Positions 1 to 44,690 of a stretch of DNA of 44,690 bases are shown here, in pieces (positions within the stretch are counted from its first letter, which is position 1; each line of letters opens with the position of its first letter). The stretch spans positions 1 to 44,690 of the forward strand of contig JAGQTU010000027.1 in NCBI GenBank assembly GCA_020438865.1, written 5' to 3'. The stretch comes from Mycobacterium sp. (GTDB lineage Bacteria; Actinomycetota; Actinomycetes; Mycobacteriales; Mycobacteriaceae). Under the pieces are notes generated by a model. That model worked only from the letters and a program-made list of their open reading frames with translations, was not told where the DNA came from and ran no database searches. Made by a program: the position numbers and the translations under genes.

Positions 1-819
1 GGACGGGACCGCGCTCGGCGAGCGGTCGGGATCGCACTGGGGCAGTTCGGAAGCCACTCGGGCCAGCACCGCACACACCCTGTCCGGCGGATCGTCCAGC
101 GAGAAGATGCTCGTCACGGTCAGCGAGTGCTCGCCGGCCGGACGGCTCAAGTTGGTGAACGAAGCTGCCGCCAGCACCGAGTTGGGGGTGATCTGTAGAC
201 CGTCGCTGGTCTCCAGGTGGATCGACCGCCAGTTGACCTCCACCACTTTGCCTTTGGCCTGCGCCGTCTGAATCCAGTCCCCCAGGCGGAACGGCTGCTC
301 GAAGAGCATGAGCAGACCAGAGATGATCTGGCCGACCGAGTTCTGCAGCGTCAGGCCGACCACGATGGAGGTGACACCGAGCGCGGTGAACAGACCCTTG
401 ACGTTCGCGCCCCAGATGTAGGCGAAGATCATCGCCAGACCCACCGCGATCAGAACGAAGCGCAGCACGTCGAGGAAGATCGACGGAATCCGCTGGCGCC
501 AGGAGCCGTCCGGAGCGCTCTGGAAAAGCGCGGCCTTGATACCCGAGAGCATCAACACCAGCACGACGAAGGCCACCAGCGTGCTGACCACCCGTACCGA
601 CGTGGCCTCGGGCGGAACCTGATTGGCCTCCAGCATGAGCAGCAGCAACGCGCCCAGCGGCAGCAGGTAGTTGCGCAGGATCGTCACCGGGCGCAGCAGG
701 AAGCTCTTCCTGCGCTGCAGGGTGTGCTGCCACTCGGTGAGCAGGACCAGACTGAGCGGCAGGCCAACCGCGATGCCGATCGCCCAGTAGAACCACGCCG
801 AGGTGAAGATATCCGACAT
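1..819 (-). CDS. MscS-family mechanosensitive/cyclic-nucleotide-type channel (3' part off window)
   Basis: The reverse strand reads open from ATG at 819 to the left edge, giving 273 residues. Hydrophobic segments lie near residues 8-28, 47-63 and 73-92. They are followed by a glycine/alanine-rich pore segment (GVTSIVVGLTLQNSVGQII, about 145-163) and the MscS beta-domain motif FEQPFRLGDWI, which identify an MscS channel of the inner membrane. Its start overlaps the stop of the upstream cyclase gene by one base (TAATG), so the two are translationally coupled. In mycobacteria the equivalent pair is Rv2435c-Rv2434c, where the channel carries a C-terminal cyclic-nucleotide-binding domain. That domain would lie beyond the left edge, so its presence here is inference. 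Family confidence is high, ligand gating unproven. Confidence 0.88.
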   Translation of the reverse strand, partial: MSDIFTSAWFYWAIGIAVGLPLSLVLLTEWQHTLQRRKSFLLRPVTILRNYLLPLGALLLLMLEANQVPPEATSVRVVSTLVAFVVLVLMLSGIKAALFQSAPDGSWRQRIPSIFLDVLRFVLIAVGLAMIFAYIWGANVKGLFTALGVTSIVVGLTLQNSVGQIISGLLMLFEQPFRLGDWIQTAQAKGKVVEVNWRSIHLETSDGLQITPNSVLAAASFTNLSRPAGEHSLTVTSIFSLDDPPDRVCAVLARVASELPQCDPDRSPSAVPS

Positions 820-3026
820 TACGGACTCTCCGAGAGCCGCCAGACCGGTTCGGTCGCACCATCGACCGCGATCGTGCCCGCCGGCGTGAAGTCCACGGTC
901 TCCTGCAGCACCTCCTGCACCCTGGAGGTGACGTAGATGCCCGGCTGCGGCGAACCGTTCTTGATCTGGTGCGCGATGTTGACCGCGGCACCCCACATGT
1001 CATAGACCACCGACGGCGTGCCGAACAGGCCGCTGCTCACCCGGCCGGTGTCGATGCCGGCGCGCAGGCTGAGCTCATGGCCGGTGTCGGCATTGAACCG
1101 GTCGACGATCTGCTCGCACTCCAGCGCGAAGTCCACCGTCCGCCGGACGTTGTCCAGCCTCGGCACGGCGAGGCCGCAACTGGCGAGGTAGCCGTTGCGC
1201 ACGGTGTGCACCCGCTCCATGCCGAGATGGTCGGCGGCGGCGTCCATCTGGCGGATCAGTTCGTTGACCAGGGTCAGCGACTCCTCGGGTGAGAGTTCGG
1301 CCTGCAACCGCTCCAGGCCGATGATGTCGGCGAAGATCACCGTCACCTTGTGGTGCTCCATCGCGATGGTCTCTTCGCCCTTCTTGAAGCGCTCGGCGAC
1401 GGGCTCCGGCATCAGCGACTGCAGCAGTTGATCGGTCTCCTTGCGATGCTGGTCGATCAGGTCCTGCTTGACGGTGAGGCTGCGACCCATCTCGTTGAAG
1501 GCCACCGTCAGGTCGCCGATCTCGTCACCCGTCTTGACCGGGATGGCGACGTCGTAGTCACCGGCGCTGATCCGCTGCGCGCCCGTTTCGAGCCGTCGGA
1601 TGGGACGGACGAAGATCTGCGCCAGCAGGATCGCCAGCAGGCAGACCCCGAAGATCATGCCGACGGTCACCAGCACGATGGTCTTGGTGAACGCCGCCTC
1701 CTTGACGAAGGCCTCGGCGGTGTCGACCTTGGCGATGATCGACCAGTGCAGGTCGGCGTCCCTCACCGGCACCGGCGCGAAGGCCTGCAGGGTGTTGTTG
1801 CCCAGATAGTCGGCGGCGACCACGGTGCCGGTTTCACCCTTCAGCGCCGACCGGCTGGCCGGCGACGACAACGGCTGCACCAACGTCGTTCCACCCTGCC
1901 GGATGGCCATGTCGGCGACGTCCGGCGGGGTGCCCGCCGCCACGACGGCCTGCTTGTACCGCTGCGGATCCTCGAGGAACAGCCGGGAATCCGACCGCAT
2001 CAACTCATCCGGGCCGCCCAGGATGGTCTCGCCTGTCTCCCCGAGGCCGGCCTCCTTCCACTGCTTGTCGAAGGTCATCAACCGGTTGATCTTGGTGATC
2101 GGGAACTGCAGCGCCAGAACACCTTCCGGTCGGCCGTCCCGCCGCAGCGGGGCCACCATCCACGCGGTCGGGGTGTTCTCGGCCGGCTGGTAGAACTCGA
2201 AGTCGGTGAAACCCACGTAGTCGACCGCGTTCGACGCCATCGCCTTGGCGAAAGCCGTCTGGAGTTTGGATCCCGAGTAGGGACCGGTCACGATGTTGGT
2301 GCCGAGATCGACACCCTTGTAGGCGTTGAAGACCACATTGCCGGCCGCGTCGATCAGCAACGCGTCCTGAAACTCGAAGCGGGTCACGATCTGGCGGAAG
2401 AAATCCTGGTACTTGGCGTTGGCCGCCGACCACTTGCTGCCGTCGCGGGCGTCGGTCATGGTTATCGCGTTGTCGTCGTTCTTGCGCAATGCGGTGTAGT
2501 TGGCCTGCAGGTAGCGCTCGGCGTTGGAACTCGGCAGCAGCGCCGCGGCATCCAGCGTCGTTCCGCTGTACCGCTCGGTCTCCTTGATGAAGGAGTTGTT
2601 GTAGTAGTCGACGATGTTCTGCCATTGGGCCGGGTTGATGGGGGCGTTGGACAGCTCGTTGAAGCCGGCACTGAAGGCCTCGAGGGCATCCCGGGTGACC
2701 GCCCCATGGGTGTAGATGATCACCGAGTTCTTAAGATCGGAGATCTGACCGCCCAAGGCCCGGGTCTGCGATTCGCGCAGTTCGGTCAGCCGGTTGAACA
2801 CCGCGCTGCGCAGCGAGTCGCGGCCGGTCTGGAAGGCGATGCCGCCGATGACGCCGGCGGCAAGCACCGTGCACAGCACCATCATCAGGATGAGCTTGGA
2901 CTGGATGCTCATGTTCTTCAGTGACCACCGGCGCACGGGCCGGCCCCGCCGAGTCAGGGGCACGTCGGCCGGTGCGGCGGGCTCGGTGATCGCCTCCGCA
3001 GCGTCTGGGTCAGACACTTGCGTCAT
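819..3026 (-). CDS. Membrane class III nucleotide cyclase with sensor domain and HAMP; degenerate active site
   Basis: About 735 residues. Residue numbers here count from a GTG two codons upstream. ATG at 3026 is preferred because GAAGGGG sits five bases upstream of it, while that GTG (3032) would abut the same ribosome site. Order: membrane helix about 47-67, large extracytoplasmic Cache-like sensor (about 70-445), second helix about 449-474, HAMP about 475-525, class III cyclase domain about 560-690. The first metal aspartate is present (FADI, Asp569). The substrate lysine position is His609, the second metal aspartate is Asn613 (RNGY), the second purine-specifying aspartate is Ala682 (WGAA), and the transition-state arginine is Gln689. 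The conserved Asn685 remains. It resembles M. tuberculosis Rv2435c in layout. Cyclase activity is therefore doubtful; it may be a sensor or regulatory pseudocyclase for the coupled channel. Confidence 0.9.
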   Translation of the reverse strand: MTQVSDPDAAEAITEPAAPADVPLTRRGRPVRRWSLKNMSIQSKLILMMVLCTVLAAGVIGGIAFQTGRDSLRSAVFNRLTELRESQTRALGGQISDLKNSVIIYTHGAVTRDALEAFSAGFNELSNAPINPAQWQNIVDYYNNSFIKETERYSGTTLDAAALLPSSNAERYLQANYTALRKNDDNAITMTDARDGSKWSAANAKYQDFFRQIVTRFEFQDALLIDAAGNVVFNAYKGVDLGTNIVTGPYSGSKLQTAFAKAMASNAVDYVGFTDFEFYQPAENTPTAWMVAPLRRDGRPEGVLALQFPITKINRLMTFDKQWKEAGLGETGETILGGPDELMRSDSRLFLEDPQRYKQAVVAAGTPPDVADMAIRQGGTTLVQPLSSPASRSALKGETGTVVAADYLGNNTLQAFAPVPVRDADLHWSIIAKVDTAEAFVKEAAFTKTIVLVTVGMIFGVCLLAILLAQIFVRPIRRLETGAQRISAGDYDVAIPVKTGDEIGDLTVAFNEMGRSLTVKQDLIDQHRKETDQLLQSLMPEPVAERFKKGEETIAMEHHKVTVIFADIIGLERLQAELSPEESLTLVNELIRQMDAAADHLGMERVHTVRNGYLASCGLAVPRLDNVRRTVDFALECEQIVDRFNADTGHELSLRAGIDTGRVSSGLFGTPSVVYDMWGAAVNIAHQIKNGSPQPGIYVTSRVQEVLQETVDFTPAGTIAVDGATEPVWRLSESP

Positions 3027-3113
3027 AGGCACCCCTTCGGCGAAAAGCCGGGCTCCCCGCCCGGCGTGCCCCGGCAGACCCGACCAGGCTACGGGTCACC
3101 GAGCAGGGTACCG

Positions 3114-3125
3114 CACGTTGTGACC
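3114..3125. promoter_or_regulatory. 12-bp element CACGTTGTGACC, repeated inverted at 21422-21433
   Basis: This lies in the divergent gap (3027-3196) between the cyclase gene and the HsaD-like hydrolase. The exact reverse complement, GGTCACAACGTG, occurs at 21422-21433 upstream of another gene. Both places also carry CACTGACCGG nearby (3142-3151 here). A shared operator is an inference from the exact match. No other gene is visible in this gap. Confidence 0.35.
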
Positions 3126-3196
3126 ATTGTGGCTGATGTGACCACTGACCGGAACCCGCACTTGAGCGGCGGCGCCGCGGGTGATCGGATACTCCG

Positions 3197-4051
3197 GTGG
3201 ACACCGGCTACGAGGACACCCTGCGCGAGGTCAGCACCGACAAGGGCGTGCTGCGCTACCACGAGGCGGGCACCGGCCCCGACCTGCTTCTCCTGCACGG
3301 CTCCGGCCCCGGAGTGACCGGGTGGCGCAATTTTCGGGGCAACCTCGGCGTCTTCGCCGAGCACTTCCACTGCCTGGTGCTGGAGTTCCCGGGCTTCGGC
3401 GTAAGTGACGACTTCGGCGGTCACCCCATGCTCGACGCCCAGGGCGCGGTCCCGGCGTTCGTCGATGCGCTCGGACTCGAGCGGGTCGACATCATCGGCA
3501 ACTCGATGGGCGGCGGCGTCGGGATCAACTTCGCGATCAACCACCCCGACCGGATCGGCAAGCTCGTCACCATCGGCGGTATCGGCACCAACATCTACAG
3601 CTCGGGCCCCAGCGAGGGCATCCGCCTGCTGCAGGAGTTCACCGAGGATCCGACCCGCCAGCGCCTCGTCGACTGGCTGAACTCGATGGTCTACGACCCG
3701 GCGCTGGTGACCGAGACCCTCATCGAGGAGCGCTGGGCACTGGCCACCGATCCCGAGACGCTGGCCAGTGCACGCCGGATGTACGGCAAGGCGGCGTTCG
3801 CGGCGACGATGAAGATGATGCGCAACGCCGACTTCCCGCTGCCCTGGGCCATCATGCACAAGGTCAAGGCGCCCACCCTGGTGACCTGGGGTCGCGACGA
3901 CCGGGTCAGCCCGCTGGACATGTCCCTGCTCCCGATGCGCACCATTCCCAACGCCGAGTTGCACGTCTTCCCCAACTGTGGGCACTGGGTGATGATCGAG
4001 CAGAAGGCGGCCTTCGAGGCGACAGTCCTCAGCTTCTTGCAGCGCGGCTAA
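3197..4051 (+). CDS. HsaD/BphD-like meta-cleavage product hydrolase (alpha/beta hydrolase)
   Basis: 284 residues, GTG start. The oxyanion-loop motif HGSGPGVTGWRNF (34-46), the nucleophile elbow GNSMGG (Ser103), the acid WGRDDR (Asp235) and CGHW (His263) form a complete C-C bond hydrolase triad. The spacing and the C-terminal pattern (TLVTWGRDDRVSPLD) match HsaD, which hydrolyses the ring-cleavage product of cholesterol ring A (4,9-DSHA), and its relative BphD. Length fits the family (about 285-290). The protein is expected in the cytosol. It would act after the HsaA- and HsaC-like enzymes encoded about 4.6-5.9 kb away, although the genes are not contiguous. Its end overlaps the convergent diguanylate cyclase gene by four bases. 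Substrate is inferred only from family. Confidence 0.88.
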   Translation: MDTGYEDTLREVSTDKGVLRYHEAGTGPDLLLLHGSGPGVTGWRNFRGNLGVFAEHFHCLVLEFPGFGVSDDFGGHPMLDAQGAVPAFVDALGLERVDIIGNSMGGGVGINFAINHPDRIGKLVTIGGIGTNIYSSGPSEGIRLLQEFTEDPTRQRLVDWLNSMVYDPALVTETLIEERWALATDPETLASARRMYGKAAFAATMKMMRNADFPLPWAIMHKVKAPTLVTWGRDDRVSPLDMSLLPMRTIPNAELHVFPNCGHWVMIEQKAAFEATVLSFLQRG

Positions 4052-5817
4052 CCCGCATCATCCGCACTGCTGAAGCAATAGTGTTGGCGCCCTTGGGCTT
4101 TAGCCCGATACAGCGCAGCATCAGCCTTCAACGTCAGCTCGTCCTCATCGCTCCCGTCGTCGGGATATAAGGCAACCCCGACGCTCGCACCGATATGCAC
4201 CCGGTGACCACCGACTGCCATGGGGCGGCTTATTTCAGCGATGATGCGCTCGGCTGTCCCGCCGATTGTTTCGCGACTTTCGGGATCGATGATCAGGATG
4301 GCGAATTCATCGCCGCCCCAGCGCGAGATGACGTCAGCCCGGCGACAGTTCAGTGTCAGGATTTCGGCCACCCGCTCCAATACCTCATCACCGACCAGAT
4401 GTCCGAAGCCGTCATTGACCGGCTTGAACTTGTCGAGATCGACCAGCAGTAGCGCCAACCGACTGCCGCGGTGGGCAGCGTTCTCGAGATGCCGGTCGAA
4501 TCTCTGTTGGAAATCGGTCCGGTTGGCCAGCCCGGTCAGGTGGTCGGTCATGGCCAGGCGGCGTACTTCCTCTTGTGCCGCATGCCGTTCTGTCACATCC
4601 TGCACGGTGCCGTCCGTTCGCACCACATCGCCGTTGGCGTCGCGCACATGCACGCAACGCCGGTGCACCCATCGCACTTCGCCGTCGTCTGCGCGGACGA
4701 TGCGGTGCTCGACATCGAGTTCGAGGTCTTGCAATGACGCTAGGTATGTCTGCTCCACCAGGTGGCGGTCATCCGGGTGAACGGCTGCCAGAAACAACTC
4801 CGGGCTCGCCTCCTGCCGATCCGGGTCGACGCCCAGAATGCGGAAGACTTCGTCCGACCAGCGGTACTGCTGTCGGGATTTGTCGTACATCCAACTCCCC
4901 ACGTGGGCGACGCTTTGCGCCTGCTTCAGGGCAATCTCGACATCCTTTCGTTCGGTGATGTCCGTCCTGATGGCAACAAATTTGAAGGGGTTACCGTGCT
5001 CGTCCAGGAAGGGCGCAATGGTTGAGCGCACCCAATAGATGCCGCCGTCTTTGGCCCGGTTGCAGATCTCGCCGTGCCAGATGCCGCCGGCCGCGATAAC
5101 CCGCCACATGTCTTCGTAGAACTCGGCCGAATGGTAACCAGATTTGAGGATGCGATGATTCTGGCCGAGAAGTTCCTCGCGCGAGTAGCCGCTGATATCG
5201 CAGAACTGCTGATTGACGTAGTTGATGGCGCCGCGCCGGTCGGTCGCGCTGACAATGGCGTGCTCGTCCAGTGTTGCCGTCTGGAACTTCAACTCGCGAA
5301 TGGTTTCGGCCAATTCACGCTCACTGCGGCGCAACTCGATCGCCAATGCCAGCACACCGGCCCAGCGCTGCAGGAAGGCGGACTGCTCCAGGCTCTGCCC
5401 GGCACCGTCGGGCAGGTAGCAGACCAACACACCCAACAACGTGTCGCCGGACAGGATGGGGATGTTGTAGTGGCCGTGCGGCTCCATGCCGTGATAACGC
5501 ACGTCATGGCGCTCGTCGAGGCTGGCGGCGTGGACCGGCCGCCGGGTCACGGCGGCCAGGCCGCACAGGCACTGACCGTAACGAACCTTCGAACACAGGG
5601 TGGCGACCGGCCCCAGGTTCCGTTCGGCAACCAGCCGCAGATAGTCCTCGCCCTCGTCGTCCCGGGTGACCAGGAAAACCCCACCTTTGGGCAGCAGGGA
5701 GAGCCAGCTCAGCGAGAGAAGTGTATCCAGGCTGCGGCCCAGCAATTCCGCCAGAGGGATCGGTAGAGCTGAAATCCTCAGGAGCTCACTCAGCGCGCCA
5801 TTGTTCTCCGCTTCCAC
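4048..5817 (-). CDS. GAF-PAS-PAS-GGDEF diguanylate cyclase
   Basis: 589 residues from GTG 5817, which has GGAG eleven bases upstream. An in-frame TTG at 5874 would add 19 residues without a domain, so the start is uncertain. A GAF-like domain (about 15-165) with HYNIPILSG and LGVLVCYLP signatures is followed by two PAS/PAC units (about 180-290, with NYVNQQFCDISGYSREELLG, and 305-412) and a GGDEF domain (about 420-580). The active-site loop RWGGDEF is intact (501-505). An RxxD product-inhibition site (RRAD, 492-495) stands exactly five residues before it. There is no EAL domain and no membrane helix. It should make cyclic di-GMP in the cytosol in response to a GAF/PAS ligand. It is not obviously tied to the catabolic genes around it. 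Confidence 0.92.
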   Translation of the reverse strand: MEAENNGALSELLRISALPIPLAELLGRSLDTLLSLSWLSLLPKGGVFLVTRDDEGEDYLRLVAERNLGPVATLCSKVRYGQCLCGLAAVTRRPVHAASLDERHDVRYHGMEPHGHYNIPILSGDTLLGVLVCYLPDGAGQSLEQSAFLQRWAGVLALAIELRRSERELAETIRELKFQTATLDEHAIVSATDRRGAINYVNQQFCDISGYSREELLGQNHRILKSGYHSAEFYEDMWRVIAAGGIWHGEICNRAKDGGIYWVRSTIAPFLDEHGNPFKFVAIRTDITERKDVEIALKQAQSVAHVGSWMYDKSRQQYRWSDEVFRILGVDPDRQEASPELFLAAVHPDDRHLVEQTYLASLQDLELDVEHRIVRADDGEVRWVHRRCVHVRDANGDVVRTDGTVQDVTERHAAQEEVRRLAMTDHLTGLANRTDFQQRFDRHLENAAHRGSRLALLLVDLDKFKPVNDGFGHLVGDEVLERVAEILTLNCRRADVISRWGGDEFAILIIDPESRETIGGTAERIIAEISRPMAVGGHRVHIGASVGVALYPDDGSDEDELTLKADAALYRAKAQGRQHYCFSSADDAG

Positions 5818-5965
5818 GAAATCACGGTCTCCAGTCGATCGAGAACGCAGTGCAAGCTGCCTGTCGGGACACAACGATATACCGCCAACCGCGGCGATCC
5901 GTCGTTTCGATCACGGGCCTGGCGCACGGCAGGGTCAATCGGCGAGTCAGGTCCTGCCGTAGCTG

Positions 5966-7591
5966 TCAGGGCACCCGCCTGATCAGCTCGAAGCCCTTGT
6001 AGCCGGAGGCCGCCACGTCGGCGCAGATGTCGTTGTAGACCCCGAAGCCGCCGCAGAACAGCATGAACACCCGCGGTTTGCCGGGAACGTTGGCCCCGAG
6101 GTACCAGGAGTCGGCCTTCACGAACAGCGTCGACTCGGCGCGCTGCGCCAGTTCCGCCAGCCAGTTGTCCACCGCGTCCGGGGTGGGTTCGATTGCGGCG
6201 TAACCATTTTCGTCGAGGTAGGTGATGGCGTCGGCGACCCAGTCGACGTGCGCCTCGGCCCCCAGCACCATGTTGGCAAGCACCGCGGGACTGCCCGGTC
6301 CGGTGATCATGAAAAGGTTTGGGAAGCCGTCGTCACCCAACCCGAGGTAGGTGCGCGGCCCGTCGGCCCAGTCGTCGGCCAGACGCTCTCCCCCGCGCCC
6401 GGCGATGTCGATCTTGCCCAATGCCCCGGTCAGCGCGTCGAACCCGGTGGCGAACACGATCGCATCGACGTCGAAATGCGCTTCGGTGGTGGCGATCCCG
6501 GTGGCGTCGATAGCGGTGATCGGTGTCCTGCGCACACTGACCAGTTGCACGTGCGGGGAGTTGAACGTCTGGAAGTAGTTGGAATCGGTGCAGATTCGCT
6601 TGGCGCCGATCGGATGGTCATCCGGGATGAGGATATCGGCGACCTCGGGGTCGTCGATGACCGCCCGGATCTTCTCCTCCCAGAACCGCTTGGCCTCCGC
6701 GTTGGCGCCGAGGTCGGTCATCTGGTCGGGGAAGGTCTTGGAGAACAGCACACCGCCGAGTTGCCAACGCTTTTCGAACTCGGCGCGCCGCTCCGCCGGC
6801 GGCACCTCCAGCGCCGGACTCGGGTGCGCGACGTGCGGTGAGCCGCCGCCGCTGCGGAACGACACTCGGCGCCGTTCGGGGTAGCCGGCCTTGATCTCGG
6901 CGAGTTCGCCGGCGCCCAGTGGCCGGTTGCCCGCGGGCACGCTGAAATTCGGGGTGCGCTGAAAGACGTAGAGCTGCGCGGCCTGCTCGGCGATGAGCGG
7001 AATGGATTGGATGCCGGAGGAACCGGTGCCGATCACCGCGACCCGCTTGCCAGTGAAGTCGACACCGGCAAGCGGCCAGTGCGCGGTGTGGTAGACCTCG
7101 CCGCCGAAGGTGTCCAGCCCCGGGATGTCCGGGGTCATCGCCGCCGATAGTGCGCCGGTGGCCATGACGACGAACCGCGCAACGACCGCCTCGCCGCAGT
7201 CGGTGCGCACCGTCCAGCGCAGGGTGGGTTCGTCGAGGGTCGCCGCGCTGACGCGGGTGCCGAACGTGATGTCGCGGCGCAGGTCCAGTTTGTCGGCCAC
7301 CCAGTTCAGGTAGTCCAGGATCTCGGCCTGGGTGGCGTACTTCTCGCTCCAGTTCCACTCCTGCTGCAGGTCGTCGGAGAACGAGTAGCAGTAGTCGACG
7401 CTCTCGACGTCACAGCGTGCGCCCGGATAGCGGTTGTAGTACCAGGTGCCGCCCACGTCCGGCGCCGCCTCGAAGACCCGGACCGACAGGCCCTGCGACC
7501 GCAGCCGGTGCAGCGCGTACAGCCCGGCGAAACCGGCCCCGACGATGACCGCGTCGACGTGCGACACCGGTGCGTGATCCATGTTGGTCAC
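5966..7591 (-). CDS. Type I Baeyer-Villiger monooxygenase (cyclic ketone/steroid type)
   Basis: 541 residues from GTG 7591, chosen because GGAG lies eight bases upstream; an ATG at 7582 would be too far from it. The FAD Rossmann motif GAGFAG is at 18-23, the Baeyer-Villiger fingerprint FGGEVYHTAHWP at 162-173 and the NADPH Rossmann motif GTGSSG at 188-193. Length and the aromatic-rich N-terminal stretch (GGTWYYNRYPGARCDVES) match the cyclohexanone, cyclopentadecanone and steroid monooxygenase group. Such enzymes insert oxygen next to a carbonyl, turning ketones into esters or lactones with NADPH and O2. Esterases encoded nearby (12437, 22842) could open the product. The gene diverges from the HsaA-like operon across a 253-base gap. 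A palindrome overlaps its start codon, suggesting local repression. The actual ketone cannot be read from sequence. Confidence 0.93.
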   Translation of the reverse strand: MTNMDHAPVSHVDAVIVGAGFAGLYALHRLRSQGLSVRVFEAAPDVGGTWYYNRYPGARCDVESVDYCYSFSDDLQQEWNWSEKYATQAEILDYLNWVADKLDLRRDITFGTRVSAATLDEPTLRWTVRTDCGEAVVARFVVMATGALSAAMTPDIPGLDTFGGEVYHTAHWPLAGVDFTGKRVAVIGTGSSGIQSIPLIAEQAAQLYVFQRTPNFSVPAGNRPLGAGELAEIKAGYPERRRVSFRSGGGSPHVAHPSPALEVPPAERRAEFEKRWQLGGVLFSKTFPDQMTDLGANAEAKRFWEEKIRAVIDDPEVADILIPDDHPIGAKRICTDSNYFQTFNSPHVQLVSVRRTPITAIDATGIATTEAHFDVDAIVFATGFDALTGALGKIDIAGRGGERLADDWADGPRTYLGLGDDGFPNLFMITGPGSPAVLANMVLGAEAHVDWVADAITYLDENGYAAIEPTPDAVDNWLAELAQRAESTLFVKADSWYLGANVPGKPRVFMLFCGGFGVYNDICADVAASGYKGFELIRRVP

Positions 7592-7600
7592 AGTGACAAC
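7583..7600. promoter_or_regulatory. Palindrome over the start codon of the monooxygenase gene
   Basis: GTTGGTCACAGTGACAAC reads as GTCAC-A-GTGAC, a perfect inverted repeat about one base, extended outward by GTTG/CAAC with one extra G on the left. It covers the GTG start at 7591. A DNA-binding repressor site is the likely reading. The rest of the 253-base gap (7592-7844) to the plus-strand operon shows no gene and no clear -10/-35 that I would defend. Confidence 0.45.
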
Positions 7601-7844
7601 TCCAAGCGAATTTGTAAAGCCCTCGTCGGCCGGAACCCGGGCACCGCGCCTCCGGTGGCCCAACTCACGGGCCAGACGGTAGAGCCGCACAAGCCCGGGT
7701 GCGCCACGGCATCCCGTTCACCGGTCACCCGGCCCGGCGGCGCCGGCGACCCAGGTTTCCGACCCGCTGATCGGGACAAGGCCCCCCAAGTCGCGTGCGG
7801 CAGGCCACTATGGAATCACCACACCTGACAGATGAGGAACGCGC

Positions 7845-9026
7845 ATGACCACCCGGGTGATCGACAAAGTCACTGACGCCGCCGACCAGCTGCGCGAGCA
7901 GGCGGTCGAGGCCGAGAAGATCGGCAAGCTCACCGACCAGACGGTCAAGATCATGAAGTCGGCGGGCAACATCCGCCTGCTGCAGCCCAAGGAGTACGGC
8001 GGCCTCGAGGTGCATCCCCGGGAGTTCGCCGAAACCGTGATGGCGACGGCTGCGCTGGACCCCTCGGCCGGCTGGATCAACGGCGTGGTCGGCGTTCACC
8101 CCTACCAACTGGCCTACGCCGACCCCCGGGTGGCCGCCGAGATCTGGGCCGACGACGTCGACACCTGGGTGGCCTCCCCCTACGCCCCGCAGGGCGTGGC
8201 CCGGCCGGTCGACGGCGGCTACATCTTCAACGGCCGCTGGCAGTTCAGCTCCGGCACCGACCACTGTGACTGGATCTTCCTCGGCGCGCTCCTCGGTGAC
8301 GCCGAGGGCAGGCCGGTGATGCCTCCGCAGATGCTGCACATGATCCTGCCGCGCAAGGACTACGAGATCGTCGAGGACTCCTGGGACGTGGTGGGCCTGC
8401 GCGGCACCGGCTCCAAGGACGTCATCGTCAAGGACGCGTTCGTCCCGGACTACCGGACCATGGACGCCTTCAAGGTGATGGACGGCACCGCCCAGCGCGA
8501 GGCCGGGATGACCGAGACGCTCTACCTGATGCCGTGGTCGACGATGTTCCCACTGGGGATCTCCTCGGCCACCATCGGCATCGCCGAGGGTGCGCTCGCC
8601 GCGCACCTCGACTATCAGCGTGAGCGGGTCAGCGCGGCGGGCACCGCCATCAAGGACGATCCCTACGTGATGTACGCGATCGGCGAGGCCGCCGCCGACA
8701 TCAACGCCGCCCGCCAGGAGATCCTGGCCAATGCCGACCGGATCTACGACATCGTCGACTCCGGCAAGGAGGTGACGTTCGCCGACCGCGCCGCCGGACG
8801 CCGCACCCAGATCCGGGCGGTGTGGCGCGCGGTGATGGCCGTCGACCAGATCTTCTCCCGCTCCGGCGGTAACGCGATGCGGATGGACAAACCGCTGCAA
8901 CGGTATTGGCGCGATGCCCACACCGGCCTGGCGCACGCGATCCACGTGCCCGGCACCGCCTACCATGCGTCGGCGCTGAGTTCCTTCGGTGTCGAACCCG
9001 AGGGTCCGCTGCGGGCGATGATCTGA
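7845..9026 (+). CDS. HsaA-like flavin-dependent phenol hydroxylase (acyl-CoA dehydrogenase fold, group D)
   Basis: 393 residues. ATG with GAGGAA upstream. Sequence landmarks are LLQPKEYGG, the conserved stretch VDGGYIFNGRWQFSSG, VVGLRGTGSKDV and QRYWRDAHTG. They match, with the length, the oxygenase component HsaA of the steroid 3-HSA hydroxylase and the related p-hydroxyphenylacetate hydroxylase C2 group. These use reduced flavin and O2 to add an ortho hydroxyl to a phenol, making a catechol. The next gene, eleven bases downstream, is an extradiol dioxygenase, exactly the enzyme that would cleave that catechol. No HsaB-type flavin reductase is encoded in the window, so reduced flavin must come from elsewhere. 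An ordinary acyl-CoA dehydrogenase is less likely given the neighbour and motifs. Confidence 0.88.
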   Translation: MTTRVIDKVTDAADQLREQAVEAEKIGKLTDQTVKIMKSAGNIRLLQPKEYGGLEVHPREFAETVMATAALDPSAGWINGVVGVHPYQLAYADPRVAAEIWADDVDTWVASPYAPQGVARPVDGGYIFNGRWQFSSGTDHCDWIFLGALLGDAEGRPVMPPQMLHMILPRKDYEIVEDSWDVVGLRGTGSKDVIVKDAFVPDYRTMDAFKVMDGTAQREAGMTETLYLMPWSTMFPLGISSATIGIAEGALAAHLDYQRERVSAAGTAIKDDPYVMYAIGEAAADINAARQEILANADRIYDIVDSGKEVTFADRAAGRRTQIRAVWRAVMAVDQIFSRSGGNAMRMDKPLQRYWRDAHTGLAHAIHVPGTAYHASALSSFGVEPEGPLRAMI

Positions 9027-9037
9027 CGGGGCCCCGG

Positions 9038-9946
9038 GTGAGCCTGTTCAAGAGCCTCGGCTACGTCACGATCCAGACCGCCGACATCGAGCGGTGGCGC
9101 CGGTTCGCCTTCCAGCTCATCGGTTTCGCCGAGGGCAAGGGGCCCGATCCCGACGCGCTGTACCTGCGGATGGATGAGCGCGCGGCGCGCATCGTGGTCA
9201 CCCCCGGCGACAGCGACCGGATCATCGCGTCGGGCTGGGAGGTCCGCGACCGCATCGAGTTGCAGCGGGTCCGGGAGACCCTCGACGCCGCCGGTGTGCC
9301 CTACAAGCAGCTGTCTCAGGGCGAGGCCGACGACCGCCGCGTCGAGGAGGTCCTCACCTTCGACGACCCGGCGGGCAACACCCTGGAGGTCTTCCACGGT
9401 GCGGTGCTGGACCACAGCCCGGTCGTCACCCCCTTCGGCGCGCGGTTCGTCACCGGCGACCAGGGCATGGGCCATGTGGTGCTGCCCGCGCTGGACGCCA
9501 ACGGGCTTTTCGAGTTCTATACCGACACACTGGGATTCCTGTCCCGCGGGTCCTACCGCGTGCCGCTGCCCAAGGAGTTCGGCCCGATCCGGATCCGGTT
9601 CCTGGGCGTCAACGAACGCCACCACAGCCTGGCGATCGCCCCGGCGATGACGTTGCGCGACCCCGGCCTGATCCACATGATGGTCGAGGTCGACACCCTC
9701 GACGCGGTCGGCGAAGCCCTCGACCGGGTCACCAAGGAGGGCTTCCAGCTCTCCTCCACCCTGGGCAGGCACACCAACGACAAGATGGTGTCGTTCTACG
9801 TGCGCGCCCCCGGCGACTGGGACATCGAGTTCGGCACCGGCGGCATGCGGATCGACGAAAGCCATTACACCGCAGAGGAGATCACCGCCGACAGCTACTG
9901 GGGTCACCAGTGGGTCAGCGACCTGCCCGCCGCCATGCGGCCATGA
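9038..9946 (+). CDS. HsaC/BphC-like extradiol catechol dioxygenase
   Basis: 302 residues from GTG 9038, the first start after the upstream stop that matches the family N-terminus (SLFKSLGYVTIQTADIERW). It has two vicinal-oxygen-chelate repeats. The catalytic C-terminal half holds the metal triad His146 (GMGHVVL), His213 (LIHMMVE) and Glu264 (WDIEFG), plus catalytic His195 (ERHHSLA) and Tyr254 (VSFYVRAPGDW). This is the type I extradiol dioxygenase layout of BphC and HsaC, which open a catechol beside the hydroxyls with Fe(II) and O2. It sits between the HsaA-like hydroxylase and a flavoprotein whose ATG overlaps its TGA. The product would suit the HsaD-like hydrolase at 3197. Complete active site; substrate inferred. 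Confidence 0.9.
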   Translation: MSLFKSLGYVTIQTADIERWRRFAFQLIGFAEGKGPDPDALYLRMDERAARIVVTPGDSDRIIASGWEVRDRIELQRVRETLDAAGVPYKQLSQGEADDRRVEEVLTFDDPAGNTLEVFHGAVLDHSPVVTPFGARFVTGDQGMGHVVLPALDANGLFEFYTDTLGFLSRGSYRVPLPKEFGPIRIRFLGVNERHHSLAIAPAMTLRDPGLIHMMVEVDTLDAVGEALDRVTKEGFQLSSTLGRHTNDKMVSFYVRAPGDWDIEFGTGGMRIDESHYTAEEITADSYWGHQWVSDLPAAMRP

Positions 9947-11403
9947 GCTCCGGCGTCCACCCGGTCCCGGCCTCCTCGATCACCACCTGGGACCACGAGG
10001 CGGACGTGGTGATCGCCGGCTTCGGCATCGCCGGCGCCGCCGCCGCCGTCGAGGCGGCCCGCGCCGGTGCGGACGTTCTGGTGCTGGAGCGGTCCGGATC
10101 CTGGGGTGGCGCCGCGTCGATGGCGGGCGGGTTCGTCTACCTCGGTGGCGGCACACCGATCCAGAAGGCCTGCGGTTTCGATGATTCCGTCGAGAACATG
10201 ACCGCATTCCTGAACGTCGCGATGGGCCCGGGGGCCGACGAGAACCGCATCGCCGACTACTGCGCGGGCAGCCTCGAGCAGTTCGACTGGCTGGTCGGCT
10301 GCGGTGTGCCGTTCAAGGCGGAGTTCTGGTCCGAACCGGGCTGGGAGCCGATGGGCGATCAAGGCCTGGCCTACAGCGGCGGCGAGAACTCCTACCCGTT
10401 CAACACCATCGCCGAACCGGCACCGCGCGGGCACGTGCCGCAGATGTCGAACAAGCAGCAGGGCCTGTCCAGCGCCGGCTTCATGCTGATGAAGCCACTG
10501 GTCGAGACCGCGACCCGGCTGGGCGTGCGATCCGCCTACGACGTGCGGGTGCAGTCGCTGATCGTCGAGTCCGACGGCCGCGTCGCAGGGATCACCGCCC
10601 GCCAGTTCGGCAAGGACATCGCGGTGCGGGCCCGCCGGGGCGTGGTGCTGGCCACCGGCAGCTTCGCCTACAACGACGCGATGGTGGCCCGGTACGCGCC
10701 CCGCATCGCCGGCAAGCCGGCGGCGTCGATCGAACAGCACGACGGTGTGGGCATCCGAATGGCGCAGGCCCTGGGCGCCGACCTCGCCCACATGGACGCC
10801 ACCGAGGTCGCGATCTTCATCGAACCCCAGCAACTGGTGCGCGGCATCCTGGTCAACGCGCGCGGCCAGCGCTACGTCGCCGAGGACACCTACCCCGGCC
10901 GCATCGGCCAGCTCACCCTGTACCACCAGGACGACACCGCGTACCTGATCATCGACGGGGACGCCCAGGAGGAGGCGATGGCCGCGCCCTCGCCGCACCT
11001 GATGATGCGCCCGCCCACGTCGGTGTGCGAGACGGTCGCCGAGCTGGAGACCGAGATCGGCCTACCACCCGGTTCGCTGCAGGCCACGGTCGACTACTAC
11101 AACGCCGGTGCGGCCCGCGGCGAGGATCCGGTGCTGCACAAGAAGACCCAGTGGCTGCGTCCGATCGGTTCCCCGGTGGGTGCCATCGATCTGCGCAACA
11201 GCACCGGCGGGTTCACCCTCGGCGGGCTGGCCACCACGCTGTCCGGCGAGGTGCTGCACGTCAGCGGCGAGCCGATCCCCGGCCTGTTCGCCGCCGGGCG
11301 TTGCACCGCCGGCCTGGCCGCGTGGGGTTACGCCAGCGGCGTCTCGCTCGGCGACGGCAGCTTCTACGGCCGTCGCGCGGGCCGCGCCGCCGCTCGCGGA
11401 TAG
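9943..11403 (+). CDS. FAD-dependent dehydrogenase of the KstD/fumarate reductase family
   Basis: 486 residues, starting at an ATG that overlaps the dioxygenase stop by four bases (ATGA). The N-terminal FAD motif is GFGIAG (26-31), followed by the acidic ribose-binding end LVLER and a GGAASMAGGFVYLGGG loop equivalent to the SGG loop of ketosteroid dehydrogenases. The C-terminus carries the second FAD contact region (PIPGLFAAGRCTAGL). The family includes 3-ketosteroid delta-1 and delta-4(5alpha)-dehydrogenases and fumarate reductase-like enzymes. This one lacks the YPGxG motif of the other two flavoproteins in the window, ending instead in WGYASGVSLGDGSFYGRRAG. It is therefore probably a different subgroup. 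Operon position suggests it dehydrogenates or reduces a ring intermediate. Substrate not assignable. Confidence 0.82.
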   Translation: MSSGVHPVPASSITTWDHEADVVIAGFGIAGAAAAVEAARAGADVLVLERSGSWGGAASMAGGFVYLGGGTPIQKACGFDDSVENMTAFLNVAMGPGADENRIADYCAGSLEQFDWLVGCGVPFKAEFWSEPGWEPMGDQGLAYSGGENSYPFNTIAEPAPRGHVPQMSNKQQGLSSAGFMLMKPLVETATRLGVRSAYDVRVQSLIVESDGRVAGITARQFGKDIAVRARRGVVLATGSFAYNDAMVARYAPRIAGKPAASIEQHDGVGIRMAQALGADLAHMDATEVAIFIEPQQLVRGILVNARGQRYVAEDTYPGRIGQLTLYHQDDTAYLIIDGDAQEEAMAAPSPHLMMRPPTSVCETVAELETEIGLPPGSLQATVDYYNAGAARGEDPVLHKKTQWLRPIGSPVGAIDLRNSTGGFTLGGLATTLSGEVLHVSGEPIPGLFAAGRCTAGLAAWGYASGVSLGDGSFYGRRAGRAAARG

Positions 11404-11514
11404 GTCGCGCCGACCGCACGCTGCTCGGATCGGCGATGCCGGGCTTATTCCTCGCGCTCCACCGACTGCACCCAGGTGTGGCCGCACCGCTCGCCCAACA
11501 CGCTGCGCCGGGGA

Positions 11515-11570
11515 TGTGACAGCCGGCACAAATCTATGGTACAAAAAGGTATATTACTATTAGTTATATC
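11515..11570. promoter_or_regulatory. AT-rich promoter/operator region upstream of the IclR gene
   Basis: In a very GC-rich window, 11530-11570 is strikingly AT-rich. It contains TATATT (11550-11555) and TACTAT (11555-11560) as possible -10 hexamers. A ten-base-period direct repeat GGTAC/GGTAT starts at 11538 and 11548. An inverted pair TGTG...CACA spans 11515-11530. IclR regulators usually control their own promoter, so this is a reasonable autoregulatory site. The exact bound sequence cannot be fixed by eye. Confidence 0.4.
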
Positions 11571-11585
11571 CGGATGGAGGGTCTC

Positions 11586-12440
11586 ATGACAGCGACTGTC
11601 GAAACCGCCACCCCCAGCGCCGTCATCGATCGGGTCTCGTTGGTCCTCGATGCCTTCGACGGACCAGGACGGCTGACCCTGGCGCAGATCGTCCGCCGCA
11701 CCGGCTTGCCGCGTTCCTCCGCGCATCGCATGCTCGAACGCCTCGTGCAGCTGCGCTGGCTTCGCCGCAGCGGTCGCGACTACGAGTTGGGGATGCGTCT
11801 CGTGGAACTCGGCTCGCTGGCGGTGCATCAGGACCGCGTGCACCGCGCGGCGATGCCGATGCTGCATGAACTGCACCGTGCGACCGGTCTGGTGGTGCAC
11901 CTCGCGGTGCTCGACGGCGCCGACGTCGTCTACCTCGACAAGGTCGGCGACCGGATGGCCGCCGCGATCCCCACCCGCGTCGGCGGCCGGCACCCGGCGC
12001 ACTGTACGGCGGTTGGAAAGGCGATCATGGCCGCCGGAGGTGAGGGTGTGCTCGAATCCCTCGGTACCGACGTACTCCCCCGCAAGACCAAGTACTCGAT
12101 CGCCAGCCCGGGCCAACTGCGCACTGAGCTGAACAAGGTCCGCGCGCACGGCGTCGCATTCGACCGCGAGGAGTCGCTGGCCGGATTCGGATGCGTTGCC
12201 GCATCGATCGGCAATTCCGGCGAAGCCGTCGGTGCGGTGTCGGTGTGTGGTCCGATGAACCGGATGATGTTCGATCAGCGCCTCGTGGCCCCCGTGCGGA
12301 TGGCGGCACTCGGGATATGGCGACACATCGAGGATAGCGCGGGACGGGTGGTGCCGACACTGCAGCAGATGCGCCCATATCGGATCGGCCCGGCCGCCCG
12401 TGGCGCCGCACCCGCGCCGGCGGGCCTGCAGTTCGCGTGA
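11586..12440 (+). CDS. IclR-family transcriptional regulator
   Basis: 284 residues from ATG 11586, which has GGAGG five bases upstream; an ATG at 11574 has no such site. The N-terminal winged helix-turn-helix (about 11-68, LTLAQIVRRTGLPRSSAHRMLERL region) is followed by the IclR effector domain, including the signature HCTAVGKAIMAA and the RGxAFDxEE-like HGVAFDREES. The C-terminal tail past residue 255 is alanine/proline rich and not conserved. The gene overlaps the downstream esterase by four bases (GTGA). IclR proteins bind small aromatic or acid ligands and usually control adjacent catabolic genes. The HsaA/HsaC-like operon ending 182 bases upstream and the esterase are the natural targets. 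The ligand is unknown. Confidence 0.9.
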   Translation: MTATVETATPSAVIDRVSLVLDAFDGPGRLTLAQIVRRTGLPRSSAHRMLERLVQLRWLRRSGRDYELGMRLVELGSLAVHQDRVHRAAMPMLHELHRATGLVVHLAVLDGADVVYLDKVGDRMAAAIPTRVGGRHPAHCTAVGKAIMAAGGEGVLESLGTDVLPRKTKYSIASPGQLRTELNKVRAHGVAFDREESLAGFGCVAASIGNSGEAVGAVSVCGPMNRMMFDQRLVAPVRMAALGIWRHIEDSAGRVVPTLQQMRPYRIGPAARGAAPAPAGLQFA

Positions 12441-13375
12441 CCCTCGATCCCGGTATCGCGGCCATCATCGCCGCGCTCGATTCCGGCTTTCCCAAGGTTT
12501 CGGAAATGACCGGCGCGCAGGTGAGAGCCGCCATCACCGCCCGCCGACAACCGGTCGAGAACCCCGAACCCGTCGGTGCGGTATCCGATCAGACGGTGCC
12601 CGGACCCGGCGGAGACATCGGAATTCGGATCTACCAGCCGCTTGACCCCTCGTCCGTGCCCGCCCTCGTGGTGTTCGCGCACGGCGGGGGCTGGGTGTTC
12701 TGCGATCTCGACAGCCACGACGGGCTGTGCCGGGCGATGGCGAACGGGCTGAACGCCGTGGTGGTCGCGGTGGACTATCGACTGGCGCCCGAAAACCGCT
12801 GGCCCGCAGCGGCCGACGACGTATACGCGGTCACCGAGTGGGCCGCTCGGCATTCGGGCGACCTCGGCGCCGACCCGGACCGTCTTGTGGTCGCCGGGGA
12901 CAGTGCCGGTGGCAATCTCGCGGCGGTGGCCGCCCTGATGGCGCGTGACCGGGGCGGCCCGGCGATCGCCGCGCAGTTGCTGATCTACCCGGTGATCGCC
13001 GCCGACTTCGACACCGAGTCCTATCGCGCCTACGCGACCGGCTACTACAACAGCCGGGAGGCGATGGTCTGGTACTGGGACCAATACGTGCCAAACACCG
13101 ACGATCGCACCCACCCCTATGCCAGTCCCGCACAGGCGGATCTCACCGGCCTACCCCCGGCGGTCATCATCACGGCGGGGTACGACCCGCCGCGTACCGA
13201 GGGCGAACAGTACGCGGCGGCCCTGGCCGCGGCCGGGGTTCCCACTGTGCACCGGTGCTATGCCGGCGCCATTCACGGATTCATGACGATGCCGGCACTC
13301 GACCTCGGCACCCGGGCACTCGGCCAGGCGTGGAGCGACGTACGGGCGGTGCTCGCGCGGCTCAGCCCCCAGTGA
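12437..13375 (+). CDS. HSL-family (bacterial hormone-sensitive lipase-like) esterase
   Basis: 312 residues. GTG start inside the IclR stop (GTGA). The oxyanion motif HGGG is at 82-85, the nucleophile motif GDSAGG gives Ser156, and the acid and base are Asp250 (GYDPPR) and His280 (AIHGF). The triad is complete and the length is typical. These cytosolic esterases hydrolyse short to medium acyl esters. Here a lactone or ester made by either Baeyer-Villiger monooxygenase is a plausible substrate (inference). The gene is co-transcribed with the IclR regulator. Its end overlaps the convergent Old Yellow Enzyme gene by 14 bases. A paralogous esterase is encoded at 22842-23792. Confidence 0.9.
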   Translation: MTLDPGIAAIIAALDSGFPKVSEMTGAQVRAAITARRQPVENPEPVGAVSDQTVPGPGGDIGIRIYQPLDPSSVPALVVFAHGGGWVFCDLDSHDGLCRAMANGLNAVVVAVDYRLAPENRWPAAADDVYAVTEWAARHSGDLGADPDRLVVAGDSAGGNLAAVAALMARDRGGPAIAAQLLIYPVIAADFDTESYRAYATGYYNSREAMVWYWDQYVPNTDDRTHPYASPAQADLTGLPPAVIITAGYDPPRTEGEQYAAALAAAGVPTVHRCYAGAIHGFMTMPALDLGTRALGQAWSDVRAVLARLSPQ

Positions 13376-14618
13376 CGACGGATCCGCGCGCGGCGTAGCC
13401 GGCCACCCCGCGATCCCCTGTGCCGTAACGCTGCTCGGGATCCAGGACGCAATGCGTCCGGCCGAAAACGGTGACCATGCATTTGTTGTTGTGATTGCAG
13501 CGGCCCCGGGCACTCGGGTCGTCCATCAGTTTATTGACCAGATCCGGTTCACGCAGCAGCGCCCGACCCAGTGCGAGAAAATCGAAACCCGCCTGCAGAC
13601 CTTCCAGCATGTGGTCGCGATTATTGATGCCGCCCAACAGGATCAGCTTCGTATTCTTGACCACAGGCGTGAATTGCCGTGCGTTGTCAAGCATGTAGAG
13701 ATCGCGGTAGTCGTAGCTGCCCATCGCCCACTTGCCGAACAGTCGCACTCCGATGCTCTGCAGCGGTGGCAACACCTTGGCGAAATCGTCGGCGGGAACG
13801 TCACCACGGAACAGATACAGGGGCTTGTAGACCGACGAGCCCTCGGTGAGTCCGATGGCATCGAGGTTCCCGTCCCGGTCGAGCAGCTGTGCGGTGCGGA
13901 GGGATTCGGCCAACCAGATTCCTCCCCGCATCCCGTCGACCATGTTCAGCTTTGCGGTGACCGCGATGCGGTCGCCGACGGTCTCACGCACCCGCTGGGC
14001 GATCTCGCGAACGAATCGCGATCTGTTCTCGATGCTGCCCCCGTACTCGTCCTTTCGCCGGTTGAGCAACGGGCTCAGAAACGAACTCGGCAGGTAGAGG
14101 TGGCCGAAGTGCAGTTCGACCGCATCGAAATCGGCCGTCACGGCGATGCCTGCGGCATCCCCGAACTGGTCGACCACCCGGGCGATCTCGTCGCGACGGA
14201 TCTCACGGCAATAGTCGAAGGATGCCGGGTTGATGAACCTGCTGGGCGCCATCGGGGTCTTGCCGATCAGCTTCTTGTTGGCGACCACACCTGCGTGTCC
14301 AAGCTGGGCTGAGATGGCCGCGCCTTCCCGGTGTATCGCGTCGGCCAGCCTCTGCAGGCCGGGCACCGCCCGCTCGTCCATGACGATCTGGCCGGGGGCG
14401 CTCAGACTGTCACGAGTCACGCAGCAGTAGGCGACGGTCGTCATTCCCACCCCGCCCACGGCGAAGCGGCGGTGGAAGTCGATCAGGTCATCGGTCACCA
14501 GCCCGTCGGGCGAACGACCTTCCGACGTCGCGGCCTTGACGACCCTGTTGCGCAGGCGAACCGGCCCGAGTGTCGCCGGAGCGAACGGATCCGCGGTGGG
14601 CTCATCGGTCGAGGCCAT
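13362..14618 (-). CDS. Old Yellow Enzyme family NADH:flavin oxidoreductase, with altered cysteine cluster
   Basis: 418 residues from ATG 14618, which has AGGAAGG five bases upstream. The open frame extends far upstream but that part is low-complexity and unlike any OYE. The TIM-barrel signatures are QLGHAG (105-110), the catalytic-pair region VELHFGHLYLPSSFLSPL (His170, His173), NRRKDEYGGSIENRSRF and the phosphate loop GGINNRDHM to ALGRALLREPDL. The C-terminus has Cys374, Cys380 and Cys390 (RCNHNNKCM, THCVLDP). In the dienoyl-CoA reductase branch this region normally binds a 4Fe-4S cluster with a further cysteine, here apparently Asn377. There is no C-terminal FAD/NAD domain. It probably reduces an activated C=C bond of an enone. 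Whether an iron-sulfur centre forms is uncertain. Confidence 0.87.
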   Translation of the reverse strand: MASTDEPTADPFAPATLGPVRLRNRVVKAATSEGRSPDGLVTDDLIDFHRRFAVGGVGMTTVAYCCVTRDSLSAPGQIVMDERAVPGLQRLADAIHREGAAISAQLGHAGVVANKKLIGKTPMAPSRFINPASFDYCREIRRDEIARVVDQFGDAAGIAVTADFDAVELHFGHLYLPSSFLSPLLNRRKDEYGGSIENRSRFVREIAQRVRETVGDRIAVTAKLNMVDGMRGGIWLAESLRTAQLLDRDGNLDAIGLTEGSSVYKPLYLFRGDVPADDFAKVLPPLQSIGVRLFGKWAMGSYDYRDLYMLDNARQFTPVVKNTKLILLGGINNRDHMLEGLQAGFDFLALGRALLREPDLVNKLMDDPSARGRCNHNNKCMVTVFGRTHCVLDPEQRYGTGDRGVAGYAARGSVVTGG

Positions 14619-14729
14619 TGCCGCCTTCCTGATCGGTTGTCCGCCGTCCACCGTGCGCCGCGTTCGCTGCGGGGGCCAGCCCGATTCCCGGTGGATGGGA
14701 GACGCCGAACCCATCGCGGCCCGACTCCC

Positions 14730-14735
14730 TAGCCT
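14730..14735 (+). promoter_or_regulatory. Candidate -10 element (TAGCCT) of a leaderless transcript
   Basis: TAGCCT fits the mycobacterial TANNNT -10 pattern. It is separated by six bases from the GTG start at 14742, placing the expected transcription start on the G of that codon. No ribosome-binding site precedes the GTG, which agrees with a leaderless message. Confidence 0.45.
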
Positions 14736-14741
14736 GGATTC

Positions 14742-15098
14742 GTGTCCGATGCCCCTGCCGCCACGGTGTACGTCATCGATCGAGTGATAACGCGGCGGGG
14801 GCGTGCCCGCGAGTTCGTCGATCGCTACCTCGCCGAATACGTGCCCGGCGCCGCGGACCGCGGTATGACCCTGGACCGCATCCTGGTGTCCCCCCCGATC
14901 TGGTTCGACGACCAGTCGAACACCGTGACCATCTCCTGGGAGTTGACGGGCCCGCAGGCCTGGTGGGAGATGACCTGGAAGGGTCGGCCCGACAAAGGCC
15001 TCGGCCAATGGTGGGCCGAGATCGGCGGACTCATCGAATCCCGAACCCGAACCATGGCGTCTGCGGCCGCCGACGTCGATACGCTCTGCGATGCTTAA
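14742..15098 (+). CDS. Small conserved protein, probably alpha/beta barrel (Dabb/NIPSNAP-like)
   Basis: 118 residues, GTG start, probably leaderless. I do not recognise a defined family. The sequence begins with a hydrophobic strand (ATVYVIDRVITRRGRAREFVDRYLAEYV) followed by a helix and later WELTGPQAWWEMTW and WWAEIGGLIESRTRTM. That strand-helix-strand-strand-helix pattern resembles dimeric alpha/beta barrels. It is tryptophan rich (five Trp), suggesting an aromatic pocket. It overlaps the next gene, which has a clear Dabb-like signature, by eight bases, so the two are probably made together. A role as a small cyclase or isomerase or as a binding partner is speculation. Confidence 0.7.
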   Translation: MSDAPAATVYVIDRVITRRGRAREFVDRYLAEYVPGAADRGMTLDRILVSPPIWFDDQSNTVTISWELTGPQAWWEMTWKGRPDKGLGQWWAEIGGLIESRTRTMASAAADVDTLCDA

Positions 15099-15723
15099 GA
15101 TCACCCGGCTGATCCACCTCGCCTCAGGTCTGGACCCGGCACATGTCGAGGGGTTCACCGCTCAGCTACGCGAAGCGCTCACCGGCGCGGAACGTCACCT
15201 CGCCGAGCCGACGCTGGCCGGCTCCCGCAACGGCGGCGACATCCTGCTGCATGCCCAGTTCCGCACCGACGCGTGCTGGTCCGAGGTGCAGCCGGAACTG
15301 GAGGCACTGCTCGCCGGGGTGCAGGTTGTCCACGTCGACGGGGTTGATTACCATCCGAAATCCGGCGCCTCGGTCACCTCACACGGATCGGTATACCGCA
15401 CCTTGCTGGTCGCGGTCACACCGGAGACGCCCGCCGACGTCATCGAGGCCTTCGAATCCGATCTCCTGCTCATGCCGCGCTTCGTCCGCACGATCACCGC
15501 ATATCAACTCAGCCGTCCCGAGCGCACGCTGGGCGCCGCGCGATGGACCCACATCTTCGAGCAGGAGTTCACCGACGAGGCCGGGCTGATGGGCGCCTAC
15601 CTGATGCACCCGATCCATTGGGCCCGGGTGGACCGCTGGTTCGACCCCGAGTGTCCGGAATTCATTGTGCGCGCCCGTATCTGCCACAGTTATTGCCGGA
15701 CTGAGACACCGATTCTGGTGTGA
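15091..15723 (+). CDS. Dabb (stress-responsive alpha/beta barrel) domain protein
   Basis: 210 residues. ATG lies inside the end of the preceding gene (ATGCTTAA overlap). The second half carries the Dabb-type signature YLMHPIHWARVDRWFDPE (about 168-185), preceded by a beta strand ending at WTHIFEQEFTD. The first half (ITRLIHLASGLDPAHVEGF onward) looks like a diverged second copy of the same fold, making it a likely double-domain protein. Dabb proteins are usually about 100 residues and dimerise; some relatives are polyketide cyclases. Here it is sandwiched between an OYE reductase and a short-chain dehydrogenase, so a role on a ring intermediate is plausible but unproven. The convergent dehydrogenase gene ends 19 bases downstream. 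Confidence 0.78.
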   Translation: MLKITRLIHLASGLDPAHVEGFTAQLREALTGAERHLAEPTLAGSRNGGDILLHAQFRTDACWSEVQPELEALLAGVQVVHVDGVDYHPKSGASVTSHGSVYRTLLVAVTPETPADVIEAFESDLLLMPRFVRTITAYQLSRPERTLGAARWTHIFEQEFTDEAGLMGAYLMHPIHWARVDRWFDPECPEFIVRARICHSYCRTETPILV

Positions 15724-15742
15724 TTCGACCGGCTGATGCCGC

Positions 15743-16630
15743 TCAGATCCCGGCGGGAACGATGTTCGGGTTGGCGTTCGCCGGCGGCTCCAGCGGCACA
15801 AGCACCATGGTGCCGTCCAGGGTGTGCACTGGAAGCCGTTGCGACCACGGGTAGTGCAGGCTGAACGCGACCAAACCGGTGCGCTCGGCGGCCGGGCGGT
15901 GGCACATCGCCAACACCGTTTCGGCCAGATACTCCACCGGCTCGGTGGGGAACGTGTCGGGGATGAGCGCGGCCGCTCCCGGGGTGCGCACCGCACTCGA
16001 CGGGCCGACCACATTGACGGCGATGTTGGAATCCATCAGTTCCGCCGCCACCCCCTGACTGAAGCGATGCAACGCGGCCTTCATCGACGCGTAGACCACG
16101 TCACCGGAGGATTTGTTGTACTCCCGGTAGGGCCGGGCCGGGGCCAGCCCAGTCACCGAGCCTATGTTGACGATCCATCCCGCCCCCTGCGCGCGCATAT
16201 GCGGTATTGCGGCCTGCGTCAGCACGAACGGGGTGCGCAGGTAGTGCTCGACGGTGCGGTCGAACGTCTCCATCGACATGTTCTCGATGACCGAATAGTC
16301 GGCGAACCCGGCATTGTTCACGAGGATGTCGATGCGGCCGGTGCGCTCGACCACCTCATCGACCAGGCGGGCACGTTGACCCGCGTCCTCGAGGTCCACG
16401 GCGATGCCCGTCGCCGTGCCTCCTGCCGCCTCGATCAGCTCGATGGTCTCGCCGATGGTGCCCGGCAGGGCCATGCTGGTGCCGGCGCGGATCGACGGCG
16501 ACGGGTTGGCCGAACGCGCGGTCACGACCACGGTGGCGCCCTCGGCGGCCAGCCGCTGCGCGATCGCCCGGCCTATCCCACGGCTACTGCCGGTCACCAA
16601 AGCCGTCTTGCCGGAAAGCAATTCACTCAC
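15743..16630 (-). CDS. Short-chain dehydrogenase/reductase
   Basis: 295 residues. GTG at 16630 overlaps the stop of the upstream monooxygenase gene by four bases (GTGA). The cofactor motif is TGSSRGIG (13-20), then NNAG (105-108), Ser158 and the catalytic YASMK (Tyr180, Lys184). A 15-20 residue insertion after the second strand (ANPSPSIRAGTSMALPG) is unusual for classical SDRs. The C-terminus is extended and proline rich. The protein should be a cytosolic NAD(P)-dependent alcohol/ketone oxidoreductase. Coupling to a Baeyer-Villiger enzyme suggests it makes the ketone that the monooxygenase uses: alcohol to ketone, then ester. Which substrate is oxidised cannot be told. Confidence 0.9.
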   Translation of the reverse strand: MSELLSGKTALVTGSSRGIGRAIAQRLAAEGATVVVTARSANPSPSIRAGTSMALPGTIGETIELIEAAGGTATGIAVDLEDAGQRARLVDEVVERTGRIDILVNNAGFADYSVIENMSMETFDRTVEHYLRTPFVLTQAAIPHMRAQGAGWIVNIGSVTGLAPARPYREYNKSSGDVVYASMKAALHRFSQGVAAELMDSNIAVNVVGPSSAVRTPGAAALIPDTFPTEPVEYLAETVLAMCHRPAAERTGLVAFSLHYPWSQRLPVHTLDGTMVLVPLEPPANANPNIVPAGI

Positions 16631-18522
16631 GTGAGGATGAAGTCTCCCTCGATCGGAACCCGGTGCGACTGCCACAGGTCGATGAGCCGGAACGGGAAGG
16701 CGGTCACGATCCGGCCACCCGCCGAACGATAGTAGGTGTGCGCGGTCGGGGTGTGGCACCAGACCGTGCCGGCCATCGCGTCGTCGATCTGCTGCACGTA
16801 GCGGCTGAAGGCCTCGGGCGTGACTTCTATCGCTCCGGCATGTCGCAGCGCCATCAGCTGCAGGCACTCCATGACGTAGTGAACCATCACCTCCACGCCG
16901 AAGTTGTGTCCGGCGCCGTGGCCCGGGCTGTAGTTCGGAGCCGATGAGACGAACAGGTTCGGAAAGCCCGGCACCGTACCGCCCAGGTAGGCGCTCGGGC
17001 TCGCGCCCCACACCTCGGAGAGCCGTACCCCGTCGCGGCCGCGGATATCCACGGTGGAGAGGAAATCAAGGTAATAGCCGGTAGCGTAGACGATTACGTC
17101 GAGGTCGATCTGGCGCCCGTCCTGGGTCACGATCCCCTTCTCGTTGACCCGGGCCGGTTCCGAAGCCTCGACGTCGACGTGAGATCTGGTCAATGCCGCA
17201 TAGTAGCCACCGGGGTCCCGAATGATGCGCTTGCCGTACGGGGCGAAGTCGGGAGTGACTTTCCTGGCCAGTTCACTTCCCGCCCCGAATACGCGGTCGA
17301 TGTACTCCAGGCACATCTGGAGCAGCGCGTCATTCGCCGGGGAGATCGACAGGTGGTCGGCCGCCCAGTCGGCATCACGCACGATCACGGGATAGTTGTT
17401 GTCCGCGGTTCCCCAGAAGGACTTCAGCCGGTTCCAGTTCGCGTAGTAGGGGATGTGGGTGTTTAGCCAGCGTCGGTGCTCCGGCACGTCGTCGGAAAGC
17501 CGCTTGCGCGGAGCCACCCAATGCGGTTGGCGCTGAAAGACCGTCAGGTGGGCGACCTGATCAACACACGCGTCGACGATCTGCACCGCGGTGCACCCGG
17601 CGCCGATGACCGCAACCCTCTTGCCGGTGAGATCGAGGCTCCGATCCCACTCCGCGGAGTGAATGCTGATGCCGGCGAACGTCTCCCGACCGGCCAGCTC
17701 GGGCCAGCGCGGGCGGTTCAAGTAACCGACGGCTGGGATCACGACGTTGGCGTAACTCACGTCGCGGGCGCCGCCGGGGCCCACCGTGCGGATCTGCCAC
17801 TCGTGGCGGTCGTCGTCCCACAACAGCGCCTCCACTTCGGTGCTGAATCGGGTGTGCTCACGCAGCCTGTTCTTGTCGGCCACCGACTGCAGGTACGACT
17901 GATACTCCCCACCTTGCGGGTAGTAGCTCGACCAATCGCCGTTGATGTCACGCGACAGCGAGTAGTACGCCGACGGGGTGTCCACTCCGATACCCGGATA
18001 GACCGCGGTGTACCAGGTGCCGCCCACCTCGTCGTTGCGGTCGATGATCTCGTAATCGATACCGGCGGCCGCACATTCGAGAGCAGCCGTCATTCCCGCG
18101 ATACCGGCTCCGATAATGACGACCTTGAAACGTTCGGGCAGTCTCGCGGTGCGCGGCAGCACCGGCTGTGACGGGTGGAACCCACCCTGCTCGAGCAGCA
18201 GGCCGACGTACTCCCGGCCCACCTCGGTCCCCAGCGCCAACGGGGCGACGCGGGCGAACAGGTCCGGGTCCTCGGCGGCAGGGGCGCCGGCCGGTCGGGC
18301 CGATCCCATCGCGGCGATCACCTCGTCGGCCAGCGCCGCGGCTGTCTCGGGGTCGGTGGTTCCGGCCTGTTCCGGCGGGTCGGGCCGGAAGGAGATCTTG
18401 GTCGCGAATCGGTCCACAACGCCAGGGTCGCCGGTCAATTGCGCGAGTACCGCCACCAGTACACCGGCATCGGCCCGTTCGAGATTGGACCGCAGCAGAT
18501 CTGGGTCGACGTCGATGGTCAT
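16627..18522 (-). CDS. HAPMO-like Baeyer-Villiger monooxygenase with N-terminal extension
   Basis: 631 residues from ATG 18522, with GAGGAG five bases upstream. Residues 1-125 form an acidic alpha-helical extension not found in ordinary type I enzymes but typical of 4-hydroxyacetophenone monooxygenase-like proteins. Then come the FAD motif GAGIAG (138-143), the fingerprint FAGISIHSAEWD (282-293, ending WD rather than WP) and the NADPH motif GAGCTA (307-312). The last glycine of the second motif is replaced by alanine, as occurs in HAPMO relatives. It converts ketones to esters with NADPH and O2. It differs clearly from the enzyme at 5966, so two distinct ketones or two steps are likely. Divergent from the acyl-CoA dehydrogenase gene. 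Confidence 0.9.
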   Translation of the reverse strand: MTIDVDPDLLRSNLERADAGVLVAVLAQLTGDPGVVDRFATKISFRPDPPEQAGTTDPETAAALADEVIAAMGSARPAGAPAAEDPDLFARVAPLALGTEVGREYVGLLLEQGGFHPSQPVLPRTARLPERFKVVIIGAGIAGMTAALECAAAGIDYEIIDRNDEVGGTWYTAVYPGIGVDTPSAYYSLSRDINGDWSSYYPQGGEYQSYLQSVADKNRLREHTRFSTEVEALLWDDDRHEWQIRTVGPGGARDVSYANVVIPAVGYLNRPRWPELAGRETFAGISIHSAEWDRSLDLTGKRVAVIGAGCTAVQIVDACVDQVAHLTVFQRQPHWVAPRKRLSDDVPEHRRWLNTHIPYYANWNRLKSFWGTADNNYPVIVRDADWAADHLSISPANDALLQMCLEYIDRVFGAGSELARKVTPDFAPYGKRIIRDPGGYYAALTRSHVDVEASEPARVNEKGIVTQDGRQIDLDVIVYATGYYLDFLSTVDIRGRDGVRLSEVWGASPSAYLGGTVPGFPNLFVSSAPNYSPGHGAGHNFGVEVMVHYVMECLQLMALRHAGAIEVTPEAFSRYVQQIDDAMAGTVWCHTPTAHTYYRSAGGRIVTAFPFRLIDLWQSHRVPIEGDFILT

Positions 18523-18589
18523 GGCAACTCCTCGCTTGTCCGCCTCGCAGTATCGGGCCGAGACCAACCGCGGGGTACCGGCGTGTCTA

Positions 18590-18618
18590 CTGAGCGGGAG
18601 ACTCACCGCTGAGCGGGA
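18590..18618. repeat. Two direct copies of CTGAGCGGGA, 19 bases apart
   Basis: CTGAGCGGGA occurs at 18590-18599 and again at 18609-18618, in the middle of the 165-base divergent gap between the HAPMO-like gene (start 18522) and the acyl-CoA dehydrogenase gene (start 18688). A TAGCCT at 18649-18654 is a possible -10 for the rightward gene. A 19-base period puts the copies on nearly the same face of the helix, as expected for a tandem operator controlling both genes. The regulator is unknown. Confidence 0.5.
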
Positions 18619-18687
18619 TACCGGCAGGCCGGCGGGCCCCCATTCGCCTAGCCTCGCCGCAGCCACGCAACGACGGGGAAGGTGTCG

Positions 18688-19857
18688 ATGCAACGAGTGC
18701 ACTACTCCGAGGACCACCTGACCTTCGCGAGCCTGGTCCGCGACTTCGCCGCCAAGGAAGTCGTGCCGCACATCGCTGATTGGGAGCACGAAGGCCGCAT
18801 CCCCCGCGAGATCTTCGCCCGCGCCGGTGCGCTGGGCCTGCTCGGCTTCGCCGCGGCGCCGGAGTACGGCGGCCTAGGCACCGACGATTACCGGTACAAC
18901 CAGATCCTCATCGAGGAGTTCATGGACGCCGACTGCGGCGGGGTCGGGCTCAGCTTCGCCGTGCACAACGACATCTGTCTGCCGTACCTGGCCGACCTCA
19001 CCAACGACGAGCAGAAACAGCGCTGGTTGCCCGGTTTCGTCAGCGGCCAGTTGATCGCCGCGATCGGAATGACCGAGCCCGGCGCGGGCTCCGATGTCGC
19101 CGGCATTCGCACCACCGCGGCCGACCGCGGCGATCACTTCCTGGTCAACGGCGCCAAGACGTTCATCACCAACGGACAGAATGCCGACATCGTCATCACG
19201 GCGGTCCGGACCTCCCCCGACCGTCACCGCGGCCTGTCACTGCTCGTCATGGAGCGTGGCCTGGCCGGGCTCGAGCGGGGGCGCAACCTCGACAAGCTGG
19301 GCCTGCACTGCCAGGACACCTCGGAATTGGTGTTCACCGACGTGCGGGTGCCGAAGTCGAACCTGTTGGGCGAGGCTGGTGCCGGGTTCTCCTATCTGAT
19401 GCGCAATCTGGCCCAGGAGCGCATGCAGATCGCCGTCGGCAGCCTCGGACGGGCGCGCGCCGCCCTGCGGTGGACGATCGACTACGTCCGCGAGCGCACC
19501 GCCTTCGGCAAGCCGATCGGAGCCCTGCAGAACACCCGCTTCGCCCTCGCCGACGTCGCCACCGAGGTGTCGGTGACCGAGGCGTTCGTCGACCGCTGCG
19601 TGGTCGAGCTCAACGCGGGCCGACTGACCCCCGCCGACGCCGCCAAGGCCAAACTGTGGGCGACCGAGATGGAGTTCCGCTGCCTGGACAGCTGCCAGCA
19701 ACTCTTCGGCGGGTATGGCTACATGCGCGAATATCCGATCGCCCGGTCGGCCATCGATGTGCGCGTCACCCGCGTGTACGGCGGCACCTCGGAGATAATG
19801 CGTGAGATCATCGGCCGCGACCTGCGGCTGGAGCCGGAGCCGGCCGCCAATGGTTGA
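18688..19857 (+). CDS. Acyl-CoA dehydrogenase (FadE type)
   Basis: 389 residues from ATG 18688, with GGGGAAGG five bases upstream; a GTG two codons earlier is less well placed. Family signatures are MTEPGAGSDVAGI (128-140), the substrate-loop region NGAKTFITNG (154-163) and CQQLFGGYGYMREYP near the C-terminus. The medium-chain catalytic glutamate position reads Gly in VYGGTSEIM. The base is instead expected at Glu244 (LAQERMQIA), as in the long-chain and isovaleryl-CoA enzymes. It should form an alpha,beta double bond in an acyl-CoA with electrons passed to ETF. It overlaps the acyl-CoA synthetase gene by eight bases, pointing to one activation/oxidation module. Substrate unknown. Confidence 0.92.
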   Translation: MQRVHYSEDHLTFASLVRDFAAKEVVPHIADWEHEGRIPREIFARAGALGLLGFAAAPEYGGLGTDDYRYNQILIEEFMDADCGGVGLSFAVHNDICLPYLADLTNDEQKQRWLPGFVSGQLIAAIGMTEPGAGSDVAGIRTTAADRGDHFLVNGAKTFITNGQNADIVITAVRTSPDRHRGLSLLVMERGLAGLERGRNLDKLGLHCQDTSELVFTDVRVPKSNLLGEAGAGFSYLMRNLAQERMQIAVGSLGRARAALRWTIDYVRERTAFGKPIGALQNTRFALADVATEVSVTEAFVDRCVVELNAGRLTPADAAKAKLWATEMEFRCLDSCQQLFGGYGYMREYPIARSAIDVRVTRVYGGTSEIMREIIGRDLRLEPEPAANG

Positions 19858-21418
19858 CAGTCTCACGACCCAGATAGCCCGTATCCGCAGCCAGACCGTC
19901 GGCGACATCCCGCGCCGATCGGCACGGCGCCGGCCGGACAAGACCGCCATCATCGACGGCGCCGTGAGCCTGACCTTCGCCGATCTCGACGACCGGGTGA
20001 ATCGGGTCGTTGCAGCACTGTGGGACAACGGGTTCCGAAAGGGGGACCGCATCGCCCTGCTGTCACACAACTGCTGGCAGTACGCCGTGCTGGCATTCGC
20101 CACGGCGCGAGCCGGGGTCGTTCTGGTGCCGATCAACTTCATGCTCGGGCCGGATGAAATCGGCTACATCCTGGGCCACAGCGGGGTGACCGGGTTCATC
20201 GTCGAGGACGTGCTCACGGCGGTGGCATCCGAGGCGCTGACCCGCGGCGGCCACGTCGGCACCAGGGTGGCCATCACGGCCGCCGGGGCGCCGACCCCGA
20301 CCGGTTGGCGCGACTTCGCCGGTTGGCTCGAACCGGTGCGCGGCCCGGTACCGATCGCGGAGGTCGACGACGACGACGTCATTCGGCTCATGTACACCAG
20401 CGGCACGGAATCACGACCCAAAGCGGTGATGCACACCAGTCGCAGCCTGTTCTGGAACTACGTCAGCACCGCGGTCGCCGGCGCGATGTCCGACGATGAC
20501 GTCGAAATTCACTCGATGCCGCTGTATCACTGTGCGCAGCTGGACAACTTCCTGATCACCGACGTCTATCTGGGCGCCACCGGCATCATCCTCCCCCACC
20601 CCGACCCCGATACCATCCTGCGCACGATCGAACACCGCCGGGTCACCAAATTCTTTGCGCCACCGACCATCTGGATCGCCCTGCTGCGTTCGCCGGTTTT
20701 CGACGAGGTCGACCTCGGCAGCCTGCGCAAGGGATACTACGGCGCCTCGGCGATGCCGCGGGAGATTCTGCAGGAGATGAGCGAGCGGCTGCCCGACGTC
20801 TCGCTGTGGAACTTCTACGGACAAACCGAGATCGCGCCCCTGGCCTCCACATTGGGCCCCGCCGAACAACGGGAGCATGCCGGGGCGGCGGGCCGCCCGG
20901 TGCTCAACGTCGAGACCACCATCCTCGGCGACGACGACCACCCCGTTCCGGCCGGCAGCATCGGCGAGATCGCCCACCGCAGCCCGCACCTGATGCTCGG
21001 CTACCTCGACGATCCGGAGAAGACGGCGGAAGCCTTCCGCGGTGGCTGGTTCCATTCCGGCGACCTCGGCTACTACGACGAGTACGGACTGCTACACGTC
21101 GTCGACCGCAAGAAGGACATGATCAAGAGCGGCGGGGAGAACGTCGCCAGTCGTGAAGTCGAAGAGGTTCTGTATCTGCACGAGGCGGTCCACGAGGCCG
21201 CCGTCTTCGGCCTTCCGCACCCCACCTGGGTCGAGTCCGTGGCCGCCGCCGTCGTGACCCGGGACGGAACCCGAGTGTCCGAGGCCGAGCTGATCGCCCA
21301 CTGCAGGGAGCACCTGGCCGGCTTCAAGACTCCCAAGCAGGTGTTCTTCGTCGACACGCTTCCGAAGAATCCCAGCGGCAAATTGCTGAAACGGGAGCTG
21401 CGAAACCGCTTCGGCTGA
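19850..21418 (+). CDS. Acyl-CoA synthetase (FadD/AMP-forming ligase)
   Basis: 522 residues from ATG 19850, inside the end of the acyl-CoA dehydrogenase gene. The adenylation motifs are present in order: P-loop YTSGTESRPK (182-191), aromatic-acyl pocket MPLYHCAQLDN, YGQTE, the hinge region HSGDLGYYDE with DRKKDMIKSGGENV, and the catalytic lysine near the C-terminus (NPSGKLLKREL). The P-loop has SRPK in place of the more common TGxPKG, a modest variation. It activates a carboxylic acid to its CoA thioester with ATP. With the neighbouring dehydrogenase, dehydrogenases and esterase, a side-chain or ring-derived acid is the likely substrate. Cytosolic; no membrane helix. Confidence 0.93.
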   Translation: MVDSLTTQIARIRSQTVGDIPRRSARRRPDKTAIIDGAVSLTFADLDDRVNRVVAALWDNGFRKGDRIALLSHNCWQYAVLAFATARAGVVLVPINFMLGPDEIGYILGHSGVTGFIVEDVLTAVASEALTRGGHVGTRVAITAAGAPTPTGWRDFAGWLEPVRGPVPIAEVDDDDVIRLMYTSGTESRPKAVMHTSRSLFWNYVSTAVAGAMSDDDVEIHSMPLYHCAQLDNFLITDVYLGATGIILPHPDPDTILRTIEHRRVTKFFAPPTIWIALLRSPVFDEVDLGSLRKGYYGASAMPREILQEMSERLPDVSLWNFYGQTEIAPLASTLGPAEQREHAGAAGRPVLNVETTILGDDDHPVPAGSIGEIAHRSPHLMLGYLDDPEKTAEAFRGGWFHSGDLGYYDEYGLLHVVDRKKDMIKSGGENVASREVEEVLYLHEAVHEAAVFGLPHPTWVESVAAAVVTRDGTRVSEAELIAHCREHLAGFKTPKQVFFVDTLPKNPSGKLLKRELRNRFG

Positions 21419-21421
21419 CCG

Positions 21422-21457
21422 GGTCACAACGTGTTCCACTGACCGGTCACCGTTGTG
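21422..21457. promoter_or_regulatory. Compound inverted-repeat region before the NTF2-like gene
   Basis: This 36-base stretch holds GGTCACAACGTG (21422-21433, the reverse complement of the element at 3114), the perfect palindrome TGACCGGTCA (21440-21449) and an inverted pair CACAACG/CGTTGTG (21425-21431, 21451-21457). CACAACGTGTTCCA (21425-21438) matches the published KstR consensus TnnAACnnGTTnnA at all specified bases except the first. It lies in the 73-base gap after the acyl-CoA synthetase gene, so it may start a separate regulated transcript. Confidence 0.42.
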
Positions 21458-21491
21458 GTCGACCCGTGCTGAGCTGCGGTTCACTGGTCGC

Positions 21492-21974
21492 GTGAGCGAT
21501 GACATCTCCCTGTCCGAGATTCAGGAATTCTTCGGCGGATTCTGGTTCCACTACGATTCCGGCCACTACGACGAACTGGCCGTCCGATTCGGCGAGGACG
21601 CGAACTACATCAGCCGCAGCGAGAGCGGCGCGTCGCCCTTCGAGGACGTTCTGGCCGCAGACCTGCATGGCCGCGGCGCGATCATCGTCTGGCTCACCGA
21701 ACACCGCGAGGGCAGCCCATACCCGTTGCGGCACAACAGCACCAACATCCACCGCACCGGAACCTCCGGTGACGTCACCGAGGTCAGGTCCTACATCTTC
21801 GTCACCCAGGTGGCCAACCACGTCCCGTTCGCCGTCAGCAGCGGCGTTCTCGAGACCGGGCTCAGGCGCGGCGCTCACGGTCTGGAGTTCACGAAGTTCG
21901 ACCTGATCATGGACACCGACAACTCGATCCCGTTCGCCGAGTTCAAGGCCGCCAACAACGTCGCTGCAGATTGA
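21492..21974 (+). CDS. SnoaL/NTF2-like small protein
   Basis: 160 residues from GTG 21492; a longer in-frame start exists at 21453 but would run through the repeat region and adds non-conserved residues. The N-terminal helix (LSEIQEFFGGFWFHYDSGHYDELAVRF) followed by strands with LRHNSTNIHRTG and VRSYIFVTQV is the usual pattern of the SnoaL/NTF2 cone fold, also seen in beta subunits of ring-hydroxylating oxygenases. His82-type residues in LRHNSTN could line a pocket. There is no large oxygenase subunit next to it, so an isomerase, dehydratase or lipid-binding role is more likely than a dioxygenase subunit. It starts the run to the SDR (four-base gap) and esterase. Confidence 0.72.
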   Translation: MSDDISLSEIQEFFGGFWFHYDSGHYDELAVRFGEDANYISRSESGASPFEDVLAADLHGRGAIIVWLTEHREGSPYPLRHNSTNIHRTGTSGDVTEVRSYIFVTQVANHVPFAVSSGVLETGLRRGAHGLEFTKFDLIMDTDNSIPFAEFKAANNVAAD

Positions 21975-21978
21975 CGAC

Positions 21979-22845
21979 GTGAACAGCGCCCGGGACACGT
22001 TCGGCGGCGGCGTCGCGGTGATCACCGGCGCCGGTGCCGGCGTCGGCGCCGGTCTGGCCCGCCATGCCGCGGAACTGGGGATGACTGTGGTGCTGGCCGA
22101 CATCGACGAGGCGGCGATCGCGGCCCTGCGCTCCGAGTTGACCGAAGCCGGCGGCCATGCGGTCGACGCGGTCTGCGACGTCCGCGACCCGAAGGCGCTC
22201 GAGAGCCTGGCCGAGCTGGTTTACTCCGATATCGGGCCGGTGCGTCTGCTGGTCAACAACGCCGGCGTCGAGCAGTTCGGCTATCTGTGGGACACCCCGG
22301 TGCCGAACTGGGACCGGCTGGTGCAGATCAACATCAGCGGTGTCTTCTATGGTGTTCGGGCGTTCCTGCCGCGGATGCTGGCGTCGGAGACCCCGTCCTG
22401 GGTGTGGAACCTGTCGTCGATCGGCGGGGTCGCGGCGGTACCCCTGCAGGCGCCCTACATCATGAGCAAGCACGCGGTGCTGGCGTTGACCGAGTGTCTG
22501 CGACTCGAAGTGGATCTGGCCGGGCATGCGGATCGCATCCACGTTCAGGCGGTATTGCCGGGAGCGGTGCGGTCCAACATCTTCGAGCGGGCCGGCGGTG
22601 TCGACGACGGCGACATCGACGCCGCCGAGGCGCAGCGCTCGGCCATGCTGGACATCAAGGCCGAGGCGATGGACCCGGTCGCCGCCGCGCGGTTGGTGTT
22701 CGACCAGGCCGCGGCGGGCGAGTTCTATCTGCTGACCCAACCCGAATACGTCGGCAACGCCATGACGGAACGGGGCGAGATCCTGGCCGCCAGGCGGGCA
22801 CCGCGGCTACGCACCAAACGACGCTTCGATCCCGCGAATCAGTGA
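21979..22845 (+). CDS. Short-chain dehydrogenase/reductase
   Basis: 288 residues, GTG start four bases after the preceding stop. The cofactor motif is TGAGAGVG (16-23) with an acidic ADIDE after the second strand, which favours NAD(H). NNAG is at 93-96, Ser146-147 and the catalytic YIMSK gives Tyr160 and Lys164. The C-terminal part (FDQAAAGEFYLLTQPEYV) is typical of mycobacterial SDRs close to cyclohexanol or steroid dehydrogenases. Likely a cytosolic alcohol dehydrogenase of the pathway. The esterase gene begins within its stop codon (GTGA), so the two are translationally coupled. The substrate cannot be specified. Confidence 0.91.
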   Translation: MNSARDTFGGGVAVITGAGAGVGAGLARHAAELGMTVVLADIDEAAIAALRSELTEAGGHAVDAVCDVRDPKALESLAELVYSDIGPVRLLVNNAGVEQFGYLWDTPVPNWDRLVQINISGVFYGVRAFLPRMLASETPSWVWNLSSIGGVAAVPLQAPYIMSKHAVLALTECLRLEVDLAGHADRIHVQAVLPGAVRSNIFERAGGVDDGDIDAAEAQRSAMLDIKAEAMDPVAAARLVFDQAAAGEFYLLTQPEYVGNAMTERGEILAARRAPRLRTKRRFDPANQ

Positions 22846-23792
22846 CTGCCTACGTCCCTCCGCTCGATCCCGATGCGGCGGCCCGGATCGCCGCATTCGG
22901 TCCGCTGCCGCCGATGCGGGAGCGCGGGCTGGCCGCGGTGCGGGATTCGATCGAATCGGCCCCGCTGCCCGCGGACATGCCGGCCATGGCGGCTGTCGAG
23001 GACGGCTCGGCACCCGGTCCGGCCGGACCGATACCGCTGCGGATCTACCGGCCGAGCGCCGATTCCGCGGGACCGGCGATCCTGTACTTCCACGGTGGTG
23101 GCCTGGTGATGGGCACCAACTACTCCTTCGAACCCCTGGCCCGCGTACTGGCGGCGGAGTCCGGCGCAACCGTGGTCGCGGTTGGCTACCGACTGGCCCC
23201 GGAGTGCCCTCCCCCGGCCCAGTTCGACGACTGCCTGGCGGCCACCGCCTGGGTGGCCGACAACGCAGCAAGGCTGGGAGTCGACGCGCGCCGGCTTGCC
23301 GTCGCCGGTGACAGCGCCGGTGGCTCGCTGGCCGCCGGCGTCGCGCTGGCCGCCCGGGACCGCGGTCACCCGTCAATCTGCTGTCAGGTGCTGCTCTATC
23401 CGGGGCTGGACCGGGACATGACGGCCGCGTCGATCACGCTGCTGGCCGACGCGCCCATGCTGAGCCGCGACGACATCGATTACCTCCACGAACTCGCCGA
23501 CGGCGGCGCCGCACCGGCACATGACGCCTACGGAGTGCCCGCCCACGCGAGCGACCTGGGCAACCTGCCGCCCGCGATCGTCGTGACCGGTGCCTGCGAC
23601 CCGATCCGGGACTGGGGCGAACGCTATGCGGCCCGGCTGCGCGACGCCGGCGTGCAGACCACCCTCACCCGCTATCCCGGTGCCTACCACGGCTTCCTCA
23701 TGCGCTCCGAGGCGACGGCGCGTGGCCGGCTGGCGATTGCCGAGGTCGGTGCCCTGCTGCGGGCCAAGTTCGCCCACCCGCTCCCGTTCTAG
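22842..23792 (+). CDS. HSL-family esterase (second copy)
   Basis: 316 residues from GTG 22842 (GTGA overlap); the long open frame upstream is antifunctional read-through of the SDR region. The motif FHGGG holds the oxyanion loop (84-87), GDSAGG gives Ser158, Asp253 (GACDPIRD) and His283 (YHGF) complete the triad. It is a paralogue of the esterase at 12437 with the same fold but clearly different sequence. Position at the end of the dehydrogenase-synthetase-SDR run suggests it removes or opens an ester before or after activation, for example a lactone from one of the Baeyer-Villiger enzymes. Cytosolic, no signal peptide seen. Confidence 0.9.
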   Translation: MTAYVPPLDPDAAARIAAFGPLPPMRERGLAAVRDSIESAPLPADMPAMAAVEDGSAPGPAGPIPLRIYRPSADSAGPAILYFHGGGLVMGTNYSFEPLARVLAAESGATVVAVGYRLAPECPPPAQFDDCLAATAWVADNAARLGVDARRLAVAGDSAGGSLAAGVALAARDRGHPSICCQVLLYPGLDRDMTAASITLLADAPMLSRDDIDYLHELADGGAAPAHDAYGVPAHASDLGNLPPAIVVTGACDPIRDWGERYAARLRDAGVQTTLTRYPGAYHGFLMRSEATARGRLAIAEVGALLRAKFAHPLPF

Positions 23793-23899
23793 GCGGCCGA
23801 AGCCCTCCCGATCACCGGAACGCGGCGGTCGAGACCGCATCCGGGGGCGCGACAATCGGCTCTGCGGTGCGGCACATCGCGACCACGACAGGAGTTCTC

Positions 23900-24976
23900 A
23901 TGCTGAGCCAAGAGCAGCGGATGCAGCTTTCCGACATTCTGCGGCCCGCGTCACCGCCCCGCGAGATCGACAACATCTACAGCGACGACCAGCGGGAACG
24001 GCTGCTCGACGTGGTACACGCGGAAGGCCCGTGGCGGCTCATCATCGCTCAGCACTTCGCCTCGCCGGAAGAGCTGATGGCCACCATGAGCGGCGCGTTC
24101 CCCGAGGGCTTCACGCCGTCGCTGGACATGTTCCTCACCCCCACCTTCCGCGGGTACCTGGCCAACTACGGGACGGTGCTGTACCCCGAACTGCACGATG
24201 TTTTCTACAACAAGACCTTCGTCGAGCACGCCAAGGGTTACTGGAACGCCGAGTACGCCAAGCCGCAGATGATGCTGTTCAATATCAACGGGCCGTGCGC
24301 GAATCGCGATCCGGGCCACCTGGACTCACCGAGCTTCCGCGGTGTCCGGCACGAGAACGCCCCGACCTGGCTGACCAGCGTCATGGGTAAGTCCGGTCTG
24401 TTCACCGACTACCTGATCAAGATGGCACAGGTGATCACCTGGTTCTCCCACGATTCGCACAGCGGTTTCACCTACTGGCCGGAGGGCCCACTGCGGGCGC
24501 CACGACGGGTTCTGCCGCCGGTCTACAACCGCGGCGTGGTGGTGCAGAACGAGATGATGGTGCATCGCGGGGAGGCCAACGGCCCACTGGATCAACAGAT
24601 CCCGGCCGGACTGGCGTTCGACACCGTCTTCGCCGGGGACGTCGGCGACCGCGACCACTGGGTTCTGAAGAACGGAGACGACGTGATCGCCCGGCACCAC
24701 ACCGACGAGTTGCGGTTCCTGGTGCACTGGTCGGCGGAGGTGTTCGCCGATCTCGATGAACTGAAGAAGAACATGGACGGAAGCGACGACCTCACCATCG
24801 ACAAGGCGATCGACATGCTGGTCGACGACGTCCACAAGAAGGGCATCGATCTCGACGTGCCCAGCGCGCCACTCCACGACCCGGCCTTCATCGGCGCCCT
24901 CAACGCCGTCTACGACCTCGGCGGCCCGGCCGGCTATCCGGATGAGGCCCCGGTCAGCGCATTCCAGTTCGCCTGA
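23900..24976 (+). CDS. Uncharacterised protein, possible Fe(II)/2-oxoglutarate oxygenase-like
   Basis: 358 residues from ATG 23900, with AGGAG upstream; an earlier in-frame ATG (23867) lacks one. I do not recognise a named family. Visible features: an early helix-rich part, then GHLDSPSFRG (His140, Asp142), and about 80 residues later NEMMVHRGEANGP (His222), followed by a late ELRFLVHW strand (Arg272). An HxD...H...R order with this spacing is what the double-stranded beta-helix Fe(II)/2-oxoglutarate oxygenases show. Other motifs (MMLFNINGP, WFSHDSHSGFTYWPEGP) are rich in aromatic residues. No signal peptide or membrane helix. It stands alone in a 120-base gap after the esterase and converges on an SDR. 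The oxygenase reading is a hypothesis. Confidence 0.75.
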   Translation: MLSQEQRMQLSDILRPASPPREIDNIYSDDQRERLLDVVHAEGPWRLIIAQHFASPEELMATMSGAFPEGFTPSLDMFLTPTFRGYLANYGTVLYPELHDVFYNKTFVEHAKGYWNAEYAKPQMMLFNINGPCANRDPGHLDSPSFRGVRHENAPTWLTSVMGKSGLFTDYLIKMAQVITWFSHDSHSGFTYWPEGPLRAPRRVLPPVYNRGVVVQNEMMVHRGEANGPLDQQIPAGLAFDTVFAGDVGDRDHWVLKNGDDVIARHHTDELRFLVHWSAEVFADLDELKKNMDGSDDLTIDKAIDMLVDDVHKKGIDLDVPSAPLHDPAFIGALNAVYDLGGPAGYPDEAPVSAFQFA

Positions 24977-24987
24977 CGCGCGCAGGG

Positions 24988-25779
24988 CTAAAGAACCGAT
25001 TTGATCTGCTTGGCGATGAATCTGGTCGTCCGCTTGGCCGATACCCGGGCGAAGAGGTCGAGCAGCCGTGCGTCGGTGCCGACCAGAACACGAAAGCTGT
25101 CCTTGGCGATGCCTTCGACGATCTTCTCGCCGGCCTCCTCCGGGGTCCTGGTCGGCGCCCTGCGTCCACCCGAATCGAGCATCTCGACCCCGGAGTTCCC
25201 GGTGAGGTTGGTGCTGACATTGCCCGGAAACAGTGTCACCACATGGACATTGGTGTCGGAGAGCTCCGCATACAGTCCCTCGCTGAACTGCTTGACCGCA
25301 CCCTTGCTGGCGCCGTAGAACGTCTGGCTGGCGAAGGGCACCAGCGCCGCCAGACTGGACATGTTGGTCAGGTTCGCCTCGGGGCGCTGCAGCAGGATCG
25401 GAAGAAAGACCCGGCACGCGTTGACCGTCCCCCAGAAGTTCACCTCCATGATTCGGGCGAGCTCATCGGCGGACAGGTCGATGAACGGCGCGAACCGGTG
25501 GATGACGCCGGCGATGTTGACCAACCCGTCGATCTGGCCGTGCACACTGGTCACCTGGTCGGGCAAGGCCGCCACGGCATCACGGTCGGTCACGTTCACG
25601 ATGTGCGTCGAGACCGTCGCGTGAGCGGCCCGCGCCAACTCAGCGGTCTCGGTCAGCCCCGCCGCGTCGAGGTCGACGGCGGCGACCCGCGCCCCCCTAC
25701 GCGCCAGCCCGAGCACGACCTGGCGGCCCATGCCGTTGCCACCCCCGGTGACGACGAAGACCCTGTCGGCGATCCGCAA
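24988..25779 (-). CDS. Short-chain dehydrogenase/reductase with TTG start
   Basis: 263 residues. TTG at 25779 has AGGAAGG eight bases upstream and no better start lies near it. The cofactor motif is TGGGNGMG (11-18), with VDLD after strand two favouring NAD(H). The usual NNAG is changed to VNIAG (87-91), and the active site is Ser141-142 with Tyr155 and Lys159 (YGASK). The C-terminal stretch is basic (KRTTRFIAKQIKSVL), possibly a membrane-surface contact. A cytosolic alcohol/ketone oxidoreductase is likely. Its end is 11 bases from the convergent gene at 23900. The gap to the upstream small protein gene is only 43 bases, so it may be the distal gene of the KshA transcript. Confidence 0.9.
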   Translation of the reverse strand: MRIADRVFVVTGGGNGMGRQVVLGLARRGARVAAVDLDAAGLTETAELARAAHATVSTHIVNVTDRDAVAALPDQVTSVHGQIDGLVNIAGVIHRFAPFIDLSADELARIMEVNFWGTVNACRVFLPILLQRPEANLTNMSSLAALVPFASQTFYGASKGAVKQFSEGLYAELSDTNVHVVTLFPGNVSTNLTGNSGVEMLDSGGRRAPTRTPEEAGEKIVEGIAKDSFRVLVGTDARLLDLFARVSAKRTTRFIAKQIKSVL

Positions 25780-25822
25780 TGTTCACACCTTCCTGTGGTG
25801 GCGTTCGGCGGTGGGGATTTCC

Positions 25823-26098
25823 CTAATCGACGGGATTCTCACCCAGGATCGGCAGATCGCCTCTGCCGGCAGCGTCCTCGAGCGAGGCGCGCAACTCCGA
25901 GCAGATCAGTAACGATCCGCGACCGGATCGCCGCACCGCCTCCCGGCGCTGGACACAGGCCGCCAGCGCCGCGGCATCCCACTGCACGCTGGTCTGGGCC
26001 CAGCTGCTCTTTCGGGCCTCGACGGTCGCGCCACAGCGGCGACAGTCGATCGGCACCAGCGGTGCGTCCAGCAGTCGGTCGTCGGTACGGACGGTCAT
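25823..26098 (-). CDS. Small four-cysteine protein coupled to KshA (copy 1)
   Basis: 91 residues. ATG at 26098 overlaps the stop of the KshA-like gene (ATGA), so it is translationally coupled. I recognise no family. A CRRC pair (Cys19, Cys22) is followed by the stretch ARKSSWAQTSVQWDA, then Cys48 (AACVQRR) and Cys66 (LLICSELR). The paralogue at 32548 keeps all four cysteines and the KSSWAQTSVQWDA core exactly. A zinc knuckle or a simple iron-sulfur site are both possible. Coupling to a Rieske oxygenase suggests an accessory, assembly or electron-transfer role (inference). It is far too short and has the wrong pattern for a plant-type or Rieske ferredoxin. Confidence 0.82.
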   Translation of the reverse strand: MTVRTDDRLLDAPLVPIDCRRCGATVEARKSSWAQTSVQWDAAALAACVQRREAVRRSGRGSLLICSELRASLEDAAGRGDLPILGENPVD

Positions 26099-27243
26099 CA
26101 AGCGGTACCGGCCGCCGCGGCGCGGCGGGCGATGTTGTCCTCGACCTGCTTCTGCCAAGCCGCACGCGGGCGGGTCACGTCGATCTCGTACTCGAACCGG
26201 TCGACCATCTCGGGTGTGACGGCCGCGGCGTCGACGTAGAACTGTTCGTACCAGCGCCGCAACTGGTAGACCGGGCCATCCTCTTCGCAGAGCAGCGGGT
26301 TTTCGATACGCGTCTTGTTTCGCCAGATCGCGACGTCCTGTTCGAATCCCATCTTGACGAAGTCCCCGAGTGCGACGGCCGCCTGCATCGCCGCCTCCTG
26401 CGGAAGGTTCTCGGACTTCTTGACGATGATGCCGTACTGCAGCACAAAGGAATTGGCGTCGATCGGGTAGTGGCAGTTGAGCAGTACCGTCTGCTGGTCT
26501 TCGTGTTCGTAGTGATAGGTAAGGTCGTCGATCATGAACGACGGGCCCCAGTAGGACGCGAGCGACGTCGTGCCGAGCAGAACCGGCCCGCCTTCGGGAC
26601 TGGGAAGGTCGGGGCGGCTGCCACTGCTCATGTACTGCGTCGCGACGTGGCCCTCGAAGACGTTCTTGAAGTGGGTCGGCATCGATCCGTGCACATAGAA
26701 GAAGTGCGCCATGTCGACGACATTGTCGACGATCTCGCGACAGTTGGTGTTGACCACCGTGGTGTACCAGTGCCAGTCGGTCCATTCGTCGCTGTCGGCG
26801 CCGGCGATGCGCGGGATGGTCACCCCGTCCGGCGGGGGATTGCGTTCCGGGTCGTTCCAGACGAACAGCATGCCGTCCTGCTCCAGCGTCGACCACGTCG
26901 CGGTACGCGCCAGCTTGGGGACGCGGCGGCTGTAGGGAATCTGTTTGCAACGGCCGTCGCCGCCCCACCGCCAGTCATGGAACGGGCAGGCGATCTCGTT
27001 GCCCTTGACCTCGCCCTGCGACAGATCGCCCCCCATGTGCCGGCAGTAGCCGTCCAGCACGTTGAGTCTGCCGTCCTGGCTGCGGAAGACCACCAGGCGC
27101 TGGCCGAAGGCGTTGACGGTGTGCGGCTTCCCGTCGCCGAGTTCCCTGGTCAGACCTAGGCAGTGCCATCCGCGCGCGAATCTGGTCGGTGCGGTACCCG
27201 CCTCGATCTGGCGTACCTCGTCGGTGTCTGACTGCGGGGTCAT
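26098..27243 (-). CDS. kshA: Rieske oxygenase, 3-ketosteroid 9alpha-hydroxylase oxygenase component KshA-like (copy 1)
   Basis: 381 residues. The Rieske 2Fe-2S motif is CRHMGGDL...CPFHDW (Cys67, His69, Cys86, His89). The mononuclear iron site is NVVDMAHFFYVH (Asn174, Asp177, His180, His185) with Asp303 (FEQDVAIW). Long identical runs with KshA, such as FARGWHCLG, SDEWTDW, AHFFYVHG and VYQLRRWYEQFYVD, make the subfamily firm. KshA hydroxylates C9 of 3-ketosteroids, which with delta-1 dehydrogenation opens ring B. Electrons normally come from KshB, not encoded here. The gene diverges from a KstD-type flavoprotein 100 bases away, the natural partner. The protein is clearly paralogous to the one at 32832 (about four fifths identical by eye). 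Confidence 0.94.
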   Translation of the reverse strand: MTPQSDTDEVRQIEAGTAPTRFARGWHCLGLTRELGDGKPHTVNAFGQRLVVFRSQDGRLNVLDGYCRHMGGDLSQGEVKGNEIACPFHDWRWGGDGRCKQIPYSRRVPKLARTATWSTLEQDGMLFVWNDPERNPPPDGVTIPRIAGADSDEWTDWHWYTTVVNTNCREIVDNVVDMAHFFYVHGSMPTHFKNVFEGHVATQYMSSGSRPDLPSPEGGPVLLGTTSLASYWGPSFMIDDLTYHYEHEDQQTVLLNCHYPIDANSFVLQYGIIVKKSENLPQEAAMQAAVALGDFVKMGFEQDVAIWRNKTRIENPLLCEEDGPVYQLRRWYEQFYVDAAAVTPEMVDRFEYEIDVTRPRAAWQKQVEDNIARRAAAAGTA

Positions 27244-27330
27244 CCGTCCGTTGTACAGCGACCGCGAGCCCCGACATCACGGTTATCCCGCTGGTAGGGA
27301 GATCGCTTTGGTTGCCGGTGCCGGTGGCCA

Positions 27331-27336
27331 TATCCT
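27331..27336 (+). promoter_or_regulatory. Candidate -10 element (TATCCT), probable leaderless start for the KstD-type gene
   Basis: TATCCT fits TANNNT and ends seven bases before GTG 27344, which has no convincing ribosome-binding site. On the opposite strand, GTACAAC sits at the same distance from the KshA ATG (27243) but lacks the final T. The 100-base divergent gap therefore seems to hold two short promoters. Confidence 0.4.
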
Positions 27337-27343
27337 CGGGACC

Positions 27344-29053
27344 GTGACGGCCCCGAGTGCGACGATTCCCGCCGGATTGACGATCGGCGACACGACCGTC
27401 GACCTGCTCGTGGTGGGTTCGGGGACGGGTCTGGCGGCAGCGCTGGCCGCCCACGAGTGCGGTCTGTCGGTTCTCGTCGTGGAGAAATCCTCGTTCGTGG
27501 GCGGTTCGACAGCCCGGTCCGGAGGAGCGCTCTGGCTGCCGGCCAGCCCAATCCTCGACGAGGCCGGCGCCGGGGACACGGCCCAGAAGGCGGCCACCTA
27601 CCTGGACTCCGCCGTCGCGGGCAGCGCACCGGCACAACGCTCAGCCGGTTTCCTGGCCAACGTGCGCGGGACCGTCGAGATGCTCCGGCGCACGACTCCC
27701 ATGCGGCTGTTCTGGGCGCGGGACTACTCCGACTATCACTCCGAGAAACCCGGTGGCACGGCGTCCGGGCGCACGTGTGAGTGCCGGCCGTTCAACTCGT
27801 CGGTGCTCGGCGACTATCGGACCCGCCTTCGTCCCGGTGTGCTTGAAGTCAAGATCCCGATGCCGACGACGGGCGCGGACTATCGCTGGCTGAACCTGAT
27901 GTCGCGGGTGCCCCGAAAGGGGTTGCCCCTTATCGTGAAGCGGCTCACCCAGGGTGTCGGCGGCCTGCTGGTCGGGCGCCGCTACGTCGCCGGGGGCCAG
28001 GCACTGGCCGCCGGTCTCTTCGCCGGGGTGTTGCGCGCCGGCATCCCGATCTGGACCGAAACCTCGCTGCGGCAACTGACGACCGGCGACGGCCGGGTCA
28101 CGGGCGCGGTCGTCACGCATCACGGCCGGGACGTGACGCTGACCGCACGCCGCGGCGTGGTGCTCGCTGCCGGGGGCTTCGACCACAGCATGGCCATGCG
28201 GTGGAAGTTCCAGTCCGAGTCGCTGGGCGAGAACCTCAGCCTTGGAGCACGGAGCAATACCGGTGACGCCATCGTGATCGCGCAGGAGGCCGGCGCATCG
28301 ATCGACCTCATGGAGCAGGCCTGGTGGTTTCCCGCTGTAGCACCCTTGCCGGGCGCCGACCCGCTGGTGATGCTGGCCGAGCGCTCGCTGCCCGGTTCGT
28401 TGATCGTCGACCAGACCGGTCGCCGATTCGTCAACGAGTCGACCGACTACATGTCGTTCGGACAGCGGGTTCTCGAGCTCGATCGTTCGGACAGCCCGGT
28501 GACGTCGATGTGGATCGTGTTCGACCAGAAGTACCGCAACAGCTATGTGTTCGCCGCCGACCTGTTCCCCCGGATGGCGATTCCCCAGAGCTGGTATGAG
28601 GCGGGGATCGCCCACCGGTCGGCCGACCTCGCCGAACTCGGCAGGAAGATGGGTGTGCCGGAGTTGCCGTTCCTGCACACGATGTCCGAGTTCAACGAGA
28701 TGGCAAGCGGCGGTAGCGATTCCGACTTTGGGCGCGGCAACAGTGCCTACGACCGGTATTACGGCGACCCGACCATCACGCCGAACCCGAACCTGCGTCC
28801 GCTCGATCACGGCCCGTTCTACGCGGTCAAGATGGTGCTCAGCGATCTGGGTACTTGTGGTGGACTGCGTGCCGACGACCGGGCTCGCGTGCTCCGCGAG
28901 GACGGCACGCCGATCGAGGGTCTCTATGCGATCGGCAACACCGCGGCGAACGCTTTCGGCGCCAGCTACCCCGGGGCCGGTGCGACGATCGCGCAGGGAC
29001 TCGTGTTCGGTTACGTCGCCGCGCGCAATGCCGCGCAACGCGGATCGGGCTAG
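27344..29053 (+). CDS. 3-Ketosteroid dehydrogenase (KstD)-type flavoprotein, copy 1
   Basis: 569 residues from GTG 27344, chosen because the FAD motif GSGTGL (25-30) then falls close to the N-terminus as in the family and a leaderless promoter precedes it. Then GGSTARSGGALWLP marks the substrate/FAD loop of KstD enzymes. The C-terminal YPGAGATIAQGLVFGY (Tyr542) matches the conserved motif holding a catalytic tyrosine and the glycine that anchors the C3 carbonyl. These enzymes remove hydrogens from ring A (delta-1) or between C4 and C5 of 3-ketosteroids. The divergent KshA partner supports a steroid-like substrate. Which of the two regiochemistries applies is uncertain. The end overlaps the PadR gene by four bases. 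Confidence 0.88.
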   Translation: MTAPSATIPAGLTIGDTTVDLLVVGSGTGLAAALAAHECGLSVLVVEKSSFVGGSTARSGGALWLPASPILDEAGAGDTAQKAATYLDSAVAGSAPAQRSAGFLANVRGTVEMLRRTTPMRLFWARDYSDYHSEKPGGTASGRTCECRPFNSSVLGDYRTRLRPGVLEVKIPMPTTGADYRWLNLMSRVPRKGLPLIVKRLTQGVGGLLVGRRYVAGGQALAAGLFAGVLRAGIPIWTETSLRQLTTGDGRVTGAVVTHHGRDVTLTARRGVVLAAGGFDHSMAMRWKFQSESLGENLSLGARSNTGDAIVIAQEAGASIDLMEQAWWFPAVAPLPGADPLVMLAERSLPGSLIVDQTGRRFVNESTDYMSFGQRVLELDRSDSPVTSMWIVFDQKYRNSYVFAADLFPRMAIPQSWYEAGIAHRSADLAELGRKMGVPELPFLHTMSEFNEMASGGSDSDFGRGNSAYDRYYGDPTITPNPNLRPLDHGPFYAVKMVLSDLGTCGGLRADDRARVLREDGTPIEGLYAIGNTAANAFGASYPGAGATIAQGLVFGYVAARNAAQRGSG

Positions 29054-29718
29054 TCGCCTTCTTCCGTTTTGACGCGCTGCTCGACCTCGTACCAGTACTC
29101 GCGTTCGGGCCACACGACGCCCTTGTCCCCACTCTGGCGCGCTCGGGCGAATTCCGCCTCCGCCTCGTCGAGATCCTTCATGAGTTCCAGGGCCAGTTCA
29201 CGTTCGGAGGCGTAGTAGCGTTCGGCCCAATTCAACGCCACCTTCGCGTAGGCCCACACCGGCTGCTCCTCGGTCGCACGGGCCTCCACCGCGGCGTTGC
29301 GCTGCATTCGATCGCAGTAGGCGACATGTTCCTGGAGCAGCTCGCGAAGCCGCTGGGGTTCGGTCAGGTGGCCGAAGATGACCCGCAGCAGCACGCTGTG
29401 CTTCAGCGTCGGGGGGTCGTACGGAGCGTTGGCGGTCCAGGCAGAGACGGCATCCATTCCCAGCGGCGTGATCCGATACAGCCGACGGCTGCGGGCAGCC
29501 CCGTCGCTGTCCATCCGGGAGGTGACCAGCCCGAGCTGCTCCATCTTCTTGAGCTCCGAGTAGATCTGGCTGTACGCCGGGCTCTGATAGAAGAACCGCA
29601 GGACCCAGTTCGACCACTTCTTGATGTCGTACCCGGACAGTTCGTCACCACCGGACAACATGCCGAGCAGCGCCCAACCTGTCGACGCGAGGTTCGGCCT
29701 GGCCGTGGTCCCTTCCAC
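29050..29718 (-). CDS. PadR-family transcriptional regulator
   Basis: 222 residues, GTG start with no ribosome-binding site but a leaderless-type -10 seven bases upstream. The PadR winged helix lies at about 12-95, with the signatures ALLGML, LSGYDIKK, YSELKKMEQLGLV and RRLYRITPLGMDAV. A long C-terminal helical domain (about 100-222, rich in Glu/Arg/Ala with AERYYASERELALELMKDLDEAE) provides dimerisation. PadR repressors respond to phenolic or other small ligands. The convergent KstD-type gene and the divergent thioesterase are its nearest targets. The AT-containing stretch GGTTATCAATCAGG (29727-29740) near its own start could be an operator. Confidence 0.9.
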   Translation of the reverse strand: MEGTTARPNLASTGWALLGMLSGGDELSGYDIKKWSNWVLRFFYQSPAYSQIYSELKKMEQLGLVTSRMDSDGAARSRRLYRITPLGMDAVSAWTANAPYDPPTLKHSVLLRVIFGHLTEPQRLRELLQEHVAYCDRMQRNAAVEARATEEQPVWAYAKVALNWAERYYASERELALELMKDLDEAEAEFARARQSGDKGVVWPEREYWYEVEQRVKTEEGD

Positions 29719-29724
29719 CGGTCA

Positions 29725-29730
29725 AGGTTA
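29725..29730 (-). promoter_or_regulatory. Candidate -10 element (TAACCT on the minus strand) for leaderless padR
   Basis: On the minus strand TAACCT is followed by six bases (TGACCG) and then the GTG start at 29718. The spacing is the same as at 14730-14742 and fits transcription starting on the first base of the codon. Confidence 0.42.
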
Positions 29731-29790
29731 TCAATCAGGCCCGTCACCAGACCCTCTAGCACCCGCTCACCGGGAGATGTGGTTGTCGCA

Positions 29791-29823
29791 CGTGTTCAGG
29801 CCCGCCAGGGTTGTCCTGACACG
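29791..29823. promoter_or_regulatory. Inverted repeat upstream of the thioesterase gene
   Basis: CGTGTTCAGG (29791-29800) and CCTGACACG (29815-29823) are inverted copies differing by one extra T, with 14 bases between them. This lies between the divergent PadR and thioesterase starts. It could be an operator or an RNA hairpin in the leader. There is no run of T after it, so a terminator is unlikely. Confidence 0.3.
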
Positions 29824-29851
29824 AGGCATGACGACGGGGAAGGGCTGGGTT

Positions 29852-30460
29852 ATGGGTGAGTCCGAATCCGCTGGGGCCGTGGACCGCGCTCAGGGAGAAG
29901 CTTGCTACGCTCCGCTCACCAGATCGGTCCGAAGACTTGTCGACGTCACCATCCGCAGCGAGGTCGACGATGAGACCATCAGGGTGGCACAGGCATTGAT
30001 CGAGCAGGCATCGGACCTGCTCGCCACGCGCCTGATGCCGGGCGCCTTCGGGGTCAAGGAGACACTCGACGGCGGGACGGTCGCCTGGGGCAACGCCGCG
30101 ATCGGGCTGCGCAACGCCATCGCCCCCCCACTGCTTGTGGAACGCACCGCGGACAGGGTCTACACCGACTTCGATCTCGGCGCCGCGTACGAAGGACCGC
30201 CCGGCCACGTCCATGGTGGGGTGTGCGCCCTGATCCTCGACCACGTATTGGGTGCGACCGCCCATCAGCCCGATCGGCCGGCCTTCACCGGCACCATCAC
30301 GGTCCGCTACCTCCGCCCCACCCGACTGGGCCGGCTGCATGCAGAAGCGCATGTCGATCACGATGAGGGAGCGAAGACGTATGCCGTGGGCAGCATCTCG
30401 GACGGCGATGGCGTGACTGTGGAAGCCGAGGGGGTGTTCGTTCGCCCGGATGCTCGTTAG
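29852..30460 (+). CDS. Hotdog-fold thioesterase (PaaI-like)
   Basis: 202 residues from ATG 29852, which has GGAAGGG seven bases upstream; an in-frame ATG at 29828 is less well supported. The C-terminal hotdog domain (about 100-200) shows the PaaI-type motif GHVHGGVCALILDHVLG (118-134), then TITVRYLRPTRLG and AEAHVD strands. The first 90 residues are helical and acidic with no recognised domain. It should hydrolyse an acyl-CoA thioester in the cytosol. It could drain CoA from blocked ring-degradation intermediates or act on the product of the FadD/FadE pair (inference). Divergent from padR, so possibly under its control. The next gene converges 27 bases downstream. Confidence 0.88.
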   Translation: MGESESAGAVDRAQGEACYAPLTRSVRRLVDVTIRSEVDDETIRVAQALIEQASDLLATRLMPGAFGVKETLDGGTVAWGNAAIGLRNAIAPPLLVERTADRVYTDFDLGAAYEGPPGHVHGGVCALILDHVLGATAHQPDRPAFTGTITVRYLRPTRLGRLHAEAHVDHDEGAKTYAVGSISDGDGVTVEAEGVFVRPDAR

Positions 30461-30487
30461 CGACGGGATTCGACACACACCGCATTG

Positions 30488-31282
30488 TCACAGCAGGGAG
30501 TTGACCATCCGGTCGGTGTCGCCGGCGGCGGTGCCGAGGGCGTCCGCGCTGACGGCGTGCAGGTCAAGGAACACCGCCTCCCCAGTCTTGGTGTTCAACA
30601 GTTCGACGAATACGCCGTACACCTCAATGGTGCCCTGATGTATGGACAAGTCCGCCCAATAGGGCACCGCCGCCTCCTGCTGAAAGTTTCTGCTCTGCAA
30701 TGACATTCGCTGCGGATCGCCGAGCTTGACATTGCTCAGCGCGGCGTTGCGCCCGTTGATGAGGTGGTTGATGTCGGCTTCGAGGACCGACACCGCGTCG
30801 GTCCCGCCCACCTTGCCGGACGTCACAGCAAGCTCCGCCGAGGTGTCGGACTTCAGCAGTATCGCGTAGTTCTCACCCTTGTCCTCCACGGTCCAGCCCT
30901 TGGCCAGTTTCATCGAGAGTCCGTCACCGATGTCCACCACACCGTCGCCGGTGGAAAGCGGGACGGGCGCAATCGGTTTCGGTAAAGTCACGCGGTAGTC
31001 GAGGGGTGCGGCGCCGAACCCTGATCCGCGGGTGTTCGACTGGGGCTGTGGTTTCGGTGCCGGATTCAGGATCTGGCTGGGTAGCGTCGGCTCCGTCGGC
31101 ACCGGCCTGGACCGGTCGAAACCGCCACGGGACACGATCACTGCGACCACCACCGCAGCGACGAGGATCACCACGCCGATCACCAGGGTGACCGCAGTGG
31201 CACTCCACCGGTGGGCGACGCGACCCTCGGTATCCGGAAAGCGGACGGGCGGTGGCGCTGATTCGTTCGGAACGTTCGTCAT
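30488..31282 (-). CDS. Single-pass membrane-anchored protein, function unknown
   Basis: 264 residues from ATG 31282, which has GAGGGGG eight bases upstream. A proline-rich cytoplasmic N-terminus (1-27) is followed by one strong membrane helix (about 28-50), a proline/threonine linker (58-90) and an extracellular alpha/beta domain (about 95-264) with GDGLSMKLAKGWTVED and YWADLSIHQGTIEVYGVFVE. That domain resembles small lipoprotein/PsbP-like folds common in mycobacteria. No lipobox cysteine follows the helix. It lies 23 bases downstream of the zinc-ribbon membrane protein, so the two are likely co-transcribed. No link to the catabolic genes is visible. Confidence 0.8.
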   Translation of the reverse strand: MTNVPNESAPPPVRFPDTEGRVAHRWSATAVTLVIGVVILVAAVVVAVIVSRGGFDRSRPVPTEPTLPSQILNPAPKPQPQSNTRGSGFGAAPLDYRVTLPKPIAPVPLSTGDGVVDIGDGLSMKLAKGWTVEDKGENYAILLKSDTSAELAVTSGKVGGTDAVSVLEADINHLINGRNAALSNVKLGDPQRMSLQSRNFQQEAAVPYWADLSIHQGTIEVYGVFVELLNTKTGEAVFLDLHAVSADALGTAAGDTDRMVNSLL

Positions 31283-31305
31283 CTCGGTATCCCCCTCGTC
31301 CACGG

Positions 31306-32433
31306 TCAGATTCCGGGCCCGGAGGTCGCCCCCGGAAGCGGATGGCGGGCAAGGGTTGCGGTCGAAGTCCCGCACACCTGGCAGAACGCGGCCCCGGTGA
31401 GAATCTCGGCGCCGCAGTGCGCACATACCTGATCGGAATCCGGCACCCGAAGCAGCCGGACCCCCTCACCGAGCGCCGCCCCCGCCTCGGCGAGCAGGGC
31501 CGCGTGCAGAGTCAGGCGCGAGGCGATGAGCCCGGAAGTCGCCAGCACGAGAGCGACCAGGGTGGTCAGCACGATGCCGCGCGCACCGTAGGGACTCAGC
31601 AGCGTTGCGGCCAATTCGTAGAGCGCGATCAGGGCCAGCGCCGTGAGCGCGCCCGACACCGCGTTCCCGGCCGGGGCGCGCAGCGGGATCACGACCAAGG
31701 CCCCGGCGGTCGCGAACAGGATCGGCTGCAGGAAGCCGAGCGTGAGCGCGATGAACGCGGCGTGCGCGGCGTCCCCGGTGGCGACCTGTGTGAACGCGCC
31801 GTGCTGGATCACGACGCTGACCCCGAGCGATACGGCGGCACCACTGAGCGAACTTGCCACGACCGCATCCACCGGATGCCGAAATCGTTCGCGCGCGGTC
31901 ACCAGTACCGGCGCCAGGACCACCGCAACGAGCGTGACAACGGGAACCAGGATCGCGAGCCGCAGGATCTCAGCCACCGACGGCGGATGGGGATGCAGGG
32001 CGCCGAGTAGCACCGGGGCATTGAACCGGTTTTGCAGCAGTCCGACCCCGATACCGAGCGCAAGGGAAAGCAGGAATCCGATCCCGACGACCGTCGCCGG
32101 TTCGTCATGCCACACCGCGTGGTCGTGGATGTAGACCAGAACGATCGCGGGAAGGGCCACCGCCGGTACCACCAGCGCTATCGACAACACCCCGAACGCG
32201 GCGGCGACCAGCGCCACCAGCAGCGCCAGCGCGATGACGTTGCGGTACACGTGATGCCGCCCGGCGGACAGGTGCGGCAGCAGGGTGCTCAGCACCGCCA
32301 ATGCTCGCACGGGCTCGTCCGGATAGGCGGCGAAGTGCCGAGTGCGGTCGGTTCCCGGGTGCAGCGGTGTACCGCATCGTGCGCAGAACCGGGCGGCGGG
32401 CGAATGCGGGGTCGAGCACTTCGGGCAATCCAT
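31306..32433 (-). CDS. Polytopic membrane protein with zinc ribbons at both ends
   Basis: 375 residues, ATG with GGGGGA four bases upstream. The N-terminus starts CPKC...CARC (Cys3, 6, 17, 20) and the C-terminus ends CAHC...CQVC (Cys337, 340, 351, 354), two zinc-ribbon pairs of the same spacing. Between them are about eight hydrophobic segments from residue 64 to 325, including VIALALLVALVAAAFGVL, TVVGIGFLLSLALGIGVGLL and VSGALTALALIALYELAATL. An even number of helices would leave both ribbons in the cytoplasm. Function unknown. It precedes the anchored protein at 30488, probably as a two-gene operon. Similar double-ribbon proteins are sometimes annotated only as hypothetical in actinobacteria. 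Confidence 0.82.
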   Translation of the reverse strand: MDCPKCSTPHSPAARFCARCGTPLHPGTDRTRHFAAYPDEPVRALAVLSTLLPHLSAGRHHVYRNVIALALLVALVAAAFGVLSIALVVPAVALPAIVLVYIHDHAVWHDEPATVVGIGFLLSLALGIGVGLLQNRFNAPVLLGALHPHPPSVAEILRLAILVPVVTLVAVVLAPVLVTARERFRHPVDAVVASSLSGAAVSLGVSVVIQHGAFTQVATGDAAHAAFIALTLGFLQPILFATAGALVVIPLRAPAGNAVSGALTALALIALYELAATLLSPYGARGIVLTTLVALVLATSGLIASRLTLHAALLAEAGAALGEGVRLLRVPDSDQVCAHCGAEILTGAAFCQVCGTSTATLARHPLPGATSGPGI

Positions 32434-32547
32434 CGGGTCCCCCAGGTCGATGCGAAGGCGAGGTGGGTCCAGCGTGGTCCGTGACCCGTGGCGCCGACCA
32501 GAGACTTTCGGCCCTACAACTGGTGGCGCGGTGCCCGAACATGCCGG

Positions 32548-32835
32548 TCAGGAGTCGTTCGGATCGACCTCGTCGACGATGGGCACCTCGCCCCGGCGGG
32601 CGGCGTCCTCGATCGCCGCCCGCAGGTCCGAGCAGACCAGGAACAGCCCGTTGTCATGTCCGGCCAGGGCCGTCGCCGCGCGCCGTTGGACGCATGCCGC
32701 CATGGCCGTCGCATCCCACTGCACGCTGGTCTGGGCCCAGCTGCTCTTGCGGACCTGGACCGTCGCCTCGCAGCGGCGACAGCGCACGGGCACCGGTGCG
32801 GCGTCGAGCAGCCGGTTGTCGGGGTGGACCGTCAT
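32548..32835 (-). CDS. Small four-cysteine protein coupled to KshA (copy 2)
   Basis: 95 residues. ATG at 32835 overlaps the KshA stop (ATGA), as in copy 1. It has CRRC (Cys19, Cys22), the invariant core KSSWAQTSVQWDA, Cys48 (AACVQRR) and Cys68 (FLVCSDLR), so the spacing of the last cysteine differs by two from copy 1. Start, overlap and cysteine order are all conserved between copies. No signal peptide. The acidic tail (EVPIVDEVDPNDS) is not conserved. Retention of both the gene and its overlap after duplication suggests that it works with the oxygenase (inference). Metal type and role unknown. Confidence 0.82.
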   Translation of the reverse strand: MTVHPDNRLLDAAPVPVRCRRCEATVQVRKSSWAQTSVQWDATAMAACVQRRAATALAGHDNGLFLVCSDLRAAIEDAARRGEVPIVDEVDPNDS

Positions 32836-33971
32836 CCGCCCGCCCAGGCCTGGACGCCGCGGGCGACGTTGTCCTCGACCTCGGCCTGCCAGGCCGCCCG
32901 CGGGCGGGTGACGTCGATCTCGAACTCGAACCGGTCCACCATGTCCGGCGTGACGTCGGCGACGTCGACGTAGAACTGCTCATACCAGCGGCGCAATTGG
33001 TAGACCGGGCCGTCCTCCTCGCACAGCAGCGGATTGTCGATGCGGGTCTTGTTCTTCCAGATCAACACGTCCTGCTCGAAACCCAGTTTGACGAAGTCGC
33101 CGAGGCCGACCGCCGCCTGCATCGCGGCGTCGGCGGGCAGGTTCGGCGACTTCTTCACGATGATCCCGTATTGCAGCACAAAGGAATTCGCATCGACCGG
33201 GTAGTGGCAGTTGAGCAGCACGGTGTGCTGGTCCTCGTGCTCGTAGTGATAGGTCAGGTCGTCGATCATGAACGACGGTCCCCAGTAGGACGCCACCGAG
33301 GTGTTGCCGAGCAGCTTCGGCACCCCGGCCGGTTGCGGGAAGTCGGCTCGGGTGACGCCGTTCATGTACTGGGTGGCGACATGCCCCTCGAAGATGTTCT
33401 TGAAATAGGTCGGCATCGCCCCGTGCACGTAAAAGAAATGGGCCATGTCGACGACGTTGTCGATGATCTCCCGGCAGTTGGTGTGCACCAGCGTGGTGTA
33501 CCAATGCCAGTCGGTCCACTCGTCGCTGTTCGCACCATCGATCCGCGGAATCACCACGTCCTCGGGCGGCGGATTGCGCTCCGGATCGTTCCACACGAAC
33601 AGCAGGCCGTCCTGCTCCATGGTCGGCCAGGCCGCCGTCCGGGCCGCCTTGGGCACCCGGCGGCTGTACGGGACGGCCTTGCAGCGCCCGTCCCCACCCC
33701 AGCGCCAGTCGTGGAACGGGCAGGCGATCTCGTCACCCTTCACCGTGCCCTGCGACAGATCGCCGCCCATGTGCCTGCAGTAGCCGTCCAGCACGTTCAG
33801 TCGGCCGTCCGCACCGCGGAACACCACCAGCTTCTGGCCGAACGCGTTGCGAGTGTGCGGGCTTCCGTCACCGAGGTCGCGGGTCAGCCCGAGGCAGTGC
33901 CAGCCACGCGCGAACCGGATCGGCACGGCCCCGGTCTCGATCTGACGTACCTCGTCCGGGTCGGAGTTCAT
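32832..33971 (-). CDS. kshA: Rieske oxygenase, KshA-like (copy 2)
   Basis: 379 residues from ATG 33971, with GGAGG eight bases upstream; an ATG nine codons earlier lacks family residues. The Rieske site is Cys65, His67, Cys84, His87; the iron site is Asn172, Asp175, His178, His183 and Asp301 (FEQDVLIW). By eye about four in five residues match the copy at 26098, with differences clustered at about 205-225 (VTRADFPQPAGVPKLL against SGSRPDLPSPEGGPVLL), which lies in the variable loop region of KshA likely to shape the substrate entrance. Substrate preference may therefore differ between the copies. Divergent from a KstD-type gene, repeating the arrangement of copy 1. No reductase partner nearby. 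Confidence 0.94.
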   Translation of the reverse strand: MNSDPDEVRQIETGAVPIRFARGWHCLGLTRDLGDGSPHTRNAFGQKLVVFRGADGRLNVLDGYCRHMGGDLSQGTVKGDEIACPFHDWRWGGDGRCKAVPYSRRVPKAARTAAWPTMEQDGLLFVWNDPERNPPPEDVVIPRIDGANSDEWTDWHWYTTLVHTNCREIIDNVVDMAHFFYVHGAMPTYFKNIFEGHVATQYMNGVTRADFPQPAGVPKLLGNTSVASYWGPSFMIDDLTYHYEHEDQHTVLLNCHYPVDANSFVLQYGIIVKKSPNLPADAAMQAAVGLGDFVKLGFEQDVLIWKNKTRIDNPLLCEEDGPVYQLRRWYEQFYVDVADVTPDMVDRFEFEIDVTRPRAAWQAEVEDNVARGVQAWAGG

Positions 33972-34075
33972 GGCGCCCACCTCCATCGGTCGCATCATTG
34001 CCCAGTCTCGCCCTCACCGGCCGGGACATCAATAGAGTCGTAACGGCGATCAACCGGCCCGAGCTTGGAGAGCAC

Positions 34076-35623
34076 ATGCCTGATTTCGACGAGAACGTCG
34101 ACGTCATCGTCGCCGGCTCCGGCGGCGGCATCACCGGCGCCTACACTGCTGCCCGCGAGGGGCTCTCGGTGGCCCTGGTGGAGGCCACCGACAAGTTCGG
34201 CGGCACTACGGCCTACTCGGGCGGTGGCGGCATGTGGTTCCCGTGCAATCCGGTGCTGCGCCGCGCGGGCAGTGACGACACCATCGAGGCCGCGCTGAAC
34301 TACTTTCACGCCGTCGTGGGCGATCGGACCCCGCGCGAACTGCAGGACACCTACGTGCGCGGGGGCGCCGAACTGATCGAGTACCTGGAGGCCGACGACA
34401 ACTTCACGTTCACGGTGCTGCCGTGGCCGGACTACTTCGGCAAGGCCCCGGACGCCCGCACCGACGGGATGCGCCACATCGTCGCGGTCCCGATCCGCGA
34501 CGAGAAGCTCGGTCCCTACGCCGGCCAGGTGCGCGGCCCGCTCGACAACGACTGGCTCGGCACCCCGGCGCCCAGCAAGCTGTTCGGCGGCCGGGCGCTG
34601 ATCGGGCGATTCCTCGCCGCGCTCAGCGGATTCAAAGCCGCGAAGCTGTACCGCAACGCCGAGCTGGTGGACCTGATCACCGACGGCGGGCGGGTGGTGG
34701 GCGCGCTGGTGCGCCGGGACGGGCGTGAGGTGCGTATCGGTGCGGAGCGTGGCGTGCTGCTGGCCGCGGGCGGCTTCGAGCACAACACCGCGCTGCGGCA
34801 GGCCTACGGCGTGCCGGGCGAGGCGAACGACAGCATGGGCTGCCCGGGTAACACCGGCGCGGCCCTGCGGGCGGCGCTGCGGGCCGGTGCGGCCGTGGAC
34901 CTGATGGATCAGGCGTGGTGGTCACCCGGGCTGACCCATCCGGACGGCCGGTCGGCCTTCGCGTTGTGGTTCACCGGCGGCATCTTCGTCAACCAGGCGG
35001 GCCGGCGCTTCGTCAACGAGTCGGCCGCCTACGACCGGATCGGCCGCGCGATCATCGCCGAGATGGCGGCGGGCCGGCTGACCACTCCGTTCTGGATGAT
35101 CTACGACGACCGCGGCGGCGAGGCTCCCCCGGTGCAGGCGACGAACGTGTCGATGGTCGAGACCGAGCGCTACCGTGACGCCGGATTATGGCGCACCGCA
35201 GCCACATTGGCGGAACTGGCCATACTGATCGGCGTTCCGGCCGACGCCCTCGAAGCCACGGTCACCCGCTACAACGACATGGTGGCCGGCGGCGTCGACA
35301 GCGACTTCGGCCGCGGCGACGAGGCCTACGACCGCGCCTTCTCGGAGGGCAAGTCGCCGATGGTGGCGATCACCGAGCCGCCGTTCCACGGCGCCGCCTT
35401 CGGGCTGTCCGATCTGGGCACCAAGGGCGGCCTGCGCACCGACACCCACGCGCGGGTGCTCGACGAGAACGGCGAACCGATACCCGGGCTGTATGCGGCG
35501 GGCAACACGATGGCCGCGGTCAGCGGCACCGCCTACCCGGGTGGCGGGAATCCGATCGGCGCCTCGATGTTGTTCAGCCACCGCGCCGCGCTGCACATGG
35601 CGGGCCGGCTCAGCCCTGCTTGA
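34076..35623 (+). CDS. KstD-type flavoprotein, copy 2 (ketosteroid dehydrogenase family)
   Basis: 515 residues from ATG 34076, which has GGAG five bases upstream. FAD motif GSGGGITG (14-21), then FGGTTAYSGGGGMWFP, the KstD-type loop with the tyrosine retained (the 27344 copy has AR in place of AY). The C-terminal AYPGGGNPIGASMLFSHRA (Tyr487) is the variant that in my reading of the family is closer to the delta-4(5alpha)-dehydrogenases than YPGxGATI. The two flavoproteins share the family fold but are much less alike than the two KshA copies. The oppositely transcribed KshA gene lies 104 bases away. The end overlaps the secreted-protein gene by 14 bases. Regiochemistry uncertain. Confidence 0.87.
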   Translation: MPDFDENVDVIVAGSGGGITGAYTAAREGLSVALVEATDKFGGTTAYSGGGGMWFPCNPVLRRAGSDDTIEAALNYFHAVVGDRTPRELQDTYVRGGAELIEYLEADDNFTFTVLPWPDYFGKAPDARTDGMRHIVAVPIRDEKLGPYAGQVRGPLDNDWLGTPAPSKLFGGRALIGRFLAALSGFKAAKLYRNAELVDLITDGGRVVGALVRRDGREVRIGAERGVLLAAGGFEHNTALRQAYGVPGEANDSMGCPGNTGAALRAALRAGAAVDLMDQAWWSPGLTHPDGRSAFALWFTGGIFVNQAGRRFVNESAAYDRIGRAIIAEMAAGRLTTPFWMIYDDRGGEAPPVQATNVSMVETERYRDAGLWRTAATLAELAILIGVPADALEATVTRYNDMVAGGVDSDFGRGDEAYDRAFSEGKSPMVAITEPPFHGAAFGLSDLGTKGGLRTDTHARVLDENGEPIPGLYAAGNTMAAVSGTAYPGGGNPIGASMLFSHRAALHMAGRLSPA

Positions 35624-36119
35624 CCAGCTTGAACGGCATGCTGATGTACAGCGATCCGTTCCGGCCACAGGCCCCGGGCACTCCGGTGGTGCCGTCCTCG
35701 CCGACGAGCATGTTGGAGGTGGGGTCGGACGCGTCACCGGCCGGGCTCACGCCATGGAACCGGAACACCTGCAGCCCGCCGGCGACACTGCCGTCGTAGC
35801 AGGGCATCCAGTCCGGGATGAAGCGCTTGACGTACCATTCGCCGCCGGTCTGGTAGATCGGCGCGGTCCAGCCCTGATCACTCTTGACGGTGCCGGTGCA
35901 CTCGGTCGGATAGCTGCACTGCGACGAGATCGTCCAGATGCTGCGCACGCTCCGCTCGTCGTGGAACACATCGTTGTTGGTGGCCCACTCGCCGTTCGAC
36001 GTCGCGGTGAAGGTGCCGTTGAGCGCCCAGCGGTCGGAGGCGGCGGCGGTCGCGGGACCTGCCAGTGCGGCCACCGCGGCGACCGTGATCGCCGCGGCAC
36101 TCATGGACAACCTGCGCAT
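35610..36119 (-). CDS. Small secreted protein at the end of the mce operon
   Basis: 169 residues from ATG 36119, which has AAAGGAG six bases upstream. A basic start (MRR) and hydrophobic stretch (SAAAITVAAVAALA) end at ATAAA near residue 27, a typical Sec signal peptide with no lipobox. The mature part contains four cysteines (Cys68, 74, 107, 151), enough for two disulfides outside the cell, with motifs WTISSQCSYPTECTG and WMPCYDGSV. The gene lies 35 bases after mceF on the same strand, so it is probably the last gene of that transcript. The common mycobacterial mam/mas genes are not found in that place. Function unknown; a periplasmic or wall partner of the Mce complex is possible. Confidence 0.84.
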   Translation of the reverse strand: MRRLSMSAAAITVAAVAALAGPATAAASDRWALNGTFTATSNGEWATNNDVFHDERSVRSIWTISSQCSYPTECTGTVKSDQGWTAPIYQTGGEWYVKRFIPDWMPCYDGSVAGGLQVFRFHGVSPAGDASDPTSNMLVGEDGTTGVPGACGRNGSLYISMPFKLVKQG

Positions 36120-36154
36120 GAGCTTCTCCTTTCCCGCATTCGCTCCTCGCGCCG

Positions 36155-37759
36155 TCATGTCGTGGGCAGCAGGTCTTTCCACGACCGCTGGCCCCCCGGG
36201 GTCACCAGATCGGTCTGACGGAACACGTTGCCGTCCGGGGTCGCGTACTGACCCGTCGTCGGATCGTAGGTGGCGACCGCCACCGACGGCCCACCGGCGC
36301 CGGTGGTGAACGCGCTGGGCGCCACCGTGCCGCCCTGGTCGACGGGTGCCAGGTCCGGAACCGACTGCGGGGCAGGCGGTTGCGGCGCACCTGGGGGCGG
36401 CGGCCCCTGGCCCGCCGCCGGGGCCACCGGCGCGGCCGGGGCCGGGCCGGCCGGTCTCGGGGTGCCCTGCAGCGGACCGTAAATGTTGTCGTTCAACGTC
36501 ACCCGGTCGTCCGGCGGGATGCCCTGCGACACCAGGTTCGGATCGAACGGGTACGGGCCGGTCGCGTGCTGACGCATCGCCAACGGCTCGAACGGTGCTC
36601 CGCTCTCGCAGATTTCGACCGTAGGCGCGCGCTTGCCGGGCTGGCCCTGGCACGGATAGTTACGCGCGCCACGGACCGCGATCGGTGAATCCTGCGGCAG
36701 CTTGCAGTACAGCCCGTCGGGGGTGTCGATGTCCGACAGGTCGGCCGGCGAACGCCACTGCGACGGCGGCAGGAACCCGACCGTGCACGCGGGTGGATCG
36801 CCGATGCCGACGGTGAAATCGCCCTTGGCCATCCCGGTCGGGTTGTTCATCGGGCCGATCGACTGTATCGAGGCGATGAAGGGCGGCAGCAACACCAGCA
36901 GTTGCTCGATCGATGCGTGGTACGTCACGGCCACCTGTCCCACCGTGGTGAGGTTGGCCAGCAGCACCGGCAGCGTCGGCTTGACCTGATTCAGCAGGGC
37001 GGTCGCCTCACCGGCCGCGCCGGGCCCGTTGGCCAGGATGGCCCGCCATTGCGGATCATCGGCATTGAGCTGTCCGGTGATGCCGGCCAGGCTTCGCGCC
37101 CAGGTCCGGATCGCGTCGGTGGAGGCCAGCTGACCGTCCAGCAGGGGACGGCTGTCCTCGATCAGCGTGCGGGACTGATCGGCCGCACCCTTGAAGTCGG
37201 CGGACAGCCGCGACGCCGACTCCGACAACGTGCTGAGGTTGTCCGCGGTGCCGTTGAGGGCCTTGAAGGTCTCGTTGAGCAGGTCGGGGATCCGCTCCTT
37301 CGGAATGCTCTTCAGCAGGGCGTGCACCCGGTCGAGCATCGGACCCACGGCCTGGGGAACGGTGGTGTTCTTCGCCGAGATCACCGAGCCGTTCTCCAGA
37401 TAGGGCCCGGAGTCGGTGCGGGGCACCAGGTCCACGTACTGCTCGCCGACCGCCGACACGGACAGCACCCGGGCCTGTAGGTCGGCGGGCACCTTCGGCG
37501 AGCTGGCCAGCGACAGGGTGGCCTCCGCGCCGCTCCTGGTCGGGCGCACCTCGGTGACCTTGCCCAGCTGCACGCCCCGGTAGGTGACGTTCGAGAACCG
37601 GTAGAGCCCACCGGTTCTCGGCAACTCCAGCTTGACCGTCATCCGGCCGATGCCGAGCAGCGTCGGGACCTGCATGTAGGTGACGACCATGACCGCGATA
37701 CCGATGATCGAGGCGATGGTGAAGATGATCAGCTGGTTGCGCACGAATCGGGTCAGCAT
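36155..37759 (-). CDS. mceF: MceF
   Basis: 534 residues. N-terminal membrane helix (about 9-30) followed by the MCE/MlaD domain (about 38-115: LYRFSNVTYRGVQLGKVTEVRP, VSAVGEQYVDLVP), then a long helical region to about 315. A proline/alanine-rich tail (about 430-475, GPAPAAPVAP, GPPPPGAPQPPAP) is characteristic of the F subunit. Its ATG shares one base with the mceE stop (TGATG). Mce subunits assemble as a periplasm-spanning hexamer that passes lipids to YrbE permeases; steroid uptake is known for Mce4. Which of the numbered mce loci this corresponds to cannot be told from the sequence alone. Confidence 0.92.
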   Translation of the reverse strand: MLTRFVRNQLIIFTIASIIGIAVMVVTYMQVPTLLGIGRMTVKLELPRTGGLYRFSNVTYRGVQLGKVTEVRPTRSGAEATLSLASSPKVPADLQARVLSVSAVGEQYVDLVPRTDSGPYLENGSVISAKNTTVPQAVGPMLDRVHALLKSIPKERIPDLLNETFKALNGTADNLSTLSESASRLSADFKGAADQSRTLIEDSRPLLDGQLASTDAIRTWARSLAGITGQLNADDPQWRAILANGPGAAGEATALLNQVKPTLPVLLANLTTVGQVAVTYHASIEQLLVLLPPFIASIQSIGPMNNPTGMAKGDFTVGIGDPPACTVGFLPPSQWRSPADLSDIDTPDGLYCKLPQDSPIAVRGARNYPCQGQPGKRAPTVEICESGAPFEPLAMRQHATGPYPFDPNLVSQGIPPDDRVTLNDNIYGPLQGTPRPAGPAPAAPVAPAAGQGPPPPGAPQPPAPQSVPDLAPVDQGGTVAPSAFTTGAGGPSVAVATYDPTTGQYATPDGNVFRQTDLVTPGGQRSWKDLLPTT

Positions 37760-39081
37760 CAGTTACCGCCTCCGTCCTGCGGCAGGGTGGCGGGATCCGG
37801 GCCGGGCAGCGGCGGACCCGGCAACAGCCCGGGGGGTGGCGGGCCGGGCAGCGGTCCGGGACCCATCCCCGCTGCCGGCTGATGATCGGCCGTCAGCGCG
37901 GCCTGGTTGGTGGGCGCGGCACCGGGAGCCGGATTCAGCAACGGCGGGATGTCGGCCACCTGCGCGGGAACGGAACTGAAGGGCGCGTGCAGCGGATCGT
38001 AGGTGTAGGTCGCCCAGAACGGATCACCGGGCGCCGGAACGAGTTTGGCGTTCTCGTCACCCCACGTGGTGCCGAGGAAAAGCGAGTGCTTCAGCCGGGG
38101 CACGGTGAAGTCGAAGATGATGAACTGGTTGAGATAGTCGCCCCGGATCGCGCGGTCGACCGTGCCCTGGGTGTACGGGAAGGTCGGGAAGTAGGCCAGC
38201 GCAGTGTCGAGCTTGGGTCCGACGTCGGCGAGCGCCTTGAGCGTGGGCTCCAGGTTCTGCAGGTTGCGAACCAGGTCCGCCTGGGTATCGTTGACCAGCC
38301 CGGTTGCCAGGTTGGAGAAGTCGCGGAACTTCGTCAGCGCGGTGACGATCCGCGGTCGCTCGTTGATCAGGACGTCCAGGGCGGGCGGAATGCGGTTGAG
38401 CGCGTTGGTCAGGACCTCGCGCTGACCGGCGAAGGTACCGGCCAGGTTGTTCAGCGATGTCACCGCGGCGTTGATGCTGTCGCGCTGCGCGGCGAGCAGA
38501 CCGACGAAGTCGTTGAGCCGGGTGAGCAGGTCGCGGATCTTGTCCTCGCGTCCGCCGAGCGCCGCGTTGAACTCCTTGACGATGTCTCCGATCTGGCCCA
38601 GCCCCCCGCCGTTGACCACCACCGACAGCGCCGAAAGGGTCTGCTCGGTGGACGGATACGTCGACGACCGGTTCAGTCCGAGCGTCGCACCGGGCTGCAG
38701 CACACCGCTGGGCGCCTGGCCCAGCGGCGGGTTGAGGGCAAGATGCATCGAGCCCAGCAGGCTGGTCTGCCCCACCGTCGCGACCGCGTTGGCCGGGATC
38801 ACCACGCCGGGCTTCACCGAGACGTCGACGTTGGCGTGCCAATCGGTCACGGTCATCTTGCCGACGCTGCCCACCACCACATCACCGACGAGAACGGGTG
38901 AGTTCGACTCCAGTTGACCGATGTTGGCGAGCTCGACGTGGTAGGTCTTCGACCCGTCCTCGTGCCCGACCGTACCGGGCAGCGGCAGCGAGTTGAGGCC
39001 GCCGAAGGCACAGCCGGTGGTGCTGACCGCGACACACGTCGCGATCACCGCGACGCGGCGCATCGAATCACTACCGATCAT
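37759..39081 (-). CDS. mceE: MceE lipoprotein
   Basis: 440 residues from ATG 39081, which overlaps the mceD stop by four bases (ATGA). An N-terminal signal sequence ends in STTGC (Cys24), a lipoprotein-type cysteine; the -3 residue is Thr rather than the usual Leu, so lipidation is likely but not certain. The MCE domain spans about 40-120 (YHVELANIGQLESNSPVLVGDVVVG). The helical region follows, with a proline-rich C-terminus (GPGPLPGPPPPGLLPGP). The E subunit is the lipoprotein in every standard mce operon. Expected on the outer face of the cytoplasmic membrane within the Mce complex. Confidence 0.92.
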   Translation of the reverse strand: MIGSDSMRRVAVIATCVAVSTTGCAFGGLNSLPLPGTVGHEDGSKTYHVELANIGQLESNSPVLVGDVVVGSVGKMTVTDWHANVDVSVKPGVVIPANAVATVGQTSLLGSMHLALNPPLGQAPSGVLQPGATLGLNRSSTYPSTEQTLSALSVVVNGGGLGQIGDIVKEFNAALGGREDKIRDLLTRLNDFVGLLAAQRDSINAAVTSLNNLAGTFAGQREVLTNALNRIPPALDVLINERPRIVTALTKFRDFSNLATGLVNDTQADLVRNLQNLEPTLKALADVGPKLDTALAYFPTFPYTQGTVDRAIRGDYLNQFIIFDFTVPRLKHSLFLGTTWGDENAKLVPAPGDPFWATYTYDPLHAPFSSVPAQVADIPPLLNPAPGAAPTNQAALTADHQPAAGMGPGPLPGPPPPGLLPGPPLPGPDPATLPQDGGGN

Positions 39082-40544
39082 GACCCCGGTGTCCCTTCGG
39101 CGGGCGCCGGCGCGGGCGGCGGCGCCGATTCGGCGGGCAGCAGCATGCCCGGCAGCGACGCCGGCGGCGGTGCCGCCGGACCCGGCACACCCGGCGGGAT
39201 CGGCGCACCGTTGAACAGCGCGGGCGAGGGGTCGGCGGGCAGGCCGTTGGGTGCGTACGCGCCGTGGAAGTTGGGCGGCGGCCCGTTCCACCCGGCCGGC
39301 GGCGGCACGTCACCGTTGAGTCCGGTGTAGGCCGACACCGCGGGCGGAATCTCTGCGGGCTCGTCGGCTTTAGAACCACCGGGAGCCAACGCCGGATCCG
39401 AGTAGATGAGGTTGCTCGGGCTCGGTGACTTGCCCAGGTAGAGGTTCAGCGGAATCGGCAGGTAGTTGAAGTTCAGCAGCCGAAGTGCCGGGCCCAGATA
39501 CTGGGCGCACAGCTTCGCGGTCTCCGCCGAGGTGGCGTTCTCGATCGCACCGATGGCCGTGCAGATCACGCTGATCGGGTTCGAGAAGTTGGCCAGCGCG
39601 AAACCGCCCAACCCGCTCTGGGTGTCGGGATCGTAGATGTTGTACGAGTTGGCGATCGCGTTCGGCGCCACGTGCAGCAGGTTCTTCACCACCATCTGGT
39701 TGTCGGCCAGATTCTTCGTGATGCTGCTCAGGTGTTGCAGTTGCTCGGCGGTCTGGTTTCGGCTGCCGGCGATGAACCGCTGTACGTCGACGACGGCGCT
39801 GGACAGGTTGGTCAGCGCCGCATCCAGGTCGGACCGGCTGCCGTCGACCACGCTGGTGAGGCTGGCCAGGCGGTCCTGGAACTGGACGATCTGGACATTG
39901 CTGTCCCGCAGTGCCGTGACGAAGATCTGCAGGTTCTTGATGGTGTCGACGAGGTTGCCGCTGTTGTCGGCGAGCACCCGGCTGACCCCGGAAAGCTGCG
40001 CGATGGTGTCGTGCAACTTCTGGCCGTTGCCGTCCAGCGCGTTGGCGGCCGAGTCGATGAACCGGCCCACCGCGGTCTTGGAGGCGTCGTCCTTGGGGCC
40101 GAGATCGGTTGCCAGCCGCATTAACTGGGTCTTGACCTGGTCCCACTCGACGGGCACGGCGGTGCGGTCCAGTCCGATCACCGCACCGTCGGACATCTTC
40201 GGACCGCTGTCCTCGTACGGCGGGGTGAGTTGGACGTACCGGGCCCCCACCAGGTTCTGGGAAACGATGATCGCCTGGGCGTTGGCCGGTATCGGCACGT
40301 CGCGGTCGACGGCCAGGCTGAACTTGGTCTTGGTGCCCTGGGCCTGGATCGACTTGATGGTACCGACCTTCACCCCGGCCACCCGTACCTCGTCGCCGGG
40401 ATAGATGGCGGTCGCGCTGGTGAAGTAGGCGGTGATGCTCTTCGGCTTGAAGAACGCCTGGCGCACCAGCAAGCCGATGCCGCCCGCGACCAGCAGGGCC
40501 AGGATCACCGCAATGGCGATGGTGAGCGGCTTGCGGCGGGTCAT
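39078..40544 (-). CDS. mceD: MceD
   Basis: 488 residues from ATG 40544, chosen because it forms the ATGA overlap with mceC; the open frame extends four codons further upstream. A basic start (MTRRK) and membrane helix (about 7-28) precede the MCE domain (about 35-115: YPGDEVRVAGVKVGTIKSI, IVSQNLVGARYVQL). A helical region runs to about 300. The C-terminus is long and proline-rich (PAAPPPASLP, PPPAPAPAEG), typical of D subunits. Part of the periplasmic lipid-transfer assembly. Confidence 0.92.
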   Translation of the reverse strand: MTRRKPLTIAIAVILALLVAGGIGLLVRQAFFKPKSITAYFTSATAIYPGDEVRVAGVKVGTIKSIQAQGTKTKFSLAVDRDVPIPANAQAIIVSQNLVGARYVQLTPPYEDSGPKMSDGAVIGLDRTAVPVEWDQVKTQLMRLATDLGPKDDASKTAVGRFIDSAANALDGNGQKLHDTIAQLSGVSRVLADNSGNLVDTIKNLQIFVTALRDSNVQIVQFQDRLASLTSVVDGSRSDLDAALTNLSSAVVDVQRFIAGSRNQTAEQLQHLSSITKNLADNQMVVKNLLHVAPNAIANSYNIYDPDTQSGLGGFALANFSNPISVICTAIGAIENATSAETAKLCAQYLGPALRLLNFNYLPIPLNLYLGKSPSPSNLIYSDPALAPGGSKADEPAEIPPAVSAYTGLNGDVPPPAGWNGPPPNFHGAYAPNGLPADPSPALFNGAPIPPGVPGPAAPPPASLPGMLLPAESAPPPAPAPAEGTPGS

Positions 40545-41638
40545 GGCTGCCCCCAACGCTCGTACGGCTGCGGTATCCCGTTGTACGGGAACGGAATCTC
40601 GGCGCGCGGCCCGGCATTGTCCGGCGGCTGGCCGGCGTCGATACCGCGCCGGAAGCCGAGTGCGTAGTCGAAGAAGGGCTGCGCGATCTGGCCTGGGCTC
40701 AGGTTCGCCACGAAGGCGTTGTAGAGGAACCCGCTGTTGACCGCCTCTGCCTGGGTGATCTGGTATTTGGCCAGGCCCTTCATCGCCGCGGTGATGTTGT
40801 CGTTGTTCCGCTCCAGCATCGCGGTGACCGCGTTGAGCTTCTCCAGGGCGGGCGCGAGTTCCTTCTCGTTGTCGGCCACGATCCCGGAGAGCTGCTTGGA
40901 CAGGGCGGAGGTATTGGCGAGCAGGTTGACGATGGCGTAGCGGCGCTCCTGGAGTACACCGATCAGGTCGTTGGCGTTGAGCAGCAGCGAGTTCACCTGT
41001 TGGCTGCGCTCCCCCAGGATGCTGGTGACGTTCGACGCGCTCTTGAGCAGACTGCCGAGAGATTCGTTGCGCTCGTTGAGCATTCGCGACAGCCGGCTCA
41101 CCCCGTCGAACGTCGGCCCGAGTTGCGGGGAGATGCGGTCGATGGTGTCCGACAGCGTGTTCAGCGACTGGTTCAACTGGGCCGTGTCGGTGCCGGCGGT
41201 GTTGGCGGTGAACTCGCTGAGCGAATCGGTCAGCGAATACGGGGCGCCGGTGCGGGTCACCGGGATCACCTCGGCGGGTTTCAAAGTCCCTTTGCCGTCG
41301 GACTCCAGGGTCAGCACCCGCTGGCCCAGCAGGGTTCCGGTGCGGATGTGTGCGGTGGTGTCCGAGCCGAGACGGACGCTGCCCCTGACCATGAACGTCA
41401 CCAGCGCCTTGCCGCGCTTCAGCGCCACATCGGTGACGGTGCCGACCTTGACGCCCGACACCTTGACGTCGTTACCCGGCACGAGGCCGCCCGCCTCGGT
41501 GAACAGGGCCTGATGCCTGATCGAAGTCGCCCAGGTGAGGATCCGTTCGGGCTGCAGGCCGACGGCGATGACCAGGATGATCAGCACCACGCCGAGGAAG
41601 CCCGACCGGATGAGCGAGGAACCACGGTATTTCAGCAT
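40541..41638 (-). CDS. mceC: MceC
   Basis: 365 residues from ATG 41638, sharing one base with the mceB stop (TGATG). Membrane helix about 13-29 (FLGVVLIILVIAVGLQP), MCE domain about 38-115 (GLVPGNDVKVSGVKVGTVTDV, IRTGTLLGQRVLTLES), then a coiled-coil-forming helical region (about 150-300). No long proline tail, unlike D-F. Its stop overlaps mceD. Part of the same lipid-import complex. Confidence 0.92.
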   Translation of the reverse strand: MLKYRGSSLIRSGFLGVVLIILVIAVGLQPERILTWATSIRHQALFTEAGGLVPGNDVKVSGVKVGTVTDVALKRGKALVTFMVRGSVRLGSDTTAHIRTGTLLGQRVLTLESDGKGTLKPAEVIPVTRTGAPYSLTDSLSEFTANTAGTDTAQLNQSLNTLSDTIDRISPQLGPTFDGVSRLSRMLNERNESLGSLLKSASNVTSILGERSQQVNSLLLNANDLIGVLQERRYAIVNLLANTSALSKQLSGIVADNEKELAPALEKLNAVTAMLERNNDNITAAMKGLAKYQITQAEAVNSGFLYNAFVANLSPGQIAQPFFDYALGFRRGIDAGQPPDNAGPRAEIPFPYNGIPQPYERWGQP

Positions 41639-42663
41639 CAGGGCTCCGCGCACCTTCCCGTGTGTTGGACGATCCAGGGGAAGTACGCGGTGCGGCCCTG
41701 CAGATCGGTGACGCGGAAGGACAGGCCGCACAGGTACTGGTTGAGGAAGCTGCCGTAGGAGCCGAGCCGAACCAGCTTGCGGTAGTTCTTGGGCGCCTTC
41801 TGGATGGTGATGTCCAGAAGTTCCTTGTCGGAGTCCAGGATTGGGGCCAGTCGGCCGAGTTGGTCGATGGTTCCGGCCAGCGGGGCACGCGCCTGCCCGA
41901 GCAGATCGGTCAGCGAGGCGGTCCCGTTGTCCAGGGCGGTGACCGCTTCGCCGATCGGGTCCTTGTCCGAGGACAGCCCGGTGATGAGCCTGTTCAGCTT
42001 GTCCACGGCGCCGGCGAACTTGTCGCCGTCCTTGGAGATTGTCGCCACGACGGTGTTCAGGTTGTCGATCAGCTGCTGTACGGTCTGGCCGTTGTCGGCC
42101 AGTGAGTTCGAGAACGCCGAGGTCTTGGCGAACAATGACTCCAGGTTCGCGTCCTGGCCCTGCAGAACCTGGATCAGCGAGTTGGTCAGCGCGTTGACCT
42201 CCTGCGGCCGCAGGCCCTGCACGACGGGTTTGAGCCCGCCCAGCAGCAGGTCGAGATCGAGCGCCGGCTCGGTTCGGTCGAGCGGGATCTGCGAGCCGGG
42301 GGGCGCGATCTTGCCGGAGCCGGGACCGTCGACGAGTTCGAGGTAGCGGTCGCCGACCAGGTTGAGGTAGCGCACCACGGCCTTGGTCCCGGACGTGAGC
42401 ACTATGTTGCGGTCGGCGTCGAAGTCGACGATCACCTTGTTGTCCGGTTGTAGCGCAACATCTTTCACGGTGCCGACCCGGACACCCGCCACCCGAACCG
42501 AGTCGCCCGACTTCAGGCTGGAGGCGTCCCGGAAGACGGCCGAGTAGGTGCCGCCCGAGCCGGACCGGTACTGGCCGAAGATGGCGAACAGCGCCACGGT
42601 GAGCAGCACCATCACCACCGCGAAGCTACCTATCTTGAGGATCGTCTTCGACAGGCCGCTCAT
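41638..42663 (-). CDS. mceB: MceB
   Basis: 341 residues from ATG 42663, overlapping the mceA stop (ATGA). Membrane helix about 11-30, MCE domain about 38-120 (SLKSGDSVRVAGVRVGTVKDV, VVRYLNLVGDRYLELVDG), helical region with repeated leucine/aspartate patterns (about 150-290) and a C-terminal conserved YFPWIVQHTGRC. Length is typical of MceB. Second of six subunits in order. Confidence 0.92.
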   Translation of the reverse strand: MSGLSKTILKIGSFAVVMVLLTVALFAIFGQYRSGSGGTYSAVFRDASSLKSGDSVRVAGVRVGTVKDVALQPDNKVIVDFDADRNIVLTSGTKAVVRYLNLVGDRYLELVDGPGSGKIAPPGSQIPLDRTEPALDLDLLLGGLKPVVQGLRPQEVNALTNSLIQVLQGQDANLESLFAKTSAFSNSLADNGQTVQQLIDNLNTVVATISKDGDKFAGAVDKLNRLITGLSSDKDPIGEAVTALDNGTASLTDLLGQARAPLAGTIDQLGRLAPILDSDKELLDITIQKAPKNYRKLVRLGSYGSFLNQYLCGLSFRVTDLQGRTAYFPWIVQHTGRCAEP

Positions 42664-43835
42664 CCCGGCATCCCGATCTGTGCGGTGTTGCGCGGCGGAC
42701 CGTCGATCGGACCGAAGAGTGCCTGCTTGAGGGCGTCGGAGTTGAGCAGGATGCCCTGGTTGCCGTACTGGGCCTGGTTGGTGCCGATGTCGGCGACCAC
42801 GAACGGCGCGGGCTGTTCGAACGGCACCCTCGGCAGGTCGGTGCATTGCGGTCCGCCCTTGGCGGCCACCTTCGGCAGGTCCTGCGGGTAGCGGTAGCGC
42901 TCACGGCCAAGGAAGAACGACTGCAGCAACACCACACCCGGCAGCGGCTGACCCGGCCCGGTGGCCAGGGGCAGCAGGCCGGCGATGCCGCAGTAGAGCG
43001 CCTCGTGGTACTCGTTGAGCAGATCGGTGGTGGGCACCAGCAGGTGCAGGACGTCGGTCAGCGGCTGCCGGTTGGTGGAGAGCACCTCGGTGCCCACGTC
43101 CGCCAGCCCGATGGCGCTGACCAGCAGGGCGTCCAGGTTGTCGTTCTGGTCGACCACGGTGTCGCTGATCTTCGTCGCGTTGTCGACGGTCTTGACCAAG
43201 TCCGGCGAGACGCTCGCGTAGGCGTCGAACACCGTTGGTGCGATGGCGATCTCGTGGTTGAGGGTGTCCAGGCTCGGGTTGAGCGTGGACAGTGCGGCGT
43301 CGAGGTCCTCCAGTGACTGCCCGAACTTCTTGCCCTTGCCGTTGAAACCCTTGGCGATGGCGCCCAGCGTCTGGTTCAGCTTCGCCGGCTCGATCTGGGA
43401 CAGCACCGAAACCAGTTGCTGGAAGACGGTGTTGATCTCCACCGTCACGCCCTTGCCCTCGATCACCTGATTGGCGCGTACCGGCTGCGCCGACGGGTTG
43501 GCGGGAGGGACCAGGTCGACGAATTTCGAACCGAACACCGTGGACGAGGTGATGTCGGCGCCCACGTTGGCCGGAATGATGTCGACCATCGACGGGTCGA
43601 GGTCAAGATGCAGTGCTGCCGTGCCGTTGGACGTCACCTCGATCGAGGCGACCTTACCGACCTGGGCCCCGTTCAGCTTCACCTTGGCGTCGGGGTTCAT
43701 CACCAGGCCGGCGCGATCGGAGATGACAGTCACCGGAACGGTTTTCGTGAAACTCCCCCGGAACAGCCCGACGGCCAATGCCACCACGGCGATGATCGCC
43801 GTGACGGTGGCCAGGCCGGCCAGGAAGCGCTTCAT
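42660..43835 (-). CDS. mceA: MceA
   Basis: 391 residues, ATG ten bases after the yrbEB stop. Membrane helix about 7-25 and MCE domain about 33-112, with the A-type signatures DRAGLVMNPDAKVKLNGAQV, IPANVGADITSSTVFGSKFV and VTVEINTVFQQL. It is followed by the helical domain and a C-terminal part with two cysteines (Cys287-type LYCGIAGLLPL and QCTDLP). The first MCE subunit of the hexamer. In Mce1/Mce4 the A protein is a main determinant of the lipid recognised; whether that substrate is a sterol here is inference from the surrounding genes. Confidence 0.93.
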   Translation of the reverse strand: MKRFLAGLATVTAIIAVVALAVGLFRGSFTKTVPVTVISDRAGLVMNPDAKVKLNGAQVGKVASIEVTSNGTAALHLDLDPSMVDIIPANVGADITSSTVFGSKFVDLVPPANPSAQPVRANQVIEGKGVTVEINTVFQQLVSVLSQIEPAKLNQTLGAIAKGFNGKGKKFGQSLEDLDAALSTLNPSLDTLNHEIAIAPTVFDAYASVSPDLVKTVDNATKISDTVVDQNDNLDALLVSAIGLADVGTEVLSTNRQPLTDVLHLLVPTTDLLNEYHEALYCGIAGLLPLATGPGQPLPGVVLLQSFFLGRERYRYPQDLPKVAAKGGPQCTDLPRVPFEQPAPFVVADIGTNQAQYGNQGILLNSDALKQALFGPIDGPPRNTAQIGMPG

Positions 43836-43845
43836 CGAGGTCGTC

Positions 43846-44690
43846 CTATCCGGAGAGGTTGAAGTTGCCGTTGGAGCCGTAGATGGCCAGGGAGACCAGC
43901 AGGGTGACCGAGACGACCACGATCAGCGAGGTCCGTACCGCGTTACCCACCGCAACCCCGACCCCCGACGGGCCGCCGGTGGCGAAATAACCGAAATAGG
44001 TGTGGATCAACAGGATCGTGATCGCCATCAACACCGCCTGCAGAAAGCTCCACAGCAAGTCGATCGGATTCAAAAAGGTGTTGAAGTAATGGTCATACAG
44101 CCCACCGGACTGACCGAAGAGCACCACCGTGGTGAACTGCGAGGCCACAAACGACAGGATCACCGCGATCGAATACAACGGGGTGATCGCCACCATCCCC
44201 GCCACAATCCGGGTACTGACCAAATACTCGACCGGGCGGATCCCCATCGATTCCAGGGCGTCGATCTCCTCATTGATCCGCATCGCCCCCAACTGGGCGG
44301 TGACCCCGGCCCCGAACGTGGCCGCCAACCCGATCCCGGCCACCACCGGCGCACTGATGCGCACATTGATGAACGCCGCCAAAAACCCCGTCAACGCCTC
44401 GATGCCGATATTGCCCAACGAGCTATAACCCTGCACCGCCAACGTGCCCCCCGCGGCCAGCGTCAAAAACCCGACGATGACCACCGTGCCCCCGATCATC
44501 GCCAACGTCCCCGCCCCCATCGAGATCTCGGCGATCAACCGGATGATCTCGCGGCGGTAATGCACCGCCGCGTGCGGGGTGCCCCCCAACGCCCGGCCGT
44601 AGAACAGGGTGTGATCGCCAATCCGCGACAACCAGCCCACCGGCCGATCAATACCACGCGCCAGGCGCGGATAGGCCCCACGCAGAATCG
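43846..44690 (-). CDS. yrbEB: YrbEB (MlaE-type Mce permease), 5' end off window
   Basis: 281 residues are visible, from the right edge to a TAG stop. A GTG at 44640 is not the start: the frame stays open upstream and encodes LRGAYPRLARGIDRPVGWLSR, like the N-terminus of YrbEB proteins, so the gene continues beyond 44690. The core has six or so membrane segments with the MlaE signatures GYSSLGNIGIEALTGF, FGAGVTAQLGAMRINEEIDA and SGGLYDHYFNTFL, and ends in GNFNLSG, the usual YrbEB terminus. It is the permease partner of YrbEA, which should lie immediately to the right. Together with the Mce hexamer and an MceG-type ATPase it imports lipids. Confidence 0.93.
   Translation of the reverse strand, partial: ILRGAYPRLARGIDRPVGWLSRIGDHTLFYGRALGGTPHAAVHYRREIIRLIAEISMGAGTLAMIGGTVVIVGFLTLAAGGTLAVQGYSSLGNIGIEALTGFLAAFINVRISAPVVAGIGLAATFGAGVTAQLGAMRINEEIDALESMGIRPVEYLVSTRIVAGMVAITPLYSIAVILSFVASQFTTVVLFGQSGGLYDHYFNTFLNPIDLLWSFLQAVLMAITILLIHTYFGYFATGGPSGVGVAVGNAVRTSLIVVVSVTLLVSLAIYGSNGNFNLSG

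What the first reader, a model, noticed from the sequence alone, without database searches (positions are those of the whole stretch)
25823..26098. Unrecognised small CxxC...C...C protein translationally coupled to a Rieske oxygenase
Cys19, 22, 48 and 66 and the core KSSWAQTSVQWDA are kept in both copies while flanking residues vary. The gene overlaps KshA. No reductase or ferredoxin is encoded nearby. A zinc or iron-sulfur accessory factor for KshA, perhaps for electron input, cluster assembly or stability, is a specific and testable idea that I know no description of.
Basis: partly seen in the sequence, partly recalled or inferred. Interest (0 to 1): 0.82.

Follow-up and report, generated by a model that had tools for sequence, protein, structure and literature searches.

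The report
Unnamed partner protein of steroid-ring-opening enzymes
A small protein with four unchanging cysteines, for which we found no entry in the family databases searched, sits beside the enzymes that crack open the steroid ring in mycobacteria and their relatives, so it may be an overlooked helper of that well-studied reaction.

Summary
The gene at 25823-26098 (-) is real. It encodes 91 residues, overlaps kshA by 1 nt, has a second copy at 32548-32835, and shows purifying selection (dN/dS 0.16-0.30 in nine pairs). Its family has no credible match in Pfam, NCBIfam, PHROGs or PDB sequences. C19, C22, W40, C48 and C66 are kept in 169 of 169 aligned members. Of 158 members found by searching with the small protein, 141 lie next to a KshA gene (17 also with a KshB-like reductase), 12 directly behind a KstD-family flavoenzyme, 5 within 400 nt of neither. 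In 396 genomes of the phylum, the 15 with a KshA match over 270 bits are the 15 carrying the family; but 19 of 77 strong KshA genes in 61 related genomes lack it.

A long form with a His/Asp-rich N-terminus accompanies the canonical KshA. By position it corresponds to Rv3527, a hypothetical protein that one paper lists as needed in macrophages and mice.

Best guess: a Cys4 metal-binding docking or stabilising subunit of the KstD/KshA step. Bolder: the third, iron-sulphur component reported for Nocardia in 1982. Metal, binding and function are untested.

The parts
25823..26098 (-). small Cys4 protein, copy 1 (91 aa), the finding
   Evidence: 1-nt overlap with KshA
26098..27243 (-). KshA (3-ketosteroid 9alpha-hydroxylase oxygenase), copy 1
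   Evidence: KshA_C and Rieske; PDB 4qdf_B 624 bits
32548..32835 (-). small Cys4 protein, copy 2 (95 aa)
   Evidence: 4-nt overlap with KshA copy 2
32832..33998 (-). KshA, copy 2 (83% identical to copy 1)
33998..35623 (+). FAD_binding_2 flavoprotein, KstD-like by inference, divergent from KshA copy 2
   Evidence: Pfam
29050..29718 (-). PadR-like regulator between the two KshA units
   Evidence: Pfam
24988..25779 (-). short-chain dehydrogenase just downstream of copy 1
   Evidence: Pfam

Best explanation
The gene encodes a small Cys4 partner protein of the steroid ring-opening enzymes, usually the Rieske oxygenase KshA and in one branch KstD. Shown: the family exists; four Cys and one Trp do not vary in the members collected; its gene is next to, and often overlaps, KshA; it tracks KshA across genomes; and a minority branch is linked to KstD. 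Inferred: the four Cys hold one metal, zinc more likely than Fe-S; the protein folds as a CxxC beta-hairpin plus two helices; and it docks on KshA or KstD as a non-catalytic subunit that keeps the enzyme active, or brings the two sequential enzymes and the KshB reductase together. A role in loading the Rieske cluster or iron alone is less likely, because KstD (a flavoenzyme; family knowledge) has neither.
For: Adjacency to KshA (within 400 nt, same strand) in 141 of 158 members found by small-protein searches and in 57 of 57 in the 61-genome set of relatives. The 15 of 396 phylum genomes with a KshA match over 270 bits are the 15 carrying the family. Presence on a 183-row KshA tree needs 8 changes against a shuffled mean of 28.3, 0 of 500 shuffles as low. 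C19, C22, W40, C48 and C66 are invariant in 169 of 169. An overlap with the KshA stop codon of 1 or 4 nt is possible in 35 of 42 loci, taking the furthest upstream start. A KshB-like reductase also adjacent in 17 of 158, downstream in all 19 such cases of the larger set of 169, including an annotated Tsukamurella plasmid with kstD-KshA-small-reductase. KstD-linked branch in 12 of 158. AF2 secondary structure at pLDDT 67.9. Literature on fragile KSH: M. smegmatis KshA lost much activity on purification, and R. rhodochrous KshA stayed active only when purified with KshB (PMC4064121 passages).
Against: KshA and KshB have been purified in active form with no third protein mentioned (PMC4064121; PMC6153880), so it is not strictly required in vitro. 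19 of 77 strong KshA genes in 61 genomes lack it, including two close to the window's KshA (L260, L263); so do six further KshA loci from other sets (L120, L121, L125, L145, L278, L279) and 5 of 7 plasmid KshA loci read, among them Sphingobium, Burkholderia and Cupriavidus. No fusion with KshA, KstD or KshB was seen in the fetched loci. Gene adjacency does not prove binding. The fold model is of low confidence and matches nothing.
Confidence: 0.45

Rival explanations
1. Electron carrier: the protein holds an Fe-S or rubredoxin-like iron site and shuttles electrons between KshB and KshA, or from KstD (which releases two electrons) towards KshA (which consumes two).
For: It links to both redox enzymes of the step and has both an oxygenase and a reductase gene next to it in 17 of 158. 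Cys4 is invariant with no His/Asp swap in 169. [quoted passage not shown] KstD expressed in foreign hosts worked mainly with added electron acceptors (PMC10672877 passage).
Against: KshA+KshB are active in vitro, and the two KshB-like reductases tested already have their own 2Fe-2S domain (Fer2). There is no match to a ferredoxin or rubredoxin family above cut-off.
Confidence: 0.17
2. Metallocentre factor for KshA: it delivers iron or helps insert or repair the Rieske cluster; the His/Asp-rich N-terminus of the long form buffers Fe(II).
For: Overlapping genes; a His/Asp-rich N-terminus in the 12 long forms aligned; labile KSH activity in the literature.
Against: A branch serves KstD, a flavoenzyme. 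Short forms have no His/Asp-rich tail. E. coli cells expressing M. smegmatis KshA hydroxylated steroids (PMC4064121 passage).
Confidence: 0.2
3. Redox- or zinc-responsive regulator with no direct contact to the enzymes.
For: Small Cys4 proteins can be regulators (general knowledge); the window has a PadR gene and IclR/PadR-looking genes recur near the KstD-linked members (names by eye except the window's PadR).
Against: It is next to a KshA or KstD gene in 153 of 158, and no DNA-binding family matches.
Confidence: 0.1

Closest known systems
Rv3527 of M. tuberculosis and its mycobacterial counterparts ('hypothetical protein')
   Same: Next gene after kshA (Rv3526) by number. The long form found beside a KshA 95% identical to 2zyl (L285) carries the same Cys4/TxVQW core.
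   Different: Long forms add about 60 residues with a PDVDxLARSMLxLHG-like motif (exact in 6 of 12, variants in the rest) and a His/Asp-rich stretch; window copies lack them. The identity with Rv3527 is inferred from position and was not checked on its sequence.
3-ketosteroid 9alpha-hydroxylase KshAB (Rieske oxygenase plus reductase)
   Same: The window's oxygenase has both KshA domains, and the small family is its genomic companion.
   Different: The two reviews seen (passages) describe KSH as a two-component system; a third gene is not part of it.
Zinc-ribbon proteins (Pfam Zn_ribbon_RPAB4 and similar)
   Same: A CxxC knuckle on a predicted beta-hairpin; sub-threshold hits in 5 of 16 members (best E 0.0056).
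   Different: Only one CxxC; the other two Cys are single and some 11-26 residues apart, on predicted helices; no score seen above a Pfam cut-off.
Ferredoxin third components of Rieske oxygenase systems (Batie classes II and III, PMC4064121 passage)
   Same: Small Cys4 protein encoded with the oxygenase and sometimes the reductase.
   Different: No Fer2 or Rieske match; KSH is reported active without a ferredoxin in vitro.

Membership tests
KshA (for the neighbour P0002) | Rieske domain plus KshA_C domain above Pfam cut-offs | tested here: met
   83.2 and 304.1 bits
Small Cys4 family of KshA/KstD operons (defined here) | CxxC, Trp of the VQW motif, third and fourth Cys | tested here: met
   169 of 169 aligned members (HMM score 25 bits or more); both window copies
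Small Cys4 family of KshA/KstD operons (defined here) | gene within 400 nt of KshA or KstD on the same strand | tested here: met
   153 of 158; both window copies
Zinc ribbon (Pfam) | score above a curated zinc-ribbon cut-off | tested here: not met
   best E 0.0056 among 16 members; where cut-offs are shown the scores are below them
Zinc ribbon (Pfam) | binds Zn(II) | not testable with these tools
   needs metal analysis
Plant-type or Rieske-type ferredoxin | Fer2 or Rieske domain match | tested here: not met
   no such match for the small proteins
Rubredoxin | two CxxC knuckles (recalled definition) | tested here: not met
   one CxxC only in the alignments
Any solved fold | confident structural match | tested here: inconclusive
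Rv3527 orthologues | directly downstream of the canonical kshA in M. tuberculosis itself | not tested
   no genome with KshA 100% identical to 2zyl among 396 searched (best 95%)

The most novel reading that the evidence does not exclude
The small Cys4 protein is the missing third component of 3-ketosteroid 9alpha-hydroxylase: a redox protein (Fe-S or rubredoxin-like) that in vivo couples KstD, which takes two electrons from the steroid, to KshA, which spends two on O2, so that ring opening is electron-recycling. This would be the second iron-sulphur protein reported for the Nocardia system in 1982, to which the review passages seen assign no gene.
Probability: 0.12. Interest if true: 0.92.

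Novelty: new variant of a known kind. Interest (0 to 1): 0.7.

Why it matters
KSH is the gateway of steroid ring breakdown, a proposed TB drug target and an industrial catalyst, and it is described as a two-component enzyme (PMC4064121, abstract). A frequent third gene would change how the enzyme is reconstituted and engineered, and could bear on its loss of activity on purification. It offers a gene candidate for the 1982 iron-sulphur protein, and a testable role for Rv3527, a hypothetical protein listed as needed in macrophages and mice (PMC6429209, passages).

Tried and rejected
Viral contigs: no relative. The phylum hits in G370 (L090, L101) were rejected as partial zinc-ribbon look-alikes without VQW. 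The weak own-genome hits L004 and L005 were dropped: no KshA match in L005, and neither query matched L004. The Herpes_U59, CGLA_M, TrpC and XdhB matches score far below their cut-offs and were taken as chance. The first AF2 model (pLDDT 61) was replaced by one with a Nocardia query (67.9); neither is confident, and no absence of a known fold is claimed (Foldseek and VIA-align gave nothing usable). A fusion with KshA, KstD or KshB in one open frame was sought and not found in the loci fetched. G047, first scored as KshA without the small protein, does have it. Literature searches for a description of the protein: in PMC open-licence papers only; two searches listed 20 of 203 and 20 of 451 papers. 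None of the titles, abstract beginnings and passages seen describes a function. Subscription papers, including the 1982 Nocardia paper, were not seen.

Selection notes. 'Non-identical' means different in the first 50 residues from the CxxC. In one search I dropped loci that came in through KshA searches or plasmid KshA (L045-L074, L120-L145, L253 onwards), and L116, L118, L119, L004, L005, L090, L101, L108; with all loci fetched by then the tally is 169 (152 KshA, 12 KstD, 5 neither). The pattern for Cys4 plus Trp fits 157 of 158; the alignment count is by column. From the list, which was itself cut, I fetched 80 places without a locus, in list order with some skipped. Of 14 plasmid records with KshA I read 7. 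Three loci have under 1.2 kb on one side. One search scored only the 9 best first-look candidates in most genomes shown, so divergent members could be missed there.

Full report
What is there. The reported ORF (25823-26098, -) is a real gene. It encodes 91 residues, starts inside the stop codon of a KshA gene (26098-27243) and has a second copy at 32548-32835 that overlaps a second KshA by 4 nt. Both neighbours have the Rieske and KshA_C domains. Codon-position GC is gene-like for both copies, and dN/dS is 0.16-0.30 in nine pairs. A third copy in the same genome lies beside another KshA on contig C24.

The family. In 40 different proteins from the first searches the four Cys, a Val, T-x-V-Q-W and one Gly are invariant. 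In 169 non-identical members collected, the columns that never vary are C19, C22, W40, C48 and C66. There are three size forms: a short form (mostly 89-103 residues) beside window-type KshA; a long form (147-162 residues, 12 aligned) beside the canonical KshA, with a PDVDxLARSMLxLHG-like motif (exact in 6 of 12) and a His/Asp-rich stretch; and a minimal form (67-85 residues in those read). No library searched gives a credible match: Pfam, NCBIfam, PHROGs (28), PDB sequences. The best hint is a sub-threshold zinc-ribbon score in 5 of 16 members (E 0.0056).

Neighbourhood. Of 158 non-identical members found by small-protein searches only, 141 have KshA within 400 nt on the same strand (136 with KshA upstream, 5 with it downstream), 12 have no adjacent KshA but a KstD-family flavoenzyme directly upstream, and 5 have neither (with KshA-selected loci included, 152, 12 and 5 of 169). 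Of the 5, L105 has a KstD 451 nt away and a KshA at 4.2 kb, L106 and L181 have a KstD within 4 kb, and L200 and L247 show none in the stretch fetched. The flavoenzyme matches NCBIfam KstD-type models in the examples scanned and PDB 7p18 (3-oxosteroid 1-dehydrogenase, E 4e-121, one example). In 17 of the 158 a KshB-like reductase is adjacent too; in the larger set it is downstream in 19 of 169. Two of these reductases were checked by Pfam (FAD, NAD and Fer2 domains). An annotated Tsukamurella plasmid (NZ_LR134448.1) reads kstD, Rieske protein, hypothetical protein, ferredoxin-NADP reductase, where the hypothetical protein is a family member.

Co-occurrence both ways. In 61 related genomes 36 have the small protein and 37 have KshA. 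The one mismatch, G047, does have it when its KshA region is searched with a profile. All 57 small-protein matches there have a KshA just upstream. In 396 genomes of the phylum, 15 have a KshA match above 270 bits, and these are the 15 with the small protein; a 16th hit, G370, is spurious; 10 more genomes have only weaker KshA_C matches (142 bits or less). In the family-level survey 95 of 121 genomes and 22 of 31 genera carry it, with up to 6 copies. The link is not universal: 19 of 77 KshA genes over 280 bits in the 61 genomes lack it, some close to the window's KshA, as do L120, L121, L125, L145, L278 and L279 from other sets and 5 of 7 plasmid loci read (Sphingobium, Burkholderia, Cupriavidus, Prescottella, R. 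erythropolis). On a FastTree tree of 183 KshA (153 with the gene) the trait needs 8 changes against a shuffled mean of 28.3, so it is inherited with KshA lineages.

What is known. The canonical KshA in the same genome matches the M. tuberculosis KshA structure 2zyl with 744 bits, and the nearest genome found (KshA 95% identical to it) carries the long form. By gene numbering this is Rv3527. PMC6429209 (outline, abstract and passages) lists Rv3527 as a hypothetical protein in the set proven essential in macrophages and mice, and lists both Rv3526 and Rv3527 as not found in the leprosy bacteria. PMC2905415 (passage) lists it among hypoxia-repressed, reaeration-induced genes; PMC3207917 (passage) only tabulates a transcript beside it. 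Reviews describe KSH as two-component: PMC6153880 (passages) says it can be reconstituted from KshA and KshB. [quoted passage not shown] smegmatis KshA activity fell greatly on purification, and that R. rhodochrous KshA stayed active only when purified with KshB. The window looks like a C-19+-type steroid cluster (two KshA, KstD-like, acyl-CoA-dehydrogenase-type and extradiol-dioxygenase-type genes, PadR; cluster described in PMC5962712 and PMC5270728, passages); that label is my inference.

Interpretation. The KstD branch changes the likely mechanism: KstD is a flavoenzyme without iron (established knowledge of the family), so a pure cluster-loading role explains only part of the family. What the partners share is substrate, sequential position and redox chemistry. 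I therefore favour a Cys4 docking or stabilising subunit of the KstD/KshA ring-opening module (0.45), then a KshA metallocentre factor (0.2) and an electron carrier (0.17). The electron-carrier reading is the boldest, since KstD releases two electrons and KshA spends two, and it would give a gene to the 1982 component; in-vitro activity of KshAB speaks against strict need.

Novelty. The genes seen with annotation are called hypothetical. I found no description of the family in the libraries named or in the paper searches. It is a new component of a known system, not a new kind of system.

Noticed in passing
window 31306-32433 (-): A 375-residue protein between the two KshA units with zinc-ribbon matches near both ends (DZR and Zn_Ribbon_1); function unknown.
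   Followed up: no
window 36155-44640 (-): A run of about seven ORFs whose starts look like Mce/YrbE transport proteins (by eye, not tested), next to the steroid cluster.
   Followed up: no
L260 (G021:C28) and L263 (G024:C73): KshA genes very close to the window's KshA (689 and 763 bits) that lack the small gene, although the same genomes carry another KshA with it: natural test cases.
   Followed up: partly
L106:6043-6312 and L181:4033-4308: Minimal-form members with no KshA or KstD within 400 nt, next to an Oxidored_FMN (OYE-like) protein and an alpha/beta hydrolase (L106 neighbours by Pfam; L181 by clustering).
   Followed up: partly
L201, L202, L213, L221, L233: Five members lie upstream, not downstream, of KshA at 122-126 nt.
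   Followed up: no
long forms, e.g. L003:1312-1779: The N-terminal extension combines a helix-like PDVDxLARSMLxLHG-type motif with a variable His/Asp-rich run, possibly metal-binding or a docking motif.
   Followed up: partly
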